Source: Sulfurospirillum diekertiae
GTDB taxonomy: Bacteria; Campylobacterota; Campylobacteria; Campylobacterales; Sulfurospirillaceae
DNA: 64,000 nucleotides
Reading direction: 5' to 3'
Assembly: GCF_002162315.1 (NCBI RefSeq)
Contig: NZ_CP021416.1
Location: 2,492,207-2,556,206 of the forward strand
This document shows, piece after piece, positions 1-64,000 of this stretch. Positions within the stretch are counted from its first letter, which is position 1. Each line of letters begins with the position of its first letter. Below the pieces are notes generated by a model. The model was not told where the DNA came from and did not search any database. It saw nothing but the letters and a program-made list of their open reading frames with translations. A program made the position numbers and the translations under genes.

Positions 1-125
1 TTGAAAGATTGAATACGCTCTACATCCGAAAAACCTCTTATCTTGGCTTTCAGTACATCTAGTTTTTCCCGTGCATGATCCAACTCAGTTTCAATTTCTT
101 GTTTGTATGTTTCTATTGTGCTCAT
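1..125 (-). CDS. Coiled-coil hypothetical protein, N-terminal fragment cut by window edge
   Basis: The first 41 residues read MSTIETYKQEIETELDHARE and onward, a charged, heptad-like helix. The ATG at 123-125 follows a GGAG ribosome site on the minus strand. The rest lies outside the window. The sequence resembles the start of small cytoplasmic coiled-coil proteins of the stress-response sll1863 type, but this is only a resemblance; no function can be assigned from the fragment. Confidence 0.6.
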   Translation of the reverse strand, partial: MSTIETYKQEIETELDHAREKLDVLKAKIRGFSDVERIQSF

Positions 126-240
126 ACTATTTCTCCATAATGTTAGTAGGGTTTTCATGGGATATTCTCCCGAAAAACCTCATTCTGTAAGACTTTACTC
201 TATTTTTCAAGCCAATTGGAAGATCGCTATGTCTGTATTT

Positions 241-453
241 TTACTTTTTACTGAAAAGATACAATCCAACAACAAAACTGACAGCACCAAAAATATAATA
301 AGTCATTACTTTATCGGTATCGGCACCTGTCACAGCTTGTGTTACTTGTGAACCGATAGAGCTTGATAACTGAAACCCCCATATCGCAACACCAATTCCC
401 ACGACGGCAAGAACAAGACCTATAATTTTTGTAGCACCAAAGCCTTTTTGCAT
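241..453 (-). CDS. DUF3185 family small membrane protein
   Basis: A 70-residue protein with two predicted membrane helices (about residues 8-28 and 50-67) joined by a short polar loop rich in Ser, Thr and Gln. The pattern of a Lys-rich start, a GLVLAVVGIGVAIWG helix and a second VVGLYLFSKK helix is that of the DUF3185 family, whose role is unknown. It ends in two lysines on the cytoplasmic side. It lies in the same direction as the coiled-coil gene at the window edge, about 115 bases upstream of it, and may share stress-type expression; that is inference. Confidence 0.75.
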   Translation of the reverse strand: MQKGFGATKIIGLVLAVVGIGVAIWGFQLSSSIGSQVTQAVTGADTDKVMTYYIFGAVSFVVGLYLFSKK

Positions 454-611
454 GGTAATCTCCTATCTTTAAAAGAGCTAAAAGAACGCAGTCTTTACTA
501 CACTATACATCAATATTTCTTGTTTAGAATCTTTAAAATTCGGAGTTAAAAATGCAGGTGATTTAGAATTAAGGAAAGGAGATATGTGCCTCTTTTGAGA
601 TATTAAAAAGC

Positions 612-633
612 TTTACATGTAAAGAAGGTTAAA
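612..633. repeat. Left copy of 22-bp direct repeat flanking the TOPRIM gene
   Basis: TTTACATGTAAA followed by GAAGGTTAAA. The identical 22 bases recur at 2440-2461, in the same orientation, just after the TOPRIM gene. The first 12 bases are the palindrome dispersed through the window; the following 10 bases are shared only by these two copies. Confidence 0.85.
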
Positions 634-689
634 AGTTTAGTCCGTGTATGCTTTTTCGGAAAGATCGTGAAGTTATTTAAAGGAATTGT

Positions 690-2363
690 ATGAGTAGAAT
701 GAAGCATCTTTTAGAACCAAAAACTATCGAAAAAATAATTTCACTCAATGGCTATATTGAAATTAATAATTTAAGACAGTTGAATCTATTGGATGCCAAG
801 GCACTATCTACAAAGATGAATGACTATAACCTACCTACATTTTCTGAATCCGATATTTACAATCTATGGTGTCTTGGCTTTATTAATGCAGATGCTATTT
901 ACTCTAAAACATCTATCAATCTTCCAGATATAGAATATATTGGAAATAATTATTATGACTCAAAAGTGTATATTGATCGTAGAAAGCCTGTTGTTTTAGA
1001 AAAATATTTGAGTGCTTTTCAAAATATTCCTAAATACAACGAATCTATGAAGCTATACTTTCACCCTTACAGATGCTTTGTGCTGTATGAACTTGCTATT
1101 AAGTTTTTTAATTCTGCGGCAGTACCATCATATTTAATGCAAAATGCTGAAGGTTACGCTCAAGTGATTCAATGGCACTTAGAACGGTTTGAAAAAAGTA
1201 TGCAAAACAGTATTTCAAAAGATATTCTGAGTTATTTCAACACTTTAGTTTCTTTATCCACAATTATTGAGCCTATAACACATCGCATCGTTTATGAAAA
1301 TATTTCAATAAATTATCCCCATTCTTTTGAACAAATTACATTAGAGCTAGAAAAACTTCGAAACCAAACGATTGAATTACTTCAAGAAATTGGAGAAGAT
1401 AGACTTGTATATTACAAAAATGAGTTTTGTCAAACGGCAGCTTCTCTAGATAGCAATAATAATTTACACCTCTTAATTCGTTTAATGAGGAATAATATAC
1501 GTAGTCATTTAAAAGGGCAGATTGCAGCAGCCATGCAATTTAAAGAAGCTTCGGAAGGCTTTCGAAGAATCATGGAATTTATGTATGAAAAAGAATTTCC
1601 AGAAGAAGATGCTTGTGGTTATACAACAGTGAATCAACAACATAAAATAAAGATATATGGCCATACTAGAATTTTAGATGGTAATAAAAAAATATCAAAT
1701 TTATTTATTCGTAATTTAGGGCTAGATTTTGGGATCAAAATCAATGTTTATGTAGAGGGAGAAACGGAATTCGGCGCCGTAAAATTTGTATTTAACAATG
1801 AAAATCGTGTAGCTGTCATCAATCTACGAGGAAGTTTTGTAGAAGCAAAGGGGAAAGGCCTAGCATTTAGGGAAAGTTTACGAAAGGATATTGATATGCA
1901 GATATATAGCTTCGTTGTATTAGATGCGGATAAAGAAGATAATCTTAGAGTTGTCAAAAAAGCAGCTGAAAATGAAGATTTTTTTGGTGAATTTCTTATC
2001 TCTAACCCTGATTTCGAATACGGTAATTTATCAACAAATGAATTATGTCAGATTGTTTCTACTAATGATATTACCAAGGAGACCTTGTTGGAGAAAACGA
2101 CAGAATGTAATTCAGCGGATGACTTCTTTAAAGTTTTGTATCAGTTAAATTCCGATTTTCGAAGCACCTATAAAAAAGGCGAGGCATGGGGTGCTACTCT
2201 CGCAAAGTACCTCTTAGAATGTTATGGCGATAATGATGAAAAACCATTTGTGCATCTGGTTAAGACAATTTACCGTACATTGAATTCAAATTCTTACAAA
2301 TATGATTTTGAAAGTTTAAAAACAGATAGTATTACAGGGAGATTAACTAACAAATCCAAATAG
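690..2363 (+). CDS. Orphan TOPRIM-domain protein, OLD-nuclease-like, possible defence gene
   Basis: A 557-residue protein that I do not recognise as a whole. Residues about 350-450 look like a TOPRIM fold of the OLD-nuclease type: a beta strand INVYV leading into EGETE (356-360, catalytic Glu candidate), then a strand and LDADKED (411-417, the metal-binding DxD), then NPDFEYGN. The N-terminal 340 residues are mostly helical with no Walker A motif, so the ATPase half usual for OLD proteins is missing or very diverged. It is a single gene with its own spacing, bounded by exact 22-bp direct repeats, and is more A+T-rich than its neighbours, which fits recent acquisition. TOPRIM proteins of this type are often in phage defence; that role is inference. 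Confidence 0.6.
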   Translation: MSRMKHLLEPKTIEKIISLNGYIEINNLRQLNLLDAKALSTKMNDYNLPTFSESDIYNLWCLGFINADAIYSKTSINLPDIEYIGNNYYDSKVYIDRRKPVVLEKYLSAFQNIPKYNESMKLYFHPYRCFVLYELAIKFFNSAAVPSYLMQNAEGYAQVIQWHLERFEKSMQNSISKDILSYFNTLVSLSTIIEPITHRIVYENISINYPHSFEQITLELEKLRNQTIELLQEIGEDRLVYYKNEFCQTAASLDSNNNLHLLIRLMRNNIRSHLKGQIAAAMQFKEASEGFRRIMEFMYEKEFPEEDACGYTTVNQQHKIKIYGHTRILDGNKKISNLFIRNLGLDFGIKINVYVEGETEFGAVKFVFNNENRVAVINLRGSFVEAKGKGLAFRESLRKDIDMQIYSFVVLDADKEDNLRVVKKAAENEDFFGEFLISNPDFEYGNLSTNELCQIVSTNDITKETLLEKTTECNSADDFFKVLYQLNSDFRSTYKKGEAWGATLAKYLLECYGDNDEKPFVHLVKTIYRTLNSNSYKYDFESLKTDSITGRLTNKSK

Positions 2364-2439
2364 GGCTAAATTTTTAACTTCTTCTTCCTATTAGCCCAAT
2401 TCCTTGCATTAAATTTTAGCCAAAACCTGTATAAAACCT

Positions 2440-2461
2440 TTTACATGTAAAGAAGGTTAAA
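2440..2461. repeat. Right copy of 22-bp direct repeat flanking the TOPRIM gene
   Basis: Same 22 bases as 612-633, same orientation, 76 bases after the TOPRIM stop codon. The bases on the outer side of each repeat differ, so the match ends sharply. Confidence 0.85.
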
Positions 2462-2554
2462 CATAAACCATCTGACATTTTTTCTTTCTTTCCCCTAACC
2501 GATACCTAAGAAAACTCTGAATACAATAGAGAAATCTCTTAAAAAGGAAAGACG

Positions 2555-3340
2555 ATGTTTAAGCACCTTATCAACATTTTCATCGGGCTCAGTCTTTTTA
2601 CAACGTTTGTAAATTCAGCAGAAAAACCACTCATCGTTGGCATGGAGTTACAGTATCCTCCTTTTGAGATGAGCGACAAAGATGGAACACCCAGTGGGGT
2701 GAGTGTGGACTTAGCAAAGGCTCTGGGAAAATACCTTGGGCGCGAAGTCAAAATCGAAAATATCGCGTGGGATGGGCTGATTCCTTCGTTGAAAACTGGG
2801 AAAATTGACCTTATCATTTCTTCGATGACCATCACCGATGAGCGTCAAAAAACGATCGATTTTTCGATTCCTTATGCGCAAACTAACTTGGCGATTTTGA
2901 CCAACAAAACAAGTGGTGTGAAGAGCATCGAGGAGTTAAACCAAAAAGGTAAAAAGATTGCTGTGAAAAAAGGGACAACGGGGCATATTTATGCAAACCA
3001 ATACCTCAAAAATGCTAACCTTTTAGTCTTTGACAAAGAAAATGCCGCCGTATTGGAAGTGATTCAAGGTAAGGCAGATGGCTTTTTGTATGACCAACTG
3101 ACCATCTATAAAAACTGGGCAAATCATAAAGAGACAACCGTTGCTCTGTTAAAACCATTTCAGGAAAATCCTGAGTATTGGGGTATGGCAATTAAAAAAG
3201 GCAATGATGAATTAAGAGAGCGCGTCAATGCGTTTATCAAACAGGCTAAAAGCGACGGCACGTTTGATGCGTTATCTAAAAAGTATCTCACGGAAGCGAG
3301 AGCGACGTTTGATAAACTGGGTATTCCATTTTTCTTTTAA
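2555..3340 (+). CDS. Amino-acid ABC transporter periplasmic binding protein
   Basis: A 261-residue SBP family 3 protein. A signal peptide covers about residues 1-21 (hydrophobic core IFIGLSLFTTFVNSA). The family pattern is clear: VGMELQYPPFEM near the start, WDGLIPSLKTGKIDLIISSMTITDERQKTIDFS in the middle, and GFLYDQLTI before the second lobe. It binds a polar amino acid or similar solute in the periplasm and hands it to the permease that follows. The start ATG has AAAAAGGA eight bases upstream. The permease frame begins directly after this stop codon, so the two form one transcription unit; no ATPase gene is adjacent. Confidence 0.9.
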   Translation: MFKHLINIFIGLSLFTTFVNSAEKPLIVGMELQYPPFEMSDKDGTPSGVSVDLAKALGKYLGREVKIENIAWDGLIPSLKTGKIDLIISSMTITDERQKTIDFSIPYAQTNLAILTNKTSGVKSIEELNQKGKKIAVKKGTTGHIYANQYLKNANLLVFDKENAAVLEVIQGKADGFLYDQLTIYKNWANHKETTVALLKPFQENPEYWGMAIKKGNDELRERVNAFIKQAKSDGTFDALSKKYLTEARATFDKLGIPFFF

Positions 3341-3436
3341 GGCAAAACCATTTTACATGTAACCGATTTTTTCATCCAAGAGATTGACCAAAAAGAGAGA
3401 GTAAAAACGCACAAAAGCGTTTATATTTTTAACTTT

Positions 3437-4144
3437 GTGGTTCTTACATGCATCATTACCGCCATCTGTTATGGTATGTTTACCTCTGTCTCCTATGAGT
3501 TTCATTGGGATACGATTTATACGTATAAACAAAAGTTTATCGATGGCTTTTTCATGACCATCGTCATCTCCTTTTTTGCTTTGATTTTAAGCCTTTTTAT
3601 CGGTGTATTTTTCGCGTATGGGCAAAATTCTAAAGTCATTCTTTTGCGGTTTTTTTCGAGGTTTTACATTGAGCTTATCAGAGGAACGCCGCTTTTGGTG
3701 CAAATTTTGATCTTTTTCTATGTGTTTGCCAACAATTTGGGCTTTAACAATCGTTACATCGTGGGAACCGTCATTCTCGCGCTGTTTTCGGGGGCTTATG
3801 TGAGTGAGATTATCAGAGCGGGCATACGAAGCATTCACAAAAGTCAGTACGAATCCGCACAATCCCTTGGATTTACCCCGTTTCAAACCTATCGGTATAT
3901 CATTTTCCCCCAAGCTTACAAACGGATTATTCCGCCGCTTACGGGTCAATTTGCCTCTATCATCAAAGACTCATCCTTGCTTTCCATCATCTCGATCAGT
4001 GAGTTTACCATGAATGCCCAAGAGGTCAATGCCTACACCTACTCAACGCTAGAGAGTTACATACCCCTTGCCATTGGGTATTTGATGCTCACCTATCCTA
4101 TTTCTTTTTGGGCGAAAAAGCTTGAAGAGCGGATGAAAGACTAA
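3437..4144 (+). CDS. Polar amino-acid ABC transporter permease (HisM/GlnP type)
   Basis: A membrane permease with about five helices and the EAA loop around YESAQSLGFTPFQTYRYIIFPQAYKRIIPP, where the ATPase would dock. It pairs with the binding protein upstream. The start is uncertain. The GTG at 3437 falls inside a likely first membrane helix, and the same frame stays open back to the stop codon of the binding protein at 3340, with residues KERVKTHKSVYIFNF that look like a true cytoplasmic start. No ATG, GTG or TTG lies in that extra stretch, so either an ATT start is used or the 5' end has changed. A terminator follows at 4182. Confidence 0.85.
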   Translation: MVLTCIITAICYGMFTSVSYEFHWDTIYTYKQKFIDGFFMTIVISFFALILSLFIGVFFAYGQNSKVILLRFFSRFYIELIRGTPLLVQILIFFYVFANNLGFNNRYIVGTVILALFSGAYVSEIIRAGIRSIHKSQYESAQSLGFTPFQTYRYIIFPQAYKRIIPPLTGQFASIIKDSSLLSIISISEFTMNAQEVNAYTYSTLESYIPLAIGYLMLTYPISFWAKKLEERMKD

Positions 4145-4181
4145 TCGGTTTTTCATGTTACATGTAACGTGAAAAAGCCGT

Positions 4182-4221
4182 AAGGAAAGTAGCTTCTTGC
4201 CACTTTCCTTGCTCTATTTTT
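4182..4221 (+). terminator. Rho-independent terminator after amino-acid permease
   Basis: AAGGAAAGT (4182-4190) pairs with ACTTTCCTT (4202-4210), followed by GCTCTATTTTTTT. It ends the binding protein/permease unit and abuts the convergent TPR gene. Confidence 0.75.
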
Positions 4222-5043
4222 TTACCAAGAATCGCTGCTGGAATCACTCATACTATCACCCGAAGAACTATCATCCCATGAAGTGTCATCATTGATACCA
4301 AAGTCGTTATCTGCAAAATCAGACGAAGACGGTTGCGGGGTCGTATCGACAGGTGTCGTCGTATGCGCTCCTGCACTCGGAGGTGTTGCGTTATTATTGG
4401 CAAAGTGGTTAAACAGCGCTTCACCCGCAGCCACACCAACACCTGCGGCAAGTCCTGTCGCCAATCCAGAAGCGATGCCACTTCCCATTCCACCACTTTG
4501 TGGACCAGCAGGGTTCATAGGAGCGTTATTAGGATAGGTTGCAGTTGGAGGCGTTCCACTATTCAAGCCATTGTTGGAAGGTGTAGGCTTTCGGCTAAAG
4601 GCTGATCGAATGAGGAAAATAAAAACAAGTGCACCACCACCAAAGAGCAATGCGGTTGTCCAAGGAAAAGGTTTAGAAGAAGATGCTGCACCTTGATGCT
4701 CAGTGGACACAAACTTGGTAGCTGCCCCTATGAGTCCAAGTTTATCTTTAAGCGTTTGAACCGCTTGTGGTTTGGCAAATGGCAGTCCTGGCTCTAACTG
4801 CTCAGCCACGTTAAGTTCTGAACGCGCTTGCGTAATTTGCCCTTGGGCAGAAAGGATTTCTGCATTGACAAAGTGCGCTTTAGCGCTTTGTGGGTGTGCC
4901 TTTAAAACCTCTTCAACCATGGTATGTGCTTCACTGAGTTTACCCGCTTGCGCTGCTTCATAAACTTGGTGTATCGTTGGTTCAGCCTGTGCGAAGCTCA
5001 CCACGAAGATGAGAACTGTCAAAAATCCAAATATTTTTTTCAC
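4222..5043 (-). CDS. TPR membrane protein with Gly-rich and Ser/Asp-rich tail
   Basis: A 273-residue protein. Residues 1-20 form a signal peptide ending AQA. Residues 21-90 hold about two TPR-like helical repeats (EAAQAGKLSEAHTMVEEVLKAHPQSAKAHF). A membrane helix lies near 130-150 (ALLFGGGALVFIFLIRSAF). The rest is low complexity: Pro/Asn-rich, then Gly-rich, then an acidic Ser/Asp tail ending SSDSW. The layout suggests an anchored periplasmic TPR adaptor with a disordered cytoplasmic tail. The function is unknown. It reads in the same direction as the RND exporter upstream, 96 bases away. Confidence 0.75.
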   Translation of the reverse strand: MKKIFGFLTVLIFVVSFAQAEPTIHQVYEAAQAGKLSEAHTMVEEVLKAHPQSAKAHFVNAEILSAQGQITQARSELNVAEQLEPGLPFAKPQAVQTLKDKLGLIGAATKFVSTEHQGAASSSKPFPWTTALLFGGGALVFIFLIRSAFSRKPTPSNNGLNSGTPPTATYPNNAPMNPAGPQSGGMGSGIASGLATGLAAGVGVAAGEALFNHFANNNATPPSAGAHTTTPVDTTPQPSSSDFADNDFGINDDTSWDDSSSGDSMSDSSSDSW

Positions 5044-5139
5044 GACAACATTCCTTTAGAGGATAATATAATAATGGAATAGTAACGCAATAGTTTTAAT
5101 AGTGATTAAATAGATGTTTTACGAAATTCCGCCCTCTTC

Positions 5140-7635
5140 TTAAAGTTCTTTTATTTTAGGCGTTCCAAATGCTTTAAAGGTTATCAGCAATAACGGGGAA
5201 AGCAAAAGATCGGCAACAATGGCAACAAAGATTGTGGCGACAGTCAAAAGTCCAAACACAATGGTTGGAACGAAGTTGGATGTCACCAAAACCATAAACC
5301 CTATCACCGTCACGCCAGCGCAATAGTACATAGGATTACCAACACTTGCATGGGATCTCATCATTGTGGCAACATAATCACCATCTTTTTTAAGTTCCGC
5401 TCTAAACCGCAGATAATAATAAACGGTATTGTTCATCGCCATATCAAAAGCAATGGCAGCAATCGTGATATTCATAATATCCAGAGGTATTTTAAAGATT
5501 CCCATAATACCAAATACAATACCAATAGGGATAATATTGACAACAATCGCAATAAGCCCTATCTTAACAGACCTAAATAAAAATAAGAACATCAATCCTA
5601 GTATAGATATGGTTTCGCCCACGGTTAAAATTTGAGTCTGATAGAGTGATTGGAGCATGTTATTGTATAAAACCATCATCCCCACAATATCAAAATCACT
5701 CTCTTTTAAGCCAATTTCCCTTTCCAATCCTGCTCTTATAGTGTTGATTAACTCTTCGCGCCTGAGATCTTTTGAAGAATCTTTGATACGTATGATAAAT
5801 CGTGCTTCATCGTTTTCAATGTTAATATACGAATCTAAAAGCATGTTTTTATCTTCTTCAGGAAGCGCTTTGTAAAGAATCCCCAGCTCAAAGCTGTCCA
5901 ATCCTTGCCCATTTTTAATGATTTTTCCAACCCTTAAAAGTGTTGCAAGTGACGAGACATTTCCAACATTATCCATGCTTTCAAGAAATTTTTGGATTTT
6001 CAATATCTCTTCCATTTTTTGGTCAGTAAACCAATATTGCGCTTCACCACTTTGTTTGTTAAACTCTTCTTCAAAACTATCAAGCACGCCGCTAGGGTCT
6101 GAACTTTTTTCCGTAGACGCCTGTTTTTTGGGAAATCTTACGACCACTTCAAGTGGCGTGGTTCCACCTAAGTTTTCATCGATTTTTTTCATACCTTGGT
6201 AAATTTCTGTTTTATCTCTAAAATAATTAATCATACTATTTTCAACGACAAGCTGCGTTGTTCCAACAATGCTAAAAATGACAACAGCAAGGGAGCCCAG
6301 ATAAATTGTTTTCGGATATTTTTTGACGGTATTGGCACATGCCAATGTTAATTTTGTAAATTTGTCATACGTTAAAACAGGAGCTTTTTTCTTCAAAGCC
6401 ATCAACATTGCAGGTGAAAATACAATGGCAAAAAGGAAAGAAATACACGATGCCACTGCCATCATCCATCCAAAATTCATAACTGGAAGGATGCCACTGC
6501 TGATGAGCGACATATACGCAACGATTGAACTACACACAACAAATGACATCGGTAAAACCATTTTTTCCATCGTAATGGCGATGATCTCTTTTTGCGATAA
6601 CTCGGGATTTTTGATGTAGTTTTCGCGGTAATTGGATACAAGGTGAATGGATAAAGAGATTGCCATAATAAGTTGCATGGAGACAAAATTGGAAGAAATA
6701 ACGGTGACTTCTAACCCAAAAAGCGTGTAGAGTCCCGCCGTAATCACAACCGCCGAAAAGGCTACTGTAACGGGAATCAATACATAACGTAACTGTCTAA
6801 AAATGATCCAAAGCACTAAAATCATAATGAGAATAACCGAGATACCATACGTTTTGATGTCATCTTTGACAAAGCTAATCATGTCATCCGCAACCATCAT
6901 GACGCCGCCTAAAAAGAGCTGTCCACTGTCTTTGTGCACATCGATAATGTCTCTGACCTCTTTAATCACGCGGTGAGATTCATCTTTGACGACCTCTCTA
7001 TAGTCTTTAAACTCTTTTTGAATGTTTTTAAGTTGAAGTGATTCCTCTTTAGTGAGTTTTTCTACTTTTTGTTTATCTAAAAGCGCGTTGCGAGCTTTGA
7101 CAAACTCCATGTATTTTGTATCATCTTTTAAATTGATCAGAATGGCCGTTGTTTTAAAATCCGCACTGACAAGATTGTTTTTATAAATAGGACTTGTTGT
7201 AAATTCTTCTTGCACCATGGTCTTGTTAATATCTTTGCTTTCAAGTGTTCGTATGTCATCAATAAACTCTTTGATGGATCGTGGTGGACTCTCAAGCAGA
7301 GGAACATCCAAAATACTAACGACACTTTTTACGCTATCCACTTTTAAAAGTGCCTCTTTAAGACTTCTGATTGTATTTAGACTCTTGTCAGAAAGCATAG
7401 GCTCATTGGGCGAAAAGGAGATGACAAGATAGTCCGAACTGGTATATCGTTTGTGAATCTCTCTAGTAAGTTGAAGGTCTTTATCGTTTTCAAGGAGCAA
7501 TGTTTCAGCGGAGGCATCCACACTGAGATGCACCGCAAAATACCCAAGGAACAGCGTCGCTAAAAGCAGGATTGATAAAACGATTTTATGATTTTTGGTT
7601 ATAAAGTCCGAATACATTTCTACATATTTTTCCAC
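5140..7635 (-). CDS. RND-family exporter (MMPL/hydrophobe exporter type)
   Basis: An 831-residue inner-membrane protein with the internal duplication of RND proteins: one helix near residues 17-37, a large periplasmic domain, five helices at about 240-410, then one near 440-460, a second periplasmic domain and five more helices to the end. It is shorter than AcrB (about 1040), as is usual for the MMPL/HpnN-like exporters that move lipids or hydrophobic molecules with proton motive force. No adaptor or outer-membrane channel gene is adjacent; the TPR protein downstream may be a partner. Confidence 0.85.
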   Translation of the reverse strand: MEKYVEMYSDFITKNHKIVLSILLLATLFLGYFAVHLSVDASAETLLLENDKDLQLTREIHKRYTSSDYLVISFSPNEPMLSDKSLNTIRSLKEALLKVDSVKSVVSILDVPLLESPPRSIKEFIDDIRTLESKDINKTMVQEEFTTSPIYKNNLVSADFKTTAILINLKDDTKYMEFVKARNALLDKQKVEKLTKEESLQLKNIQKEFKDYREVVKDESHRVIKEVRDIIDVHKDSGQLFLGGVMMVADDMISFVKDDIKTYGISVILIMILVLWIIFRQLRYVLIPVTVAFSAVVITAGLYTLFGLEVTVISSNFVSMQLIMAISLSIHLVSNYRENYIKNPELSQKEIIAITMEKMVLPMSFVVCSSIVAYMSLISSGILPVMNFGWMMAVASCISFLFAIVFSPAMLMALKKKAPVLTYDKFTKLTLACANTVKKYPKTIYLGSLAVVIFSIVGTTQLVVENSMINYFRDKTEIYQGMKKIDENLGGTTPLEVVVRFPKKQASTEKSSDPSGVLDSFEEEFNKQSGEAQYWFTDQKMEEILKIQKFLESMDNVGNVSSLATLLRVGKIIKNGQGLDSFELGILYKALPEEDKNMLLDSYINIENDEARFIIRIKDSSKDLRREELINTIRAGLEREIGLKESDFDIVGMMVLYNNMLQSLYQTQILTVGETISILGLMFLFLFRSVKIGLIAIVVNIIPIGIVFGIMGIFKIPLDIMNITIAAIAFDMAMNNTVYYYLRFRAELKKDGDYVATMMRSHASVGNPMYYCAGVTVIGFMVLVTSNFVPTIVFGLLTVATIFVAIVADLLLSPLLLITFKAFGTPKIKEL

Positions 7636-7876
7636 GAAAATTTTCCATTCAATTTTAATTTTTTAAGCGTTTTGTTGGATAATTTGGAATAACTACCATT
7701 GAGTCTGCAGTATTGTTGCTTTTTCTCTCAAACATTTCGCTATTTTATTTTTTTAATTATATCTTTTTTCAAACACATTTCCTTAATTATGGTTTGACAA
7801 AACACCAAATACAAGCATATTAATCCCCTATAAAGCTCTTTTTTACTTTGACTTAGTTAGAATAATTCACCTTTTG

Positions 7877-7973
7877 CGGGGGGTATGTGACTCTGGTGTG
7901 CACCACGGCCTTCAAAGCCGATTGGGTGGGCGGTTGACCGTTTGCTGGTAGGTTCGATTCCTACACCCTCTCG
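7877..7973 (+). tRNA. selC: Selenocysteine tRNA (anticodon UCA)
   Basis: A tRNA of about 97 bases with the marks of tRNA-Sec: a long G-rich acceptor stem (GGGGGGT with ACCCTCT, including G-U pairs), an anticodon loop CTTCAAA giving anticodon UCA at 7912-7914, a long extra arm (GGGTGGGCGGTTGACCGTTTGC) and the T arm GTAGG-TTCGATT-CCTAC. The 3' end reads GCC without an encoded final A. It decodes the UGA in fdhA at 42025-42027. An integrase gene starts 190 bases downstream, which makes this tRNA the likely attachment site. The 241 bases between the RND gene and the tRNA are A+T-rich, with no other feature that I can see. Confidence 0.93.
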
Positions 7974-7984
7974 CCGTACTTCAA
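7952..7984. repeat. Candidate left attachment core in tRNA-Sec 3' end
   Basis: GTTCG, then CTACACCC, then GCC and TACTTC in the order and spacing also seen at 13197-13229. The match is imperfect (a three-base difference before CTACACCC and three shifted bases after it), so this is a candidate, not an exact att core. Confidence 0.4.
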
Positions 7985-8083
7985 TTCCAACTAATCTTAA
8001 ATACATTCAAAAACACCTAAAAATAGACACTTAAAGCTAATTCTAATCTCTATCAGTTTAAAATAACCTAAATAAGTTTATGA

Positions 8084-8110
8084 TTTTTATGTACGTTAAA
8101 AGGTACGTTT
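8084..8110. repeat. Left arm-type integrase site pair
   Basis: TTTTTATGTACGTT followed by GGTACGTTT; the two GTACGT cores are 12 bases apart. The same arrangement with the same spacing occurs at 13118-13144 near the other end. The pair sits just upstream of the integrase start, as expected for integrase arm sites or autoregulation. Confidence 0.6.
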
Positions 8111-8162
8111 CAAAACAACTGCCAAAAACGGATAAAAAAACGTATCTAAATGAGGGGCTAAA

Positions 8163-9398
8163 ATGCCACGTAAAGTACCACCGTTAACGGATATGCAAGT
8201 TAAGAAGCTCAAACCACAAGAGAAGCCCTACATCGTAACGGACGGGCAAGGGTTAAGACTGCTTATTTTAACCGATAAGAAAGTATGGGAATTCATCTAT
8301 GAAAGCCCAACAGAGCATAAAAGGCGAAAAACCACTTTTGGAACGTACCCTCAAACGTCTCTATTAGAGGCAAGAGAACAAAGAGAAACGTACCTAAAAA
8401 TGATTCGTAAAGGCATTGACCCCATCGATCAGAAACGTACCCAAAAAATTGAAGATCAAAAAGTACATGAGAGTAACTTCCAAAATGTTGTCAATGGGTG
8501 GCTTCAAGCACAAGAGTACCGCTTAGGCAAAGAGACATTTAAGCGCAAACAAGCCCTCTTTGAAAACTTTGTCATGCCTGTGTTTCAAGAGCGAAATATT
8601 GCAGATATTACCCATAAAGAGATCGCTATTCTCTTAGAAGTCAAAGCGCAGCAACATCCCGAAACCGCGCGAAGAATGTACCAATACTTTGATGATCTTT
8701 GGCGTTACGCATGTAGCCGCGAATACTGCGAAGTTAATGTCATTGCAAACATTCACAAAAGAAGCACTTTACCCACGCCAAAAGTCAAACATTACCCCAT
8801 CATTACTGAGCCAAAGCCACTTAAAGAGCTTATCAATGCCATTTACCGTTATAGTGGGCATGTCAGCATCAAGAATGCGCTCAAATTCGTTTTACATGTA
8901 CCATTGCGCGCCTCAAACCTCGTCACGCTCAAATGGGCGTACATCGACTTTGAAAATCGATCTTTAACCATACCGCGTGCCGAAATGAAAAGCAAAAATG
9001 CAGATCCAAGAGATTTTACTTTACCGCTGACACATGAAGCCATAGCCATTTTAAAAGAGCAGTATTTATTCACATCACACCTTGAATACGTTTTCCACCT
9101 CAACGGCTCACACATCAACAAAGAAAGCCCTACAATGGCTCTGAAACGTTTAGGTTTCAATGATGAGGTAAACGGACGAAAACAAACCGTTCACAGCTTC
9201 AGAGGTACGTTCAGAAGCCTCGCCGACACCTACCAAAGAGAGCACAATTGCAGCTATGAGGCAAAAGAGAAAGCCTTAGATCACGCAGTAGGTGGAAAAA
9301 CGGAACGTGCCTACAACCACAAAGCCGATCACTTCAAAGAAATCACTATTCTTTTGAACTGGTGGAGTGGGTATGTTTTGGCGATGATGGAGGGGTAA
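8163..9398 (+). CDS. int: Tyrosine recombinase, P4-type integrase
   Basis: A 411-residue integrase. The N-terminal 90 residues (LTDMQVKKLKPQEKPYIVTD, KTTFGTYPQTSLLEAREQR) are the DUF4102 arm-binding domain of P4-like integrases. A SAM-like core-binding domain follows (about 105-190). The catalytic domain contains Arg in LRASNLVTLKW (about 250), HSFRGTF (His and Arg, about 343-348) and the Tyr in ERAYNHKAD (about 382). It drives integration at the adjacent tRNA-Sec. The start ATG at 8163 lies after a GAGGGG ribosome site. Confidence 0.93.
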   Translation: MPRKVPPLTDMQVKKLKPQEKPYIVTDGQGLRLLILTDKKVWEFIYESPTEHKRRKTTFGTYPQTSLLEAREQRETYLKMIRKGIDPIDQKRTQKIEDQKVHESNFQNVVNGWLQAQEYRLGKETFKRKQALFENFVMPVFQERNIADITHKEIAILLEVKAQQHPETARRMYQYFDDLWRYACSREYCEVNVIANIHKRSTLPTPKVKHYPIITEPKPLKELINAIYRYSGHVSIKNALKFVLHVPLRASNLVTLKWAYIDFENRSLTIPRAEMKSKNADPRDFTLPLTHEAIAILKEQYLFTSHLEYVFHLNGSHINKESPTMALKRLGFNDEVNGRKQTVHSFRGTFRSLADTYQREHNCSYEAKEKALDHAVGGKTERAYNHKADHFKEITILLNWWSGYVLAMMEG

Positions 9399-9400
9399 GA

Positions 9401-10057
9401 ATGACTTTTATTGAAAAACTAAGTAGCAACTGTATGGACCATGTTTGCAACGATGAACAGTCAAAAAAGATTGAAAAAATGCTTGAAGTATTTGCAATTT
9501 ATGGACAGTACCTCAACGATATTCTACCAAATTATCATTTTACGATTGCTCAAGAATTATCTCATGAAATCTTCACATACTCACTGGAATTAACTACCTT
9601 TTGTAACCACGAATTTAAACGACCAAAAGAAAATAAAACCCTTGCACCTGCATCTATTATCTCAAGAGACATTAAAACACTTGAAAAAGCACGCTTACTT
9701 ATTCTTGATAAGATAATACATAAATACCTTTTTTTACATGATTGCAAAATGCCTATTGGCTACAATAGAGAAGATTTTAACAAGCTTTATTTTGAAACAA
9801 TATCTATTCACCAAGATAGCGAAAGAATTGATATTCTCGAAGATATAGAAAAAGATAAAAAATCATTTGACACTTATTTTAATTTAACGGATATGATAAA
9901 GGACTTAGAAAGTAAAAGTTTTGAGATATTCGATGAATTAAATTATTTTATACCAAAAGCCAATAAAAACAAAATTAGAGAAATTTTAATGACGGTCAGA
10001 AAACAATTTAAATTAAAAGCGTCACACGAGGAAAAGCAACTATTAGATAATTTATAA
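9401..10057 (+). CDS. Unknown helical protein of the island
   Basis: A 218-residue protein that I do not recognise. It is soluble, rich in Lys, Glu, Ile and Asn, and predicted to be mostly helical, with a Cys/His pair near the start (NCMDHVC). The ATG at 9401 follows GGAGGGG, which overlaps the integrase end, so the two are translationally coupled. A longer frame from 9362 overlaps the integrase and has no ribosome site. Its A+T content is higher than that of the integrase. Confidence 0.65.
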   Translation: MTFIEKLSSNCMDHVCNDEQSKKIEKMLEVFAIYGQYLNDILPNYHFTIAQELSHEIFTYSLELTTFCNHEFKRPKENKTLAPASIISRDIKTLEKARLLILDKIIHKYLFLHDCKMPIGYNREDFNKLYFETISIHQDSERIDILEDIEKDKKSFDTYFNLTDMIKDLESKSFEIFDELNYFIPKANKNKIREILMTVRKQFKLKASHEEKQLLDNL

Positions 10058-10153
10058 AATACTACTATTATTAATTTTTAGTCATTTCAATGGTTAGACT
10101 AAGTTTTTAAAATGCTCTAAAATACTCCCATAAACTATCAACGGAGTAACACA

Positions 10154-10354
10154 ATGCTAAACCCAACACCCCCACAACGACTTAGAGCCAAACAAGTGGC
10201 TTCAGAAAACTCCATCGGTCTTAGTACCGTCTGGCGATATGTAAAGCTTGGTAAGCTTAACCCTATCCGTGTCACTGACGGCGTGACCGTTTTTGACCGT
10301 GATGAGGTCAATGCTTTTTTTGCTGGTAAAACCTCAACTGGTGTAAGTAAATGA
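10154..10354 (+). CDS. AlpA-like excisionase/regulator
   Basis: A 66-residue winged-helix protein of the AlpA/MerR-like excisionase group: RLRAKQVASENSIGLSTVWRYVKLGKLNPIRVTDGVTVFDRDEVNAFFAG has the HTH (about 10-35) followed by the wing and the D-R-D-E-V helix. Such proteins activate the integrase or direct excision in P4-like elements. The ATG at 10154 follows CGGAG. It overlaps the next gene by four bases, so the two are co-translated. Confidence 0.85.
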   Translation: MLNPTPPQRLRAKQVASENSIGLSTVWRYVKLGKLNPIRVTDGVTVFDRDEVNAFFAGKTSTGVSK

Positions 10355-10629
10355 GCGAGCGACCCAATAGCATCTTCGTCCCGATCGATTACGTAAGAGA
10401 GCTAAGAGCATCAGGGCAGATCGATAAAGCGGACGCTTTTTTGACCTACTTCGCTGATATGCACGATGACGAGTGGTATGGCTTCCCTTTTTACGCGAAG
10501 CGGTGGCATGTTGACCCACAAACAGCACAACAATGGATCAATGAGTTTTCTAATCAAATCAGCATCTACTTTGCAACATGGCAAATCGTTAATGACTCAC
10601 ATTGCCATGCAGTAAGTGCAAAAGTATAG
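10351..10629 (+). CDS. Island protein with short HTH-like domain (paralogue of next gene)
   Basis: A 92-residue protein. Residues about 8-76 (pattern FVPIDYVRELRASGQIDKADAF, then YAKRWHVDPQTAQQWINEF) align along their whole length with residues 8-76 of the next gene (FTPTHYVTSLQKRGKREKARAF, then YATSWHISKATAGRWLQEF). The second half of the match looks like a helix-turn-helix. The two genes therefore arose by duplication of one domain. The role is unknown; a DNA-binding or replication-control role is inference from the fold and from the place next to an AlpA-like gene. Confidence 0.7.
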   Translation: MSERPNSIFVPIDYVRELRASGQIDKADAFLTYFADMHDDEWYGFPFYAKRWHVDPQTAQQWINEFSNQISIYFATWQIVNDSHCHAVSAKV

Positions 10630-10640
10630 AGGTAGAGACC

Positions 10641-11462
10641 ATGAATGAAGAAATGAGCTATCAATTCACCCCTACACACTATGTCACATCACTTCAAAAG
10701 AGAGGAAAACGAGAGAAAGCACGTGCTTTCTTTGAATACTTTTTTGACATGCAAAGAGGTAATGAAAACTCTGTCTCTTTTTATGCTACCTCTTGGCACA
10801 TAAGCAAAGCCACAGCAGGGAGATGGTTACAAGAATTTAAAGATGAAATTCATAAATTTTTGGAGCTATGGAATACAAAAAATGATCAAAAAAGTGTGAG
10901 ACGATTTTGTGAACGTGATGAGACGATAAACACCTCTAAAATATCGGCAAATAGGGAGCTCCAAAAAAACAATGAGACGATTTTCAAAAATGAGCGAGAC
11001 GAAGTAATAATATTAAGAGATAATAATAACGCGCATACGCGCGAAAGTGACTATGATAAAAACTTTGAAAAGCTTTTTATGATGGCAAGGAGATCTTATA
11101 AATTCATCGGCAACAAAGAAACTGCTTACCAAGAATATAAAAGACTATATCCACATATACAGCCACAAGATATGGCATACGCTTATGCTTTACATGTAAA
11201 AGACCCTCAAAATTTCAAAAAGCCTTTTAACCTTACAAACTTTATGCACAATGATGCTCATATTAGCTATTTAGCACTGCGTCTTATCATAAAACTACAA
11301 GACAAACAGCTTCCTTTAGAGGGTTGGTACGATAAAGAATCGGAACTGCTCCGCACAAGTGATGATGCATTGATACTTACAAAAGAGCGATTTAGTGAGT
11401 TGCTATGTAAAGGCGATATTCAGATATTACCCCAAATGAAAATACCAGGGGCACATAAATGA
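10641..11462 (+). CDS. Island protein: HTH-like domain plus helical C-terminal domain, possible replication protein
   Basis: A 273-residue protein. The N-terminal 76 residues are the same domain as the preceding 92-residue protein. A polar linker rich in Asn, Arg and Glu (about 80-145) leads to a helical C-terminal domain (DYDKNFEKLFMMARRSYKFIGNKETAYQEYKRLYP onward). The design, an HTH then a linker and a basic helical domain, is seen in small replication initiators, but no motif proves this. The ATG at 10641 follows AGAGGTAGAG and avoids the long overlap with the previous gene that a start at 10602 would give. It overlaps the next gene by four bases. Confidence 0.65.
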   Translation: MNEEMSYQFTPTHYVTSLQKRGKREKARAFFEYFFDMQRGNENSVSFYATSWHISKATAGRWLQEFKDEIHKFLELWNTKNDQKSVRRFCERDETINTSKISANRELQKNNETIFKNERDEVIILRDNNNAHTRESDYDKNFEKLFMMARRSYKFIGNKETAYQEYKRLYPHIQPQDMAYAYALHVKDPQNFKKPFNLTNFMHNDAHISYLALRLIIKLQDKQLPLEGWYDKESELLRTSDDALILTKERFSELLCKGDIQILPQMKIPGAHK

Positions 11463-11728
11463 GCGAATTTATAAACGAATGGATACTGGAGAAGATCAGC
11501 AAAAGCCCTAAGAAATTTGGTGGATTTTCCTCTAATCCACTGATCATGCTCGAGTTCCTAAAAGAGTTCTATCCTGATGCAACCGTCGCAGAACTTACGC
11601 CGCAACACATGAGCAAACTTTCTACTATTAGCAGAACAAAGAATAAGCTACTCAAAAAGAACCCAAACCTTGATCGTAGAAAATACCCTCAAACAAGTTT
11701 CCAAATGCTTTCAAACGAATTAGAATAA
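11459..11728 (+). CDS. Small basic island protein, unknown
   Basis: An 89-residue protein, ATG overlapping the previous stop by four bases. It is basic at the C-terminal half (TKNKLLKKNPNLDRRKYPQ) and has no recognisable domain. It is the last gene of the plus-strand island operon. Confidence 0.6.
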   Translation: MSEFINEWILEKISKSPKKFGGFSSNPLIMLEFLKEFYPDATVAELTPQHMSKLSTISRTKNKLLKKNPNLDRRKYPQTSFQMLSNELE

Positions 11729-12600
11729 CTAAACGTGCACGGCTTAAAGAGGGTTACGTGTTAAAGTGAGATGTAACATACTCTAAAATTTAAAAGAGAA
11801 TACGGCTCATAAATAAGCCATAAGAGGCTAAATTTGAACGAACAGGCTTTCAAAGCTATCTGAGTATGTCAAAAGCTCTTAGCGTTCAAATTTGAATCTC
11901 TTTCAAAGACCACGCGCAGCAATGATGAGATTAAAAAGATTAGGTTCTTCTGACGCATTCACAGATAAGGGTAGTGCAAGCCTCGACAATAACGCAGTTT
12001 TGGACTATGCAACTTGCTAAACTTTTCTATCTTTTTTTGTTTGGTGAACATTTTACAGGAGGAAGGGGGCATCAAATCTCTACAGCCTTAAGCCTCCCAA
12101 CACCGAGTCTGCCGACATCTTTTCACAGAAACCAACATGAGGGGGTGGGCTTATAAGCGTAAATCAATAGATCGCTTATTCTTGATTGTCTCTGTAGTGG
12201 CATGTATGCGCAAAATAGCAAGAGGAGATGAGCAAAACCTCATCACACTCAATCAAAAAAATCAAATGCAAAATTATGGGCGTGATAGGCTTTGGGTAGA
12301 TGTTTCCATTTTTAAAGAGGAAACAGCGGAACAATCCGCTCATTGTTTGCCCTGATCTCTTAAGCTTCAAATTTAAGGAATTTCAAGCGCGTTGAATATA
12401 ATTATTGAAAATTATACTTTTCAGGATACTATGTTTTTAGAAAAGCCCTAAAATAGGCACTTTCAAAATTAAGCTAAAATTATTTAAGGTTATTTGAGAT
12501 TAAATGAGCTAAAACTAATAAAAAAGTTTAAGAATTGAATTTTTTTGATAGATTTTTGGATTAAGATTACCATTGAGGTGAGCGGAAAGATCCGCTCTTT
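11729..12600 (+). other. Non-coding, structured stretch of the island
   Basis: About 870 bases without a convincing gene. It contains an 11-bp inverted repeat AAATTTGAACG (11830-11840) with CGTTCAAATTT (11883-11893), a purine-rich block near 12057-12071 (GGAGGAAGGGGGC) opposite GCCTCCC at 12092-12098, and two hairpins with the same AGCGGA/TCCGCT stem (12325-12340 and 12581-12596). The short frames here have no ribosome site or domain. It may be a small RNA, an origin, or both. Confidence 0.4.
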
Positions 12601-12602
12601 TT
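12580..12602 (+). terminator. Terminator at end of island non-coding stretch
   Basis: GAGCGGA (12580-12586) pairs with TCCGCTC (12591-12597), followed by TTTTT. It points along the plus strand, which suggests that the 11.7-12.6 kb stretch is transcribed. Confidence 0.7.
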
Positions 12603-13065
12603 ACTCAGTCAGTTTTTGACTCCTACTTTCCCATTTCGAAACTCGTTCTTCATCTCTCACCTCAAACAATCCCTCATTAGCAAATTTATCCATAGGGATT
12701 GTAAACTCATCTGAAAGCGTTATGAGATCATCTTTATATTTTTGCATCGATGGGATAAAATCATCCACCATCTTTTTATAATGTGATGATACTCTGTGCA
12801 TTGCCTCTAAAACGTTATTATGATTGATAGCTATTTGGGTACGTGCTTTTTCGTAGTGAGATACCTTTTCATAAAGTGCCAGTGGCTCTGACATTCTGCT
12901 GATTTGATCCGTTAATGAGGTCACTTGCTTTTTTAATGCCTTATTTTCAAGCTGCAGCGCTTTGATGTCATCAGCTTTTGCCTTATAACTCTCCATCTCT
13001 CTTTTATAAAAAGCAACATCTTCCTCCAGTTGCTCTACCAATTTTACCAACTTACCTTTACCCAT
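12601..13065 (-). CDS. Coiled-coil protein, island cargo, unknown
   Basis: A 154-residue acidic/basic coiled-coil protein. Residues about 5-70 (LVEQLEEDVAFYKREMESY, then ALQLENKALKKQVTSLTDQIS) show clear heptads and look like a dimer zipper. The C-terminal half is helical. It is the only island gene on the minus strand. The function is not known; scaffold or regulator roles are both possible. Confidence 0.65.
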   Translation of the reverse strand: MGKGKLVKLVEQLEEDVAFYKREMESYKAKADDIKALQLENKALKKQVTSLTDQISRMSEPLALYEKVSHYEKARTQIAINHNNVLEAMHRVSSHYKKMVDDFIPSMQKYKDDLITLSDEFTIPMDKFANEGLFEVRDEERVSKWESRSQKLTE

Positions 13066-13117
13066 GATTGACCCCTTTTGTCTAAAATGATATAATCAAT
13101 GTTCAAATAGTCTAAGC

Positions 13118-13144
13118 TTTTTATGTACGTTTTTGTGTACGTTT
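13118..13144. repeat. Right arm-type integrase site pair
   Basis: TTTTTATGTACGTT followed by GTGTACGTTT. The GTACGT cores at 13125 and 13137 keep the 12-base spacing of the left pair. Confidence 0.6.
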
Positions 13145-13196
13145 AGCATTTACAAACAAAGCTTAAATACCTAAAAATAGCGTTTAAACGGCACAT

Positions 13197-13229
13197 GTTC
13201 GGGAGCTACACCCGCCATTACTTCTTCAA
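13197..13229. repeat. Candidate right attachment core
   Basis: GTTCGGGAGCTACACCC, then GCCATTACTTC. It resembles the T-arm and acceptor end of tRNA-Sec at 7952-7984 and ends in GCCA as a displaced tRNA 3' end would. The match is partial. Confidence 0.4.
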
Positions 13230-13267
13230 ACCCTCACATGATACACTTTACATGTAAAAGAGAGTAC

Positions 13268-13852
13268 ATGAACATCAAGCTTCCACATGACCTTGGCAAA
13301 ATTCTTTACGTACAATCTATTGACATTAAAAAGCGTATTCGCGCAGAGATTGGTGTGCGCATTGCGCAACTTCTTTTTTGCGGTTTTGGCTTCGCTATCT
13401 CTTTGGTGATGCTTTACAGCGGATGGCAAAAAGAAGATGTGTGGCATGGGCTTATCGGTGCTTTGTTTTTTCCCTTTTTCTTTATGATTGTTCTATTACT
13501 CAAAGATTTATTGCGCACGACACTGGTGGTTGTATGCGATAAAGGCATCGCTCGCTTTACCCTTAATTACGCACTTAAAATCTGTCAAAGTGAAATTTTT
13601 TACTTCAAAGAAGCAACACATTGCACACAAGAAGAGGGATTTGTTGACCCACACAGTCCCGTCAGTAAAAAAGGCTACCGATTTGCAACCACATGGTTTG
13701 ATGGAGCGCGAAAATGCTTTTGCATCAGTCATCTAAAAGAAGATGAAATCGCTGATGCTCATCCCGATAAAGAGGCTGCACACGTGGGCAAAGAAGCCTA
13801 TGAGTCCTTTTGTATTCAAAAGAAAAACCTTAAACACATACCTTTACCATAG
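13268..13852 (+). CDS. Two-helix membrane protein, unknown
   Basis: A 194-residue protein with two hydrophobic helices (about 28-50 and 60-85) and a cytoplasmic C-terminal domain with several Cys and His residues (THCTQEEGF, FDGARKCFCISHL). The layout is that of a small membrane-anchored PH-like or DUF protein, but I recognise no family. The ATG at 13268 follows AAGAGAG; a start at 13238 would place the dispersed palindrome TTACATGTAA inside the gene. It stands alone between the island and the porin. Confidence 0.6.
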   Translation: MNIKLPHDLGKILYVQSIDIKKRIRAEIGVRIAQLLFCGFGFAISLVMLYSGWQKEDVWHGLIGALFFPFFFMIVLLLKDLLRTTLVVVCDKGIARFTLNYALKICQSEIFYFKEATHCTQEEGFVDPHSPVSKKGYRFATTWFDGARKCFCISHLKEDEIADAHPDKEAAHVGKEAYESFCIQKKNLKHIPLP

Positions 13853-14055
13853 TTTTCCCCCACTTTTAACACCATTTTCCCTTCTGCTATTTTTTAGAGT
13901 AGCGTCATTGCTTTTGTTACAAATACAGAAAAATTTATTCCTGTATATATTTAATTTTAAATATTAATATAAAAAAATTTATAAAAGTCATTTTAACGTC
14001 GTTTTCATCTGTTAAATTAAGGAGCATTTAAATAAAACTTTAAAAGGAGAAAAGT

Positions 14056-15273
14056 ATGAGACTAGCTAAACTTAGCTTGGTGGCTATCGTAGTTGCTGGA
14101 CTTGCATCGAGTGCATTTGCAGCTTCAACAACATTGGAGGACGCATTTAAAAATGGTAAAGTAAGTGGTGAGCTTAGAGCTTACTATTTTAGTAAAACTG
14201 ACAGTGCGGGCAACAATAGAGAAGATCTTTTCACGACAGGTATTTTGCTTAACTATAAAACAGATACATTCTATGGTTTGGGTGCTAATTTTACAGCGCA
14301 AGGTAACGCTTCACCATTTGCTACGGATGCGGACAAAGTCAGATTTAATAGCGATGAATACGGCACGGGCGCTGTTCTTTCAGAAGCATATCTTTCATAT
14401 ACCCTCGGCAAAACAACTGCTCAAATTGGCCGTATGTTTATCGATACACCTCTTGTAAGCAGTAGTGGTTCAAGAATGACGAAAGAAGCATTTGAAGGTG
14501 TTACTGTCGTAAATACAGACCTACCAAATACAACATTAATTGCTGGTTATGTTCAAAAATTCCAATCTAGAACCGATGGTAAGGGTAATGTTGGTAAATT
14601 TACAAAATCATTTGCAACAGGTTCTGCGGATGCTGTTGATCTTGACAATGGTGCTTATACCTTAGTAGTTATCAACAAATCAATTCCTGGATTAACATTA
14701 ACAGGTGCTTACGCCTATGCAGATGTTGAAGATGTAGATGGTATCCATTTAGGATATGTTGAAGCATTGTATACAGGTAAAGCAGGTGATTTTGGGTATA
14801 CCCTTGCTGCTCAAGACTATTACAATAGCTTCAAAAATGCCGCAGGATTTGCAGATGATTCAATCAATGCATATGGTCTTAAAGCAGGTTTGAGTTTTAA
14901 AGGTCTAAATGGTTATGTAGCATACTCTAAAACGAGCAATGACGATGTAGCTAGTGGTAATATTATTTCTGGATTAGGGAATGGTGCTGACTTACTTTAT
15001 ACCGATCCTGTTTTCTCTACTCCAGGATATCAAAAAAATACCGATACGTATGCTGTTGATTTAAATTACGACATTACAGCCGCAGCAAATGTTGGTGCCC
15101 GTTATGTAGAGTCTGATTTCAATGACAACACAAAAGGTTCATACACCTCTCTTTACGCTTCTTACAAATTTGACGGTGCTTTGAAAAACTTCAAATTAGG
15201 TGCTGAGTTTGAGTCTAAAGGTAAAGACAAAGATGGTGATCAGTTGAGATTTAAAGCCAACTACAAATTCTAA
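14056..15273 (+). CDS. OprD-family outer-membrane porin
   Basis: A 405-residue outer-membrane protein. Residues 1-22 are a signal peptide ending AFA. The mature part starts TTLEDAFKNGKVSGELRAYYFSK, typical of epsilonproteobacterial OprD-type porins, and the rest alternates short hydrophobic strands with Gly/Asn/Asp turns, ending with the aromatic ANYKF that marks a beta-barrel C-terminus. It probably forms a trimeric channel for small anions or nutrients. The strong AAAAGGAG ribosome site and the terminator behind it suggest high monocistronic expression. Confidence 0.88.
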   Translation: MRLAKLSLVAIVVAGLASSAFAASTTLEDAFKNGKVSGELRAYYFSKTDSAGNNREDLFTTGILLNYKTDTFYGLGANFTAQGNASPFATDADKVRFNSDEYGTGAVLSEAYLSYTLGKTTAQIGRMFIDTPLVSSSGSRMTKEAFEGVTVVNTDLPNTTLIAGYVQKFQSRTDGKGNVGKFTKSFATGSADAVDLDNGAYTLVVINKSIPGLTLTGAYAYADVEDVDGIHLGYVEALYTGKAGDFGYTLAAQDYYNSFKNAAGFADDSINAYGLKAGLSFKGLNGYVAYSKTSNDDVASGNIISGLGNGADLLYTDPVFSTPGYQKNTDTYAVDLNYDITAAANVGARYVESDFNDNTKGSYTSLYASYKFDGALKNFKLGAEFESKGKDKDGDQLRFKANYKF

Positions 15274-15288
15274 TTTTTTCTTTCTTAG

Positions 15289-15317
15289 CCCACTTCATTT
15301 TGAAGTGGGTTCCTTTT
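15289..15317 (+). terminator. Terminator after the porin
   Basis: CCCACTTCA (15289-15297) pairs with TGAAGTGGG (15301-15309), followed by TTCCTTTTT. Confidence 0.85.
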
Positions 15318-15336
15318 TAAATAGTCTATTCATGAT

Positions 15337-16638
15337 TTATTCTTTTTCATTCTCCTGTTTCTCAGCCCCACTCCTTATAATATCTATACCGTACTTATCA
15401 CGTAGTTTGGTCAGTTTCTCAGACAACCGTTTTGACTTCTCGTCCTCCTCTACATGTAAAAGGGAAAAGGTCTTGGTTTGTGAAGGCGTGATGAAGTTTG
15501 AAAGCGCCAAGCCTAGATGCAAAATCCCATAATGGGGGTGTGTGTCAAGTGATGAAAACATCTGAACAACCCACTCACGGTACAAACCCTCGCTAAAAGA
15601 GCGATCAAGCGTTTGGGAGCTTTTAGAGGAAATGCCATTTTCGTAGCGTAGATATAAATAATAAGTCGTTGGGTGCAAATCCAGCTTCGCAATCGTATAA
15701 GAGAGATGACGTGAGAGAATAATCGCACGGCGCAACACCTCATCACGGTTATGAATGACATGAAAATTGCGCGAAATGCCAATGGAACGACGATCTCGCT
15801 TGGTCACCACGGGTTCATTATCGACCCCGCTGATGCGCGCAAGCAAGTCTTTACCGATGGTGCCCCACGCGGAAACAAGCTTATGATGCTCCAACACTTC
15901 GCCTAAAGTTGCAATACCATAGCTTTCAAACTTTTTCTGAAGCACCCGCCCGATGCCAGGAAAGGTTGCAATGGGCATCAAAGAGATAAACGAAGCGATC
16001 TCATGTTGAGGAACTAACGTCAGTCCATAGGGTTTGCGAAAATCTGTCGCAAGTTTTGCGATCCACTTGGAACTTGAGGCTCCAATAGAAATGGGCAGAT
16101 CAAATTTCTCTAAAATCTCTTTTTGCAAGGAGGCAATAAAAGTGTGTGTCTCCTCCTCTTTCACCCAACCTTTCAAATCGCCCCAAAACTCATCAATGCT
16201 GTACTGCTCCAAGATGGGGATTTTGGTCTGTAAAAAAGCTTTGAGTTTGGTGGAAAGCAGTTGATAAAAAAGATGGTCACTAGGTACAATGAGAAGCTTC
16301 GGGCACATCGCGAGTGCATCACGAAGCGAAGTGCCTGTTTTGATGCCGTACTTCTTTGCTTCGTAACTCTTCGCAATCACAATCCCATGAACACGCCCTT
16401 TTTCATCCATAAACTCGCTTTTCCACGCCTCTTTATCAAAGCTTGAAAATGTTTTTTTATGTTGAATGAGTCCATTGAAACCACCCACGGACTCGGTCAT
16501 GACGCTTTCACTATCAAGCGTACTAAAGATTTTAGCATCACTACTTTTGCACACAACAACTGGCTTACCTTTCAAAAAAGGTGTCCTCGTTCGTTCAGCA
16601 GAGACAAAAAAACAGTCCAAATCCAGATGAATAATCAC
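15337..16638 (-). CDS. Y-family DNA polymerase (DinB/Pol IV-like) with insertion in the palm
   Basis: A 433-residue translesion polymerase. Motif I is HLDLDCFF (4-11) and the catalytic motif III is SIDEFWGD (about 147-154); the helix-hairpin-helix region is FPGIGRVLQKKFESYGI. Between the KGKPVVV strand and GIVIAKSYEAKKYGIKTG, where most DinB proteins have about 10 residues, there are about 55 extra residues that include KIFSTLDSESVMTESVGGF. The C-terminus lacks a clear clamp-binding peptide. It is convergent with the porin. Whether it is LexA-controlled cannot be seen here. Confidence 0.85.
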   Translation of the reverse strand: MIIHLDLDCFFVSAERTRTPFLKGKPVVVCKSSDAKIFSTLDSESVMTESVGGFNGLIQHKKTFSSFDKEAWKSEFMDEKGRVHGIVIAKSYEAKKYGIKTGTSLRDALAMCPKLLIVPSDHLFYQLLSTKLKAFLQTKIPILEQYSIDEFWGDLKGWVKEEETHTFIASLQKEILEKFDLPISIGASSSKWIAKLATDFRKPYGLTLVPQHEIASFISLMPIATFPGIGRVLQKKFESYGIATLGEVLEHHKLVSAWGTIGKDLLARISGVDNEPVVTKRDRRSIGISRNFHVIHNRDEVLRRAIILSRHLSYTIAKLDLHPTTYYLYLRYENGISSKSSQTLDRSFSEGLYREWVVQMFSSLDTHPHYGILHLGLALSNFITPSQTKTFSLLHVEEDEKSKRLSEKLTKLRDKYGIDIIRSGAEKQENEKE

Positions 16639-16804
16639 GCAAAACCTTTTTACATGTAAAGATAAAAACAGTATAGACGAATTTCAAAAAAAGCCTCAAA
16701 AATATTTCTATATGAAATTTTTTACTGCGTCAACGTAGCCACAAAATTTTTCATCTCTTGTAACCAATTTATTTAAAAAATTTAGCTACAATTCTACGCA
16801 AATA

Positions 16805-16962
16805 AAACCACCTAAAAAGAAAGGAGCAGTCATGGACGATCACCCGAGTTCTCGTAAAGTCTGCTCCTTTGTAGGTGGTTTGTTTTTGCCCTGCACAAAA
16901 CTTTAAATCAGCCGACTCTAAGCCCTAAACCACCTTCTTAACATTATAAGAAGGAATGAGCT
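16805..16962 (+). promoter_or_regulatory. mgtA leader with mutually exclusive RNA helices
   Basis: AAACCACCT occurs twice (16805-16813 and 16927-16935) around one AGGTGGTTT (16873-16881), so the middle segment can pair with either. Inside the first helix, AAAGGAGCAG (16820-16829) pairs with CTGCTCCTTT (16861-16870); this helix runs into TGTTTTT and is terminator-like. CCTTCTTA (16933-16940) pairs with TAAGAAGG (16947-16954) and covers the mgtA ribosome site; this helix shares three bases with the second AAACCACCT. A short ORF lies in the first hairpin. The layout predicts attenuation plus ribosome-site control of mgtA. Confidence 0.7.
16832..16906 (+). CDS. Candidate mgtA leader peptide, 24 residues
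   Basis: An ATG five bases after AAAGGAGCAGTC opens a 24-codon frame that begins MDDHPSSRK and ends FLPCTKL, stopping at TAA 16904-16906. Its ribosome site is one strand of the inner hairpin helix, so the frame can be translated only when that helix is open, and a ribosome on it would melt the terminator-like helix. An acidic and Pro-containing start recalls the Salmonella MgtL peptide in style, not in sequence. Whether it is translated is inference. Confidence 0.45.
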   Translation: MDDHPSSRKVCSFVGGLFLPCTKL

Positions 16963-19644
16963 ATGTTCAAATATGACTATTTTTTTCACACCTTAGTGCC
17001 TGCATTTTTGCCAAAAAACTTTAAAGCATCCAAGCAAAATATCGCCAGTACACAGTCTAGCACCCACAAACTCAAAGAACTTGCAACCTGTTCCAAAGAA
17101 GAACTCTTTAAAAAGCTTGGTAGTTCTGAAAAAGGGTTAAGCAAGCATGAGGCGCACAAACATCTTTTAAAATTTGGGGCGAATATCATTTCGGAAAACA
17201 AAAAAGCCAACCCTTTGCTGGTTATTTTTGAAAATATTAAAAATCCATTGACACTCATGCTTATCGTTCTTGCCACTGTTTCACTTTACATGGACGATGT
17301 ACGAACTGCCGTTGTCGTTGGAGGCATGACACTTCTGAGTGTTGCGCTCTCTTCCATGCAAGAATTTCGTTCCAGCAAAGCGGCTGAAAAACTCAGCAGT
17401 ATGGTCTCATCAACTGCAACAGTACTCAGGCAAAATGATGAACCCAGTTCAGATGAAATCACTACCCAATCTAATTATAAAATCCATGAGTCTCACTCTC
17501 AAACCATTGAAATAGCCATCAAAAAGATTGTACCTGGCGACATTGTCCATCTGAGTGCAGGTGACATCATCCCCGCAGATCTGAGAATCATCAGCTCCAA
17601 AGATCTCTTTTTAAATCAAGCCTCGCTGACAGGTGAAGCGATGCCTGTGGAAAAAGTTGCCATCAATGAACCGCATGAAATTGAATCCATGATAAGCGCA
17701 CATAATATCTGTTTTATGGGTTCTAGTATTGAGAGTGGAACAGCGATTGGCGTTGTGTGTACCACAGGAAAAGAGACCTATCTTGGCTCCATTGCCAAAG
17801 TGATTGAGAGTGCGGCGGAGCCAACAAGCTTTGATATAGGCATCAAAAAATTTACATGGTTGATGCTTCGATTTATGTTTGTCATGGTGCCTGTAGTGAT
17901 GCTGGTCAATGGCTTTTTAAAACATGATTGGATGGGTGCCTTTTTATTTGGACTCTCTGTTGCCGTGGGGCTTGCTCCTGAAATGCTACCGATGATCGTC
18001 ACGGTCAATTTAAGCAAAGGTGCCTTTGCACTCTCAAAGCAAAAAGTCATTGTTAAAAAGCTCAGTGCCATTCAAAATTTTGGAGCGATGGATGTTTTAT
18101 GCACCGATAAAACAGGCACACTTACCCAAGATAAAATTATCCTCGAACAACATGTCAACGTCAATGGTGAAAAATGTAACCATGTTTTAGAATTAGCCTA
18201 CTTAAACAGTTTCCATCAAACTGGCTTGAAAAATCTTCTGGACGTCGCTGTTTTGGAGCACTCTGAAATCGAAGGGTTGGCAGTTAATGAATTTCCCAAT
18301 AAAGTAGATGAAATTCCTTTTGATTTTAACCGCAAACGAATGTCCGTTGTGGTTGGTAAAACCGACAATTCACATCTTCTCATCACCAAGGGTGCTGTCG
18401 AAGAGATGGTTAAAGTCTGCACACATGTTGAAAAAAATGGTGAGATTTTACCACTGGATACTACGATGTACAGTGATATTTTTAATCTGGTTAATGAATA
18501 CAACAATGATGGTTTTAGGGTTATTGCCGTCGCCTACAAAAACATACCCAATTCTCAACAAGCCTATGCAATCCAAGATGAATCCCAAATGATTTTGGCA
18601 GGGTTTATGTCCTTTCTTGACCCTCCCAAAGAGAGTGCAAAAAAAGCAATCAAAATGTTAAATGAATACGGCGTCAGCGTTAAAGTTCTCACCGGTGACA
18701 ATGAACGTGTCACGACAAAAATCTGTAAAGATGTGGGGTTGGATATTACCGCTATTTACCAAGGAGCTGACATTGATGCGATGAATGAAGAGGAGCTCAA
18801 ACTTGCTGTTGAAAAAGCCAATGTTTTTGCCAAACTCTCCCCTGACAATAAAGCGCGCATTGTCAGTGCACTCAGACAAAATGGTCACACTGTTGGGTTT
18901 ATGGGTGATGGTATCAATGACGCCCCTGCCCTTAAACTCGCTGACGTGGGTATCTCTGTCGATACCGCCGTAGATATTGCCAAAGAGACTGCTGACATCA
19001 TCTTACTCGAACGCAGTCTGCTCGTTTTAGAGCAAGGGGTGTTGCTGGGAAGAAAAGTGTTTGCGAATATTATCAAATACATCAAAATGGGCTCAAGTTC
19101 AAACTATGGCAATATGTTTAGTGTGGTCGGAGCCAGTGCCCTTTTGCCGTTTATTCCTATGCACCCGATTCAAATCGTCACCAATAACTTTTTATACGAT
19201 CTTTCTCAGTCCACTACACCCACCGATCATGTGGATGATGAACTGATCAAAAGACCCAAGAAATGGGATATTGCCGATATTAAAAACTTTATGCTTATCG
19301 TTGGACCTACGAGTTCAGTGTTTGATTATATTACGTTTGGCGTAATGATTTATATCTTTGATGCGTGGCATAATGAGGCGTTGTTTCAAACAGGGTGGTT
19401 TGTGGAGTCTCTCATCTCGCAAACACTGATTGTGCACATTATTCGAACCGACAAAATTCCATTTTTTCAAAGTACCGCAAGTTTGCCGGTTATCTTGATG
19501 ACGGCGAGCATTATGTGTTTGGGAATTTGGTTACCTTTTTCTCCATTTGCCGCATCCTTAGGACTGGTTGCCTTGCCTACTGAGTATTGGAGTATTTTAG
19601 GTGTAATGATGATAGGGTATATCTTTTTTAACGCAAAGTGTTAA
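16963..19644 (+). CDS. mgtA: P-type Mg2+-importing ATPase (MgtA type)
   Basis: An 893-residue P3B-type ATPase. After an N-terminal cytoplasmic stretch (KLKELATCSKEELFKKLGSSEKGLSKHEA) come the first membrane helices, the actuator motif LTGEAMPVEK, the M4 motif VGLAPEMLPMIVT, the phosphorylation motif CTDKTGTLTQD, VLTGDNERVTTK and GDGINDAPALKLADVGISVD, then the C-terminal helices. The length and the M4 sequence match MgtA/MgtB rather than Ca2+ or heavy-metal pumps. It imports Mg2+ at the inner membrane. Expression is probably set by the leader just upstream. The ATG follows AAGGA seven bases away. Confidence 0.92.
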   Translation: MFKYDYFFHTLVPAFLPKNFKASKQNIASTQSSTHKLKELATCSKEELFKKLGSSEKGLSKHEAHKHLLKFGANIISENKKANPLLVIFENIKNPLTLMLIVLATVSLYMDDVRTAVVVGGMTLLSVALSSMQEFRSSKAAEKLSSMVSSTATVLRQNDEPSSDEITTQSNYKIHESHSQTIEIAIKKIVPGDIVHLSAGDIIPADLRIISSKDLFLNQASLTGEAMPVEKVAINEPHEIESMISAHNICFMGSSIESGTAIGVVCTTGKETYLGSIAKVIESAAEPTSFDIGIKKFTWLMLRFMFVMVPVVMLVNGFLKHDWMGAFLFGLSVAVGLAPEMLPMIVTVNLSKGAFALSKQKVIVKKLSAIQNFGAMDVLCTDKTGTLTQDKIILEQHVNVNGEKCNHVLELAYLNSFHQTGLKNLLDVAVLEHSEIEGLAVNEFPNKVDEIPFDFNRKRMSVVVGKTDNSHLLITKGAVEEMVKVCTHVEKNGEILPLDTTMYSDIFNLVNEYNNDGFRVIAVAYKNIPNSQQAYAIQDESQMILAGFMSFLDPPKESAKKAIKMLNEYGVSVKVLTGDNERVTTKICKDVGLDITAIYQGADIDAMNEEELKLAVEKANVFAKLSPDNKARIVSALRQNGHTVGFMGDGINDAPALKLADVGISVDTAVDIAKETADIILLERSLLVLEQGVLLGRKVFANIIKYIKMGSSSNYGNMFSVVGASALLPFIPMHPIQIVTNNFLYDLSQSTTPTDHVDDELIKRPKKWDIADIKNFMLIVGPTSSVFDYITFGVMIYIFDAWHNEALFQTGWFVESLISQTLIVHIIRTDKIPFFQSTASLPVILMTASIMCLGIWLPFSPFAASLGLVALPTEYWSILGVMMIGYIFFNAKC

Positions 19645-19705
19645 AATGTACTACATCAAAAAATTTGCTAGAATTTAAAACAGGGCGTATAAAGAGGAGT
19701 TTATA

Positions 19706-20620
19706 TTGGGAAATTTTACAGAAGAAATGGGGATGGAAGAAGAGAGTACCGCAAAGACCAAAAGAGCTGTTAACAAAAGTATTTGGGTCAGTGCTTTTGT
19801 CAATCTCTGTTTATCTATTTGCCAAGTTATTATTGGTATTGTATCAGGTTCACAGGGTTTGATTGCTGATGGTATTCACTCTTTATCAGATCTAGGCGCT
19901 GATTTTGTCGCCCTTGTGGCTGCATGGAAAAGCCAAAAAAAGGCAGATACCCATTACCATTATGGTTATAAACGCTATGAAAACTTAGCTTCTATGATTT
20001 TAGGGGGATTACTTTTAGTAGTGGGCATTGGCATGGTCTGGTCGGCGGTGCATAAACTACAATCTCCTGAGTCTATTCCAACGGTGCATCTGATAGCACT
20101 TTGGACAGCACTTGGTTCATTGCTGGCGAAAGAGTTGCTCTTCCGTTATATGTTAGCGGTTGCACAAAAAGTGAAATCAAGTATGTTGATTGCAAACGCT
20201 TGGCATGCAAGATCGGATGCGGCATCGTCTTTGGTTGTATCCATCGGTATTATTGGAAACCTTGCTGGTTTTCCTATTCTTGATCCTATTGCAGCTTTGA
20301 TTGTTGGGTTTGTTGTAAGTAAAATGGGATGGAAGTTTTTATGGGATGCAACGCAAGATTTGTTAGATAAATCCATCAGCGAAGATCAAGTAGCTGCTAT
20401 TGCTGCTGAAATTGCTGCAACGCCAGGCGTTATCGGATTTCACCAGTTAAAAACACGTAAAGCAGGTGATTTGATTTTGGCTGATGTCCATTTGGATATT
20501 GATGGCTCCATTACCGTAGCGGAAGGTCACATCATAGCCAAAGCTGTCAAAGCCAATGTTATGTCCAAACATCCGGTGCTTTATATTATGATCCATGTGG
20601 ATCCTGTATTGAAGAAATGA
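19706..20620 (+). CDS. Cation diffusion facilitator (CDF) metal exporter
   Basis: A 304-residue CDF protein with six helices. The metal site is visible as DGIHSLSD in helix 2 (Asp and Asp) and HARSDA in helix 5 (His and Asp); the C-terminal cytoplasmic domain (about 215-304) with HQLKTRKAGDLILADVHLDID closes the family pattern. The His/Asp pairs fit Zn2+, Fe2+ or Mn2+ export by proton antiport. The start is a TTG at 19706 after GAGGAG; an ATG at 19727 is the alternative. It follows mgtA by 61 bases and may be cotranscribed with it. Confidence 0.9.
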   Translation: MGNFTEEMGMEEESTAKTKRAVNKSIWVSAFVNLCLSICQVIIGIVSGSQGLIADGIHSLSDLGADFVALVAAWKSQKKADTHYHYGYKRYENLASMILGGLLLVVGIGMVWSAVHKLQSPESIPTVHLIALWTALGSLLAKELLFRYMLAVAQKVKSSMLIANAWHARSDAASSLVVSIGIIGNLAGFPILDPIAALIVGFVVSKMGWKFLWDATQDLLDKSISEDQVAAIAAEIAATPGVIGFHQLKTRKAGDLILADVHLDIDGSITVAEGHIIAKAVKANVMSKHPVLYIMIHVDPVLKK

Positions 20621-20767
20621 ACGTCAAAGAAGTGATAACGTTGTTAAATTTTCTCATTGACTTTTTATTTACAAAAGGTTAATCACACGTTTAATCTATT
20701 CTCCTATACTTTCATTACCAAGTCAATAACCTCCTTTTTGTGAAACACTCAATCATTTTAAAAGATG

Positions 20768-20818
20768 CGCTCAGATTGCCCGGTCTGAGCGTTACTCTTT
20801 GCCCTTCTCTTTTTTTTA
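20768..20818 (+). terminator. Terminator between CDF gene and yccF
   Basis: CGCTCAGA (20768-20775) pairs with TCTGAGCG (20784-20791), followed by a T-rich run that ends in TTTTTTTT. It lies about 150 bases after the CDF stop codon. Confidence 0.65.
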
Positions 20819-20893
20819 ACATTTCACCTTTTGTAATCAAAATCAACCTTACTTTTAAGTAGAATACGACACTCAAACAGTTAAGGAAACAGT

Positions 20894-21355
20894 ATGCGTT
20901 CAATCGGCAACTTTTTATGGTTTATTTTAGGTGGCGTTTTTATGGGACTCTGCTGGTGGATTGTAGGAATATTCGCATTTATCACTATTATCGGCATTCC
21001 GTGGGCAAAAGCCTGTTTTATCATCGGTCAATTTACCTTTTTTCCATTTGGCAAAGAAGCCATCAGTCGTAAAGAGCTCCTGCACAAAGACGATATTGGA
21101 ACCAGTTCCTTTGGGGTCGTGGGTAACGTTATTTGGTTTCTCTTTGCAGGTATTTGGCTTGCTCTTGGTCATGTTTTCTCTGCGATTGCATGTTTTGCCT
21201 CGATTATTGGTATTCCTTTTGGCATCCAACACCTCAAACTTGCCGCTATCTCGCTCTTTCCCATTGGTCAAACCATCGTTGATAAAGAGGTTGCAGCAGC
21301 CGCTCGAAATTTTAATGCAGAACAAACAGCCGCTTCCATGCGACACAAGAATTAA
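20894..21355 (+). CDS. YccF-family inner-membrane protein
   Basis: A 153-residue membrane protein with a tandem repeat of the YccF unit: GIFAFITIIGIPWAKACFIIGQFTFFPFGKEAI and, about 70 residues on, ACFASIIGIPFGIQHLKLAAISLFPIGQTIV. Each unit has the IxGIPxG/A turn between helices. The function of YccF is unknown. It is 11 bases upstream of the DedA gene, so the two are cotranscribed. Confidence 0.85.
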   Translation: MRSIGNFLWFILGGVFMGLCWWIVGIFAFITIIGIPWAKACFIIGQFTFFPFGKEAISRKELLHKDDIGTSSFGVVGNVIWFLFAGIWLALGHVFSAIACFASIIGIPFGIQHLKLAAISLFPIGQTIVDKEVAAAARNFNAEQTAASMRHKN

Positions 21356-21366
21356 ATAGGCAGATT

Positions 21367-21954
21367 ATGGAAGACTTTTTTATCTCAAGTATGCAAGAGT
21401 ATGGGTACATTATTCTTTTTTTCTGGAGTATTTTAGAAGGTGAAAGTGGTCTGGTAATGGCTGGACTTTTTAGCCATACAGGAGACATGCAACTTTTTAT
21501 CGCTATCTTTGTAGCAGGACTGGGTGGTTTTGCAGGGGATCAAATCTATTTTTACATTGGAAGATTTAATAAAAGTTATGTGCATCGCACGCTCAAAAAG
21601 CAACGACGCAAATTTGCACTAGCGCATCTCCTGCTTAAAAAACATGGTTGGCCGATCATTTTTTTACAGCGCTACTTATATGGGCTTCGCACAATCATTC
21701 CTATTGCCATAGGACTAACTGGGTACAGCGCTAAAAAATATGCTGTGATCAACCTGTTTGCGGCATGGTGCTGGGCAGCATTGATTATTATCCCAGTGTG
21801 GTACTTCGGAAATGAAATTTTAGGTGTCATTAAATGGGCAAAAACACACTGGTACTACGCGCTTCCTCTTATTGGATTACTTATCGGTGTGGCGTACTAT
21901 TACCTCCATACCATTACAGAAAAAACATTAAAAACAAAAGTAGATCAAAAGTAG
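21367..21954 (+). CDS. DedA-family membrane protein
   Basis: A 195-residue DedA/VTT protein with the family core: a re-entrant N-terminal region around LFFWSILEGESGLVMAGLFSH, GGFAGDQIYFYIGRF, and the FLQRYLYGLRTIIPIAIGLTGYSAKKYAVINLFAAWCWA region with the conserved Arg and Gly. Members work as proton-dependent lipid scramblases or flippases and affect membrane potential and drug sensitivity. It follows yccF and precedes DUF4337 and the Ppx-like gene, in what looks like a four-gene operon of membrane proteins. Confidence 0.88.
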   Translation: MEDFFISSMQEYGYIILFFWSILEGESGLVMAGLFSHTGDMQLFIAIFVAGLGGFAGDQIYFYIGRFNKSYVHRTLKKQRRKFALAHLLLKKHGWPIIFLQRYLYGLRTIIPIAIGLTGYSAKKYAVINLFAAWCWAALIIIPVWYFGNEILGVIKWAKTHWYYALPLIGLLIGVAYYYLHTITEKTLKTKVDQK

Positions 21955-22007
21955 TATTTTTTTGATAAAATACGCGCGCATTTTTAGATTTTAGAAGAGG
22001 ATGACCC

Positions 22008-22586
22008 ATGGAAAGTAATGCCATTGAAGAACATTTAAAACAAGTTGAGGAAGCTATTGCTGAGGTGGAACATAAAGAGGAAGAAGTAGAAGGTTGGCTT
22101 TCATATATTTCGCTAAGTACTGCCATTATCGCCATTGTGACAGCCCTCGTTGGTTTGTATGAATCACAAATTACATCCAAAACGATCCTCACCAAAAACG
22201 AAGCGGTACTGTACCAAAGTCAAGCCTCAGATCAGTGGAATTTTTACCAAGCTAAAAGTGTGAAGGCGCATATTTACACGGTTAATGCGGAAATCTACCC
22301 TGATAAAGCGGAAGATTTTAAGAAAAAAGTAGCGGTCTACAAAAAAGAACAAGAAGAGATTAAAGCCGAAGCGGAGCGTATTGAAGGACTGAAAGAATTA
22401 CGGAATGAACAGAGTGATCACTACTATCACATTCATCACATTCTTAGCTTTGCGATTACCTTTTTACAAATTTCGATTGCGCTTGCCTCTATTTCAGCAC
22501 TCACTCGCAATAAAAAGTTTTGGATGGGCTCTTTAGTCTTAAGCGGTATTGGCGCTATTATCGCAGGCTACTGCCTTGTCCTTTAA
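22008..22586 (+). CDS. DUF4337 family membrane protein
   Basis: A 192-residue protein: an acidic N-terminus with many Glu (EEHLKQVEEAIAEVEHKEEEVEGW), a helix at about 33-50, a long charged coiled-coil (90-140) and two closely spaced helices at the C-terminus. That order is the DUF4337 pattern. The role is unknown. A good ribosome site (AGAGGA) precedes the ATG. The next gene overlaps its end. Confidence 0.8.
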   Translation: MESNAIEEHLKQVEEAIAEVEHKEEEVEGWLSYISLSTAIIAIVTALVGLYESQITSKTILTKNEAVLYQSQASDQWNFYQAKSVKAHIYTVNAEIYPDKAEDFKKKVAVYKKEQEEIKAEAERIEGLKELRNEQSDHYYHIHHILSFAITFLQISIALASISALTRNKKFWMGSLVLSGIGAIIAGYCLVL

Positions 22587-23559
22587 GAAAAGTTTTTTCT
22601 CACGTCTTTTTCTCTGCATTTTTTTATGCCATGCTGTCCTCTTTGGTGAGCAGTATGGCGCCATCGAAATAGGAGGAAAAGGTGTTAAAGCCTATGTCAT
22701 AGAGATAGATAACACTCTTACCAAGATCAATTATCGAAATGCTCTTAACACCGCTCCACAAAGCGGCATAACAGAGCATCACATAATGACACCAGAGATG
22801 ATACAACATGTCAGCTCTGACATTGCAATACTTCAAAACATGCTTCTACATGACCAAAATATATCTGAACAGAACATCTTTATTATCGCTAGCAGTGCTA
22901 TCTATAAAATCAAAAATAGACCAGCGTTAGAGACCAAAGTCAAAAAAATGACGCATCATTCGCTCTATTTTATCAATGAAAAAGAGGAGAGCACGTTCGC
23001 TTTTTATGGCTCTGTTCCTAAAGCACAATGGCTGAGTGCTTCTATGATCGATATTGGTGGAGGAAACACAAAAGTAGCTTGGATGGATGCGCAAAATACC
23101 ATTGATTTTTTTGAAATTCCACTCGGAACAGTTTCGTTAACCCAACAAGCAGACTTACGTGACACCAATACTTCCTTTGAAGCAAAATGTGTCAGTGTGA
23201 TTCAAAATGAGCTCTCTACACTTCAAACAACTCACACAAAAGAGGCACTCTATGCCACTGGTGGTATTTTTTGGGCAACTGCCTATTTGAAAACCAATGG
23301 TCAGTTAGAGCCGTTTGTTCGTTTAGAAAAAGCAGATTTTGAGAAAGTTATTGCTCTCTTTTCGCACGAAGAACAAAAAGAGTGTCATGATGATAGTGCA
23401 CAATGCTTTTTACGAGGGTATTATGGGGCAAAAAATTTAGTCGCAGGCGCTTTATTGGCAAAAGAGACGATTGATGCAATGCAGTTTTTTGATCAAAAAG
23501 TCTATTTTGCTAAAGACGGTGCATGGGTAATTGGGTGGCTTTTAGTGCACACCAAATAA
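22576..23559 (+). CDS. Exported Ppx/GppA-like phosphatase domain protein
   Basis: A protein of the ASKHA (sugar kinase/actin) fold of exopolyphosphatases. The two nucleotide/phosphate loops are visible: YGAIEIGGKGVKAYVIE near residue 28 and MIDIGGGNTKVAWM near 160. YATGGIFWATAY provides the later glycine motif. It is about 327 residues, shorter than Ppx. Unlike cytosolic family members it begins with KKSFFSRLFLCIFLCHAVLFG, a typical signal peptide, so it should act in the periplasm. The start is a TTG at 22576, overlapping the previous gene by 11 bases; a TTG at 22549 is the alternative. The substrate is unknown. Confidence 0.7.
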   Translation: MSFKKSFFSRLFLCIFLCHAVLFGEQYGAIEIGGKGVKAYVIEIDNTLTKINYRNALNTAPQSGITEHHIMTPEMIQHVSSDIAILQNMLLHDQNISEQNIFIIASSAIYKIKNRPALETKVKKMTHHSLYFINEKEESTFAFYGSVPKAQWLSASMIDIGGGNTKVAWMDAQNTIDFFEIPLGTVSLTQQADLRDTNTSFEAKCVSVIQNELSTLQTTHTKEALYATGGIFWATAYLKTNGQLEPFVRLEKADFEKVIALFSHEEQKECHDDSAQCFLRGYYGAKNLVAGALLAKETIDAMQFFDQKVYFAKDGAWVIGWLLVHTK

Positions 23560-23561
23560 GC

Positions 23562-23912
23562 TCACACTACTTTTTTTAAAAAAGCGCTTCCACATTTAGG
23601 ACAATTTCCATCCCACTCTAATAAATGATGCCCATGACACTTCTGACAACTGGGTTTATGCAAAAGTTTTGGAACAAGAGAGGATGGATTGTGCGTATGC
23701 TTTTTAAAAGCAAATTGTTTTACATGTAACCATAAAACTTTAAATGCTTGAATCAAAAATCGTTTGGGATGTGGCTTTTCTTGGAGATGTCTGCAATCAA
23801 GACAGACCATCCATTTTTTCTGCAAACGAATATGTCGATGCGTTCGTGCGAGTGTAATATGCTCTGTTTCGTAACTACAAAGAGGGCATAAGAGATAATG
23901 CTTGGCTTCCAT
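23562..23912 (-). CDS. Small zinc-ribbon protein
   Basis: A 116-residue protein with three Cys pairs: CPLCSYE near the start, CLDCRH, and CQKCHG...CPKCGSAF at the end. The first and second pairs and the last two pairs can each form a zinc ribbon. The middle part is basic (HVKQFAFKKHTHN). The ATG at 23912 follows AAAGGA; a longer frame from 23960 has no ribosome site. The copy of TTACATGTAA at 23720 falls inside this gene. The function is unknown; nucleic-acid binding is a guess from the ribbons. Confidence 0.7.
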   Translation of the reverse strand: MEAKHYLLCPLCSYETEHITLARTHRHIRLQKKWMVCLDCRHLQEKPHPKRFLIQAFKVLWLHVKQFAFKKHTHNPSSLVPKLLHKPSCQKCHGHHLLEWDGNCPKCGSAFLKKVV

Positions 23913-24050
23913 AAAGTATCCTTTACAAACGATCCCTGCTTTTGCGATATAGTGTATCACATATTAACTCAAGCATTTTAAGTTCCAGATTAATTTTAAC
24001 TCAAATGGAAATTTGCCGATATAGAGTTAGCTCTTAATAAGGAGTAAATA

Positions 24051-24239
24051 ATGGACGCACTCAATAGTAGCATCCCGTCAAGCACAGAAATTTATGCAAT
24101 GAAGCAAGCAATGAAGGTTCAAGAACAGATGGTTTCAAAAATGTTGGAATCTCTGCCTCAACCAACAGACACTGCATCAGCGCAAGTCTCTGGGCTGGCA
24201 TCAGAGGGTATTGGGTCAAACCTTGATCTCAAGGCATAA
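24051..24239 (+). CDS. YjfB-like putative motility protein
   Basis: A 62-residue protein: an amphipathic helix EIYAMKQAMKVQEQMVSKMLESL followed by a Gly/Ser/Ala-rich tail. The helix and length match the YjfB family of small proteins linked to flagellar gene sets. No flagellar gene lies nearby. It has a strong AAGGAG ribosome site and its own terminator, so it is a single-gene unit. Confidence 0.7.
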   Translation: MDALNSSIPSSTEIYAMKQAMKVQEQMVSKMLESLPQPTDTASAQVSGLASEGIGSNLDLKA

Positions 24240-24248
24240 CCCACAAGA

Positions 24249-24276
24249 GATAACCCTTTTGGGTTATCTCATCTCT
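24249..24276 (+). terminator. Terminator after the YjfB-like gene
   Basis: AGATAACCC pairs with GGGTTATCT across TTTT, followed by CATCTCTTT. The dispersed palindrome TTACATGTAA follows directly and forms the stop codon of the convergent selD. Confidence 0.7.
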
Positions 24277-25308
24277 TTACATGTAAAGCAGTGGTTTTTC
24301 ACCCAAAGGCAAAATTTCCGCGATAATAGCGCTGTACGTTAACCCTTCATCCTGAAGATGTTTCAGAAGTTTTGGGGCATCGTTTTGAGACACTGCCATC
24401 AAAAGTCCACCTGAGGTTTGCGCATCGTATAAAATAATCTCATCTTTATGCGGTACTTTGGCGTGAACTTTAGAGCTTAAATAACTCTTGTTCGTATATG
24501 CACCTGCAGGAATAATCCCCATATCAGCAAGTGCTCTGGCTTCATCTAAAATCGGAATATTTTTCATCTCAAACGCGATGGTAACACGGTTAAAACTCAT
24601 CTCATACCCATGCCCAAAAAGTCCAAATCCCGTCACATCGGTACAGGCACTCACATCGTATTGGCGCATAATGCGTGAAGCTTTATGGTTGAGCGTTGAT
24701 AAGATGGAAGCGACCTTTTCAACAACACTCTTTTCTAGCATATCCGCTTTAATCGCCGTTGTTAAGATGCCCATCCCCAAAGGTTTGGTCAAAATCAGCA
24801 TGTCCCCAATGCGTGGTGTATTGTTGCGGTAAATTTTCTTTGGATGCACAAAACCCGTCACGCTCATACCATAGGTCATTTCAGGCGCTTCGATGGTATG
24901 TCCGCCGATGATGATGCCGCCACACTCGACAACTTTACTCTGCCCGCCTTCTAAAATCTCTTTTAAGATCGAGCGGGGTTGATGACACCCATCAAATCCG
25001 ACAATGTTCATCGCCGTAGCCACTTCGCCACCCATGGCAAAAACATCGCTCAAAGAATTTGCCGCTGCAATCTGTCCGTACACATAAGGGTCATCCACCA
25101 CAGGCGTGATAATGTCGACGGTTTGCACGAGTGCGCGTTCTTCATCGAGATAATAAACACTCGCATCGTCGCTGGTATCCATTCCGACCAAAACATTCTC
25201 ATGCGTGCAGGAAAGCCCTCCCAACGCTTCTGTGAGGTCTCCCGGACCCAGCTTGGCAGCGCAACCAGCAGCTTTGACGTATTTGGTCAATTTTGCTTCG
25301 TTGTTCAT
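24277..25308 (-). CDS. selD: Selenide, water dikinase (SelD)
   Basis: A 343-residue SelD. The active site GCAAKLGPGDL has Cys16 where some organisms use Sec, followed by the catalytic Lys19. The PurM-like ATP-binding fold is seen in GMDTSDDASVYYL, VDIITPVVDDPYVYGQIAAANSLSDVFAMGG and CTDVTGFGLFGHGYEM. It makes selenophosphate from selenide and ATP, which feeds Sec-tRNA synthesis for the UGA codon in fdhA. It follows yedF on the same strand. The stop codon is part of a copy of TTACATGTAA. Confidence 0.95.
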   Translation of the reverse strand: MNNEAKLTKYVKAAGCAAKLGPGDLTEALGGLSCTHENVLVGMDTSDDASVYYLDEERALVQTVDIITPVVDDPYVYGQIAAANSLSDVFAMGGEVATAMNIVGFDGCHQPRSILKEILEGGQSKVVECGGIIIGGHTIEAPEMTYGMSVTGFVHPKKIYRNNTPRIGDMLILTKPLGMGILTTAIKADMLEKSVVEKVASILSTLNHKASRIMRQYDVSACTDVTGFGLFGHGYEMSFNRVTIAFEMKNIPILDEARALADMGIIPAGAYTNKSYLSSKVHAKVPHKDEIILYDAQTSGGLLMAVSQNDAPKLLKHLQDEGLTYSAIIAEILPLGEKPLLYM

Positions 25309-25339
25309 TTAGTACCTTAATTTCAACTTCTTGACCATG

Positions 25340-25423
25340 AAATGATCAAGAAGTAGTGCGAGCCTTCCGCTGAGGAAAACCCAGTGTTAACGTAGTTTGA
25401 AAAGCTTTGCTTTGAAAGCGTTA
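25340..25423 (-). promoter_or_regulatory. yedF-selD intergenic element related to one after fdhC
   Basis: On the minus strand it reads ACGCTTTCAAAGC, AAGCTTTTCAAA, CTACGTTAA. The same motif chain (ACGCTTT-AAGC-AAGCTT-CTACGTTAA) occurs in the same orientation at 38155-38225 after fdhC and again at 44105-44180. Possible stem-loops form by GCTTT/AAAGC and AAGC/GCTT. The role is unknown; the link with selenium genes is suggestive. Confidence 0.45.
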
Positions 25424-26014
25424 TTATAATGATATTGTACCCTCTCCACCAAAAAGCATCTCAATCGTGCCAAAGGCATTACCAATTTTTCCAACTTTGA
25501 GCTTATCACTCACACCAAAAAACTCTAAGCAGACGCCACAAGAATAAATCTCAACGCCTTTCGCTTCAAGCGCTTTAAGCACTTCCATAATAGGCGCACT
25601 CTCATCCGCGGTTGTTAAGAGGACAGCTTGATTGACACACACAATGCGACGAGGTAGTTTAGGAAGCTCTAAAGTGGATTTTAAAAAGCCAACAATCAAT
25701 TTTGCACCCAGTTCGCCTTCACCGACTTTATCGCTTTTAAGAAACAAGGTTTTGTCTAAAAACTTCTCATCTTTAGCATCCGCTACAACATTACATGTAA
25801 AGCCTTTGACGATCGTAATAAGAGTTTTGCCTTCCGCTAAATCTTGCACTCTTACGTCAAATCCGCCATTTTGTGCAAAACGAGTCACGTTTTCTTTGGA
25901 AGCCAATGAACTCACTGTCACTTCAAGAACAGAATCATTTGGGAGTGTTTCCAACGCTTTTTTTGTTTGTAAAACGGGTTCTGGGCATGCCAAGCCACTA
26001 CAATCTAATTTCAT
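25424..26014 (-). CDS. yedF: YedF, selenium-metabolism protein (TusA-like plus DsrE-like)
   Basis: A 196-residue protein with two parts. Residues 1-75 are a TusA-like domain with the CPEPVLQTKKAL motif after LDCSGLA; residues 90-196 are a DsrE-like domain with CSCGVCLEFFGV-type cysteines (YSCGVCLEFFG). This two-domain form, next to selD, is the YedF family proposed to deliver reduced selenium or sulfur. Cys11 in LACPEP is the likely carrier residue. It is transcribed into selD with a 115-base gap. Confidence 0.9.
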   Translation of the reverse strand: MKLDCSGLACPEPVLQTKKALETLPNDSVLEVTVSSLASKENVTRFAQNGGFDVRVQDLAEGKTLITIVKGFTCNVVADAKDEKFLDKTLFLKSDKVGEGELGAKLIVGFLKSTLELPKLPRRIVCVNQAVLLTTADESAPIMEVLKALEAKGVEIYSCGVCLEFFGVSDKLKVGKIGNAFGTIEMLFGGEGTISL

Positions 26015-26062
26015 GATTTTCTCCAGTAAGTATAATTAAGTTAGTCTAAACCTTAGACCTAA

Positions 26063-26096
26063 AAAAAGAGGGAAGAGAGGATAAAATCCTCTCTTA
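26063..26096 (-). terminator. Terminator after the 62-residue gene, minus strand
   Basis: AAGAGAGGAT (26073-26082) pairs with ATCCTCTCTT (26086-26095); on the minus strand the helix overlaps the stop codon and is followed by CCCTCTTTTTTTA. Confidence 0.7.
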
Positions 26097-26282
26097 TTTT
26101 GCATTCATTATTTTTTCAATCCACGCACTTGCTTTTTCTACACTGTCAAATTTTTGACTTTTTGCCACTTGATTTTGACCTTCGTAAAAACGAACACGAA
26201 TACCATCTTGTACCTCATCAATTTTGATACGTGTAATACGGTCAGCATTGAGGTAAACTCTATCGTTTAGTTTCACAAACAT
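26094..26282 (-). CDS. Small beta-rich protein, unknown
   Basis: A 62-residue protein with alternating short strands (FVKLNDRVYLNADRITRIKIDE, GIRVRFYEGQNQV) and a C-terminal helix (SVEKASAWIEKIMNA). I recognise no named family. It has a good AAAGGAG ribosome site and its own terminator, so it is a separate unit upstream of yedF. Confidence 0.7.
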   Translation of the reverse strand: MFVKLNDRVYLNADRITRIKIDEVQDGIRVRFYEGQNQVAKSQKFDSVEKASAWIEKIMNAK

Positions 26283-26404
26283 TGTAAACTCCTTTATCTT
26301 TATTGGCTTTATTCTAGCACGATTTTGGTAAATTATGAATTTAGGAAATTGTTTTGTGTTATACTTTAGAATGTAAATATTTTTACCATGAAAAGGTCAC
26401 AATT

Positions 26405-27187
26405 ATGGCACATCTATTTTGGATCTTTTTTATAACCTTAACATCAACATCTATACTCAGCGCAGATGTGCTCTCGACGATTTTTGAAACAAAAAAAATA
26501 CGTGTTTGCATTTGGCCAGAGTATTATGGTATCTCTTATGTCAATCCAAGAACGCAAGAGCTCACCGGTATTGACATTGATTTAGCTAAAGAGTTTGCCA
26601 AAGATTTGGGTGTCAGTGTAGAGTTTAAATCCAGCTCGTTTGCAACACTCATTCAAGACATAAACACACATTATTGCGATATAGCCATGTTTGCCATCGG
26701 TCATACGGAAGAGCGAAAAAAATACCTTACCCTTACAACACCTCATCTTGCCAGCGATGTCTATGCTATTGCTGCCAAAAGTAACCGCCGTATTCAAACA
26801 TGGGATGACATTGATAAAGAAGGTGTTGTCGTTGCGGTTGCTAAGGGAACTTACCATGTGAAACTCATGCAAAATTCCCTCAAAAATGCCAAACTGCTTA
26901 TCGTCGATTCTCTTCACGCAAGAGAACAAGAGGTTGAAGCTGGACGTGCTGATGTTTTTATGACCGATTACCCTTTTGGTATTTATATGCTTGAAGAACA
27001 AGAGTGGGCAAAGCTAATCAAACCGACTAAACCATTTCATATCACCCCTTATGGTTGGGCAATAGCACAAAATGAGCCTTCTTTGGAGCAGAAAGTTGAA
27101 GCCTTTATTCAGGCTATTAAACATGATGGTAGGCTGTTAAGCGCTGCAAAACGCCACCACTTAGAACCTATTGTCGTGCTCGAGTAA
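26405..27187 (+). CDS. Periplasmic solute-binding protein (family 3), sensory partner
   Basis: A 260-residue SBP family 3 protein with a signal peptide (WIFFITLTSTSILSA) and the family patterns VCIWPEYYGISYVNP, GIDIDLAKEFAKDLG and GRADVFMTDYPFG. It lacks a permease next to it; instead it overlaps or abuts the diguanylate cyclase gene, five bases away. It may feed ligand information to that sensor rather than to a transporter; this is inference from context. The ATG at 26405 follows AAAGGTC; a start at 26354 has no ribosome site. Confidence 0.85.
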   Translation: MAHLFWIFFITLTSTSILSADVLSTIFETKKIRVCIWPEYYGISYVNPRTQELTGIDIDLAKEFAKDLGVSVEFKSSSFATLIQDINTHYCDIAMFAIGHTEERKKYLTLTTPHLASDVYAIAAKSNRRIQTWDDIDKEGVVVAVAKGTYHVKLMQNSLKNAKLLIVDSLHAREQEVEAGRADVFMTDYPFGIYMLEEQEWAKLIKPTKPFHITPYGWAIAQNEPSLEQKVEAFIQAIKHDGRLLSAAKRHHLEPIVVLE

Positions 27188-27191
27188 TTCT

Positions 27192-29439
27192 ATGAAACAG
27201 TTTTTGTTGGAGGAGAGAAAGGTCACTCGGTATATTATCGCAGCGATTGCCATTTTTGCGATAATTATTGGGTTTATCATTATGGCACTCTCAAGCTTAC
27301 GCCAAGAAGCCATCCAAACACATCGTCATATTGCCAATCTTCATGCCTATACAATTGAAGAACATTTTTCTCAAATCCTTCAGCATGCTAGTATCACCAT
27401 AGATCGTATCCCACTTTTAAGTAATGAATCAACCTCTGATGTTGCTCTTGCTCCCGTTTTTACTGAACTATTGCATAATGCACCCTATTTACGCTCACTC
27501 TCTCTTTTAAATGACGAAGGTGTTATCATCGCAAGTTCTCATGAAGCCAATATTGGCAAAAAAGTACCCGTAGAAAATTTTTTTGCCTATCCCTTTTGGA
27601 GAAACGCCCTTGTTACGCATTGGTGTTCCATGGGCAGGAAGAGATTTTGATAATGCCCATTCTAGTAGTATTGAAAAACCTATACCTTCTTCAGAGATAA
27701 CCTTTTTGCCTCTGCTCAAAAAAGTCTTTTTCGAAGATAGGCTGTATTATATCATCGCCAACATCAACATTGATTATCTTACCAATCGCTATACAAACAC
27801 CCTACCCATAGATCAAGGCACTGTCTCTTTGTGGAGACTTGATGGCACACTCTTAGTTTCAACCAATCCCCAATTATACCTTGGTGCTTCACACTATAAT
27901 TTGAGCCATTGGCAACAAGAAAACGAAGACTTTTTTGCCCACCTACGAGATGAAACACATTCTCTTTTAGATGTGTTTCGCCTCGCTAAAATTTTTCCTT
28001 TTATTGTAGAAATTCAAACGAATGAGGTCAATACCCTTGGTTATTGGGATAAAGAACGTCAAAAAATGCTGGGTATCATCATACTTCTTATGACACTGAC
28101 GTGTGGCCTAACACTAGCATTGATTGTACGTTATTACAATGAAAACAGTCGCCAAAGAGAACAACTTTCCTATGAAAAACAGTTTCGTGTTGCCATGGAA
28201 GCAACACAAACTGGTCTTTGGACATGGAATCTAAAGACAAATCAAGTGACGTGGGATACACAATGCTTTTTACTCCTTGGCTATCAACCCCACTCTTTTG
28301 AGACACCCTGGGATAAAATTTACGAACTAACACATCCTGATGATGCACAGGATATGCTACCCTCAATTCAAGATCAGATTCTTGCTCAAGCAACCTTTCT
28401 AATTGAACGTCGAATGAAAATGGCTTCTGGTGAATGGGTCTGGATACAAGTAAGAGGTAAAGTCATTGAATTTTCAGAGCAAAATGAACCTTTACTGCTT
28501 ACAGGTGTTTATATTAACATTGACACGCAGAAGAAAATTGAACAACTACACCTTTCCGCCGTTGCATTTGAAACACAAGAGGCTATTCTTATCACTGATG
28601 TTAAAGAAAAAATTTTAAAGGTAAATGAGGCTTTTACACGTATTACGGGCTATAGTGACAATGAAATCCTTGGCCAAACACCCCGAGTCCTTCATTCAGG
28701 CTATCACGATAAAGCTTTTTATCAAGCGATGTGGAAAGCATTACTTGAAGAAGGTTTTTGGCAAGGTGAACTTTGGAATAAGCGAAAAAATGGCGAAATT
28801 TATGCAGAATTTATCACCATTACCTCTATTCGCAATGATCAAGGTACCATCACCCACTTTATCGCCAATTTTAACGACATAACCACCAATAAAGTAGAAC
28901 AGCTAAAGATTCAAGAACTGGCTTACTATGATCCTCTAACCCGTCTGGCAAACCGTCGCTTATTAGAAGAATCTTTGCACAAAACCTTAAAACATTGTCT
29001 TTATGAGAGCCATTTAGGAGCATTGCTCTTTATTGATTTGGATTACTTCAAAGAGCTCAATGATACGTTTGGACACGATGCAGGCGATATGCTTCTGATT
29101 CAAACGGCAGCACGTCTTAAAGAGACGATCAGGGAGAGTGATCTTGTTGCACGACTTGGTGGTGATGAGTTTATTGTCTTACTCAAAGATATTGGTAAAC
29201 AGCACGGTAGTGCTAATCATCTAACAGAAAATATTGCACATAAAATTCTCTCACTTTTATGCAAGCCTTATGCCTTAGCACATGGGAATTATCAACTGGG
29301 GGCAAGTATTGGGTGTACTATTTTTGGAAATGATCCTAAAAAAGACAGTACGATGATTCTCAAAGAGGCTGACCTTGCCATGTACCAAGCCAAAGAAAAA
29401 GGGCGCAATCAGATTTGCTTTTATAAGACCTCTTCTTAA
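27192..29439 (+). pseudogene. Diguanylate cyclase with periplasmic sensor and two PAS domains, frameshifted
   Basis: One gene read in two frames. The first part (27192 to about 27580) holds a membrane helix (residues 12-35) and the start of a periplasmic Cache-like sensor; the second (from about 27580) holds the rest of the sensor with LPIPFGETPLLRIGVPWAGRDF, a second membrane helix, two PAS domains and a GGDEF domain with LGGDEF and the inhibitory RESD five residues before it. No EAL domain follows. The frame changes in a run of seven T at 27578-27584; one T fewer would join VPVENF to LPIPFG and restore a product of about 748 residues. It could be a sequencing error. If intact it makes c-di-GMP in response to a periplasmic ligand. 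Confidence 0.8.
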
Positions 29440-29464
29440 CTATAATTTTTTAACACTTCAATAA

Positions 29465-29480
29465 GTTTGCATATGCAAAC
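29465..29480. promoter_or_regulatory. Perfect 16-bp palindrome, likely MarR operator
   Basis: GTTTGCATATGCAAAC lies 14-29 bases upstream of the marR-type start codon, between the ribosome site and the upstream gene. MarR proteins bind palindromes of this length and usually repress their own operon. Confidence 0.65.
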
Positions 29481-29493
29481 ATTTGGAGTACCT

Positions 29494-29907
29494 ATGAAAG
29501 AAACACTTAACAATACAGTCGGCTTTCGAGTTGCACGTGTTGCCAATCATATCAACCAAACCATCAATACCCTTTTAAGTGAATATGGCATTGCGCCTGA
29601 GCAGAGAATTTTACTTGAAATTCTTACCTCATGTGAAAAAGTTAATCAAACAACATTGGCAACACTTTTAAATAAAAGCCACACAACCATCAGCCGAACA
29701 CTCGATTCACTGGAAAAAAAAGAGTTGATTGTTAAAAAATCAGTTGAAGGCGATAAGCGTGCTAATGTTATTGCTGTAACGCCACAAGGACAAGCACTTT
29801 TAGAAAGAACGGAAGCCTGTGTACTAGCATTTCGGAATACTTTAGCCCAAAAGCTAACCGATGAAGAGCGAAAAATGCTCTTTACCCTTCTAGACAAACT
29901 CTCTTAA
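29494..29907 (+). CDS. MarR-family transcriptional regulator
   Basis: A 137-residue winged-helix protein with the MarR pattern: NQTTLATLLNKSHTTISRTLDSLEKKELIVKKSVEGDKRANVIAVTPQGQALL, in which the Asp-Lys-Arg of the wing is conserved. It probably represses itself and the MFS gene eight bases downstream through the palindrome at 29465. The ATG at 29494 follows TTGGAG. A frame from 29467 would put the palindrome inside the gene, which I think less likely. Confidence 0.88.
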   Translation: MKETLNNTVGFRVARVANHINQTINTLLSEYGIAPEQRILLEILTSCEKVNQTTLATLLNKSHTTISRTLDSLEKKELIVKKSVEGDKRANVIAVTPQGQALLERTEACVLAFRNTLAQKLTDEERKMLFTLLDKLS

Positions 29908-29915
29908 GGCATTTC

Positions 29916-31067
29916 ATGAGTCAAATACACAGCAATAATCTCGCACAAAAAGTCACTGTTTTCGCAACTTTTCTCGCATTTATGGGTATGGGTGTGGTTG
30001 ATCCCATCCTTCCGGACATCGCACAACATCTTGGGGCAACGAGCCGGCAAGTCGAACTTCTGTTTACAACGTATATTTTTATGATGGCACTGATTATGAT
30101 TCCTGCGGGAATGCTTGCCAGTAAATTAGGAGATAAGCGCGTCATGGCTTTGGGACTTGCTATTGTTGCTATTTCTGCCCTTTTGTGCGCAACGGCACAA
30201 AATATTACGATGTTAGCGATTTTTCGAGCAGGCTGGGGATATGGGAATGCACATTTTTTTGCAACAGCGCTTATTCTTTTAATTGCACTCTCAAGCGATC
30301 ACCACAAAGCTATTGGCTTATTTGAAGGCTCTATCGGATTTGGTATTGCAGCAGGTCCTCTTTTAGGAGGCTTTGTCGGGCAATACTCATGGCGCTACCC
30401 TTTTTTAGTCACAGGTACGTTAACCGTTATCGCTTTTTTATTGGTGGTCATTTTTGTTAAAAACCCCAAAGAAAAGAAATCCCATAAACCAGCTGGTCTA
30501 CAAGAGCTTAAAGCCTTATTTCACGATGCAAAATTCGTCAAAATTTCATTAGCAGCTATGCTCTATTACTATGGATTTTTTGTGGTACTTGCGTATTCAC
30601 CCTTAGTGATTCAAATGACACCTATTAAGATTGGACTGCTCTTTTTTGGATGGGGATTTGCATTGGCTCTTGGTTCGGTAGTCCTGAGTACACAGCTTGA
30701 ACGAAGGTGGAAAGCTAAAGAGATCATCCCTGTTGTTTTGTCTCTTTTTGCTCTTGTTTTAGTAGCACTTATGAGTGTCAATTCACTGACATTTATGGCA
30801 ATTTTCATCATTTTAAGCGGTTTACTTTCGGGAATCAATAACTCTTTATTTACAACATACGTTATGGAATCACACTTTGAACGCAATATTATCTCAGGTG
30901 GCTATAATTTTTTACGCTGGATGGGTGCAGCTATCGCCCCCATCGCATCAGGGTTTATCGGTGAAACGGTGGGACTTAAAATTCCTTATCTTGTCGCAGC
31001 CTGTTTATCACTTTTGTCTTTGGCGCTCATAACCCATACCAATAAAAAACATACAAAAGCACTCTAG
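29916..31067 (+). CDS. MFS multidrug or drug/metabolite exporter
   Basis: A 383-residue major facilitator protein with 12 helices, of the DHA1 type: MGMGVVDPILPDIAQHLGATSRQVELLFTTYIFMMAL in helix 1-2, and the motif-A loop GMLASKLGDKRVMALG between helices 2 and 3. It probably exports a toxic small molecule by proton antiport under control of the MarR protein encoded upstream. Confidence 0.88.
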   Translation: MSQIHSNNLAQKVTVFATFLAFMGMGVVDPILPDIAQHLGATSRQVELLFTTYIFMMALIMIPAGMLASKLGDKRVMALGLAIVAISALLCATAQNITMLAIFRAGWGYGNAHFFATALILLIALSSDHHKAIGLFEGSIGFGIAAGPLLGGFVGQYSWRYPFLVTGTLTVIAFLLVVIFVKNPKEKKSHKPAGLQELKALFHDAKFVKISLAAMLYYYGFFVVLAYSPLVIQMTPIKIGLLFFGWGFALALGSVVLSTQLERRWKAKEIIPVVLSLFALVLVALMSVNSLTFMAIFIILSGLLSGINNSLFTTYVMESHFERNIISGGYNFLRWMGAAIAPIASGFIGETVGLKIPYLVAACLSLLSLALITHTNKKHTKAL

Positions 31068-31192
31068 CAATGCCTACACTATCTTTCGAATAAAAGGAGT
31101 GTAACTACCAACAAAAAGCGGATCAAAAATTGCTTTTCGTTTGTATGTTCCTGCCCTGCGGGAATTTTCATGCATCCAAAAGGAAATGCACC

Positions 31193-31816
31193 ATGAAAGT
31201 TTACGGGATAGTGTTAGCATGTATCACAACTACTTTGTTAGCGGATCTTGCCTATTTTGAGCGTGATGTCAATAGTACACAACTGGAACAATGCAAGGCC
31301 TTTTTCACAAAAGAGAAAGATGTTAAAACGATTCATCTGCTCAATGGACAAACCCTAGAATTTAAAGATGAATATCTGGGCGATGACCCTGAGTACAAAA
31401 CACTCCTTTACACGCTCAAAGGCTGTTTTTTCAAAGAAAAATATCTTATCTACAGTGATTTTATGCCCGATAGTGAAGCCTATTATGCCCTTGATTTACG
31501 CGATGGTAAGGGAATAAGACTCGATGGCATGCCTTATCTCAGCCCTACTCAAAACTATTTTGTAACAGAAGCAGAAGAGTCCCACCGCATCAGTGTTTAT
31601 ACCCTTGAGCAAGATCGTATACTCAAAGTTTTTACCCACAAATTTCATGCGCAGTGCATTACGCAACACACGGCATGGGTAGATGATCACACGCTCAGTT
31701 TTGAACTTGAATGTGATGGAATCTTTGATGAAGATACCAATACAACTAAAGAAAACACCATAGAGATATTCAAACTGATCTATAAAGATTCAAAATGGGA
31801 GATAATACAACCCTAA
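31193..31816 (+). CDS. Secreted protein, unknown
   Basis: A 207-residue protein with a short signal peptide (VYGIVLACITTTLLA). The mature part is beta-rich and acidic with three cysteines (QLEQCKAF, LKGCFF, HAQCIT) and one near ECDGIF. I recognise no family. The ATG at 31193 follows AAAAGGA; a longer frame from 31130 has a poor start. Confidence 0.65.
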   Translation: MKVYGIVLACITTTLLADLAYFERDVNSTQLEQCKAFFTKEKDVKTIHLLNGQTLEFKDEYLGDDPEYKTLLYTLKGCFFKEKYLIYSDFMPDSEAYYALDLRDGKGIRLDGMPYLSPTQNYFVTEAEESHRISVYTLEQDRILKVFTHKFHAQCITQHTAWVDDHTLSFELECDGIFDEDTNTTKENTIEIFKLIYKDSKWEIIQP

Positions 31817-31896
31817 ATCTTGGTTTAAAAGGGCAACCCTAAAAGCAAGCAGTAATGTTCATAAACAAGAGTATACTAGGTTTGAAAGGCTCTTAC

Positions 31897-32550
31897 ATGA
31901 ACGATCAGCAGCTTCTCTCCCTTTTTGTAGGGATTATTATGGTGTGCATGGTCATTATTGCCACCGCTATTGTTTTGCTCACCATCAAACATATCCAAAC
32001 CATGCACAAAGCAACCGCGTTTATCGCTCTTAGCCAAAATGAACTGAGCACTTTGTGCCAAAAAGCCACATTTATGCTAGACGATGTCAGCGAACTCATA
32101 GCTGGACTCGAAGAAAAAAGTCACTTCCTAGCACTTAAGGCCTCTGGTGGTATCGCTCAACTCACCAATGTCTCTCTTGCCATTAAAACATTTTCGCAGC
32201 TATTTAACAAAAATTCAACCCAAAAAGAGGATACAATGAATCAAAACCATTTACTCAGTTTCGCACTCGGTGCGACTATTACAGGTATTAGTGCCTATTA
32301 TGTGTATAAAAACAAAGATGAGCTTACATGTAAACTCAATGACCTTGAAGAGACATTAGTCGATGACTACGAAGTTTTGATTGAGAAAGCCAAAACAAAA
32401 TTTGAAGCATTAAGCCAAGCCTTTCAAGAGACAACTCAAAAAGCGATGAACACCGATATGGATGATGTCATGAAAGGGAGTGAAATCAAACACTTAATGA
32501 AAAAACTTGATAAGCTTCAAAAAGAGATCCAAGTTCTCACTAAAAATTAA
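31897..32550 (+). CDS. Membrane protein: DUF948-like front joined to YtxH-like rear
   Basis: A 217-residue frame in two parts. Residues 1-110 have one N-terminal helix (LFVGIIMVCMVIIATAIVLL) and an amphipathic coil as in DUF948 proteins. From residue 114 a second start-like sequence, MNQNHLLSFALGATITGISAYYVYKNKDEL, opens a YtxH-like unit with a helix and coiled-coil. AGAGGA sits eight bases before the ATG at 32236, so the rear may be made separately from an internal start. The parts are usually separate genes in other bacteria. The stop overlaps that of the convergent gene by four bases. Confidence 0.6.
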   Translation: MNDQQLLSLFVGIIMVCMVIIATAIVLLTIKHIQTMHKATAFIALSQNELSTLCQKATFMLDDVSELIAGLEEKSHFLALKASGGIAQLTNVSLAIKTFSQLFNKNSTQKEDTMNQNHLLSFALGATITGISAYYVYKNKDELTCKLNDLEETLVDDYEVLIEKAKTKFEALSQAFQETTQKAMNTDMDDVMKGSEIKHLMKKLDKLQKEIQVLTKN

Positions 32551-33642
32551 CCCTTTGTGACACCGACCTGCGCATGACCAAGATTTGAGCGATTGGCTTT
32601 GCGTAAGGCTCTAAGCGTCGTAAGTGCCAGTGCAATAATTGCAGGGCCTAAGATAAATCCCCAAAATCCAAATGTAGCAAGTCCACCCACAATCGCAAAA
32701 AAGATGATAAATTCATTGATGCGTTTTTTGCCATTACTGAGTATTTTATTGACAAAATTAAGAAGAACCAACTTGACGATATTGTCAATAAAAAAAGCCA
32801 AAATAGCCCACGAATACGCCGCAATCACTATGGCATTAAAGGTATTACCTTGAAAGTATTCATTTGCTGCAATCGGCATCCACACCAGCGCTGTTCCTGC
32901 AATCGGAATAATCGACGAAATCCCCGCTAAAAACCCTAATAATAAAGCGTTGTACCCATCAAAAAATGCAATGAAAACACCAAAGGCAATGCCTTGTGCC
33001 ACCATCACACCCGTAAGAGAGTAAAAAACCACCGCCATAGTCGTTGTCATCTCCTCTAAAAAATCCCGCTTGGTAGAACGACTGAGCGGAATAATAGGGA
33101 ACAAAAACAGGATGATTTTGCGTCCGTATAGGCTTAGGAAAAAGAAAAATACGATTATTATTGCCATATCCATCAACATGGACATAAACATTTTAAGACC
33201 ATTTCCAAGCCAGCTCGCTAAAAAAGCAATAATTTCGTCTTTATGAAGTTTTGACATTTCAATAAGACTTTCAATGGGAGTCACAAGCCATGTCATATAA
33301 CTCGGCAGATGCTTACTTTGTTCTTCTATTTGATCGCCGATGGAGCGAATCATATCCAGCGTATCAGAGGGATGACTGAGAAGATTGAATAAAAAAAGTG
33401 TAATCGGCACAAAAATAATCAGTGAAAAAACTAACGTGACAATACTTGCCGAAAGCACAGATGCACTCTTTTTAAGTACATCATATTTGGATAGAAACCG
33501 CTCAAGAAGATGATGTAGCGGAGAAACGGCCATTGCCATCAAAAGGGCAACACAAAAAACTTTTTAAAAATGGGAAAAAGAGCCAAAGAATCAGTGCTAA
33601 AATGCCACATCCGAGCCAACGTAAAAAAGAGTTTTGTGCCAT
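32547..33642 (-). pseudogene. AI-2E family transporter, frameshifted near its 5' end
   Basis: The main frame (33542-32547, 331 residues) is a typical AI-2E/PerM-family membrane protein with about seven helices (GFLAGISSIIPIAGTALVWMPIAA, FGFWGFILGPAIIALALTTLRAL). Its start lacks the first helix. In another frame from ATG 33642 (AQNSFLRWLGCGILALILWLFFPFLKS) that first helix is present and joins FVALLMAMAVSP if one T is removed from a run of six (33554-33559 on the plus strand). So the gene is either frameshifted or wrongly read. The substrate is not predictable. Confidence 0.8.
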
Positions 33643-33735
33643 GGTTTCTGCCTTTGAAGTACTGAATAACATCAGTTAGTCCACAGTATACCTGAATACC
33701 CTTTCCTTCAAGATTTGACTCTGAAATACACTCCT

Positions 33736-34773
33736 CTAGGCTTCTTTAGAAGGCACTTTTATCGCCGATTTGGCAAAACTCACATACACATTTTGAGAAG
33801 GGTAAAAGTGGTAACGCTTAAAGTATTCAAAGCTCTCCACACACTCTAAGAGATGATTGCCGATGACAATTTTGAGTGAAATCTCATTGGTTTTGGTGAC
33901 ATGCAACACATCACGTATGATGCCTGTCAAATAGACCGTATCATCTTTACATGTAAAAGGTTCAATCGAGACTGAAATATCACGTGGGTTAATCGCCACA
34001 CCTCGTTTTTCGCCGATACGATAGCTTTTTGGTAATGACATACTTTGATTTTCATCAAAGTCAAAAAAGCGCTCATCCCCACTTTCACGCCATTTACCGA
34101 CGATGAGATTGGTTGTTGAAAAATCCATCAAACGTCCAAAATGAAGCCCAACTTTACGTGTAGCAATTTCATTGAGCCACAAAAGATCATGACTGGCAAT
34201 GACAATGGTAGTTCCCCACACTTGATTGGCATGTAAAATAGCATCGGTAAATTGTGGAACACCGCTGTAATCAAGACTATTGGTTGGTTCATCAAGTAAA
34301 AGCATCTTTGGATGAAGGACGAGTCGTGAAGCCAATGCCACACGTTGAGTCTCTCCACTGGAAAGTTCATGCCATGCCCTATGTAAAAATTTTTTAGGCA
34401 AAAGTCCAACTAACTCTAACGCTTCATTCATTCGCTCTGGTGCATCTTCAAGGGTTCCTCTGATTTTGAGTCCAAAGAGAAGATTCTCTCGTACACTACG
34501 TTTGAGTAGGTAAGGTTCCGGCAATAAAATACCAATTTCGCGCTTGAGGGACAAAGGGATGGAACTCGCATCAAAACCACGATAACAAAGCGTGCCACTT
34601 TGTGCTGCTTCTAAAAAGGCAAGGTGGCGTAAAAGCGTACTTTTGCCACTACCATTTGAACCTACGAGTCCTAAAATTTCACCTTCATATACCTGTAATG
34701 TTTGAATGTCCAAAACAGGCTTTTCACCATACAACGTTCGTAAATTTTTAAGTTCATACATGACCGTATTCAT
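33736..34773 (-). CDS. tupC: Tungstate ABC transporter ATPase (TupC)
   Basis: A 345-residue ATPase: Walker A GSNGSGKST, signature LSSGETQRVALASRL, Walker B MLLLDEPT, switch His in IASHDLLWL. A C-terminal part of about 110 residues (RIGEKRGVAINPRDISVSIEPFTC) is TOBE/Mop-like and could sense oxyanion. It overlaps tupB by four bases. The TupB/TupA pairing makes tungstate the likely substrate; the family also includes some molybdate systems. A copy of TTACATGTAA falls inside at 33947. Confidence 0.88.
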   Translation of the reverse strand: MNTVMYELKNLRTLYGEKPVLDIQTLQVYEGEILGLVGSNGSGKSTLLRHLAFLEAAQSGTLCYRGFDASSIPLSLKREIGILLPEPYLLKRSVRENLLFGLKIRGTLEDAPERMNEALELVGLLPKKFLHRAWHELSSGETQRVALASRLVLHPKMLLLDEPTNSLDYSGVPQFTDAILHANQVWGTTIVIASHDLLWLNEIATRKVGLHFGRLMDFSTTNLIVGKWRESGDERFFDFDENQSMSLPKSYRIGEKRGVAINPRDISVSIEPFTCKDDTVYLTGIIRDVLHVTKTNEISLKIVIGNHLLECVESFEYFKRYHFYPSQNVYVSFAKSAIKVPSKEA

Positions 34774-35471
34774 ACAACGATTCTCGCGCGTTTTTTCAAA
34801 AAGAAGAGCATAAAATTAAGCGAAAAAGCGATGCTCATCAATACCAATCCAAGTGAAATACCCATGGCAAATTCGCCTTTGTTAGTTTCTAATGAGATCG
34901 CCGTGGTAATGGTACGGGTAAACCACTTGATATTCCCGCCAATCATCATTGCTATGCCCACTTCTGCTACCACACGACCATATGCAGCAACAGCAACGGC
35001 GATCAATGCATGACGAAGCTCCCAAACAACGCTTCGAATCATTTGTGCCATCGTTAATCCAAAGGAGGCAAGTGTGAGGTAAAGTTTTTTCTCCATTCCT
35101 TCAACAGCCGTAGCACTCAATGAGACAATAATCGGCAATGCCAAAAGTGTTTGCCCAATCACAATGCCCGGTAAGGTGTAAAGCAGTTCATAGCTTCCAA
35201 ATGGTCCACGGTTAGAGATAAACGCGTAAACAATCAGACCTACCACTACCGTTGGAATGGCAAGAAGGGTGTCGGAAAGAAGCTTGAAAAATTTTCGCCC
35301 AGGAAATTGAAAAAAGCCCAAACAGAACCCTAATGGCAACCCAATAACAATGCTAAAAATAATAGAAAGAGTTGAACTTTTTAGCGTCACATCAACCGCC
35401 GAGATCGTTTCAGGATCAAGGTTAACAAGTAACCAAAAAGCTTCTTTTAAGCCCGATAAAATAAAATCCAA
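34770..35471 (-). CDS. tupB: Tungstate ABC transporter permease (TupB)
   Basis: A 233-residue permease with about five helices and the EAA-like segment EKKLYLTLASFGLTMAQMIRSVVWELRHALIAVAVAAYGRVVAEVG, as in TupB. It is divergent from tupA with 85 bases between the starts; that gap holds a TTACATGTAA palindrome at 35486. It lies directly before tupC with a four-base overlap. Confidence 0.9.
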   Translation of the reverse strand: MDFILSGLKEAFWLLVNLDPETISAVDVTLKSSTLSIIFSIVIGLPLGFCLGFFQFPGRKFFKLLSDTLLAIPTVVVGLIVYAFISNRGPFGSYELLYTLPGIVIGQTLLALPIIVSLSATAVEGMEKKLYLTLASFGLTMAQMIRSVVWELRHALIAVAVAAYGRVVAEVGIAMMIGGNIKWFTRTITTAISLETNKGEFAMGISLGLVLMSIAFSLNFMLFFLKKRARIVV

Positions 35472-35556
35472 AATTATCCCTACTTTTACATGTAATTTAA
35501 AAAAAGATACGCTACACTACAAACATGCTAAATAAACATATTCGGAGGATTATTCA

Positions 35557-36396
35557 ATGTTTTCAGTAAAGAACCGCTTAAAAGGGAAAGTGCTTTTCTC
35601 GCTTCTTGCCCTCAGTTCGCTACTCTGTGCGGCTGACCTTAAAATGGCAACAACCACGAGTACAGGTGACACTGGTCTTTTAGATGTCCTTGTTCCTAAA
35701 TATAAAGCCGACACAGGTGTTGATCTTAAATGGGTCGCCGTTGGAACGGGTAACGCTTTAAAACTAGGTGAGAACTGCGATGTTAGTGTACTTTTTGTCC
35801 ACTCTCCTTCATCTGAAAAAACATACATGGAAAAAGGATTTGGCGTTGAGCGAACCCCTGTCATGTACAATGACTTTGTTGTTATTGGCACACCTGACAT
35901 GAAAGCCAAATTTGCGGGTAAAAGTATTTCAGAAGTGTTCAAAATTATTGAAACGGAAAAGATTAAATTCGTCAGTCGTGGTGATAAATCAGGAACACAT
36001 GATAAAGAAAAAGGTGTTTGGAAAGATGCTTTAGGTCATACACCTGAAAAACAACCATGGTATCTTGAAGCGGGGCAAGGCATGATCGCTACGATCAACA
36101 TCGCAGCAGAACAAAAAGGTGTTACGTTAACAGATCGTGGAACTTACATCAAATACGAAGCAAATCACAAAGGTAACCCACCTTTGGTTATCGTCTATGA
36201 AGGTGCTGATGCACTTAAAAACTTTTACTCCGTTATTGCTGTTAACCCACAAAGATGTGCCAATACCGATTATAAAGGTGCTCTACAATTTATAGAGTGG
36301 GTCACATCTGACAAAATTCAAACAGAAATCGCTAACTTTAAACTAATGGATAAACAACTCTTCTATCCAGACTTTAAAACTCGCGCCAAGAACTAA
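35557..36396 (+). CDS. tupA: Tungstate-binding periplasmic protein (TupA)
   Basis: A 279-residue binding protein with a signal peptide (about 1-25, LLALSSLLCA). The TupA mark TTTSTGDTGLLDVLVPKYK follows at the start of the mature part, where Ser and Thr hydroxyls hold the oxyanion. SRGDKSGTHDKEKGVWK is the second binding loop. TupA proteins prefer tungstate strongly over molybdate. The tungstate would go to the molybdopterin of the FDH encoded 3-6 kb away. The ATG follows GGAGG. Confidence 0.93.
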   Translation: MFSVKNRLKGKVLFSLLALSSLLCAADLKMATTTSTGDTGLLDVLVPKYKADTGVDLKWVAVGTGNALKLGENCDVSVLFVHSPSSEKTYMEKGFGVERTPVMYNDFVVIGTPDMKAKFAGKSISEVFKIIETEKIKFVSRGDKSGTHDKEKGVWKDALGHTPEKQPWYLEAGQGMIATINIAAEQKGVTLTDRGTYIKYEANHKGNPPLVIVYEGADALKNFYSVIAVNPQRCANTDYKGALQFIEWVTSDKIQTEIANFKLMDKQLFYPDFKTRAKN

Positions 36397-36401
36397 TCGT
36401 A

Positions 36402-36425
36402 AGGTTGCCCTTTACAGGGCAACCT
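36402..36425 (+). terminator. Terminator after tupA
   Basis: AGGTTGCCCT (36402-36411) pairs with AGGGCAACCT (36416-36425). The following bases are A+T-rich but not a clean T run. Confidence 0.6.
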
Positions 36426-36520
36426 ATATGAACTTAAAAGAACGCTAAGACTTAACCCTAAATCCTAATACACATGAAATATTACATAATCTTCATAGCA
36501 CCAAAATAGCTTACTACAAT

Positions 36521-37258
36521 TTAGTCTTCAAACTCTTTTTTATTCCTCGGCTTTAGAAATAACTCTTTAAAACGTTCATTGGCATAGGTTTCAATCTCCG
36601 CTTGAAGCTTTCGGTAATTGTCCATAAATTCACGTGCTACAGGAGTAAGCGTTGTTCCTGCATCTTCGCCACCCCCTTGCTTGGTTTGAACCATGGTGTC
36701 GTTAATATTTTTTTGCAAGATTTTGATGTGTGTCCATGCTTTTTTATAATTCATACCGATCTTTTCAGAAGCTTTAGAGATAGACCCCTCTTGCTCAATC
36801 AGCTCTAAGATTTCTGTTTTACCCTTGCCAAAAAGCAATTCACCCTCAGCATTTTCGATCCATGTTTTGGTTTTGACATACAAACGTGGACGTGCTTTTT
36901 CTTTAAAACATCCTAATTCACAAAATGTTACATCGTAGTTTTTTCTTTCAATGTGCCACGAATTTTTTTTAAGTCCAATACCAGCTGCCGCAGCGCGTGC
37001 AGCTTTACATGTAACACGATTCTTTTCATCTAACAGTGGCGTGAGGCGATTCTCTGCCTCTGCGTCGTAGATACCGCCTTCAAGTTTCCCAAACTGTCCT
37101 AGTTCACAAGAGTCGATGCGTATATCCATTGCTTTGGCACATGCACCCACTTCGAGGGTAGAACACTTTAGTTTTGCTGCGATTTTAAAGCCATCGGTGC
37201 AGTCTAGTTTGCCTTTTTCATTCAAATATTTTTTGATCAGTTCTTCCATCTCAGACAT
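36521..37258 (-). CDS. ModE-like regulator with two Cys-rich N-terminal repeats
   Basis: A 245-residue regulator in three parts. Residues about 17-58 and 81-121 are two copies of one motif, the first ending CELGQFGK and the second CELGCFKE, each preceded by a Cys about 30 residues earlier (Cys20 and Cys84). Residues 140-215 are the ModE/LysR-type helix-turn-helix (GKTEILELIEQEGSISKASEKIGMNYKKAWTHI). The usual Mop domains of ModE are missing. The gene is four bases after fdhD and on the same strand, next to tup. I infer control of tup or fdh genes, with the Cys repeats sensing a metal or redox state; this is not shown by the sequence. Confidence 0.75.
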   Translation of the reverse strand: MSEMEELIKKYLNEKGKLDCTDGFKIAAKLKCSTLEVGACAKAMDIRIDSCELGQFGKLEGGIYDAEAENRLTPLLDEKNRVTCKAARAAAAGIGLKKNSWHIERKNYDVTFCELGCFKEKARPRLYVKTKTWIENAEGELLFGKGKTEILELIEQEGSISKASEKIGMNYKKAWTHIKILQKNINDTMVQTKQGGGEDAGTTLTPVAREFMDNYRKLQAEIETYANERFKELFLKPRNKKEFED

Positions 37259-37261
37259 TTT

Positions 37262-38050
37262 CTACTCCTCAACGATAATTCGCTGTGGATTACGGTAAAC
37301 ATTCATCGTATCACCCCTAACAAATCCAATGAGCGTTAATCCAAATTTCTCAGCGATCATAAGCCCTAAACACGTTGAAGCCGTACGCGATGCCAAAATA
37401 GGAATTTGGTGCATGACGGCTTTGGCAACCATCTCGGAAGAGAGTCTACCGCTCACCATCAAAAAGGCATTACGCACATCAACACCTGCTATCTGCGCTT
37501 TTCCAACCACTTTATCAATCGTATTGTGCTGCGCGATATCTTCGCCAATGAAATATGTATGTGCATCAGTAAAAAGCTTCGCAGTATGTACGCACCCTGT
37601 TTGTTCGTACAAAGGACACTCGGTGTAAAACTGTCCCATCTCTTTACAAAGAAGATCCGCACGGAGTGTAAAATCACTTTTTATGACTTTCGCTTCAATC
37701 GCTTCGGGATCAATGTTGGCAGTCATACTTCTTCCACATCCACTGATAACAACACCTTCGGCATTCAATTTTTTAATATTAGCTACATTGACTTTAGCTT
37801 CGATGTGCACCTGCATACCATCATTGAGGAGTTTGAGTGAAGTGACATCACTAAATTTTTCGATGATATTTTCACTCATCAAATAACCGATGGCAAGGGC
37901 TTCTTGATCAACCGGTGTGGCCATAACCGCACCCACTTTTTCGCCATTGACATAAATTTCTAACTTGATTTCACGAACAAGTATATCGTCTCGCTCAAAC
38001 TTCTCTTTGCCCTTAATTTTAGTAATCTTGGTTGAATAAACTGGCTCCAT
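37262..38050 (-). CDS. fdhD: FdhD, sulfurtransferase for formate dehydrogenase
   Basis: A 262-residue FdhD. The family marks are visible: LAIGYLMSENII near the start, VISGCGRSM with the Cys, the C-x2-C-like region TECPLYEQTGCVHTAKLF, DIAQHNTIDKVVGKA and LSSEMVAKAVMHQIPILASRTASTCLGLMIAE. FdhD moves sulfur from IscS to the molybdopterin cofactor and is needed for FDH activity. It follows the fdhC terminator and reads into the ModE-like gene. Confidence 0.93.
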   Translation of the reverse strand: MEPVYSTKITKIKGKEKFERDDILVREIKLEIYVNGEKVGAVMATPVDQEALAIGYLMSENIIEKFSDVTSLKLLNDGMQVHIEAKVNVANIKKLNAEGVVISGCGRSMTANIDPEAIEAKVIKSDFTLRADLLCKEMGQFYTECPLYEQTGCVHTAKLFTDAHTYFIGEDIAQHNTIDKVVGKAQIAGVDVRNAFLMVSGRLSSEMVAKAVMHQIPILASRTASTCLGLMIAEKFGLTLIGFVRGDTMNVYRNPQRIIVEE

Positions 38051-38104
38051 ACCTTCCCCTTAACGTGCTTGTTTCGCATATTGTAGCACTAAAAAATAAA
38101 TAAA

Positions 38105-38130
38105 GAGCAAGAGATTTTACGCTCTTGCTC
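38105..38130 (-). terminator. Terminator after fdhC
   Basis: GAGCAAGAG (38105-38113) pairs with CTCTTGCTC (38122-38130). On the minus strand it is followed by TTTATTTATTTTTTA. It separates the fdh operon from fdhD. The same hairpin recurs at 44058-44083. Confidence 0.75.
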
Positions 38131-38149
38131 TTTACATGTAAAGTACTTA

Positions 38150-38227
38150 CTCTGCCTCGCAAGAGGCAAGCTTCAGTGACCTAGTATTTAACGTAGCTTT
38201 TCAAGCTTAGCTTGTAAAGCGTGTCAA
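38150..38227 (-). promoter_or_regulatory. fdhC downstream element related to the yedF-selD gap
   Basis: Minus-strand order: ACGCTTT, CAAGCTAAGCTTG, AAAGCTACGTTAA, then a GCCTC-GAGGC hairpin. Shared with 25340-25423 (motif chain) and repeated exactly at 44105-44180. The function is unknown. Confidence 0.45.
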
Positions 38228-38228
38228 A

Positions 38229-39128
38229 TTAAAACTTACCCTGATCTCTCAGTTTCTTATACCATGTACTATGAAGAATCTTGACTTCTTCTTCTTCAAC
38301 ATACCCAGTAATAATACTATGCACTGCTCCTTTAATAGCAAACATGGACATATACACATGGGTGATAAACATTGCAACGATTGCAAAGCCCATCACATTA
38401 TGGATAATCGCTGCTGCTCTTAACATATCTATTTGAGATAGACCTGTGAGATCATGCAACATTTGCATTTTAAAGTCTAGGAAGAACATGAATGCACCAC
38501 TTAAGATCATGGTAATACCACCAAGTATTGCTACCCAGTACCACATCTTTTGACCAGCATTAAACTTCCCTGCTAGGATGGGTTTTTTCTCTTTAGAGAG
38601 GTAACCTCCTAGGATCATAAACCATTTGACATCATCCATGTTAAAGAGTGCTTCTTTAAGCCACATCAGAGCCATAGGAATGACGACAATAGTGAAAGGT
38701 ATGGTAAAGATACCATGGAGGTTCTTTGCCATTCTTACAAAGGTTCCACCACCAAAGAAGTCACCGAAAACGATAATGAATCCTGTGGGTATAATCACCA
38801 AAAAGCTTATTGCGGCTACTTGGTGGATTATTCGATTATAGAGATTAAAGGCATAGTATTTCTTTGCACTGTGTGGAAACACTTTGGGGCCTATAATCAG
38901 GTAATGGATATAGAAGGCTAAAGGAACTCCGATTAAGACTCCTAGGAATATCCATGCAAAGTATTTATTTTGCAACAGGGTAAACAAAGGTCCTAAGTGG
39001 GTACTGCCCTCTTTGCCGTATTCTAAAATATTTTGTATGCGCATCTCACCCCAGATTTGGCTCTCAGTGGCAAATGCCACTGTTGCCAAACTCAGAGCTG
39101 CAATGATCATCAGTAGATTCTTTCTCAT
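38229..39128 (-). CDS. fdhC: Formate dehydrogenase cytochrome b subunit (FdhC)
   Basis: A 299-residue membrane cytochrome of the FdnI/FdhC type. A signal-like N-terminus (LLMIIAALSLATVAFA) is followed by four helices with heme-ligand His residues (YIHYLIIGP, RIIHQVAAISFLVIIPTGFIIVFGDFFGGG, LHGIFTIPFTIVVIP, AAIIHNVMGFAIVAMFITHVYMSMF). It takes electrons from FdhB and reduces menaquinone. The ATG at 39128 has AAAGGAG seven bases before it; a start at 39143 overlaps fdhB. It is the last gene of the operon. Confidence 0.92.
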   Translation of the reverse strand: MRKNLLMIIAALSLATVAFATESQIWGEMRIQNILEYGKEGSTHLGPLFTLLQNKYFAWIFLGVLIGVPLAFYIHYLIIGPKVFPHSAKKYYAFNLYNRIIHQVAAISFLVIIPTGFIIVFGDFFGGGTFVRMAKNLHGIFTIPFTIVVIPMALMWLKEALFNMDDVKWFMILGGYLSKEKKPILAGKFNAGQKMWYWVAILGGITMILSGAFMFFLDFKMQMLHDLTGLSQIDMLRAAAIIHNVMGFAIVAMFITHVYMSMFAIKGAVHSIITGYVEEEEVKILHSTWYKKLRDQGKF

Positions 39129-39139
39129 TGCTGCTCCTT

Positions 39140-39715
39140 TCATTGGTTTTTATACGCTTTATCCCATCCGTAAGGAGAGTTAATGCCTTTTCCACCACGA
39201 GCCATCACACGTGCTCTAAAGACGTTTGATACTGATTCAGCGTCACCGACTAAGAGTGCTTTGGTTGAACACATTGCTGCACATACAGGAACTTTCCCTT
39301 CAGCGATTCTGTTTTGACCATAAAGTTCTCTCTCATGAACGGAGTTTGTCTCTAATGGACCTCCTGCACACATGGTACATTTATCCATCGCACCTTTGGC
39401 ACCGAAAGCACCATCTCTTGGGAATTGTGGCGCACCAAATGGGCACGCGTAAAGACAATAGCCACAACCGATACATTTATTTTTATCATGAAGGACGATT
39501 CCATCCTCTCTGATATAGAAACAATCCACTGGGCACACTTGCGCACAAGGGGCGTCAGTACAATGCATACAAGCAATGGAGGTTGAAATAATCGTTACAA
39601 CTTTACGTCTACTAATACCTACTGGAAGCTCATGCGCCTCAGCACAAGCGACTGAACAGCCATCACACTCGATACATCTGCTCTCATCGCAGTAAAATTT
39701 CATTCTTGCGTATTC
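39140..39715 (-). CDS. fdhB: Formate dehydrogenase iron-sulfur subunit (FdhB)
   Basis: A 191-residue protein with four ferredoxin-type clusters: CDESRCIECDGCSVAC, CMHCTDAPCAQVCPVDC, CIGCGYCLYACP and CTMCAGG...CAAMC. It links FdhA to FdhC. Between RRKVVTI and STSIACMHC it lacks the eight or so residues (NEGIPGKE) that the broken second copy at 44.9 kb still has; this looks like an in-frame loss of 24 bases. The ATG at 39715 follows GGGGGGAGAG, just after the fdhA stop codon. Confidence 0.9.
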   Translation of the reverse strand, partial: EYARMKFYCDESRCIECDGCSVACAEAHELPVGISRRKVVTIISTSIACMHCTDAPCAQVCPVDCFYIREDGIVLHDKNKCIGCGYCLYACPFGAPQFPRDGAFGAKGAMDKCTMCAGGPLETNSVHERELYGQNRIAEGKVPVCAAMCSTKALLVGDAESVSNVFRARVMARGGKGINSPYGWDKAYKNQ

Positions 39716-39752
39716 CATCTCTCTCCCCCCTACGCTTTTTCGATGCGGCATA
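39589..39752. repeat. Direct repeat, fdhA end and fdhB start (copy 1)
   Basis: 164 bases identical to 44879-45042. It covers the last codons of fdhA, the fdhB ribosome site and the first 42 or so codons of fdhB. Confidence 0.9.
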
Positions 39753-42585
39753 AGCCGCCCTTAGTTTCAGGAATCTGAGTAATGATGTCGTAACCATAGT
39801 TAGTGACGGTATTGACACTCTCGCCGCTTGCATACGGTTTTGTTCCTGCTGGGAAATTACCCGTTCTATCTGTTCCTTGGAAGTAGCCTGCAAAGTGGAA
39901 TGGCATAAAGACCATATCAGGAAGTACGGTTAAAGAATGCTTTGCTTTCACTTTGATTTTAGTACCTTCTGGTGAGTGAATCCACATCATCTCCCCATTT
40001 TTAATGCCATATTTAAGCGCTAAATCAGGGTGAATGCTACAGAACATCTCAGGCGTTAGGGCTGCTAAGTATTTCGATGAACGATTCTCAACACCCGCAC
40101 CATTCATATTGACCAAACGTGCCGTAATCAAGTTAATTGGGAACTCTTGACTATAATCTTTCGCGCTTTGAACAGAGATATACTTCGTCATAACACGGAA
40201 ATGGTTTGGCTTATCCGCATACGCTGGATATTTAAGTGTCAAATCATGACGTTGTGAATGCAATGGCTCTCTGTGCATTGGAATTTTATCTGGGAAGTTC
40301 CATACAATCGCTCTTGCTTTTGCATTACCATACGGACAAAGACCCGCTTCTAATGCTTTTTGAACGATTAAGTTAGAATTATCCACTTTCCAGTTTGCAC
40401 CCATTGCTGCTTTTTCTTCTTCGCTCAATGTAATGCCAAGCACTTTCTCAATATTCTCTTTGGTGATTTCAGGGTAACCCTCTTCGATTTTTGAACCTTT
40501 AGGGAAAGAACCTTTTTCAGCCAAGAGGTTGACACCATCTTTTTCCAAACCAAAGTTATTTCTAAAGCCCATACCGCCTTGACTTACAGGAATACTGGTA
40601 TCATAAAGATTTGGAGAACCACCGTGTGTTTTGGTCCAACAAGGCCAAGGAAGTCCGTAGAACTCACCTTTCATAGGTCCCATTCCCGCACCGGTTACTT
40701 CATCAAACATATGCCAGTTGTCAGTATGTTTTTTAACACGTTCAGCCGTCCAGCCTGTTAAACCAATCGTTTTGATGATACGCGCGATTTCATTGGTCGC
40801 ATCTTCTGGCCATTGGAAATCTTTTTTATCTTTCATCGCTAGTTTTCCGTCTTTTGTCTCTTCCATTAACATGGCTTTGGTATAAAGATCATAGAAACCT
40901 AAACGTTTTGCGAGTTCAAACATAATCTCTTGATCGGGTTTGCATTCATACATAGGCTCAACAACTTTGTATCTCCATTGAGCACTTCTGTTGGTTGCAA
41001 CAACCAAACCACTGGTTTCAAACTGCGTTGCAGCAGGAAGTAAGAACACATTGTCTTTTTTATCAGTTAAAATCGCCGCTTCATTGACAAATGGATCGGC
41101 TAAAACGATCATTTCCAAATTATCAAGAGCTTCTTTAACTTTTGCTTGTTGTGCAATAGACGTAATTCCGTTACCCAGAACAACCAAAGCTTTTAGCGTT
41201 GTACCTGCATTTTCAATTTTATCATCGCTTTTAACGCCTTCAACACCTGCCCACCAACGAGCCAATGAAAAACCATTTTTTTCCATCCATGAAGCATCTT
41301 TGAACTGAGACACAAGGTACTCATAATCGACACCCCATTGTTTTGCGAAGTATTTCCAAGAACCAGCCGCTAGACCGTAGTAGCCAGGAAGTGAATCTGC
41401 TAAACAACCCATATCGGTAGCACCTTGAACGTTATCGTGCCCACGAAGAATGTTTGTACCGCCACCCGCTTTACCCATGTTACCAAGCGCAAGTTGGAGA
41501 ATCGGAGCCATACGTGTATTACTTGTACCAATACTGTGTTGTGTTAAACCCATCGCCCAAATCAAGGTACCAGGACGATTTTTTGCATACAAGGTTGTAA
41601 TTTGAATCAATTTTTCAGCAGGAATTCCTGTTACATCAGCAACCACTTCAGGTGTCCATTTGGCAGCTTCTGTTCGAATATCATCCATACCGTAAACACG
41701 ATCATGAATATACTCTTTATCTTCCCAACCATTTTTAAAAATGAGGTGAAGCATACCGTACATAAACGGAATGTCCGTACCAGGGCGAATTTGTGCAAAA
41801 ATATCTGCTTTAGCCGCTGTTTTGGTAAAACGTGGATCAATAACGATCAATTGAGCGTTATTTCTCTCTTTTGCTTTTAAGAAATGTTGGAAACCAACTG
41901 GATGGTTTACCGCTGGATTAGCGCCAAAAATAATAATTGCTTTAGACTTTTGAATATCTCCAAGGGAGTTTGTCATAGCACCATATCCAAATGTATTCGC
42001 CACACCGGCGACTGTGGAAGAGTGTCAGATTCTTGCTTGGTGATCTGTGTTATTGGTTCCGTAAAATGCAGCGAATTTTCTAAAATAATACGCTTGCTCA
42101 TTACCCATTTTTGCGGAGCCTAAAAACTGAACAGAATCAGCTCCATCTTTTTTCTTAAGGTCTGCCAATTTGGTTGCAATACGGTTAAGCGCATCTTCCC
42201 AAGAAAGACGTTTCCATTGACCATTTTCTTTGACCATTGGATATTTTAGGCGTACTTCAGATCTGACCATATCGATCATATCTGCACCTTTACAGCAGTG
42301 TCCTCCAAGGCTAATTGGGTGGTCTTGAGCAACTTCTTGACGAACCCATACTCCATTTTGAACTTCTGCAATCACACCACACCCTACTGAACATGATGTA
42401 CAGATGGTTTTGACTTTTTTGCTTCCTGGGAATGGGTTTTTAACCTCTTCCTCTGTTGCGGCTCGTGTCACATTCTCACCAGCAAACCCTGAAGTAGCGC
42501 CAAATACGCTAGCAACGGCTGCCATTTTGAGGAATGACCTTCGACCTACGGTCGTTGTTAGAGCACGTTCGGTTGTTTTTTCCAT
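39730..42585 (-). CDS. fdhA: Formate dehydrogenase catalytic subunit with selenocysteine (FdhA)
   Basis: A 951-residue molybdopterin oxidoreductase read through UGA at 42025-42027 (codon 187). The Tat signal is GRRSFLKMA (Arg15-Arg16), the 4Fe-4S site is C62-x2-C65-x3-C69 with Cys97, and Sec sits in HQARI-Sec-HSSTVAGVANTFGYG. In the paralogue at 47830-45020 the same place reads HQARLCHSST, which confirms Sec for Cys and continuous reading. A SECIS-like hairpin follows the UGA. The enzyme oxidises formate in the periplasm with a W or Mo bis-molybdopterin cofactor and passes electrons to FdhB and FdhC. Gene order is torD-like, tat, fdhA, fdhB, fdhC. Without Sec decoding it would be read as two genes. 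Confidence 0.95.
42000..42017 (-). promoter_or_regulatory. Candidate bacterial SECIS hairpin
   Basis: Seven bases after the UGA, CCACA (42017-42013) pairs with TGTGG (42004-42000) around the loop GTCGCCGG. A short stem with G residues in the loop at this distance fits bacterial SECIS elements that bind SelB. The Cys paralogue has no need of it. Confidence 0.6.
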
Positions 42586-42603
42586 AACGCTATGCCTCCT
42601 CGT

Positions 42604-42801
42604 TTATAGGGCAGATTTGTAATAATCTTCCCATGCTTGTGTTTTCTTATAAGTAATCTCTTTCTTTTTAGATTTACCTACAACAACGCCATTTGAACCT
42701 TTTGAACTAGAAGAACTTGCTTGTACGCCCACTACGCCAACGGCAGCGACAGCACCCACAAGTGCAGCTTTTGCAACAAAGCCACGTCTGCTCTCATTCA
42801 T
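42604..42801 (-). CDS. Small Tat-signal protein of the FDH operon
   Basis: A 65-residue protein with a Tat-type signal (SRRGFVAKAALVGAVAAVGVVG) and a short tail GVVVGKSKKKEITYKKTQAWEDYYKSAL. Such small proteins precede fdhA in Campylobacter and Wolinella FDH operons; the role is not known, perhaps in maturation or anchoring. It lies 18 bases before fdhA. Confidence 0.85.
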   Translation of the reverse strand: MNESRRGFVAKAALVGAVAAVGVVGVQASSSSSKGSNGVVVGKSKKKEITYKKTQAWEDYYKSAL

Positions 42802-42882
42802 GCAATGCTCCTTGTATACATTAATCCCTTTTGCAAGAGATTGCTCAAAAAAATCACCATTTTCTTGAGCAACCTCTTTAGG

Positions 42883-43644
42883 TTACTTGCGTAGGGTACG
42901 CTCTACTTTTGCTTCCAGCCCTGCCATCTTTTTAGCTTTATTTTCCGCTCTTCGTCTTGCTTCTGCCCCCGAAATCACTTCGACAGGTTTTTGAACTCTA
43001 ACTTTTTCTTTAAGAGGTGGTTTTGCCACTTCAAAATACATACGCTCAAACGCCATAAATGCGTTAAGCACAATCGCAATAGATTGGTAAGCTTTGGACA
43101 TTGGATGTTCATAAACGTTGATAATAAACTCATCCATAAAAGGGTTTATAACTTCCGTAAAAAGGCAATGTTGGATGTTTTCATACTCTTTTCCACCATG
43201 CATAATGAGCTCAATGAGTTCATGCATAAAGGTAAAGATAAATCCAACACTGTCTTCATTCTCTTTGAAATTAGCTTCATCGCGTCTGATTTTGGTTTTG
43301 GCTAAGAAATTTTTAACAGCTACGCGTTGATGTCCACTCTCAACACCTTCATCGTAATAGGAAGCGGTATTGCGAACGACTTTGTAGGCGGGATTATGGA
43401 AGACATCATCGTACTCTTGAATCAGTGCATTTTGACCTTTTTCAGTTAAAAATGCTTTAATTTCTTTGAGTGCTTCTGCTGAATTTTCATCAATAGGATT
43501 TTCAATCATTACATCAAGTGCTTCTGAAACACCTTTGTAACGATCCAAACTTGTTGTAAAAACAAATATTTTGCTCAAGAAGCCATAGTAGAGTGAGCGG
43601 GCTTTATTAACAGATTCTTTATTTATCACGGCTTTGTTCCTCAT
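42883..43644 (-). CDS. TorD-family chaperone for FDH
   Basis: A 253-residue helical protein of the TorD/DmsD class: ARSLYYGFLSKIFVF at the start, the EYDDVFHNP loop (the family Y/F-x-x-L-F-x-x-P type motif), ASYYDEGVESG and the C-terminal part with basic residues (ARRRAENKAKKMAGLEAKVERTLRK). It probably binds the Tat signal of FdhA until the cofactor is loaded, as the FdhM-type protein of Campylobacter. It is the first gene of the operon; regulatory palindromes lie 120-250 bases upstream. The second FDH copy has no such gene. Confidence 0.85.
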   Translation of the reverse strand: MRNKAVINKESVNKARSLYYGFLSKIFVFTTSLDRYKGVSEALDVMIENPIDENSAEALKEIKAFLTEKGQNALIQEYDDVFHNPAYKVVRNTASYYDEGVESGHQRVAVKNFLAKTKIRRDEANFKENEDSVGFIFTFMHELIELIMHGGKEYENIQHCLFTEVINPFMDEFIINVYEHPMSKAYQSIAIVLNAFMAFERMYFEVAKPPLKEKVRVQKPVEVISGAEARRRAENKAKKMAGLEAKVERTLRK

Positions 43645-43762
43645 TTCTTAAAGTCAACAAAAGTAGACCGATATAGTCTGAATTCATTGAAATAGATAAA
43701 AAAGCTCGAAAACAAGGGAAAACACGGTATCTTTATAGAAACAAAACCCTCTTTTTACGATG

Positions 43763-43793
43763 CGTTATATAATTTTAGTAAACAACTGTTTAC
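43763..43793. promoter_or_regulatory. fdh operon 1 upstream: ModE-like half-site and GTAAAC palindrome
   Basis: CGTTATATA (43763-43771), the left half of a ModE-type box, is followed by the palindrome GTAAAC-AACT-GTTTAC (43778-43793). The same arrangement occurs at 48265-48299 before the second copy. It lies about 120-150 bases before the torD-like start. Confidence 0.55.
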
Positions 43794-43874
43794 CGATTTC
43801 TAGTAAATTTACCACAGATTTGCTTAGGTGAAAATGGTAAAAAAAGAGTAGTTTAAAAACTTAAAAGTAACTTA

Positions 43875-43895
43875 AATATGTAAATTAAGCATATT
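43875..43895. promoter_or_regulatory. fdh operon 1 distal palindrome AATATG-N9-CATATT
   Basis: An imperfect inverted repeat inside a 44-base block (43871-43914) that is conserved at 48376-48419 before the second fdh copy, while the bases around it differ. This suggests a protein binding site. The rest of 43645-44000 is A+T-rich, with a hairpin AGTTCAGAGA/TCTCTGAACT at 43928-43957. Confidence 0.5.
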
Positions 43896-44000
43896 ACTTG
43901 GAGGGTTATAGCAGCGGAGGAAAGTATAGTTCAGAGAACATTAAAGCTCTCTGAACTGTTTTACATGTAAAAGAATTCTGCCATGCAAGAAGTAAGCTTT

Positions 44001-44855
44001 CATACCTTCCCCTTAACGTGCTTGTTTCGCATATTGTAGCACTAAAAAATAAATAAAGAGCAAGAGATTTTACGCTCTTGCTCTTTACATGTAAAGTACT
44101 TACTCTGCCTCGCAAGAGGCAAGCTTCAGTGACCTAGTATTTAACGTAGCTTTTCAAGCTTAGCTTGTAAAGCGTGTCAAATTAAAACTTACCCTGATCT
44201 CTCAGTTTCTTATACCATGTACTATGAAGAATCTTGACTTCTTCTTCTTCAACATACCCAGTAATAATACTATGCACTGCTCCTTTAATAGCAAACATGG
44301 ACATATACACATGGGTGATAAACATTGCAACGATTGCAAAGCCCATCACATTATGGATAATCGCTGCTGCTCTTAACATATCTATTTGAGATAGACCTGT
44401 GAGATCATGCAACATTTGCATTTTAAAGTCTAGGAAGAACATGAATGCACCACTTAAGATCATGGTAATACCACCAAGTATTGCTACCCAGTACCACATC
44501 TTTTGACCAGCATTAAACTTCCCTGCTAGGATGGGTTTTTTCTCTTTAGAGAGGTAACCTCCTAGGATCATAAACCATTTGACATCATCCATGTTAAAGA
44601 GTGCTTCTTTAAGCCACATCAGAGCCATAGGAATGACGACAATAGTGAAAGGTATGGTAAAGATACCATGGAGGTTCTTTTGCCATTTCTTACAAAAGGT
44701 TCCACCACCAAAGAAGTCACCGAAAACGATAATGAATCCTGTGGGTATAATCACCAAAAGCTTATTGCGGCTACTTGGTGGATTATTCGATTATAGAGAT
44801 TAAAGGCATAGTATTTCTTTGCACTGTGTGGAAACACTTTGGGGCCTATAATCAG
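44001..44855. repeat. Long direct repeat (copy 2)
   Basis: Copy of 38048-38900. Differences: one extra T, one extra T and one extra A between 44680 and 44698, and one missing A near 44757. It ends at ATCAG, where fdhB sequence replaces fdhC sequence. Confidence 0.9.
44182..44855 (-). pseudogene. fdhC copy 2, 5'-truncated and frameshifted
   Basis: Almost identical to fdhC (299 residues) but the first 75 or so residues are missing and the 5' end is fused to an fdhB fragment. Three single-base insertions within 20 bases change VRMAKN to CKKWQKN and then restore the frame; one further missing A breaks it before PTGFIIVFGD. No start codon with a ribosome site remains. Cytochrome b for the second FDH must therefore come from copy 1 if the enzyme works. 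Confidence 0.85.
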
Positions 44856-45005
44856 TTCCTTACCAGGAATACCTTCATTAATCGTTACAACTTTACGTCT
44901 ACTAATACCTACTGGAAGCTCATGCGCCTCAGCACAAGCGACTGAACAGCCATCACACTCGATACATCTGCTCTCATCGCAGTAAAATTTCATTCTTGCG
45001 TATTC
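44856..45005 (-). pseudogene. fdhB copy 2, N-terminal fragment
   Basis: Starts MEYARMKFYCDESRCIEC with the normal ribosome site and stays identical to FdhB through RRKVVTI, then continues NEGIPGKE, which copy 1 lacks, and at once runs into fdhC sequence (LIIGPKVFPHS). Three of four Fe-S motifs are lost. Either a deletion joined fdhB to fdhC or the assembly joined two repeats wrongly. Confidence 0.8.
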
Positions 45006-45042
45006 CATCTCTCTCCCCCCTACGCTTTTTCGATGCGGCATA
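44879..45042. repeat. Direct repeat, fdhA end and fdhB start (copy 2)
   Basis: Identical to 39589-39752. Upstream of it the two fdhA genes diverge clearly, so the identity is confined to the 3' parts of the operons. Confidence 0.9.
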
Positions 45043-47830
45043 GACCCGTTTTTGTCTCGGGAATTTGCGTCATAATGTCATAGCCGTAACCAACCACGGT
45101 GTTAGCCGACTCGCCTGTTGCGTAAGGTTTTGTACCTGTTGGATAGTTTGCACTTAGATCTTTACCTTGGAATTTACCCATATAGTGGAATGGCATAAAA
45201 ATGGTTTTTTCATCCACCGTTTGTGAGAATTTCGCTTTCACATGAATGCGTGTTCCCTCAACACCATAAACCCATACCATCTCACCGTTACGAATGCCTA
45301 GATTGAGTGCTGTGTTAGGATGAATATCCACAAACATTTCAGGATTGAGTTTTGAGAGGTATTTAGAAGCTCTTGTTTCTGCTCCCGCTCCACTGTGTGT
45401 GACCAAACGACCTGTAATCATAATGAGTGGGAACTCTTTCGTGTAATCTTGTCTGGTTTGTGCGGAGATGTATTTTGTATCAACCCTAAAGTGATCTTTT
45501 TTATCAGGATAGGTCGGATATGCTTTGATCATCTCTTGGCTTGGTGAGTGAATAGGCTCTCTGTGAAGAGGGATTTGATCTGGGAAATTCCACGCTTTGG
45601 CTCTTGCTTTGCCATTGCCGTACGGTGTTAACCCTAAAGCAAGACCTTTTTTGATGAGGATTCCACTCAAATCGGTCGCAAAGTTTTTACCTGCAACGAT
45701 CGCTTTTTCTTCTTCGCTAAACGTTGCACCTGCCTTTTCAAGCATTTCAAGAGTTAATGGACCATGACCTTTCGTAATCGCAGAACCTTTTGGCGCACTG
45801 CCCTCACCTGCAAGAAGAGTGACGCCATCTTTTTCCACACCCCAATTCAGACGGAATCCCATACCGCCATCGGAGACTGGTTTGTTCACGTTATACAAAA
45901 TCGGGCTACCGCTGTGGGTTTCATTCCAACATGGCCATGGAAGTCCGTAGTATTCGCCTTTCATTGGTCCCATTCCAGCGATGCTGACCTCTTCAAACAT
46001 ATGCCAATTCTCTTGGTGTTTTTTAAGACGCTCCGGTGTATGTCCGCCCATACCGATGGAGCGAATACCACGTGCAATCTCACGTGTTGCATCTTCTGGC
46101 CATTCAAATTTACCTTTACCATCGCCTAAGGCTTTGGTGTATTCATCGTAAAAGCCTAAACGTTTCGCAAACTCAAACATAATGTCATGGTCTGTTTTAC
46201 ACTCATACTGAGGTTCAACGACTTTACTTCGCCATTGGACGTTTCTTCCTGTTGCGGTTACGGAACCACTGGTTTCAAACTGAGTTGCCACAGGGAGAAT
46301 AAATAAATTATCTTTTCTATCGGTCAAAATTGCCGCATCATTGATAAAAGGATCTGTGATAACAAGAAGTTCGATGTTATCGAGTCCTTTTTTGACCTCT
46401 TGAAGTTGCGCGGTAGAGGTAATGCCACAGCCCATAACCACAAGGGCTTTAAGATCGGTTCCACCATTGTAAATCGCATCATTTTTCATGACACCCTCAG
46501 ACCAACGCGCCAACGTAAAGCCATTTTTAGTCATCATCTCAGCATTTTTGAAACGACCTTTAATATACTCAGGCTCGACTTTCCAGACGTTGGCAAAGTG
46601 TTTCCATGCTGGTTCAGCCAATCCATAATACCCTGGTAATGTCTCAGAAGAACAGCCCATATCGGATGCGCCTTGAACGTTGTCATGACCACGAAGAATG
46701 TTACAACCGCCGCCTTCAACACCCATATTGCCCAAAATCATCTGCAAGATTGGTCCTACACGAGTATTTCCCGTGCCAACGCTGTGTTGTGTCCAACCCA
46801 TCGTCCAGACTAAACAGCCTGGTTTGGTACTTGCAAATGTTTTAGTCACTTGGTAAAGCTCTTCTTCGCTCACGCCTGTCACTTTGGAAACGACATCCGG
46901 TGTCCATTTCTCAGATTCTTTGAAAACATCTTCGTAGCCATACACGCGGTCTTGCAAATATTTTTTATCTTCCCAACCGTTTTTCAAAATGAGGTGAATC
47001 ATGCCGTAGATAAACGCAATGTCCGTACCAGAACGTAAACGCACGTACATATCTGCTTTCGCCGCTGTTTTGGTAAAGCGCGGTTCAACAACAATCAACT
47101 TTGTGTTGTTTCGCTCTTTGGCTTTTAAGAAATGTTGGAAACCAACAGGATGCGCAACGGCAGGGTTTGCACCCATGATGAGAACCGCTTTAGAGTTTTG
47201 AATGTCTCCTAGTTGGTTGGTCATCGCACCATAACCAAACGTGTTCGCAACTCCCGTTACGGTGGAACTGTGGCAAAGCCTTGCTTGGTGATCGATGTTG
47301 TTTGTACCGTAAAATGCAGCAAATTTACGAAGATAGTACGCTTGCTCATTGCTCATTTTGGCAGAACCCAAGAACATCGCCGCATCAGGGCCGTGTTTTT
47401 CGCGAATGGCTTTTAGTTGTGTGCCAATTTTCGTGTAAGCATCTTCCCAAGAGATACGTTTCCATTGACCACCCACTTTTTCCATTGGGTATTTGACACG
47501 TACGTCGGAGCGAATCATATCGATCATGCCCGCACCTTTGCAGCAGTGACCACCAAGGCTGAGTGGATGATCTTGTGCCACTTCTTGACGAACCCATACA
47601 CCATTGTGAACCTCAGCTACAACGCCACAACCGACTGAGCAGACGTTACAAATTGTTTTAACCAATTTAGAACCAGGGTAAGGATTTTTAACCTCTTCTT
47701 CTGTGGCAGCACGCGTTACTTTTTCACTGGCAAATCCAGCCGTTGCGCCAAAAGCACCCGCAATCGCTGCCATTTTAAGGAAACTTCTTCTTCCTACTTT
47801 TGCATTTAATGCAGTTATTATTTCACTCAC
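45020..47830 (-). CDS. fdhA: Formate dehydrogenase catalytic subunit, cysteine form
   Basis: A 936-residue paralogue of the Sec enzyme, similar along its whole length. Tat signal GRRSFLKMAAIAG, Fe-S site CNVCSVGC with GGHCCKG, and Cys186 (TGC) in HQARLCHSST at the Sec position. It ends with the same TKTGLCRIEKA tail. Cys forms are slower but do not need selenium, so the pair may be used under different selenium supply; this is inference. The downstream fdhB and fdhC of this copy are broken, and the upstream small Tat gene is frameshifted, so it may depend on subunits from copy 1. Confidence 0.93.
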   Translation of the reverse strand: MSEIITALNAKVGRRSFLKMAAIAGAFGATAGFASEKVTRAATEEEVKNPYPGSKLVKTICNVCSVGCGVVAEVHNGVWVRQEVAQDHPLSLGGHCCKGAGMIDMIRSDVRVKYPMEKVGGQWKRISWEDAYTKIGTQLKAIREKHGPDAAMFLGSAKMSNEQAYYLRKFAAFYGTNNIDHQARLCHSSTVTGVANTFGYGAMTNQLGDIQNSKAVLIMGANPAVAHPVGFQHFLKAKERNNTKLIVVEPRFTKTAAKADMYVRLRSGTDIAFIYGMIHLILKNGWEDKKYLQDRVYGYEDVFKESEKWTPDVVSKVTGVSEEELYQVTKTFASTKPGCLVWTMGWTQHSVGTGNTRVGPILQMILGNMGVEGGGCNILRGHDNVQGASDMGCSSETLPGYYGLAEPAWKHFANVWKVEPEYIKGRFKNAEMMTKNGFTLARWSEGVMKNDAIYNGGTDLKALVVMGCGITSTAQLQEVKKGLDNIELLVITDPFINDAAILTDRKDNLFILPVATQFETSGSVTATGRNVQWRSKVVEPQYECKTDHDIMFEFAKRLGFYDEYTKALGDGKGKFEWPEDATREIARGIRSIGMGGHTPERLKKHQENWHMFEEVSIAGMGPMKGEYYGLPWPCWNETHSGSPILYNVNKPVSDGGMGFRLNWGVEKDGVTLLAGEGSAPKGSAITKGHGPLTLEMLEKAGATFSEEEKAIVAGKNFATDLSGILIKKGLALGLTPYGNGKARAKAWNFPDQIPLHREPIHSPSQEMIKAYPTYPDKKDHFRVDTKYISAQTRQDYTKEFPLIMITGRLVTHSGAGAETRASKYLSKLNPEMFVDIHPNTALNLGIRNGEMVWVYGVEGTRIHVKAKFSQTVDEKTIFMPFHYMGKFQGKDLSANYPTGTKPYATGESANTVVGYGYDIMTQIPETKTGLCRIEKA

Positions 47831-47844
47831 TGATCTCTCCTTTC

Positions 47845-48043
47845 TTACAGAGCAGACTTATAATAGTCTTCCCATGCTTGCGTTTTTTTTGTAAGTAATC
47901 TCTCTTTTTTTAGATTTACCTACGACAACACCACCTGAAGCGATGGGCGCTTTTTCAGCTGAAATCAATGGTGAAACACCTATGGCTGCCACAGCTGAGC
48001 CTAGCACAGCAGTTTTGAGAAAACTGCGACGCATCTTTGTCAT
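47845..48043 (-). pseudogene. Small Tat-signal protein, copy 2, frameshifted
   Basis: Starts TKMRRSFLKTAVLGSAVAAIG and continues GGVVVGKSKKREITYKK like copy 1, then a run of eight A (seven would keep frame) near 47888 changes the end to NASMGRLL. Removing one A restores TQAWEDYYKSAL, identical to copy 1. The ribosome site GGAGGA is intact. Probably a recent frameshift or a read error. Confidence 0.8.
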
Positions 48044-48264
48044 ACACTCCTCCTTGGGTCGTATGTTTTTACATGTAAAGACATGCAAAACAAAATGAGC
48101 AATTCAAATCTATTATCTCGATTTAAAATGCGCCTAAGAGTGACGTTAATGATAAGAGGGAAAAAACACAGAGGTATAAAAGAAGGAACGCTAAATATAC
48201 GTTAATATAGGCCTTCATCGATACGTATGTATGCTTAACACGTAAGCACATATCATGAACAACA

Positions 48265-48299
48265 CGTTATAAATTACCATTTAGTAAACGATGGTTTAC
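48265..48299. promoter_or_regulatory. fdh operon 2 upstream: CGTTATA half-site and GTAAAC palindrome
   Basis: CGTTATAAAT (48265-48274) followed by GTAAAC-GATG-GTTTAC (48284-48299), matching the pair before operon 1. The stretch 48044-48470 has no gene; it holds this pair, the distal palindrome at 48380 and a terminator hairpin. Confidence 0.55.
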
Positions 48300-48379
48300 C
48301 AAACTACGGAAATGTAACATAGAAATATTAATTTTGTTCTATAAGGAGAAATGTAGTTTATAAACTTAAAAATTGCTTA

Positions 48380-48400
48380 AATATGTAAATTATGCATATT
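48380..48400. promoter_or_regulatory. fdh operon 2 distal palindrome AATATG-N9-CATATT
   Basis: Same inverted repeat and flanks as 43875-43895, within the conserved block 48376-48419. Confidence 0.5.
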
Positions 48401-48420
48401 ACTTAGAGGAGTTATAGTAA

Positions 48421-48450
48421 AGTTCAGAGAGCATCAAAGCTCTCTGAACT
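48421..48450 (-). terminator. Hairpin after the TonB-dependent receptor gene
   Basis: AGTTCAGAGAGC (48421-48432) pairs perfectly with GCTCTCTGAACT (48439-48450), 21 bases after the receptor stop codon. The T run on the minus strand is short. A weaker relative lies at 43928-43957. Confidence 0.6.
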
Positions 48451-48470
48451 CTCTTTACATGTAAAATATT

Positions 48471-50468
48471 TTAGAAGCTATAGCGTGCATTAGCGTAGTA
48501 ACTTCGACCTTCTTGAGGATAACCGTAGCTATAGAAGTAGTCTTTATCAAAGATATTTTTAACACCAACTGCGAGTTCAAGTGCTTTGACTGGGCGATAA
48601 GCAACTTTCAAATCCATTAAGAAAAAATCTTTGGTTTGATAATCACCATATCGGTAATCATTGCTCACATAGCGCTCACTCTCATAACGTACTTGAGGAA
48701 TAATATCGACCATGGCGATTGGAGAATATTTTAAACGTCCTGCAAAACTATGTTTTGGTATATCCGTCACATAGGGATTGGCTGGATTATCTTTAATATC
48801 AGCATCAATATAGGTATACGATACACTACTGCTTACGTACTCAGCCCAAAAAGAGTCTAAAGAGACTTCAACGCCTTTATGCTCTTCTTTCCCTATATTT
48901 TGACTTTGCTTGCATTTACCACCTGTGCAAACGCCTACGACATTTGGAACATTCACGGAAGCGATATAATCATCCGATTCGGATAAGAAAAGAGCTACAT
49001 GCGCCACGTGTGCATCTGTTAATTTTTGGTCAATACCCACTTCATAATTAATAGATCGTTCCGCTTTTAAATCGGAATTGGGAACATACGTACCCAGCTT
49101 AGTAGAGTATCTATCTTTTAATGTAGGCATATTGCTTTTTTTAGCAATACTTCCATAGAGAGTCGTCGCATCACTTAGCTTATAGTAAAGTGCTGTTTCT
49201 GGATTGAACGCATCCGTATCATACTTTGGAAACTCTTTAATGGAACTACCACTGCGATATTCTGCTTTATCAATTTTATTTTCATCATAAGAAGCGCCCG
49301 TAACCCATGTAAGTTGATCAGTCACTTTTAATGAATATTCGAGTCCATAAGAAGTTGTTGTTCCCTCAGCTTTTATATCAACACCTGGTGTAGCAGAATC
49401 AATGTCTTTATGATAATCTTTTTTTTGCGTAACCGATAATTTTAACATTTGGGCTTCTGTTAACTTAAAATCTAACTCAGCATTACCACCTAATGTATAA
49501 TCATCATACTCCGTTACTTCCGTTATTTTAGAGCTTGTTGAAGGCAAATTATTGTACCAATTTATCTTATTATAAAACTCATCTCTGTACCAACGTGTCT
49601 TTAACATAATTGCATCATTGAGTGCAGTTTTTGTCAGAAAATAATAACTGGTTTTGTCCCAGTCTGGCCAATACCAATGTCTATTTGTTGCCATGGCAAC
49701 GGGTGCCGTTATATCGCTAGCAAAATAGGGTTGCCCTTTTTCTCCTCGTTGTGCAATATAATTAAAAGCATATTCATCCGTATCGTTAGGCGTATAACCG
49801 ACTTTAATATTGATTTTTCGATCTTGTGAATCTGAGTTTTCTCGTCTACCGCCATTTTCATACCCATTGGCAGTATAATCATTTGATAATTTAAAATAAT
49901 CTCTTTCGTAATTTGAAACAGAGATCAACCCATAATATTTCCCTTGATTGGTTCCCATGGTTAAATACTCTTCTTGCCCATTACCGCTAAAAACACCCGC
50001 ACCCACTTCGCCTTCAAACTCTTTCGTTGGTTTTTTGGTGATAAGATTAACAGCTCCACCCATTGTATTTGCCCCATACATTGGAGAAACATAGCCTTTG
50101 GATACATCAATCTCATCAATATCATAGGTTGTGAAACGACTTAAATCCGTTGTTTTATCGTAAGGGACATAAACAGGGATACCATCGACATAGATAGGCA
50201 CACGACTTTGATTAAAGCCTCGGATACGAATACCCGTATCATTTCGTGCACCTGTTTGCTGAATATACGTACCTGGAATGTTTTCCAATGCTTGAGCAAC
50301 TGTTTTACTCTCTGTATCTTTTATTGTTTGTGCATCTACAAATTCTGTCGTCTGATTTGCACTAATATCTTTTGATTCACTTACCTCAATTTTGCCCAGT
50401 TCAAATGTCTCACCCATCAACACAGATGCGGTGATCAATGAAAGTGCCAAGCCGACGTTGTATTTCAT
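48471..50468 (-). CDS. TonB-dependent outer-membrane receptor
   Basis: A 665-residue receptor. Signal peptide at 1-18, a TonB-box-like stretch FELGKIEVSESKD, a plug domain (TVAQALENIPGTYIQQTGARNDTGIRIRGFNQSRVPIYVDGIPVYVPYD, YGANTMGGAVNLITKKP) and a barrel ending YYANARYSF. One Cys pair (CTGGKC) sits in a late loop. The ligand is not predictable from sequence. It follows the ABC importer genes by 91 bases and has its own upstream ModE-type half-box, so I infer a Mo/W complex or chelator. The ATG at 50468 follows AAAGGAG. Confidence 0.9.
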   Translation of the reverse strand: MKYNVGLALSLITASVLMGETFELGKIEVSESKDISANQTTEFVDAQTIKDTESKTVAQALENIPGTYIQQTGARNDTGIRIRGFNQSRVPIYVDGIPVYVPYDKTTDLSRFTTYDIDEIDVSKGYVSPMYGANTMGGAVNLITKKPTKEFEGEVGAGVFSGNGQEEYLTMGTNQGKYYGLISVSNYERDYFKLSNDYTANGYENGGRRENSDSQDRKINIKVGYTPNDTDEYAFNYIAQRGEKGQPYFASDITAPVAMATNRHWYWPDWDKTSYYFLTKTALNDAIMLKTRWYRDEFYNKINWYNNLPSTSSKITEVTEYDDYTLGGNAELDFKLTEAQMLKLSVTQKKDYHKDIDSATPGVDIKAEGTTTSYGLEYSLKVTDQLTWVTGASYDENKIDKAEYRSGSSIKEFPKYDTDAFNPETALYYKLSDATTLYGSIAKKSNMPTLKDRYSTKLGTYVPNSDLKAERSINYEVGIDQKLTDAHVAHVALFLSESDDYIASVNVPNVVGVCTGGKCKQSQNIGKEEHKGVEVSLDSFWAEYVSSSVSYTYIDADIKDNPANPYVTDIPKHSFAGRLKYSPIAMVDIIPQVRYESERYVSNDYRYGDYQTKDFFLMDLKVAYRPVKALELAVGVKNIFDKDYFYSYGYPQEGRSYYANARYSF

Positions 50469-50496
50469 AGTTTTCTCCTTTAAAATGTTTACCAAA

Positions 50497-50520
50497 CATA
50501 GTATTTTATTTTATATAACG
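50497..50520 (-). promoter_or_regulatory. ModE-type box (one good half) before the TonB receptor
   Basis: CATAGTA-N8-TATATAACG on the plus strand, 24 bases. The right half equals the ModE half-site; the left half is weak. It lies 29-52 bases before the receptor start. Confidence 0.5.
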
Positions 50521-50559
50521 ATAGATCTGTTTAACCCGAAAAGACAAACTAACCTCCTC

Positions 50560-51345
50560 CTAGTGTTTCGTATGAATAAATGAAGGGATGCAGACGGGAT
50601 AACCACACGCTGTCTGTTTGAGCTCAATATTCGTATGGTAAAGTTCGTTAATCAGCTCTTGTGTAATCGTTTTACATGTAAGCCCATGCGCTAAGATATG
50701 CCCGTCTTTTAGGGCATAGGTATAACCACCGAGCATTAAAGCATGTTCAGGGAAATGGGTTGATTTTAAAAACGTATAGCCTTCCTGAGAGAGGTTCATA
50801 ATCGTCTCTAAAAGGCGTAGCTGATTGCCATAGTCTAATCCCGAAACAGGCTCGTCCATCACTAAGATTTTTGCACCTTGCGCTAAAGAGCGTGCGATTA
50901 GAACCAACTGTTTTTCCCCTCCACTCAGCGTTTGAAAGGTACGCTTTTCCAAATGCAAAATACCCAGCCGATCCATCGCCTCACGTGCTAATTGGATATC
51001 AGCCTGACTTGGCTTTTTAAACCATGTCTCAAAAGCAATGCGACCCATAAGGACAATGTCCAGCGCAAAAAATGCAAATGCCACTTGTGTGCTTTGCGGA
51101 ACATAGCTTACATGGTAAGCGCGTTCTTTGATGGAATAACTCTGTAATGCTTTACCTTTTAAGATCACTTCACCACTTTTAGGGGTCAAAAGTCCCAAAA
51201 AAAGTTTCATCAACGTACTTTTCCCCGTTCCATTCGGACCTAAAAGAGAGACAATACTACCTTTTTCAATGGCAAGATTAACCCCTTGCAAAACAGGCTT
51301 ATTATTGTAAGAGAAGAAGAGATTTTTGGCTTGATAAAAACTCAT
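50560..51345 (-). CDS. ABC importer ATPase, FecE/BtuD/MolC type
   Basis: A 261-residue ATPase: Walker A GPNGTGKST, signature LSGGEKQLVLIARSL, Walker B ILVMDEPVSGLD and switch His STHFPEHAL. The sequence is of the class that serves iron-siderophore, B12 and MolABC-type molybdate importers. It overlaps the permease by four bases. The C-terminus has two Cys (TACGYPVCIPS) that are unusual for the family. Confidence 0.88.
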   Translation of the reverse strand: MSFYQAKNLFFSYNNKPVLQGVNLAIEKGSIVSLLGPNGTGKSTLMKLFLGLLTPKSGEVILKGKALQSYSIKERAYHVSYVPQSTQVAFAFFALDIVLMGRIAFETWFKKPSQADIQLAREAMDRLGILHLEKRTFQTLSGGEKQLVLIARSLAQGAKILVMDEPVSGLDYGNQLRLLETIMNLSQEGYTFLKSTHFPEHALMLGGYTYALKDGHILAHGLTCKTITQELINELYHTNIELKQTACGYPVCIPSFIHTKH

Positions 51346-52358
51346 GCGAACCCTTTTTTAGCATTACGAAGCGCCAAAACAAAAATAGGAATACCAATGA
51401 GTGATGTTGCAATACCAATGGGAATTTCAACACTCATAGACGTACGACACAACGTATCGACAATGACTAAAAATGTCGCACCTAACAGCGCACACATTGG
51501 AAGTAAAATGCGGTTATCCGCACCGACTAAAAAACGTGCAATATGGGGAATAATAAGCCCTACCCAACCAATCATCCCTGCGACAACAACCGTTAAGGTA
51601 CTTAAAAGAGTTGCCAATAAAATCGCACCATTGCGTACCCATGTAACGCGTACACCCAAAGCTTTGGCATCATCATCACCAAGACTTAAAACGTTCAGGT
51701 ATTTGCCCATCAAGCAGAGCATAATCGTACTTATCAGAAGTGGGAAAGCGACATTTGCAACCATCTTCATATCTACCGCACTGAAAGAGCCCATCAGCCA
51801 GTAAACAATGGTCGGAAGTTTATTGTAAGGGTCGGCAACATATTTCACCGTAGAAAGCAGTGCAGAGAAAAGTGAGCTAGAGATGACACCACCTAAGACT
51901 AAAAGAATGGTCTGTGAACCACTTCGACCATAAATCTTTGCCACGCCAAGTGCCACTAAAACAGCCACAAACCAAAAACGAAAGAAAAAAAGTTGCACCC
52001 CAAACCAACTATCAGAAATCATAATACCCAGAGCTGCTCCAAAAGAGGCACCCGCAAGCACGCCTAAAATTCCAGGAGAGACCAGAGGATTCACAAACAT
52101 TGCTTGAAATGCTCCACCTGAAACCGATAACGCTGCTCCCACAAGTACAACGGCTAAGATACGTGGTAAGCGTATGTCAAAAACGATATTTGAAAGTAGT
52201 GCTACTTCGTTAGGCGCACTACCTATGGTAAAAAATTTCCATAAAAGAAGTTGCCCTAATGTTCTAAGATCAATTTCATAACGTCCCAAAGCCAAAGAAA
52301 TAAGCAGACTCGCACCTAGTGCCACAATAATCATGCTAAAAAGAAGCGAGTTTTTCAT
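51342..52358 (-). CDS. ABC importer permease, FecCD/MolB family
   Basis: A 338-residue permease with ten helices: RLPRILAVVLVGAALSVSGGAFQAMFVNPLVSPGILGVLAGASFGAALGI is the FecCD hallmark, and GWVGLIIPHIARFLVG the later one. It forms a dimer in the inner membrane with the ATPase and takes substrate from the binding protein encoded just before it. It overlaps both neighbours by four bases. Confidence 0.9.
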   Translation of the reverse strand: MKNSLLFSMIIVALGASLLISLALGRYEIDLRTLGQLLLWKFFTIGSAPNEVALLSNIVFDIRLPRILAVVLVGAALSVSGGAFQAMFVNPLVSPGILGVLAGASFGAALGIMISDSWFGVQLFFFRFWFVAVLVALGVAKIYGRSGSQTILLVLGGVISSSLFSALLSTVKYVADPYNKLPTIVYWLMGSFSAVDMKMVANVAFPLLISTIMLCLMGKYLNVLSLGDDDAKALGVRVTWVRNGAILLATLLSTLTVVVAGMIGWVGLIIPHIARFLVGADNRILLPMCALLGATFLVIVDTLCRTSMSVEIPIGIATSLIGIPIFVLALRNAKKGFA

Positions 52359-53371
52359 ACACGCCCCAAAATGTGATGAAGCTGTGTATCGTTTAGATCA
52401 ATGTTTAAAAAGAGTTTGTAAAATTCACGCATCTCTTGTGTAAATTGCTCTGAATTTGGTGTATTGTAAAGGATATGTGTCAGCCATCTTACCCCTAAAA
52501 GACGCATAAATGAGGGTGGTCGGTCGATCCAGTTAAATGGCACTTTGGGCACTAAAAAGATCTTGCCCTCACGAACCGCTTTGATGGAGTTCCACCTTGC
52601 ATCGCTTTTAACTTTTTCCACAAATTCTCGCTCTTGCGCCACAATGATGTCAGGGTTATACAAAATCACCTGTTCTAAAGAGACTTTTTCAAGCCCCATA
52701 CCACTTTTCGTGGTACATAAATGGGGATTAATACCCCCTGCAAATTTGATCGCTTCATAGTGAAATGATTGATCACACTCCGTAGCAAGTCCATCCGCAC
52801 CCTCTGCGTAATAGACAACAGGGCGTGTAGCGGCATTGGTCTTGACAACCTCTTTTGTTTTTTCAAGTGCTTTTGTTGCATAGTCTGAGAGTATCTTCGC
52901 TCGTTGCTCTTTGCCTAAAACCTCCCCAAAGAAGAGATAGGCTTTCGGTAAACTCTCTACACTTTCAAGATCAACATCAATGCTTGGAATTTTGCTACTC
53001 TCAAAGAGATACTGTGCCAATTGGCTAGAAGCATCGTTATTCCACAAAAAGACAACATCGGGATGCAACGAGAGCAAGGTTTCACGGTTCATGCTGTTCC
53101 CTCCACCTTGAAGACCGCCTACGACAGGAAGTGCCATAAAGCGAGGATCAAGCATATTGGAAGACTCATTATTCCCACGGGCATGGTTAAAGTTAAGCCC
53201 TACAATTAGTGAAGAATCAATCGTATAGATCATGTAAGTTGAAGGCGGTGACGTACCAAACACTTTGGTAATGACATCGGGAATTTCAACTTTTTTACCA
53301 CCCATGTCGACAATTTCACGCGCACTTAGGCTTAATAGTAAACACAAAAGTGCCCACACTATTTTTTTCAT
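52355..53371 (-). CDS. ABC importer periplasmic binding protein (BtuF/MolA-like fold)
   Basis: A 338-residue binding protein with a signal peptide (IVWALLCLLLSLSA). It has the two-lobe pattern with RVLGTS-like start (VFGTSPPSTYMIYTID), LLSLHPDVVFLWNND and, in the second lobe, VVYYAEGADGLATECDQSFHYEA and PFNWIDRPPSFMRLLG. The same two motifs occur in the protein at 58368. It takes the ligand delivered by the TonB receptor. The ATG at 53371 overlaps the previous stop codon (ATGA) and has GGA six bases before it; an ATG at 53377 is the alternative. Confidence 0.88.
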   Translation of the reverse strand: MKKIVWALLCLLLSLSAREIVDMGGKKVEIPDVITKVFGTSPPSTYMIYTIDSSLIVGLNFNHARGNNESSNMLDPRFMALPVVGGLQGGGNSMNRETLLSLHPDVVFLWNNDASSQLAQYLFESSKIPSIDVDLESVESLPKAYLFFGEVLGKEQRAKILSDYATKALEKTKEVVKTNAATRPVVYYAEGADGLATECDQSFHYEAIKFAGGINPHLCTTKSGMGLEKVSLEQVILYNPDIIVAQEREFVEKVKSDARWNSIKAVREGKIFLVPKVPFNWIDRPPSFMRLLGVRWLTHILYNTPNSEQFTQEMREFYKLFLNIDLNDTQLHHILGRV

Positions 53372-54402
53372 TCCCATTCCTTTTTTTCATCGCAATAAGG
53401 GCGTACCGCTTCATTGAATGTTCGTAAAAGCGTTATGTTTTCAAAAAGATCAACACCAAGTGGTTTAAGCGTTATCGTGACATTTTCTAAACATGCTTGA
53501 ATGGCTTTGATTTTAGCAATACATGTTTTTGCATCGCCGATAATGCCACAATCAAAAAATTTCTGCCCATCAAAAAAGGTACTCCTCTCAGCTATAAGCT
53601 GTTTGTATCTGCTTTGATCAAAATGGGGTGATTTATGAAATGAAGAGGCCGCACGCATTGACTTCGCAAAATGGTCAATCGCAGGACGTGCTTTATAAGC
53701 TGCTTCTTCATCACTTTTAGCAACATAAAATGTCCGCAAAAGTACGATCTGCGGTTTAAAACCAGCAATAGCTTCATATGCTTGGCTTACACGTGCACAT
53801 TCGTCTAAATCAACCCCTTGCGAAAGCATCAGCCCAAAACCTTTTTTGGCAGCAAAGGCGATGGTTTCATCTGAGGCAAACGTTGCAATGTACGTGGGAA
53901 TCTTCGCTTGAAACGGTTTTGGCTCGATATCAACTTCTGAAAAATGAATAAATTTACCCTCAAAACCAACGGGTTGATCCTTTACATGTAAAAGCTGTGT
54001 AACAGCATCCACACACTCAAACATCATCGGGCGCAGGTTTTCTACTGTGACATTAAAATGCTTTGAATCGGGTGCAAAAGCGCCTTTGGCAAAGCCTAGG
54101 TTGATTCTACCTTGACTTAAGTGATCTAGCGTTGCAACCTCTTCCGCTAAGCGAATAGCATCATAAAAGGGGGCTAAAAAACCAGCACATCCCAGCCTCA
54201 CATACTTCGTTCGTGCCGTAGTGTACGCTAAAAGAAGTGACGGAGAAGGACAAATACTAAAATCATTAAAGTGGTGTTCCCCCAGCCAAACTTCATCAAA
54301 TCGCATCGCATCGACCAGTTCAATCAGTTTGAGCTGATTTTCAATCGCTTGGTTGGCATTCACATTAAAGCGCTCAAAGAGGCAAAAAATTCCCCATTTC
54401 AT
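53368..54402 (-). CDS. LLM-class flavin-dependent oxidoreductase (luciferase-like)
   Basis: A 344-residue protein with the bacterial luciferase fold: MKWGIFCLFERF, FDEVWLGEHHFNDFSICPSPSLLLAYTTARTKYVRLGCAGFLAPFYDAIRLAEEVATLDHLSQGRINLGFAKG are all family marks. It would use FMNH2 and oxygen on a small substrate. In a metal-uptake operon this may break down or modify an organic chelator to release the metal; that is inference. It overlaps the globin gene before it and the binding-protein gene after it by four bases each. TTACATGTAA occurs inside at 53982. Confidence 0.85.
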   Translation of the reverse strand: MKWGIFCLFERFNVNANQAIENQLKLIELVDAMRFDEVWLGEHHFNDFSICPSPSLLLAYTTARTKYVRLGCAGFLAPFYDAIRLAEEVATLDHLSQGRINLGFAKGAFAPDSKHFNVTVENLRPMMFECVDAVTQLLHVKDQPVGFEGKFIHFSEVDIEPKPFQAKIPTYIATFASDETIAFAAKKGFGLMLSQGVDLDECARVSQAYEAIAGFKPQIVLLRTFYVAKSDEEAAYKARPAIDHFAKSMRAASSFHKSPHFDQSRYKQLIAERSTFFDGQKFFDCGIIGDAKTCIAKIKAIQACLENVTITLKPLGVDLFENITLLRTFNEAVRPYCDEKKEWE

Positions 54403-54944
54403 ACGATTCCAAACTCCTCTTTCATATCTTTATATAAAAAACGCTTCATGGGCGTTGTCAAACTTCGACGGTTCACCATGCGCATCGAAAAAGGCTCAAT
54501 CCAGTTCCAAAACTCTTCGATCAACTCTTTAGGAAAATTAAGATCATGGAGGGTTTGCTTGTACATCATAAGCCATACTTCCCTACTCTCATCGTCAATG
54601 GCAAAGGGAGCATGAGTACGGCACAAAGAGGGTGGACCGTAACTAAAGGTATAGGTTTTCTCGCCCCCTAAGGCCTGAATAAGAAAATGACTTGCTTTGG
54701 CAACCCCTTCCAAAAAATGAGCATCATCCGTTGGATACATCTGCGCAATAGCACTTTTTTGCAGTAAACGATGATGATGTAGCACAATTTTGGGAATGGT
54801 TTCAGCGCCTACTTTTCCTAAAAAACTGGGCGTTGGGAAAATGATCGGAGGCAATGAAGCTTTGAGATCAAAGCTACTCCATTTAAGAGGTTCACTCTTT
54901 TTAGGAGTCGTTAGTTTATGAAGAAAATGATGACCATTACACAT
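54399..54944 (-). CDS. Group II-like truncated globin with N-terminal extension (globin 1)
   Basis: A 181-residue protein. Residues about 45-170 match a group II truncated haemoglobin: LGGEKTYTF, the heme-ligand His111 in RTHAPF and Trp124 in EVWLMMYKQ. Compared with the usual 130 residues it has about 45 extra at the front (CNGHHFLHK onward) and a C-terminal EPFSMRMVNRRSLTTPMKRF that is also present in the globin at 57760. It lies between tonB and the luciferase-like gene. Oxygen or NO handling for the flavin enzyme, or heme sensing, are possible roles. Confidence 0.78.
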   Translation of the reverse strand: MCNGHHFLHKLTTPKKSEPLKWSSFDLKASLPPIIFPTPSFLGKVGAETIPKIVLHHHRLLQKSAIAQMYPTDDAHFLEGVAKASHFLIQALGGEKTYTFSYGPPSLCRTHAPFAIDDESREVWLMMYKQTLHDLNFPKELIEEFWNWIEPFSMRMVNRRSLTTPMKRFLYKDMKEEFGIV

Positions 54945-54953
54945 AAAATCTCC

Positions 54954-55649
54954 TTAGGATTTAAGCTTGAACACAACGGGTATTGCAATTTCCAACTCCT
55001 CTTTGGGTGGAAGCTCAAAAGGGATGGCATCTAAGACAGCATCGATAGCATTGCGATCTAAAATCGCTTTGCCACTGGACTTTGCAATCTTAATGGACGA
55101 TGCATCTACCATGCCATTGGAATGAATTAAAAACTGCACCACCGCCTCACCTTCCAATCCCATTTTTTTTGCCATAGAGGGATAACGAAGGCTCTCTTGA
55201 ATCTTATGCCTTACTTTGGCAAGGTAAATGGAGAGCAAATCATCGCTTTGGTGCGAAGATGATACGGAAGCTTTTTCTTGTGTTTTAGCACTGGCGGGCG
55301 CTTCCGCCGTTTGTTCGACAAAAGAGTCACTTGAAGGAGCTGATGACACAATAGGCTCTTGAATGTGTTTTTGAATAGGGACTGTTTTAACAGGCTCTTT
55401 TTGAACTTTTTTTTTCAGGTTTTTTTCTACTATCGGCTCAGGTTTAACAGGTTCTAATGGAACTTCATGTTTGATTTCTTCAGCGGCTGGTGTGGGTTTT
55501 GGCTCGTCTAAAAAACTCACCTGTGTCACCACAAACTCGCGAATAACAGGCTTTGGAATCATCATACTCCCCATAAAAAGAGCATACGCAATCATTACAT
55601 GTAAAAACAGCGTACCCAAAGAGGCGGCAAAAAAATGCGATGCTTTCAC
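54954..55649 (-). CDS. tonB: TonB energy-transducing protein
   Basis: A 231-residue TonB: an N-terminal membrane anchor (SLGTLFLHVMIAYALFMGSMM), a long Pro/Lys/Glu-rich stretch (KPTPAAEEIKHEVPLEPVKPEPI) and the C-terminal domain with SLRYPSMAKKMGLEGEAVVQFLIHSNGMVDASSIKIAKSSG, the YP motif of TonB. It joins ExbB-ExbD in the inner membrane to the receptor encoded in the same operon. It overlaps exbD by four bases. Confidence 0.92.
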   Translation of the reverse strand: MKASHFFAASLGTLFLHVMIAYALFMGSMMIPKPVIREFVVTQVSFLDEPKPTPAAEEIKHEVPLEPVKPEPIVEKNLKKKVQKEPVKTVPIQKHIQEPIVSSAPSSDSFVEQTAEAPASAKTQEKASVSSSHQSDDLLSIYLAKVRHKIQESLRYPSMAKKMGLEGEAVVQFLIHSNGMVDASSIKIAKSSGKAILDRNAIDAVLDAIPFELPPKEELEIAIPVVFKLKS

Positions 55650-56053
55650 GTACCTGCCTTGGTCGTTTGAATTGCAAATGTACTAATGCGATGTTTTTTG
55701 CAAATGTCAATCACTTTGACAACATATTCAAACGGTGTTTTAGCGTCGCTGCGAAGCACAATATGAGGATCTTTTTCGCCTATCTGTGCCATTTTTGTAT
55801 CTAAATCGTCTATAGAGAGTGCCACATCATCGTAATACAGTTCTCCCGTTTCACTCAAAGAGAGCGTAATGGGCTTTTGATCCTCTTTATGATTTTCAGC
55901 GTTCGTGGCCTGTGGTAAATTCAGAGGAATCTTACCTTGTGTTACAAAGGTAGCTGTCACCATAAAAATGACCAAGATAACCAGCACAATATCAACAAAA
56001 GGCGTCATATTAATCTCGGCAATATCACTCTCGTAGACAGGTTCACGCCTCAT
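55646..56053 (-). CDS. exbD: ExbD proton-channel subunit
   Basis: A 135-residue protein with one membrane helix (INMTPFVDIVLVILVIFMVTATFV), in which the Asp of TPFVDIV is the proton-conducting residue, and a periplasmic domain ending AIQTTKAGT. It overlaps exbB by 11 bases and tonB by four. Confidence 0.93.
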   Translation of the reverse strand: MRREPVYESDIAEINMTPFVDIVLVILVIFMVTATFVTQGKIPLNLPQATNAENHKEDQKPITLSLSETGELYYDDVALSIDDLDTKMAQIGEKDPHIVLRSDAKTPFEYVVKVIDICKKHRISTFAIQTTKAGT

Positions 56054-56489
56054 TGAGTTGTGCTTCCTTCTGTGTTAAAACCACTTTGACGCGTCTTGTG
56101 AAATAGTTATAGGCGATAACACATGGAATCGCAACAAAAAGACCCGTAGCAGTTGCAATCAAGGCTTCAGAGATGCCTTGCATAATGGGCTGTACATCAA
56201 AAGCATTGGAAGATCCTATCATATGAAATGCTTGAATAATTCCTAAAACAGTTCCAAAGAGTCCTATAAAGGGGGCGTTATTGCCAAATGTGGCTAAAAT
56301 ACCTAAACGCGCTTCAAGACTCAGACGTAATGTATAATAATCAATACTTTGATAGTTTTTTTGAATGGCTCCAAACGCCAAAAAACGCTCGATCATCACG
56401 CCAACGGCGATGACACTCATAGAAACCAACACCCAAAGTACAGGGTCAATTCCCACAAGAGCGAATGATAATAATTTTTCACTGAGCAT
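56043..56489 (-). CDS. exbB: ExbB proton-channel subunit
   Basis: A 148-residue MotA/TolQ/ExbB protein with three helices and the hallmark NNAPFIGLFGTVLGIIQAFHMIG and EALIATATGLFVAIPCVIAYNYF. It is the first gene of the nine-gene operon that runs to the TonB receptor. An extended palindrome with a ModE-type box lies 33-80 bases before its start. Confidence 0.93.
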   Translation of the reverse strand: MLSEKLLSFALVGIDPVLWVLVSMSVIAVGVMIERFLAFGAIQKNYQSIDYYTLRLSLEARLGILATFGNNAPFIGLFGTVLGIIQAFHMIGSSNAFDVQPIMQGISEALIATATGLFVAIPCVIAYNYFTRRVKVVLTQKEAQLNEA

Positions 56490-56521
56490 TTTTTCTCCTT
56501 ACATCAACGAATGCAAAACCC

Positions 56522-56569
56522 TTTTCGCTCAATCGCTATATACTATACATAATAACGGTTGAGCGAAAA
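56522..56569 (-). promoter_or_regulatory. ModE-type box inside a larger inverted repeat, exbB promoter
   Basis: TTTTCGCTCAA (56522-56532) and TTGAGCGAAAA (56559-56569) form an 11-bp inverted repeat around CGCTATA-N8-ATAATAACG (56534-56557), a 24-bp ModE-type box. The whole could act as operator and, once transcribed, as an RNA hairpin. Confidence 0.65.
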
Positions 56570-56763
56570 AAAGCAGACAACAAGAAACGAGAACATTATA
56601 TCGCAATATATTTGCAAATACAACGTAAAATATACACTTTACTGCGTTCATTCTGTTTAAAAAATAGGCATCCTATAATGAAAAGAATGCACGAAGAGCG
56701 CTTCATTCGACTTTTGTGCTATACTTATTCCACAATTACACCTCTAAAATAGATAGGAATACC

Positions 56764-57537
56764 ATGTTAGAAGCACGACTTTGGATGAAAAAAAGCGATA
56801 AAAATTATCTCGGTAAAGGGCGTATAGAGCTTTTAGAACACATTCGAGAACATGGATCTATTCATGCAGCAGCTAAAGCGATGAAAATGAGTTACAAAGC
56901 TGCTTGGGATTCAGTGGATGCGATGAACAACCTTTCTGAAATTCCACTGGTGCAAAAAACAAGCGGTGGTAAAGGCGGCGGAGGAACACTTCTGACACCT
57001 AAAGGCGAAGAGGTCATCGCAGCATTTCACAACTTACAAGAAAAACATCAACAATTTTTAGATCTTTTTGCGAACAGCGAAGATCTACTCACGATCGTTC
57101 AAACACTTAGCCGCCTCTCTTTGAAACTCAGCGCGCGTAACCAACTGATAGGCACTATTAGTGCTATTAATGAAGATACGGTGAATGTTGCCGTTGAGCT
57201 TACGATCAAAGCTGCTGATAAAATTTACGCAAGCATCACCAAAAACAGTTATCAAGAACTCGGTCTGCATCTAGGGGAGAATGCTATTGCTATCATTAAA
57301 GCAAGTTCGGTGTTGCTTTCCAAGAGTAAACCCGCTATTGCCTGCGAAAATTTACTCAAAGGGACTATTATTCAAATTCTTAGTGATACCTCCAATACAG
57401 AAGTCACATTGGAGCTTGAAAGTAAAAGTACCATCACTGCCACCATTGCCAATGATGCATTTGAGCCACTAAACCTCAAAGTCAATGCGGAGGCCTATGC
57501 ATTTTTCAAAGCATCTAATGTTATCTTAGGCGTTTAA
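56764..57537 (+). CDS. modE: ModE, molybdate/tungstate-responsive regulator
   Basis: A 257-residue full-length ModE. Residues 1-110 form the winged HTH (GRIELLEHIREHGSIHAAAKAMKMSYKAAWDSVDAMN, then GGKGGGGTLLTPKGEEVI). Residues about 125-190 and 195-257 are two Mop domains (ARNQLIGTISAINEDTVNVAVEL and CENLLKGTIIQILSDTSNTEVTLEL) that bind oxyanion. ModE with bound molybdate or tungstate binds 24-bp palindromes; four such boxes lie in this cluster. The gene is divergent from exbB. The ATG at 56764 follows AGGAA. Confidence 0.93.
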   Translation: MLEARLWMKKSDKNYLGKGRIELLEHIREHGSIHAAAKAMKMSYKAAWDSVDAMNNLSEIPLVQKTSGGKGGGGTLLTPKGEEVIAAFHNLQEKHQQFLDLFANSEDLLTIVQTLSRLSLKLSARNQLIGTISAINEDTVNVAVELTIKAADKIYASITKNSYQELGLHLGENAIAIIKASSVLLSKSKPAIACENLLKGTIIQILSDTSNTEVTLELESKSTITATIANDAFEPLNLKVNAEAYAFFKASNVILGV

Positions 57538-57688
57538 AGACTATCTTAACGCCTCTTTTGGGCTCTTGGTAACACCACCACATTTTCTTTTAAAATGCTT
57601 AAATAGTAACCATTTTATTGCACATAAAATAACTCCTATCTCCTTTTCTCTCTTTAAACTCTTGCCATATAGATTTTTTTCGTGCTAC

Positions 57689-57712
57689 CATTATGTTTTA
57701 ATTTATATAACG
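57689..57712 (+). promoter_or_regulatory. ModE-type box before globin 2
   Basis: CATTATG-N8-TATATAACG, 24 bases, 48-71 bases before the globin 2 start. The right half is perfect and the left half has two differences. Confidence 0.6.
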
Positions 57713-57759
57713 AATGCGAGTAAAAATTATCATCTATTTTAATAGTTCAAGGAGACTCT

Positions 57760-58329
57760 ATGCCAGTTATGGTTGATGGTGTTAAAGTACAACTCTTTAG
57801 TGAATGTGACCCCAACGCCCCTTTCCCACAAACGGATGAAAATCTAAGACGTGCCCACCCGAAGATTGATGTGATCTTTCCCGAAGTCTTCTTCCCTTCC
57901 AACAAAACCTATCTAGCGATTGGAGAAGCCAAAATTCGTGAAGTGGTTAAGTTGCACCATGATCTCGTGCGTAAAAGTAAAATCGGTCATCTTTATCCTC
58001 AAGAGGAAGCTGCTTTTATTGCAGCCACAACAAAAATTGAAGATTTTTTTGTACAAATGTTAGGTGGTGCTGATCTGTACACCTCCAAACAAGGTCATCC
58101 AAAGCTCAGAGAACGTCATTTTCCCTTTGAAGTCACTGAAACAGGGCGTGACATCTGGCTGATGTGTTTTAAAAAAGCACTCAAACAAGCGCATGTTCCT
58201 AAAGAGTTTTTACCCGAAATTTGGAATTGGGTTGAATCCATCTCAATGCGTATGATCAATAGACGTACCAGTATGGAAATGCTCAAACGTTACCCTTATG
58301 AGAGTATTCAATCTTATTTTGACGCTTAA
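57760..58329 (+). CDS. Group II-like truncated globin with N-terminal extension (globin 2)
   Basis: A 189-residue protein with the clearest group II globin core: LGGADLYTSKQGHPKLRERHFPF (heme-ligand His120), then GRDIWLMCFKKAL with Trp133. About 50 extra residues precede the core (residues 1-50, with CDPNAPFPQ and IDVIFPEVFFPS), where globin 1 has IIFPTPSFLG. The C-terminal SISMRMINRRTSMEMLKRYPY matches that of globin 1. So the two are paralogues, each next to a binding-protein gene and each linked to a ModE-type box. The role is unknown; binding of O2, NO or sulfide, or heme-linked redox work on a metal complex, are options. Confidence 0.8.
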   Translation: MPVMVDGVKVQLFSECDPNAPFPQTDENLRRAHPKIDVIFPEVFFPSNKTYLAIGEAKIREVVKLHHDLVRKSKIGHLYPQEEAAFIAATTKIEDFFVQMLGGADLYTSKQGHPKLRERHFPFEVTETGRDIWLMCFKKALKQAHVPKEFLPEIWNWVESISMRMINRRTSMEMLKRYPYESIQSYFDA

Positions 58330-58367
58330 CGCTCTTTACATGTAAAAACAATCCCAAAGGATTTTTG

Positions 58368-59390
58368 ATGCGCTATTTACTTCTCTTTTTACTTTTTTTT
58401 AGTTCACTTTTTGCCAATACAACACGCACATTTACTGATATTTCAGGAAAAAACATCAGCTTACCTGAACATGTCACACGTATTTATGGCTCAGCTCCTC
58501 CTATTACTTTTATGCTTTATGTCATCGATGATGCTCCACTCATTGGTGTGAATTTTCCACAGACAAATAAAGACAATAGTGATGGTGAGAAATTTTTAAG
58601 CAAACACTTTATGAGCCTTCCTGTATTGGGTGGTTGGCATGGAAACAACACCCCTAACTTAGAGGCGATTATCGCAGTAAAACCCGATGTCATTGTGACA
58701 TGGGATACGCCACTTCTCAATGAAAAAACGGCCAAAGATTTAGCACGCATCAATATTCCAGCTCTCAAAGTGAATATTGATGATTCACGTCATTATCCTG
58801 AAGTCTTTCGCTATCTTGGAAAAGTGATGCACAAGGAAGATCGTGCTAATCAGCTTGCAAATATGGCACAAAATTATTTGGATGAGCTTAAAAATTTTGT
58901 AGCGACTGTTCCTGAGCAAGAGCGTACCAAAGTGTATTACGCAGAAGGTGATTTCGGACTTCAAACAGAGTGTGACGTCTCATTTCACTCTGAACCTTTA
59001 ACGCTTGCGGGAGGAAATTTAGTCCATAAATGTGTTCAAAATAGTGTTATCGGACTGCAAGAAGTCAGTTTTGAGCAGGTTCTCATCTATGCTCCCGATG
59101 TCATTATTGTGCAAAACCCCGCTTTTTATAAAACAATTTTTACCGATAAAAAATGGGCTATGCTTAAAGCGGTTCAAACAAAAAGAGTGTACTTAGTACC
59201 AAAATCTCCTTTTAACTGGACCGATCGTCCACCTTCCTTTATGCGTATTATTGGGGCACATTGGATTGCCAGTAAACTCTATCCAACACGTTACCCTTTT
59301 AAGATTCAAGAAAAAGTGAGAGCGTTTTATCAACTCTTCTTTGGTGTCGCACTGAGTGACGAAGATCTCAAAACTTATTTTGATCTTTAA
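58368..59390 (+). CDS. Periplasmic binding protein, paralogue of the operon's binding protein
   Basis: A 340-residue binding protein with a signal peptide (LLLFLLFFSSLFA). It shares with the protein at 53371 the second-lobe motifs VYYAEGDFGLQTECDVSFHSEP and PFNWTDRPPSFMRIIG, and the order of the rest. No permease lies with it, so it probably uses the FecCD-type permease encoded at 52358. It is 38 bases after globin 2 and 78 before the radical SAM gene. The ATG at 58368 follows AAAGGA. Confidence 0.87.
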   Translation: MRYLLLFLLFFSSLFANTTRTFTDISGKNISLPEHVTRIYGSAPPITFMLYVIDDAPLIGVNFPQTNKDNSDGEKFLSKHFMSLPVLGGWHGNNTPNLEAIIAVKPDVIVTWDTPLLNEKTAKDLARINIPALKVNIDDSRHYPEVFRYLGKVMHKEDRANQLANMAQNYLDELKNFVATVPEQERTKVYYAEGDFGLQTECDVSFHSEPLTLAGGNLVHKCVQNSVIGLQEVSFEQVLIYAPDVIIVQNPAFYKTIFTDKKWAMLKAVQTKRVYLVPKSPFNWTDRPPSFMRIIGAHWIASKLYPTRYPFKIQEKVRAFYQLFFGVALSDEDLKTYFDL

Positions 59391-59396
59391 ATACTA

Positions 59397-59427
59397 AGAC
59401 TCTCTCATCAACCTTTTAGAGAGTCTC
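59397..59427 (+). terminator. Hairpin between the binding protein and radical SAM genes
   Basis: AGACTCTCT (59397-59405) pairs with AGAGAGTCT (59418-59426), followed by CTGGTTTGC. The T run is poor, so it may be a partial terminator or an mRNA processing site. Confidence 0.5.
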
Positions 59428-59468
59428 TGGTTTGCAATGAAACCTACTTTTGATTAAAGGAATACCCT

Positions 59469-61250
59469 ATGATCTGCCCAATTTGTGAACGAAGATGCCG
59501 TGTTGAAGAGAACAGTGTTGGTGCATGTGGACGTTATCAATGTCACAACAATACCATGCTCGAACGCTTCCCAAACTCGTATCTTGTGGTAGCTCCCATT
59601 TCGGCTGAGACGATGCCAGTGCTTCACTTTCATCCCCGTGCAAAGTTTTTGCAAATTAGTACCACTGGGTGTAATTTTGACTGTTTGGGGTGCATTTCAA
59701 CAGTGGTGGCTAAAGAGATGGATGTGCAAAGTCCTGCACTTAAAAAACTCTCTCCCATACAAATTGTCAACAAAGCATTGGAGCAAGAGTGCGATGGTAT
59801 CGCTTTTTTAATGAACGATCCCCTCGCCTCTTTTTATAGCTTTCTTGAAATCTGCACCTTAGCCAAAGAGTGTGGGCTGCTGACAGGCTGTTCCACCAAT
59901 GGCTATTTCACACCCGAATCGCTTAATCTGCTCGCTCCGCATTTGGATTTTGTGAACATTGGGCTTAAAGGTTTGTGCAATGACATCTACAAAAGTTGTG
60001 GCGCAAACAGTTACAAACCTGTTTTACGTAACATTGAACTTTTTTACCGAAAAGGCGTTCATGTCGAAGTGGCGTGTATTCATAAAAAAGATAATGATGA
60101 TGAAGTTCTTGCTATTGCAGATACTATAGCAAAGATTTCGAAAGAGATTCCGCTTCAGATCATGCGGTTTATTCCTATTGATGATGCCAATATTAACCTT
60201 GAGCCATCCATCTTAGCTTCGGAAATGCTTTACAAAAAACTCACATCACGCCTTGATTATGTCTACTTGTTTAACTCCCCAGGATCAGAGTGCCTGAACA
60301 CCTACTGCCCAGAATGTGGTGCACTCATTTTTGAGCGAGATTTTTACGGCCCAATGGGTTCAAAATTAAGAACAATCAGCCACAACTATCAGAACAATAC
60401 CTGTTCACACTGTCATCATAAACTTCCTATCGTAGGGAACCCTTGTCAAAAAGTCTTTGATGAAGATGGTTTTGAAGGCGGATACCCACTTACTAGAGCA
60501 CTCGAAATTGTCGAAGGAACACTCGCAACACTTGGTGTGACAGATCAAAAAGAAGTTACGACATGTTGGGAAGAACTTTTACGTGGGGATGGACTAAAAC
60601 GTTTACATGTAAACATTCAAAACTTTGAAGATTATGCCACTACCATTCATTATCTTGCCAAAATGACCCACACAGAGACTACCGCCAAAAAACTTCTAGC
60701 CTATATGCGAGACAAAATTGCCATTATTGCGCAAGAACTTCCAAAGGTAATAACAAAGCCCCGTGTTTATTACGTCATGGGTAAACCTTTATTTGCACTT
60801 GAAGAGGAGCGACTTGAAAATAAATTGGTCGAGATGGCCGGTGGCATTAGTGTCAATAAAACGCTGGGTTTAAAAGGAAGACCTGGGCGAAAAATATCGG
60901 TTGAAACACTCAATGCACTCAACCCAGACGTTATTTTTATCTCTTCTTTTTTGGATTGTCCGTTGGAAGAATTTTACACCTTCTGTGAAGAGCAAGGCAT
61001 TGTTGTCAATGCGGTAAAGACTAAACGCATCTATACGCATCTTGCCCCTTGCTTTGATTTTGGAAGTCCAAGATGGATTTTGGGTTTGATGCACATTGCC
61101 AATATGCTACACCCCGAGCTCTATCATTTTGATGTCTTACACGAAGCAAAATTCTTCTATCAGGAATTTTACGACACGCCATTAAACATCACTTCGATTA
61201 ATCGTTCTTTCGCAAAACCAAGTCAATATCATAAGATGCTTCATATTTAA
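59469..61250 (+). CDS. Radical SAM enzyme fused to a periplasmic-binding-protein-like domain
   Basis: A 593-residue cytoplasmic protein without a signal peptide. Residues 1-20 have four Cys (C3, C6, C10, C20) as in AmmeMemoRadiSam/PflA-like enzymes. The SAM cluster motif is C68-NFD-C72-LG-C75. A C-terminal Cys set (CLNTYCPECG near 280 and CSHCHH near 320) may bind another cluster or Zn. From about residue 430 the sequence is a lobe of the BtuF/MolA-type binding protein: PRVYYVMGKPLFAL, LENKLVEMAGGISVNKT, LNALNPDVIFISSF, PRWILGLMHIANMLHP. I know no characterised enzyme of this build. It may act on, or sense, the ligand taken up by the cluster's importer. Confidence 0.8.
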   Translation: MICPICERRCRVEENSVGACGRYQCHNNTMLERFPNSYLVVAPISAETMPVLHFHPRAKFLQISTTGCNFDCLGCISTVVAKEMDVQSPALKKLSPIQIVNKALEQECDGIAFLMNDPLASFYSFLEICTLAKECGLLTGCSTNGYFTPESLNLLAPHLDFVNIGLKGLCNDIYKSCGANSYKPVLRNIELFYRKGVHVEVACIHKKDNDDEVLAIADTIAKISKEIPLQIMRFIPIDDANINLEPSILASEMLYKKLTSRLDYVYLFNSPGSECLNTYCPECGALIFERDFYGPMGSKLRTISHNYQNNTCSHCHHKLPIVGNPCQKVFDEDGFEGGYPLTRALEIVEGTLATLGVTDQKEVTTCWEELLRGDGLKRLHVNIQNFEDYATTIHYLAKMTHTETTAKKLLAYMRDKIAIIAQELPKVITKPRVYYVMGKPLFALEEERLENKLVEMAGGISVNKTLGLKGRPGRKISVETLNALNPDVIFISSFLDCPLEEFYTFCEEQGIVVNAVKTKRIYTHLAPCFDFGSPRWILGLMHIANMLHPELYHFDVLHEAKFFYQEFYDTPLNITSINRSFAKPSQYHKMLHI

Positions 61251-61281
61251 GCAGTACCCTCTTGTACTTATGGTTAAATTT

Positions 61282-61305
61282 CGTTATAGTTCCAAGTATA
61301 TAACG
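61282..61305 (+). promoter_or_regulatory. ModE-type box before the methyltransferase
   Basis: CGTTATA-N8-TATATAACG, 24 bases; the best of the four boxes, with both halves complete except for one base. It ends 15 bases before the start codon. It also shows that translation does not start at 61270. Confidence 0.75.
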
Positions 61306-61320
61306 TATAAAGGATGTTTT

Positions 61321-62085
61321 ATGGAACCAGCATTTAATTTTTGGGACAATATGGCAAAGCGTTACCCACGCTTTAACGATATAACAATGAGCAAAGACGT
61401 CAATCATATTTTAAATTGGTGCCAAAATAAAAATGTTTCATTTGAGGGTGCTTCTATTTTAGATATTGGAGCAGGAACCGGAACCATTGCCATTCCTTTA
61501 GCACAAAAAGGGGCACAGGTAACTGCTATGGATATTTCAGAAGGAATGTTGGCAGCACTCAATGAAGATGCAAAAGAACAAGGACTCAGCTCAAAAGTTT
61601 CTACGCACCAAAGCGATTGGGATTCATTTCCATTAAACCAAAAATATGACATAGTTATCGCTTCAATGACCCCTGCGATTAGTGACCTACAAAAAATTGA
61701 AAAAATGCTTGGAGCTACAAAAGGGATAGGCATCTATGTTGGTTGGGGGAAATACCGCATTAATAAATTGGTTGAAGCTCTAGTCAAAGCCCATACAAAA
61801 GAAGAAGAGGATTGTGCATCGGGTGGCTGTATCAAAGCCAATCAATTTATTGAAATTTTAAAAGAGAAAAACATTCCTTTTGAGAGCGATTTTTTTGCAA
61901 CATCTTGGGTCGACATGTACACCTTTGATGAGGCAAAAGAGTATTCTTATGATCAGCTCAAACGTAAAGAGATAACCCCTGATGAAGAGATTGTAGAATC
62001 TATTTTAGTATCGTTTCTTAAGGACGATAAAGTCCATGTAAAAACGGAAGCAGAAAAAGGGATGGTTTTGTGGAACGTCGCTTAA
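61321..62085 (+). CDS. Class I SAM-dependent methyltransferase
   Basis: A 254-residue methyltransferase with motif I ILDIGAGTGTIAIPLA, motif II VTAMDISEGMLAAL and the acidic DIVIASMTPAISDL. Two Cys (EDCASGGCIKANQF) lie in the middle. The target is unknown; similar enzymes sit beside FecCD-type importers in other anaerobes, and modification of a metal ligand is possible. The ATG at 61321 follows AAAGGA; the ModE-type box lies just before it. Confidence 0.85.
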   Translation: MEPAFNFWDNMAKRYPRFNDITMSKDVNHILNWCQNKNVSFEGASILDIGAGTGTIAIPLAQKGAQVTAMDISEGMLAALNEDAKEQGLSSKVSTHQSDWDSFPLNQKYDIVIASMTPAISDLQKIEKMLGATKGIGIYVGWGKYRINKLVEALVKAHTKEEEDCASGGCIKANQFIEILKEKNIPFESDFFATSWVDMYTFDEAKEYSYDQLKRKEITPDEEIVESILVSFLKDDKVHVKTEAEKGMVLWNVA

Positions 62086-62119
62086 GAAGATACCCTTAAT
62101 CGGGCATCTTCTTTTTTGT
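62084..62119 (+). terminator. Terminator after the methyltransferase
   Basis: AAGAAGATACCC (62084-62095) pairs with GGGCATCTTCTT (62102-62113), followed by TTTTTTG. It ends the ModE-linked cluster. Confidence 0.8.
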
Positions 62120-62329
62120 TTATTCTTTAATCAGTAAAACACTGACGGCTTTAACAATGACTTTGACTTTATCACCCTCTTTCAGCCCCATCTCTTCGAT
62201 GGATTCCATCGTCATAACCGAACTCATTTTATTGGCAATGATGTCGCCCACATCGACTTGACACATCACTTCACCTTTTTTGATCTTTTTAACCGTTGCA
62301 GTGATTTCATTTCGTGCGCCGTATTTCAT
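62120..62329 (-). CDS. Mop-domain molybdate-binding protein (molbindin)
   Basis: A 69-residue single Mop/TOBE domain: ARNEITATVKKIKKGEVMCQVDVG, then NKMSSVMTMESIEEMGLKEGDKVKVIVKAVSVLLIKE. Such proteins form rings that store molybdate or tungstate. It follows cysA by 87 bases on the minus strand. Its place between the ModE cluster and an oxyanion importer suggests that the importer may handle molybdate as well as sulfate. Confidence 0.88.
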   Translation of the reverse strand: MKYGARNEITATVKKIKKGEVMCQVDVGDIIANKMSSVMTMESIEEMGLKEGDKVKVIVKAVSVLLIKE

Positions 62330-62416
62330 CGTAGCTCCTTGTGGTAGATTGATAACAAAATGCTACTCCAAAGCCTTATAACCTGTCAATTCCGAACGCT
62401 TTACATGTAAAGATTT

Positions 62417-63496
62417 TTAGATGACATAATCGTTCCAAGAAGCCTCATTTGTATAAATGCGTGCATTGGAAAAATGAACAAATAAAGCGCCATTTTCATA
62501 CGCTTTAATTGCTTGCCATTCCGTTTTTGAAATCTCCGCTTCAACCTTTTGGTGCTCATGCAGTGTTTCAAGCTCAACTCTTACGCGAGGACCTACCAAT
62601 CTCCAACCAATCAGCTTCGCCTCGATGCCACCACCAAGGGCATTATCAATACTAATATGAATCTCATGCGGACGAACAAAAAGCGATGCCTCTTTAGAAC
62701 TTCCAAGATCAGGCGTATTCAGTTCTGTATTTTCAAGATGCAGCGAGCCTTGTTCCACACGTGCATGAAAGAGATTGACATTGCCCAAAAAGCTATAGAC
62801 AAACGGATTGGCAGGTCTGTCGTACACCTCTTCAGGAGTACCGATTTGCTCGATTTTTCCTTGATTCATCACAACGATTTTATCGGAAACTTCAAGCGCC
62901 TCTTCTTGGTCGTGGGTTACAAACACGCTGGTAATGTGAATCTCATCGTGCAAAGCTCTTAACCACTGGCGCAATTCTTGGCGTACTTTGGCATCAAGCG
63001 CACCAAAAGGCTCATCGAGTAACAAGACTTTTGGCTCAACTGCAAGCGCACGCGCTAAAGCAACACGTTGACGTTGACCACCTGAGAGTTGCGATGGATA
63101 GCGATTGGCGATCCAGTCGAGTTGAATGAGCTTAAGAAGCTTATGTACCCGCTCTTTGATCTCCTCTTCACTCGGGCGTGTTGCTTTAGGGCGCACTCTT
63201 AAACCAAAGGCGACGTTTTCAAACACGCTCATGTGACGAAAAAGCGCGTAGTGCTGAAAAACAAACCCCACGCCTCGGTCACGTACGTGCGTTGCGGTGG
63301 TATCTTCTCCGTTAAAATAGATCGTTCCGCTATCGGCCTCTTCCAGCCCTGCGATAATGCGAAGCAAGGTTGTTTTGCCTGAGCCTGAAGGTCCAAGAAG
63401 TGCTACGAGCTCGCCATCGGGAATGGTTAAGTTAATGTTATCTAATGCTACAAAATTATCAAAACGCTTGTTAATCTGTGAAATCTGAATACTCAT
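62417..63496 (-). CDS. cysA: Sulfate/molybdate-type ABC transporter ATPase (CysA-like)
   Basis: A 359-residue ATPase: Walker [11 protein letters not shown]-loop [12 protein letters not shown], signature [16 protein letters not shown], Walker [12 protein letters not shown] and a C-terminal TOBE-type part with [34 protein letters not shown]. The sequence is closest to CysA of sulfate/thiosulfate importers. Its neighbours are CysW and a Mop protein. Confidence in sulfate as the only substrate is moderate. A copy of TTACATGTAA lies seven bases after the stop codon. Confidence 0.85.
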
Positions 63497-63505
63497 GGTT
63501 TATCC

Positions 63506-64000
63506 TTAGTGGGCAAGTGAGCGTTTTTTACCGATGCGCCACTCAATGAAACTTTTTAACACCAATGTCACCAGTGCTAAAAGGGTTAAAAGTGAAGCAA
63601 CCGCAAAAGCCGCGGTGAAAAGGTACTCGCCGTATAAAATCTCTACATGTAAAGGCATTGTTGTCGTTAAGCCTCTGATATGACCTGAAACAACCGCAAC
63701 CGCTCCAAACTCGCCCATGGCTCTCGCGTTACTGAGAATAACACCATAAAGCAGACCCCATTTGATGTTGGGAAGCGTCACTTTCCAAAACGTTTGCCAC
63801 CCTGAGGCGCCGAGTGTTAAGGCAGACTCTTCTTCATCTTTGCCTTGCTCTTGCATCAAAGGAATGATCTCACGTGCCACAAAGGGCGAGGTGATAAACA
63901 GCGTCGCAATTATAATGCCCGGAGTCGCAAAGACAATGCGAATATCATGCGAGCCTAACCACGCCCCAAACCAACCTTGACTTCCAAATAAAAGCACAAA
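63506..64000 (-). CDS. cysW: Sulfate-type ABC transporter permease (CysW-like), C-terminal part
   Basis: The last 164 residues or so of a permease that continues beyond the window. Helices and the EAA loop are visible: [58 protein letters not shown], which is the CysW pattern ([10 protein letters not shown]). The C-terminus is basic ([12 protein letters not shown]). It lies nine bases before cysA. Confidence 0.87.

Follow-up and report, generated by a model that had tools for sequence, protein, structure and literature searches.

A siderophore-style gene cluster with ModE operator sites in Sulfurospirillum diekertiae is probably a little-known system by which molybdenum or tungsten is scavenged across the outer membrane

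What is imported by a gene cluster that has the look of a siderophore uptake system and encodes a ModE regulator together with ModE boxes? Such a cluster lies in the 64,000-nucleotide stretch of the Sulfurospirillum diekertiae genome analyzed here (the window; Table 1). In the usual picture molybdate and tungstate cross the outer membrane passively and are then captured by ModABC or TupABC. The original prediction was that this cluster acquires molybdenum (Mo) or tungsten (W) by outer-membrane uptake of a chelate, with enzymes that process the chelate.

Table 1. Genes and ModE boxes of the cluster, in window coordinates.
Feature	Coordinates	Strand	Remarks
TonB-dependent outer-membrane receptor	48471..50468	-	PF00593 150 bits, PF07715 83 bits, both above cut-off
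ModE box (site R4)	50497..50520		Upstream of receptor, behind ATPase gene; 3 mismatches
Importer ABC ATPase	50560..51345	-	PF00005
FecCD-type permease	51342..52358	-	PF01032 256 bits; boxes beside its close homologues
BP1, periplasmic binding protein	52355..53377	-	PF01497; MolA HI1472 is third solved relative
Luciferase-like flavin monooxygenase	53368..54402	-	PF00296 167 bits
Truncated haemoglobin 1	54399..54944	-	PF01152 46.9 bits
TonB	54954..55649	-	PF03544
ExbD	55646..56053	-	PF02472
ExbB	56043..56489	-	PF01618
ModE box 1	56534..56557		Between exbB and modE; 2 mismatches
ModE box 2	56602..56625		Between exbB and modE; 3 mismatches
ModE (N-terminal helix-turn-helix, two Mop/TOBE domains)	56764..57537	+	PF03459, PF00126
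ModE box (site R2)	57689..57712		Upstream of globin 2, behind modE; 2 mismatches
Truncated haemoglobin 2	57760..58329	+	PF01152 75 bits; closest solved relative 4nk1, E 4.2e-47
BP2, periplasmic binding protein	58365..59390	+	PF01497; close homologue 4pag, E 2.1e-193
Fusion: radical SAM (~1-320) and binding-protein-like domain (~340-580)	59469..61250	+	PF04055, PF01497; fold matches
ModE box (site R3)	61282..61305		Directly upstream of methyltransferase; 0 mismatches
Class I SAM methyltransferase	61321..62085	+	PF13649 and others
Small Mop/molbindin-like protein, single TOBE	62120..62329	-	PF03459 36.8 bits; uncertain member

All gene identities named in that prediction were upheld across the cluster by Pfam matches above curated cut-offs. 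Its description of one overlapping operon fits the tight run ExbB-ExbD-TonB-globin 1-monooxygenase-BP1-FecCD-ATPase, in which adjacent genes overlap except that 9 bases separate TonB from globin 1; the receptor comes after a gap with a box of its own and is thus possibly a separate unit. The receptor start is ATG 50468, with an alternative ORF start at TTG 50495. The methyltransferase most likely starts at ATG 61321, downstream of its box, and this start replaces one at 61270. Membership of the small Mop/molbindin-like protein is uncertain; it has no box, and the best box-like match in its flanking gaps has 8 mismatches.

The receptor has the plug and barrel domains of TonB-dependent receptors, both above cut-off, and the FecCD permease with Peripla_BP_2 binding proteins gives the importer a MolABC-type architecture. 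With a PF01032 permease and PF01497 binding proteins it lacks the ModB/TupB-type permease and ModA/TupA-type binding protein of ModABC, TupABC and WtpABC importers; ModA, ModB, TupA and TupB are found above cut-offs elsewhere in this genome. Both globins belong to the bacterial truncated haemoglobins, with PF01152 above cut-off and a conserved histidine; this one histidine, in what is taken to be the proximal block, is conserved in ≥90 percent of 21 rows. A globin query of a plasmid collection gave 3 weak matches (<32 percent identity).

The full TonB receptor, ExbBD-TonB and FecCD importer machinery is shared with siderophore systems, although the cluster differs from these in its ModE link, in enzymes without a known siderophore role and in that no siderophore synthesis genes are seen in it. 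Iron-siderophore or haem uptake merely tuned by ModE, such that Mo status gates import for molybdoenzymes needing both, is an unlikely reading. It would account for the architecture, the haem globins inside the cluster, the best receptor models (siderophore and haemin families, below cut-off) and the fit of the C-terminal domain of the fusion to haem-binding proteins as well, at lower Z. Against it, ModE boxes, ModE and ModABC accompany the importer in other families (see below). The window also contains no E. coli-type Fur box at ≤4 mismatches, and such boxes are not enriched in 36 regions around homologous importers, but they are not enriched in the paralogue controls either, so this weak test decides nothing.

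The ModE protein passes the cut-offs of TIGR00637 (99.5 bits; cut-off 98.5) and TIGR00638 (114.8; 55), is under that of the equivalog PRK10676 (174.9 against 369), and aligns full-length to E. coli ModE (1o7l). Its ORF opens at GTG 56716. The alignment shows that the E. coli motifs SARN and ITxxS, the KA lysine and the SYKxAWD helix are retained; from these conserved motifs the protein is predicted to bind molybdate or tungstate and DNA.

Boxes were scored with the 24 bp pattern CGTTATA-N8-TATATAACG. The four originally predicted, at 50497, 56534, 57689 and 61282, are present with 3, 2, 2, and 0 mismatches respectively, but the total is five; of the two exbB/modE intergenic sites, the overlooked box at 56602-56625 shows the stronger conservation. 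A TATAAT on the minus strand (56600-56595), spotted by eye, ends one base from this box. The whole window has 8 box rows against 0.40 expected and a maximum of 3 in 100 shuffles, and 7 of the 8 are in the cluster, at 5 places. At ≤1 mismatch the pattern is also enriched across 24 genomes of the genus (55 box rows versus 4 for the reversed pattern). Genome-wide at ≤3 mismatches there is no enrichment (19+20 box rows versus 31+26 reversed), which, with the AT-rich pattern, could speak for chance neighbours, an unrelated iron operon next to modE with AT-rich boxes. In this genome every box-like match at the two classical ModE-ModABC operons has at least 5 mismatches, and in the TupA/TupB gap at least 7, so the window ModE is taken from linkage to be the one that uses the box. 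When the boxes were scanned for promoters and terminators, promoter-like sites numbered 0, 2, 0, and 0, close to what shuffled sequence gives, and the direction of control is therefore argued from the distance between box and start codon. Of the two promoter-like sites near globin 2, one reaches three bases into the box with its second hexamer.

The box places are conserved in relatives. A box with ≤3 mismatches is present upstream of modE (R1) in 13/14 rows, behind modE (R2) in 14/14, and behind the ATPase gene (R4) in 6/6 scored rows (one row skipped); the methyltransferase box (R3) has ≤2 mismatches in 15/17 rows (0 in 12, 2 in 3) and 6 in the other 2. Among these rows those of the window, G015 and G016 hardly differ, R2 and R3 are one site in G012, G019 and G021, and the R1 row of G034 lies behind BP2 instead of exbB. 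Genome G021 keeps ModE, box and methyltransferase; the uptake operon is absent at the locus, no close FecCD is found in the genome, and no box with <4 mismatches lies upstream of modE. In G102 a globin-BP-FecCD-ATPase operon diverges from ModE-ModABC with boxes in between. Globins and monooxygenase are absent from the clusters of G014 and G027 and are thus not essential; the globins were accordingly rejected as an essential core.

Starting from the boxes, 25 of 30 loci outside the genus were labelled as directly upstream of ModE or ModA, 2 lie upstream of uptake genes and 3 are unlabelled; only three families are represented, one of which contributes 21 of the loci, and the reference ModA, ModB and ModE are above their cut-offs. 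Judged by this placement, the pattern is a ModE operator. The E. coli ModE regulon includes modABC, dmsA and moaA. It resembles the present one in the full-length ModE architecture and in the operator type, found in this order ahead of ModE and ModA; the difference is that TonB receptors and accessory enzymes, as well as the ExbB operon of a FecCD importer, have boxes here too.

Searching other genomes for the same gene set near ModE boxes, as the original prediction proposed, gave a concordant result starting from the transporter. Close FecCD homologues outside the family, which form one side of a 100/99 branch in the tree, have a box in 24/36 neighbourhoods (36 boxes; 0 for the reversed pattern), compared with 2/31 (2 boxes; 2 reversed) for other FecCD paralogues. 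ModE (12), ModABC (9), monooxygenase (14), globin (9) and methyltransferase (10) recur in the 36 regions and each occurs in 0/31 controls, the labels, as in the survey from the boxes, being the top BLAST hits among proteins from this genome and related ones rather than family assignments. The 36 regions represent 35 genomes and span 3.8 to 13 kb, some shortened by contig ends; 12 have no box, including three nearly alike from genus g7 of family f3. Four (G102, G104, G325, G477) had already been inspected owing to a box or methyltransferase, and without these the count is 20/32. Of 34 genomes searched for controls, 22 contributed the 31 regions, near-duplicates included.

The recurrence of boxes and partners relative to paralogue controls, together with the double absence in G021, indicates that the ModE-linked TonB/FecCD system spans several families of the order, and local coincidence is rejected. 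By the same comparisons monooxygenase, globin and methyltransferase are recurrent partners, not chance neighbours. The chance-neighbour reading, very improbable given the conserved places, the other families and the reversed-pattern and paralogue controls, is already refuted as far as sequence allows. That part of the original prediction that ties the cluster to ModE, and hence to Mo/W status, is well supported by box conservation, both surveys and the paralogue control. The cargo stands differently: a Mo/W chelate is the best inference, drawn from ModE regulation and the company of ModABC and formate dehydrogenase.

The binding proteins bear on the cargo only in general terms. MolABC (HI1470-1472) of Haemophilus influenzae is a FecCD-type importer with a Peripla_BP_2-like binding protein, and the comparison with it made originally holds as a general similarity: MolA ranks third among the solved relatives of BP1 (E 5.7e-16) and fourth among those of BP2 (E 1.6e-16). 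However, other solved relatives equal or beat MolA, so binding-protein similarity alone names no cargo. The BP2 homologue 4pag is from S. deleyianum according to the structure title. Sulfurospirillum respires sulfur and formate, a habit that would suit a cargo of sulfidic water, an inorganic complex (thiomolybdate, thiotungstate, or polyoxoanion) too large or scarce for porins and ModABC; by analogy, the methyltransferase could then act on thiols or sulfide. PMC4031551, whose main text mentions TonB 0 times, describes MolABC as a low-affinity molybdate importer; it also describes MolA as binding molybdate and tungstate oxyanions, which would likewise suit such a cargo. An inorganic complex nevertheless leaves an oxygen-using flavoenzyme and a radical SAM enzyme uncalled for and is quite improbable as the cargo.

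The radical SAM fusion (PF04055, 66 bits) has the CxxxCxxC motif as CNFDCLGC at residue 68, with the three cysteines invariant in 6/6 aligned sequences. Its residues 2-322 match the AmmeMemoRadiSam radical SAM protein (TIGR04337) at 117.9 bits, far under the cut-off of 220, and it differs from that protein in carrying a binding-protein-like domain. MolA is third among the fold matches of this C-terminal domain (Z 17.5; the first two 18.7 and 18.0). The idea that the first lobe of this domain is truncated was abandoned, since the fold matches differ in their aligned ranges there. The predicted structure has a mean pLDDT of 63.9 and a pTM of 0.46, and the relative placement of the two domains is thus set aside. 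The radical SAM part alone has a separate homologue in this genome and in relatives. The full-length fusion occurs in 10/44 genomes of the family and 7/397 of a phylum sample, all 7 from its own genus, the only one in which it was found, and was rejected as the core of the system on these counts.

These enzymes might instead build a chelator, the cluster making a secreted Mo/W metallophore that it then takes up again. Pathways of the secondary-metabolism type often include methyltransferases and radical SAM enzymes, and the best curated model for the monooxygenase is TIGR04020, a secondary-metabolism subfamily (105 bits versus 244 needed). Azotobacter takes up Mo as an organic chelate with the catecholate molybdophores azotochelin and protochelin, a precedent for chelate uptake in which the chelator is cell-made; here the receptor is ModE-boxed and no synthesis genes are seen in the cluster. 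The cluster proteins include no scaffold builder of the NRPS or siderophore-synthetase kind, the binding-protein-like domain of the fusion suits an enzyme receiving an imported compound, and in some genomes the transporter is retained while several of the enzymes are missing, making chelator synthesis improbable.

We regard ModE-controlled, TonB-powered import of complexed Mo or W as the reasonably probable reading. When Mo/W is plentiful, metal-loaded ModE would occupy the boxes near the start codons of exbB, globin 2, receptor, and methyltransferase and turn these genes off, repression being suggested by the closeness of the boxes to the start codons. When Mo/W is short the receptor would be made and energised by its own ExbB-ExbD-TonB, and BP1 and BP2 would deliver the cargo to the FecCD/ATPase importer. 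Once in the cytoplasm, the ligand may be processed by the monooxygenase and haemoglobins if oxygen is present, by the radical SAM fusion if it is not, and also by the methyltransferase, thereby freeing the metal for cofactor synthesis. Against a single cargo, there could be more than one, given the multiple receptors and binding proteins.

In the open-access literature searched, which most subscription papers lie outside, nothing was found for Sulfurospirillum or Campylobacterota that connects TonB receptors with ModE or with the uptake of molybdate. The main text of PMC5343134 has neither molybdate nor a ModE regulator. Three papers contain the genus name along with TonB and molybdenum or tungsten: in PMC4674564 modABCDE and a TonB system are listed apart, the latter read as ferric siderophore uptake, and PMC10974373 and PMC6704131 do not bear on a ModE-TonB link.

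If a receptor is ModE-boxed and has a TonB motor to itself, cells would be paying to bring a complex across the outer membrane where Mo/W is scarce or bound. It is possible, though tentative, that the order has a widespread, undescribed Mo/W acquisition class composed of ModE-governed receptors and binding proteins for at least one chelate and a dedicated FecCD clade, with enzymes that open the chelate, a flavin monooxygenase and haemoglobin with oxygen and, without it, a radical SAM enzyme that has a binding-protein-like ligand domain of its own. The old question of molybdophore receptors would thus gain named genes, testable in a culturable genus, and the monooxygenase, globin and methyltransferase that recur beside FecCD importers, easily taken for iron genes, a first functional frame; also brought to light is a radical SAM enzyme that has a ligand-binding domain built in.

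Each gene name in the original prediction was confirmed by Pfam searches of the cluster. The window spans positions 2492207–2556206 of a genome assembled as a single contig of 2.88 Mb. The minus-strand genes are ordered ExbB, ExbD, TonB, a truncated haemoglobin, a luciferase-like monooxygenase, a periplasmic binding protein (BP1), a FecCD permease and an ATPase, with a TonB receptor following after a gap; the plus-strand genes are ModE, a second haemoglobin, a second binding protein (BP2), a radical SAM/binding-protein fusion and a class I SAM methyltransferase. The globins keep a histidine taken as the proximal one. The window also contains divergent TupA and TupB genes, each scoring above its cut-off. 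Near them lies a ModE-like regulator, a 245-aa protein whose match to the ModE repressor domain is below cut-off and confined to its C-terminal part (residues 144–237); a profile search showed no Mop domain in it. Two sets of formate dehydrogenase-like genes were named by eye; Molybdopterin domains are present in the large subunit of one, and in the first set the large subunit is divided into two ORFs.

The putative ModE operator is a 24-bp box, CGTTATA-N8-TATATAACG. At up to three mismatches the window contains eight box rows versus 0.40 expected, and seven of these lie at five places in the cluster, bearing out the boxes first noticed there. Genome-wide at this threshold the reversed pattern is the commoner (57 rows versus 39), and weak box sites alone therefore prove nothing; at up to one mismatch in 24 genomes of the genus there are 55 box rows versus four reversed, one site giving two rows when both strands match. 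Among relatives, 13 of 14 rows retain the box (up to three mismatches) upstream of modE, and each of the 13 is equalled by at most two of 200 shuffles. Behind modE all 14 rows have a box, as do all six scored rows behind the ATPase gene (one row was skipped). Upstream of the methyltransferase gene it is perfect in 12 of 17 rows; three rows show two mismatches, and the remaining pair, both second methyltransferase copies within an operon, show six. The gap between exbB and modE has two conserved sites. The single failure upstream of modE is in relative G021, where the best site has four mismatches and 10 of 200 shuffles are as good. Its locus contains ModE, box and methyltransferase, the uptake operon is absent there, and no close FecCD homologue was found in the whole genome; that the one weak site goes with a missing operon is telling.

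From a box-first search (up to one mismatch) of 348 genomes of the order, 30 loci were put through labelling, all outside the family of S. diekertiae (21 from family f7, six from f11 and three from f2). In 25 the box sits immediately upstream of ModE or ModA (label match within 160 bases), in two it precedes uptake genes, and three received no label; the references for ModA, ModB and ModE are over NCBIfam cut-offs and that for ModC is below its own. The ModD genes of two f5 genomes were identified by TIGR01334 over cut-off (L206) and by likeness (L207). Loci L138 and L208 perhaps represent a second variant of Mo/W importer; their FmdE-like protein was named by eye and has no NCBIfam match, and of the two loci just L138 has a labelled FecCD piece.

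Use of the FecCD permease as query (E ≤1e-75) gave 39 regions reaching up to 7 kb on either side, 36 of them outside the family. For controls, 22 of the same genomes supplied 31 regions around other FecCD paralogues. Boxes (up to two mismatches) are present in 24 of the 36 (20 of 32 with four previously known regions left out). They total 36, of which 31 fall between called genes, with no reversed matches; the controls have two boxes and two reversed matches. Of the 36 regions, 12 contain a homologue of ModE, 14 of the monooxygenase, 10 of the methyltransferase and nine each of ModABC and of globin; none of the 31 controls contains any of these. One-sided Fisher values (boxes, 2e-7; monooxygenase, 4e-5; globin, 0.002; methyltransferase, 0.001) are optimistic because the genomes are related. 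Boxes occur in families f3, f4, f6, f7, f8 and f21 as well as f1. In a tree, a single branch (support 100/99) separates all 46 rows of the FecCD group from the rest, and boxes are present in 32 of 46 regions versus 2 of 31 controls; since rows were picked by similarity, the tree speaks for the coherence of the group without testing it independently. The clearest single picture of the ModE–importer link is in G102, where globin, binding protein, FecCD and ATPase genes diverge from ModE–ModABC with boxes between, and further boxes precede a receptor–methyltransferase pair.

Coordinates of features in the window and at boxed loci (Mb, position in this genome)
Feature	Coordinates	Box mismatches	Description
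exbB–modE gap	window 56534, 56602		conserved box sites
Fusion	window 59469–61250 (+)		radical SAM/binding protein
TupA/TupB	window 33736–37258		divergent genes
Formate dehydrogenase-like large subunit	window 45020–47830		with Molybdopterin domains
L063 (1.022–1.026 Mb)	10194–14030	0	box precedes binding protein–receptor–methyltransferase cassette
L064 (2.475 Mb)	7842–9464	1	box before TonB receptor ORF, 530 aa
L065 (2.165 Mb)	5893–9864	2	ModE-like box before 1312-aa TPS-domain secreted protein
L068 (2.572 Mb)	7097–12490	2	formate dehydrogenase operon one side; LivJ-like binding protein with histidine kinase on the other
L138	7528–11824	1	methyltransferase, binding protein, ATPase, FmdE-like protein near ModE and formate dehydrogenase
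L208	8419–12678	none at 1	gene set as L138
L206	3859–4719		ModE box before ModD; boxed ModABC near
L207	7008–7866		ModE box before ModD; boxed ModABC near

The best boxes of this genome outside the cluster are those at L063, L064, L065 and L068. The L063 binding protein is 41 percent to BP1, its receptor gene encodes a TonB plug-domain protein, and no permease lies beside the cassette, which is probably a satellite using the window's importer. In G033, homologues of this cassette join the ExbBD, globin, monooxygenase, FecCD and ATPase genes in a single run, suggesting that several receptors and binding proteins are probably served by one importer. The L064 receptor has a shortened barrel; its gene may be broken in this strain. 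A box also precedes a protein like that of L068 in G012, G021 and G028 (L097, L102 and L105). The L065 protein would be an odd ModE target. Two further ModE–ModABC operons (L066 and L067), each led by its own ModE, have no box with fewer than five mismatches, and the TupA/TupB gap has none with fewer than seven.

The fusion protein is 98 percent identical to that of S. diekertiae JPD-1. Residues 2–322 match an AmmeMemoRadiSam-type radical SAM family below cut-off and carry the cluster motif at residue 68; residues ~340–580 have a solute-binding-protein fold in a predicted model (pLDDT 63.9), matching 4hn9 (Z 18.7, rmsd 3.1, 216 aligned), 4ovk (Z 18.0, rmsd 3.5, 230 aligned) and MolA (Z 17.5, rmsd 3.2, 218 aligned). 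No secretion signal was seen by eye before the radical SAM domain, and the fusion is thus taken to be a cytoplasmic enzyme with one domain akin to the importer's binding proteins. Full-length copies were found only in the genus: in 10 of the 44 genomes of the family, in 7 of a phylum sample of 397, and at five named loci.

The individual parts are known; the apparent new element is that ModE, TonB receptors and a FecCD group come together, a combination not met in the open-access literature searched. The nearest upstream box ends 15 bases from the methyltransferase start, 28 from that of the receptor, 44 from exbB (a second box ends 112 bases before it) and 47 from the second globin; such short distances fit repression by ModE, and promoter scans at the boxes were no help on the direction of control. 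Metal-loaded ModE would stop transcription, and starved cells would produce the receptor together with its TonB motor. The complex would enter via BP1/BP2 and FecCD and then be opened, presumably by the flavin monooxygenase and haemoglobins with oxygen and by the radical SAM enzyme without it. The freed ligand may be modified by the methyltransferase, which keeps its place beside ModE even without the uptake operon, as in G021.

Follow-up and report, generated by a model that had tools for sequence, protein, structure and literature searches.

A radical SAM enzyme fused to a truncated class III binding protein in a TonB/FecCD importer cluster of Sulfurospirillum

Why would a radical SAM enzyme carry part of a periplasmic binding protein? 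The question is raised by an unbroken reading frame of 593 residues (59469-61250, plus strand), with a plausible Shine-Dalgarno sequence (AAAGGA) ahead of its ATG, in a 64,000-nucleotide stretch of Sulfurospirillum diekertiae DNA (contig NZ_CP021416.1, positions 2,492,207 to 2,556,206; hereafter, the window). An earlier note on this DNA had described the product as a cytosolic binding-protein lobe joined to a radical SAM domain, and had suggested that the enzyme recognises the ligand carried by the adjoining importer or has become a sensor. Sequence, predicted structure and conservation all bear out this description of the protein. Its parts are known, and the combination was not found described: our search of the literature, which was partly narrow, yielded no report of a radical SAM/half binding-protein fusion. 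To our knowledge, no described enzyme uses a periplasmic binding-protein lobe for substrate recognition.

Domain make-up and predicted structure

The features of the fusion are as follows (positions in the window):
59469-61250, plus strand: radical SAM/half binding-protein fusion, 593 aa, with 10 orthologues aligned over the full length
59469-60434, plus strand: radical SAM enzyme part, residues 1-322 (Pfam match at 64-219; model matches PFL-AE 3c8f and NifB)
59475-59528, plus strand: N-terminal cysteine motif C3-x2-C6-x3-C10-x9-C20, common to AmrS-like enzymes (alignment)
59670-59693, plus strand: CxxxCxxC, residues 68-75, predicted radical [4Fe-4S] site, invariant in 10 orthologues
60306-60413, plus strand: C-terminal CxxC...CxxC (C280, C283, C312, C315) at the end of the radical SAM part, invariant and also found in AmrS-like proteins
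60435-61193, plus strand: truncated class III binding protein, residues 323-575 (profile and AlphaFold2 model)
Within the binding-protein part: N-lobe remnant helices, residues 339-371; inter-lobe helix, 403-426; C-lobe, 432-568
61194-61247, plus strand: tail with an invariant NRSFAKPS, predicted to be disordered (alignment and model)

Pfam identified a Radical_SAM domain (PF04055) at residues 64-219 (E 6e-18; 66 bits, cut-off 29.5) and a Peripla_BP_2 domain (PF01497) at residues 376-523 (E 8e-9; 35.7 bits, gathering cut-off 27.5), the latter spanning only positions 92-230 of the 235 in the profile. Both domains were matched in all 10 orthologues. The CxxxCxxC motif lies exactly where the earlier note had placed it, at residues 68-75 (C68, C72 and C75), and, as in other radical SAM enzymes, a [4Fe-4S] cluster at this site would cleave SAM reductively. 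Inspection by eye of the N-terminus (MICPICERRC...) revealed a cysteine motif common to AmrS-type enzymes and, in agreement with that note, no visible signal peptide; the protein is presumably cytosolic. The boundary between the two halves had been set at residue 430, which is incorrect: the radical SAM part ends at residue 322, and similarity to binding proteins extends from about residue 339 (structure) or 376 (HMM) to about 575.

With its N-terminal cysteines, core motif and closing CxxC pairs, the radical SAM part (residues 1-322) is complete. It can be aligned with AmrS over residues 2-322, with all three cysteine motifs in common and about 30% identity. However, it scored 117.9 bits against the AmrS model (TIGR04337), for which the cut-off is 220, and should therefore be considered a relative of AmrS rather than a member of this family. 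Unlike the fusion, AmrS has no binding-protein half, and neither Memo nor AMMECR1, the partners of AmrS, was found among the eight locus proteins scanned with Pfam. In the full-length model, the closest solved fold to the radical SAM part was that of PFL-AE (3c8f, Z 19.5), and the barrel fold is also common to NifB (Z 16.6). Unlike NifB, the fusion has no NifX-like domain, its additional lobe being the C-lobe of a binding protein, and no nitrogenase genes were seen in the window.

As the earlier note had stated, the C-terminal part is a relative of each of the cluster's two binding proteins, with 26% identity to PBP2 over 224 aa (E 2e-14) and 21% identity to PBP1 (E 9e-7) in BLASTP. Likewise, global profile-profile alignment of the family of residues 323-593 with the binding proteins of the genus gave a probability of 99.8 (E 9e-30). 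AlphaFold2 modelled the full-length protein with a mean pLDDT of 82.9 and a pTM of 0.81, and residues 323-593 alone with values of 80.3 and 0.80, respectively. The earlier proposal depended on a binding-protein fold in this part of the protein, and this fold was recovered when the part was modelled alone: the model matched 4ovk (Z 19.4, 238 residues, 3.5 Å), 4hn9 (Z 19.4), the molybdate binding protein MolA (HI1472; Z 17.8, 220 residues, 3.3 Å), the Sulfurospirillum deleyianum binding protein 4pag (Z 17.3) and BtuF (Z 12.7). MolA was also among the nearest solved relatives of the lobe in the full-length model. The binding proteins matched by sequence are also present in the alignment underlying the models, which therefore do not provide evidence independent of that match. 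The pTM for the whole chain suggests that the two domains are packed in a defined manner, rather than as beads on a string.

The fold is incomplete. Neither AlphaFold2 model contained a beta strand of three or more residues between residues 323 and 431, where the sheet of the N-lobe would lie, and all that remains of the N-lobe is therefore two or three helices (339-371, 375-378) ahead of the inter-lobe helix. The C-lobe (432-568) is intact and the inter-lobe helix is present, but the protein does not have the pair of alpha/beta lobes, linked by a long helix, of a class III binding protein (PF01497). Most of the N-lobe, which forms half of the normal cleft, is absent, and the binding of a small ligand cannot therefore be assumed. 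The lobe displays 20-26% sequence similarity to known binding proteins, and its loops differ from those of PBP2, the TECD and RPPS motifs being replaced. The predicted fold is that of MolA, 4ovk and 4pag (Z 17.3-19.4) but, unlike these proteins, the fusion has no visible signal peptide, has helices in place of an N-lobe, is joined to an enzyme and is probably cytosolic. In the 10 orthologues, 77% of the ligand-side loop positions, assigned by hand, were invariant, versus 51% for the remainder of the lobe (p = 0.002); these sequences are kin, so this p value is generous and the conservation of the loops is supportive rather than strong evidence. Overall, there is good support for an architecture that joins a PFL-AE/AmrS-like radical SAM enzyme to a class III binding protein lacking most of its N-lobe.

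Gene cluster and predicted ModE regulation

The fusion lies in a cluster with the following members, the ModE-like operators being given without strand:
48471-50495, minus strand: TonB-dependent receptor (Pfam and NCBIfam)
50560-51345, minus strand: ABC ATPase of the importer (sequence character and synteny)
51342-52358, minus strand: FecCD-type permease (sequence character and synteny)
52355-53377, minus strand: PBP1, first periplasmic binding protein (Pfam)
53368-54402, minus strand: luciferase-like flavin monooxygenase, optional cluster member (Pfam, synteny)
54399-54944, minus strand: truncated globin 1, optional cluster member (Pfam, synteny)
54954-56489, minus strand: TonB, ExbD and ExbB (sequence character and synteny)
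56534-56557: ModE-like operator between exbB and modE (match to the published consensus)
56764-57537, plus strand: ModE-type regulator, helix-turn-helix and Mop/TOBE (TIGR00637, TIGR00638)
57689-57712: ModE-like operator upstream of globin 2-PBP2-fusion (equivalent site in other complete clusters)
57760-58329, plus strand: truncated globin 2 (Pfam Bac_globin, E 7.5e-21)
58365-59390, plus strand: PBP2, periplasmic binding protein directly upstream of the fusion (PF01497, E 1e-15)
59397-59426, plus strand: stable hairpin between PBP2 and the fusion (dG -16.4 kcal/mol, z -3.8)
61282-61305: ModE-like operator upstream of the methyltransferase (match to the ModE consensus)
61321-62085, plus strand: class I SAM methyltransferase, after the fusion (Methyltransf_25, E 1e-15)

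The fusion thus follows globin 2 and PBP2 and precedes the methyltransferase. Synteny is maintained in the orthologues, with the globins, the monooxygenase and a second receptor varying independently. In G022 and G025, a methyltransferase gene is present on both sides of the fusion (L047:7213-10596 and L048:10780-14163). The hairpin between PBP2 and the fusion has no T-run and was absent from the single relative folded; it is possibly a read-through attenuator or an mRNA stabiliser, and may set the expression ratio of the two genes.

The cluster regulator was matched by TIGR00637 (99.8 bits, cut-off 98.5) and TIGR00638 (115 bits, cut-off 55), and fell below the full-length ModE equivalog model PRK10676 (174.5 versus 369 bits). 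The ModE consensus is ATCGCTATATANNNNNNTATATAACGAT (PMC2700814). Ten matches to it with up to two mismatches were found in the window, versus 2.15 expected in shuffled sequences, and only the boxes at 56534, 57689 and 61282 had no more than one mismatch. These three best sites of the window occupy the three promoter regions of the cluster, and the other complete clusters have ModE-like sites in equivalent positions. A genome-wide search of G000 with the palindromic pattern CGNTATN12ATANCG yielded four exact matches, versus none for the reversed control; two lie in the fusion cluster, one at L065 and one at L071, all beside TonB-transport modules. In six other genomes, the pattern was about as frequent as its control, so these counts do not separate signal from chance, and it is the positions of the sites that carry weight. 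Predicted ModE regulation of the fusion cluster is well supported at the level of sequence, and ModE would presumably control it in vivo.

The L065 module (7195-11030; C1 of the genome that carries the window, about 1.022-1.026 Mb), with an operator matching at 16/16 positions, encodes a binding protein, a TonB receptor and a class I methyltransferase; methyltransferases recur next to such ModE-boxed modules. At L071 (5326-7435; C1, about 2.473-2.475 Mb), the exact ModE-like box is followed by a TonB receptor in two separate ORFs, which may be a pseudogene resulting from a frameshift. On an Indioceanicola plasmid, a similar binding protein sits with molybdate-transport and TOBE genes. By sequence character, the window also contains apparent tungstate and molybdate transporters and formate dehydrogenases. 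One formate-dehydrogenase-like catalytic subunit (39730-42585, minus strand) consists of two ORFs split by an in-frame TGA (...HQARI-TGA-HSSTV), where the neighbouring paralogue at 45020-47830 has Cys; the TGA is probably a selenocysteine codon, and no Rfam match to a SECIS element was found in 37000-64000. In the second formate dehydrogenase operon (44182-45020, minus strand), an FdhB-like start runs directly into the middle portion of an FdhC-like sequence, an apparent internal deletion that would have removed most of FdhB.

Distribution, constraint and loss

In the survey of the fusion that the earlier note had proposed, orthologues were confined to Sulfurospirillum within the set of genomes examined, occurring in 10 of the 24 species of this genus that were searched (identity 67-98%). 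None was detected in the other 20 of the 44 genomes searched for the family, elsewhere among 397 Campylobacterota genomes, or in the plasmids and viral contigs searched. A scan of 84,980 species likewise found no fusion outside Sulfurospirillum, but was made with two short linker peptide patterns only and is insensitive to distant fusions. Rarity is established for Campylobacterota only, because the search beyond the phylum consisted of this short-pattern scan and the plasmids.

Purifying selection acts on both halves of the protein. The dN/dS values estimated by YN00 ranged from 0.037 to 0.106 for the radical SAM part and from 0.075 to 0.092 for the lobe, several ortholog pairs that gave no numerical estimate being excluded from these ranges. 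A pseudogene or chance read-through was rejected, given the 10 stop-free orthologues with 67-98% identity and dN/dS of 0.04-0.11 where estimable.

Three genomes (G020, G023 and G028) have retained the cluster without the fusion, the methyltransferase directly following PBP2. Between these two genes, ATGNTGnAAATTTAA remains, a sequence that matches the final codons of the fusion and its stop. In a tree based on PBP2 and ModE, the fusion-less G020 and G023 were close to the fusion-bearing G017 and G018, with low values for the inner nodes (0.34-0.82). Loss, the simplest reading, probably occurred in all three genomes. At least three species have the importer but not the fusion, which is therefore not required for uptake; because it is optional within one genus, species that have it can be compared with natural counterparts that lack it.

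Two other types of locus were encountered. In genomes of another family (f7; L043-L046), four ORFs that begin like AmrS and are about 595 aa long probably represent a different fusion: an AMMECR1-like ORF adjoins them, and their C-terminal extension of about 270 aa is probably Memo rather than a binding protein, which would make this a second kind of C-terminal fusion to a radical SAM enzyme of this type. At L066:2764-9968 (G023 C14), which encodes a receptor, a binding protein, FecCD, an ATPase and a TOBE protein, a CxxxCxxC protein (5381-6412) adjoins the binding protein, which has similarity to the lobe (E 2e-14). This may be an unfused counterpart; the CxxxCxxC protein had a marginal radical SAM match (E 0.045) and no relative in the 397 genomes of the phylum. 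The G023 genome is 78% complete, and the pair is therefore a lead.

Possible functions of the fusion

Our answer to the opening question is a tentative one, to which we give somewhat less than an even chance: the fusion may be a cytosolic radical SAM enzyme that processes the ligand of the adjoining ModE-controlled TonB/FecCD importer, with the half binding protein as its recognition lobe. In the course of events that we infer, a carrier complex of Mo or W would enter via the TonB receptor and the FecCD transporter, the ligand most likely being a complex of either metal or an organic chelator carrying it. The fusion would then bind the complex or its carrier in the cytosol. The truncated binding protein, packed against the barrel, would form one wall of the recognition site, and the barrel the other, in place of the N-lobe. 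Radical chemistry would modify or break the carrier without oxygen, and the neighbouring methyltransferase, which also lies behind a ModE-like box, may complete the same processing.

This reading draws on the domain make-up, the defined packing suggested by the pTM, purifying selection, synteny, the predicted operators, the likeness of the lobe to MolA, the setting of the similar binding protein in Indioceanicola and the precedent of HmuW. HmuW, a radical SAM enzyme whose gene accompanies a heme importer, opens heme in the absence of oxygen (PMC10404700). The fusion resembles the anaerobic heme-degrading radical SAM methyltransferases HmuW, HutW and ChuW in that its gene lies with those of a TonB/ABC metal-ligand importer, and the O2-independent processing of the import proposed for it would resemble theirs. 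In contrast, it belongs to another radical SAM subfamily and has another regulator, and HmuW, HutW and ChuW have no binding-protein lobe; no HemN/HutW-type model was found among its 18 NCBIfam hits up to E 0.1. Recognition of the importer's ligand, as envisaged in the earlier note, finds only indirect support, in a shared predicted ModE regulon, the position directly behind PBP2 and the more strongly conserved ligand-side loops, whereas the N-lobe half of the cleft is largely missing. A lobe without most of its N-lobe may bind nothing small; the low similarity of the lobe to known binding proteins and the persistence of the importer in species lacking the fusion also count against this reading, and the cluster could build a metallophore rather than break one.

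The first of these objections underlies the main rival explanation, in which the half binding protein has given up ligand binding to become a structural or docking domain that closes the barrel, dimerises or recruits a protein partner, for example the methyltransferase, the barrel alone recognising the substrate. We regard this as rather unlikely. The absence of the N-lobe strands, the replaced TECD and RPPS loops, the invariant NRSFAKPS tail and the methyltransferase genes flanking the fusion in G022 and G025 point in this direction; the greater conservation of the ligand-side loops points away from it, although a protein-contact surface would look alike. It is distinctly unlikely that the enzyme helps to make a small Mo- or W-binding metallophore or cofactor, as a NifB-like barrel with a carrier domain, the lobe holding the growing product. 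The match to NifB would be expected of any PFL-AE-like barrel, and the company of a methyltransferase, a flavin monooxygenase and globins is consistent with such a role, but the ORFs listed near the fusion included none recognised as an exporter, a peptide synthetase or a precursor peptide. Moreover, the importer is constant from species to species, whereas each enzyme gene may be present or absent independently of the others, a pattern that suits optional processing better than a biosynthetic pathway.

An activase or protein-modifying enzyme of the PFL-AE/YjjW type, the lobe of which would recognise a protein substrate, appears very unlikely: PFL-AE is the closest solved radical SAM fold and there is an NCBIfam match to YjjW (30 bits, far under the cut-off), but no glycyl radical enzyme was recognised among the neighbours, and a metal-ligand binding fold would be an odd means of recognising a protein. 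The other suggestion of the earlier note, a change of role to that of a cytosolic sensor for the imported ligand, is scarcely credible. Class III binding-protein domains do serve as cytosolic sensors, as in Btr of Bacillus subtilis, in which the domain is combined with an AraC helix-turn-helix. Unlike Btr-type regulators, the fusion has an incomplete lobe and no DNA-binding, kinase or other output domain, and is an enzyme rather than a regulator; its radical SAM motifs are invariant in the 10 orthologues, and a dedicated metal sensor, ModE, is already encoded in the cluster.

Returning to the processing of the importer's ligand, we would advance with marked doubt the fuller picture in which the binding-protein lobe of an importer was recruited to the cytosol, where it would form one half of a cleft and the barrel the other, in an enzyme dedicated to the anaerobic release of Mo or W from its imported carrier under ModE. 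If true, the uptake of a metal carrier would be tied directly to radical chemistry, which would point to a TonB-dependent route of Mo or W acquisition with enzymatic release of the metal under ModE control.
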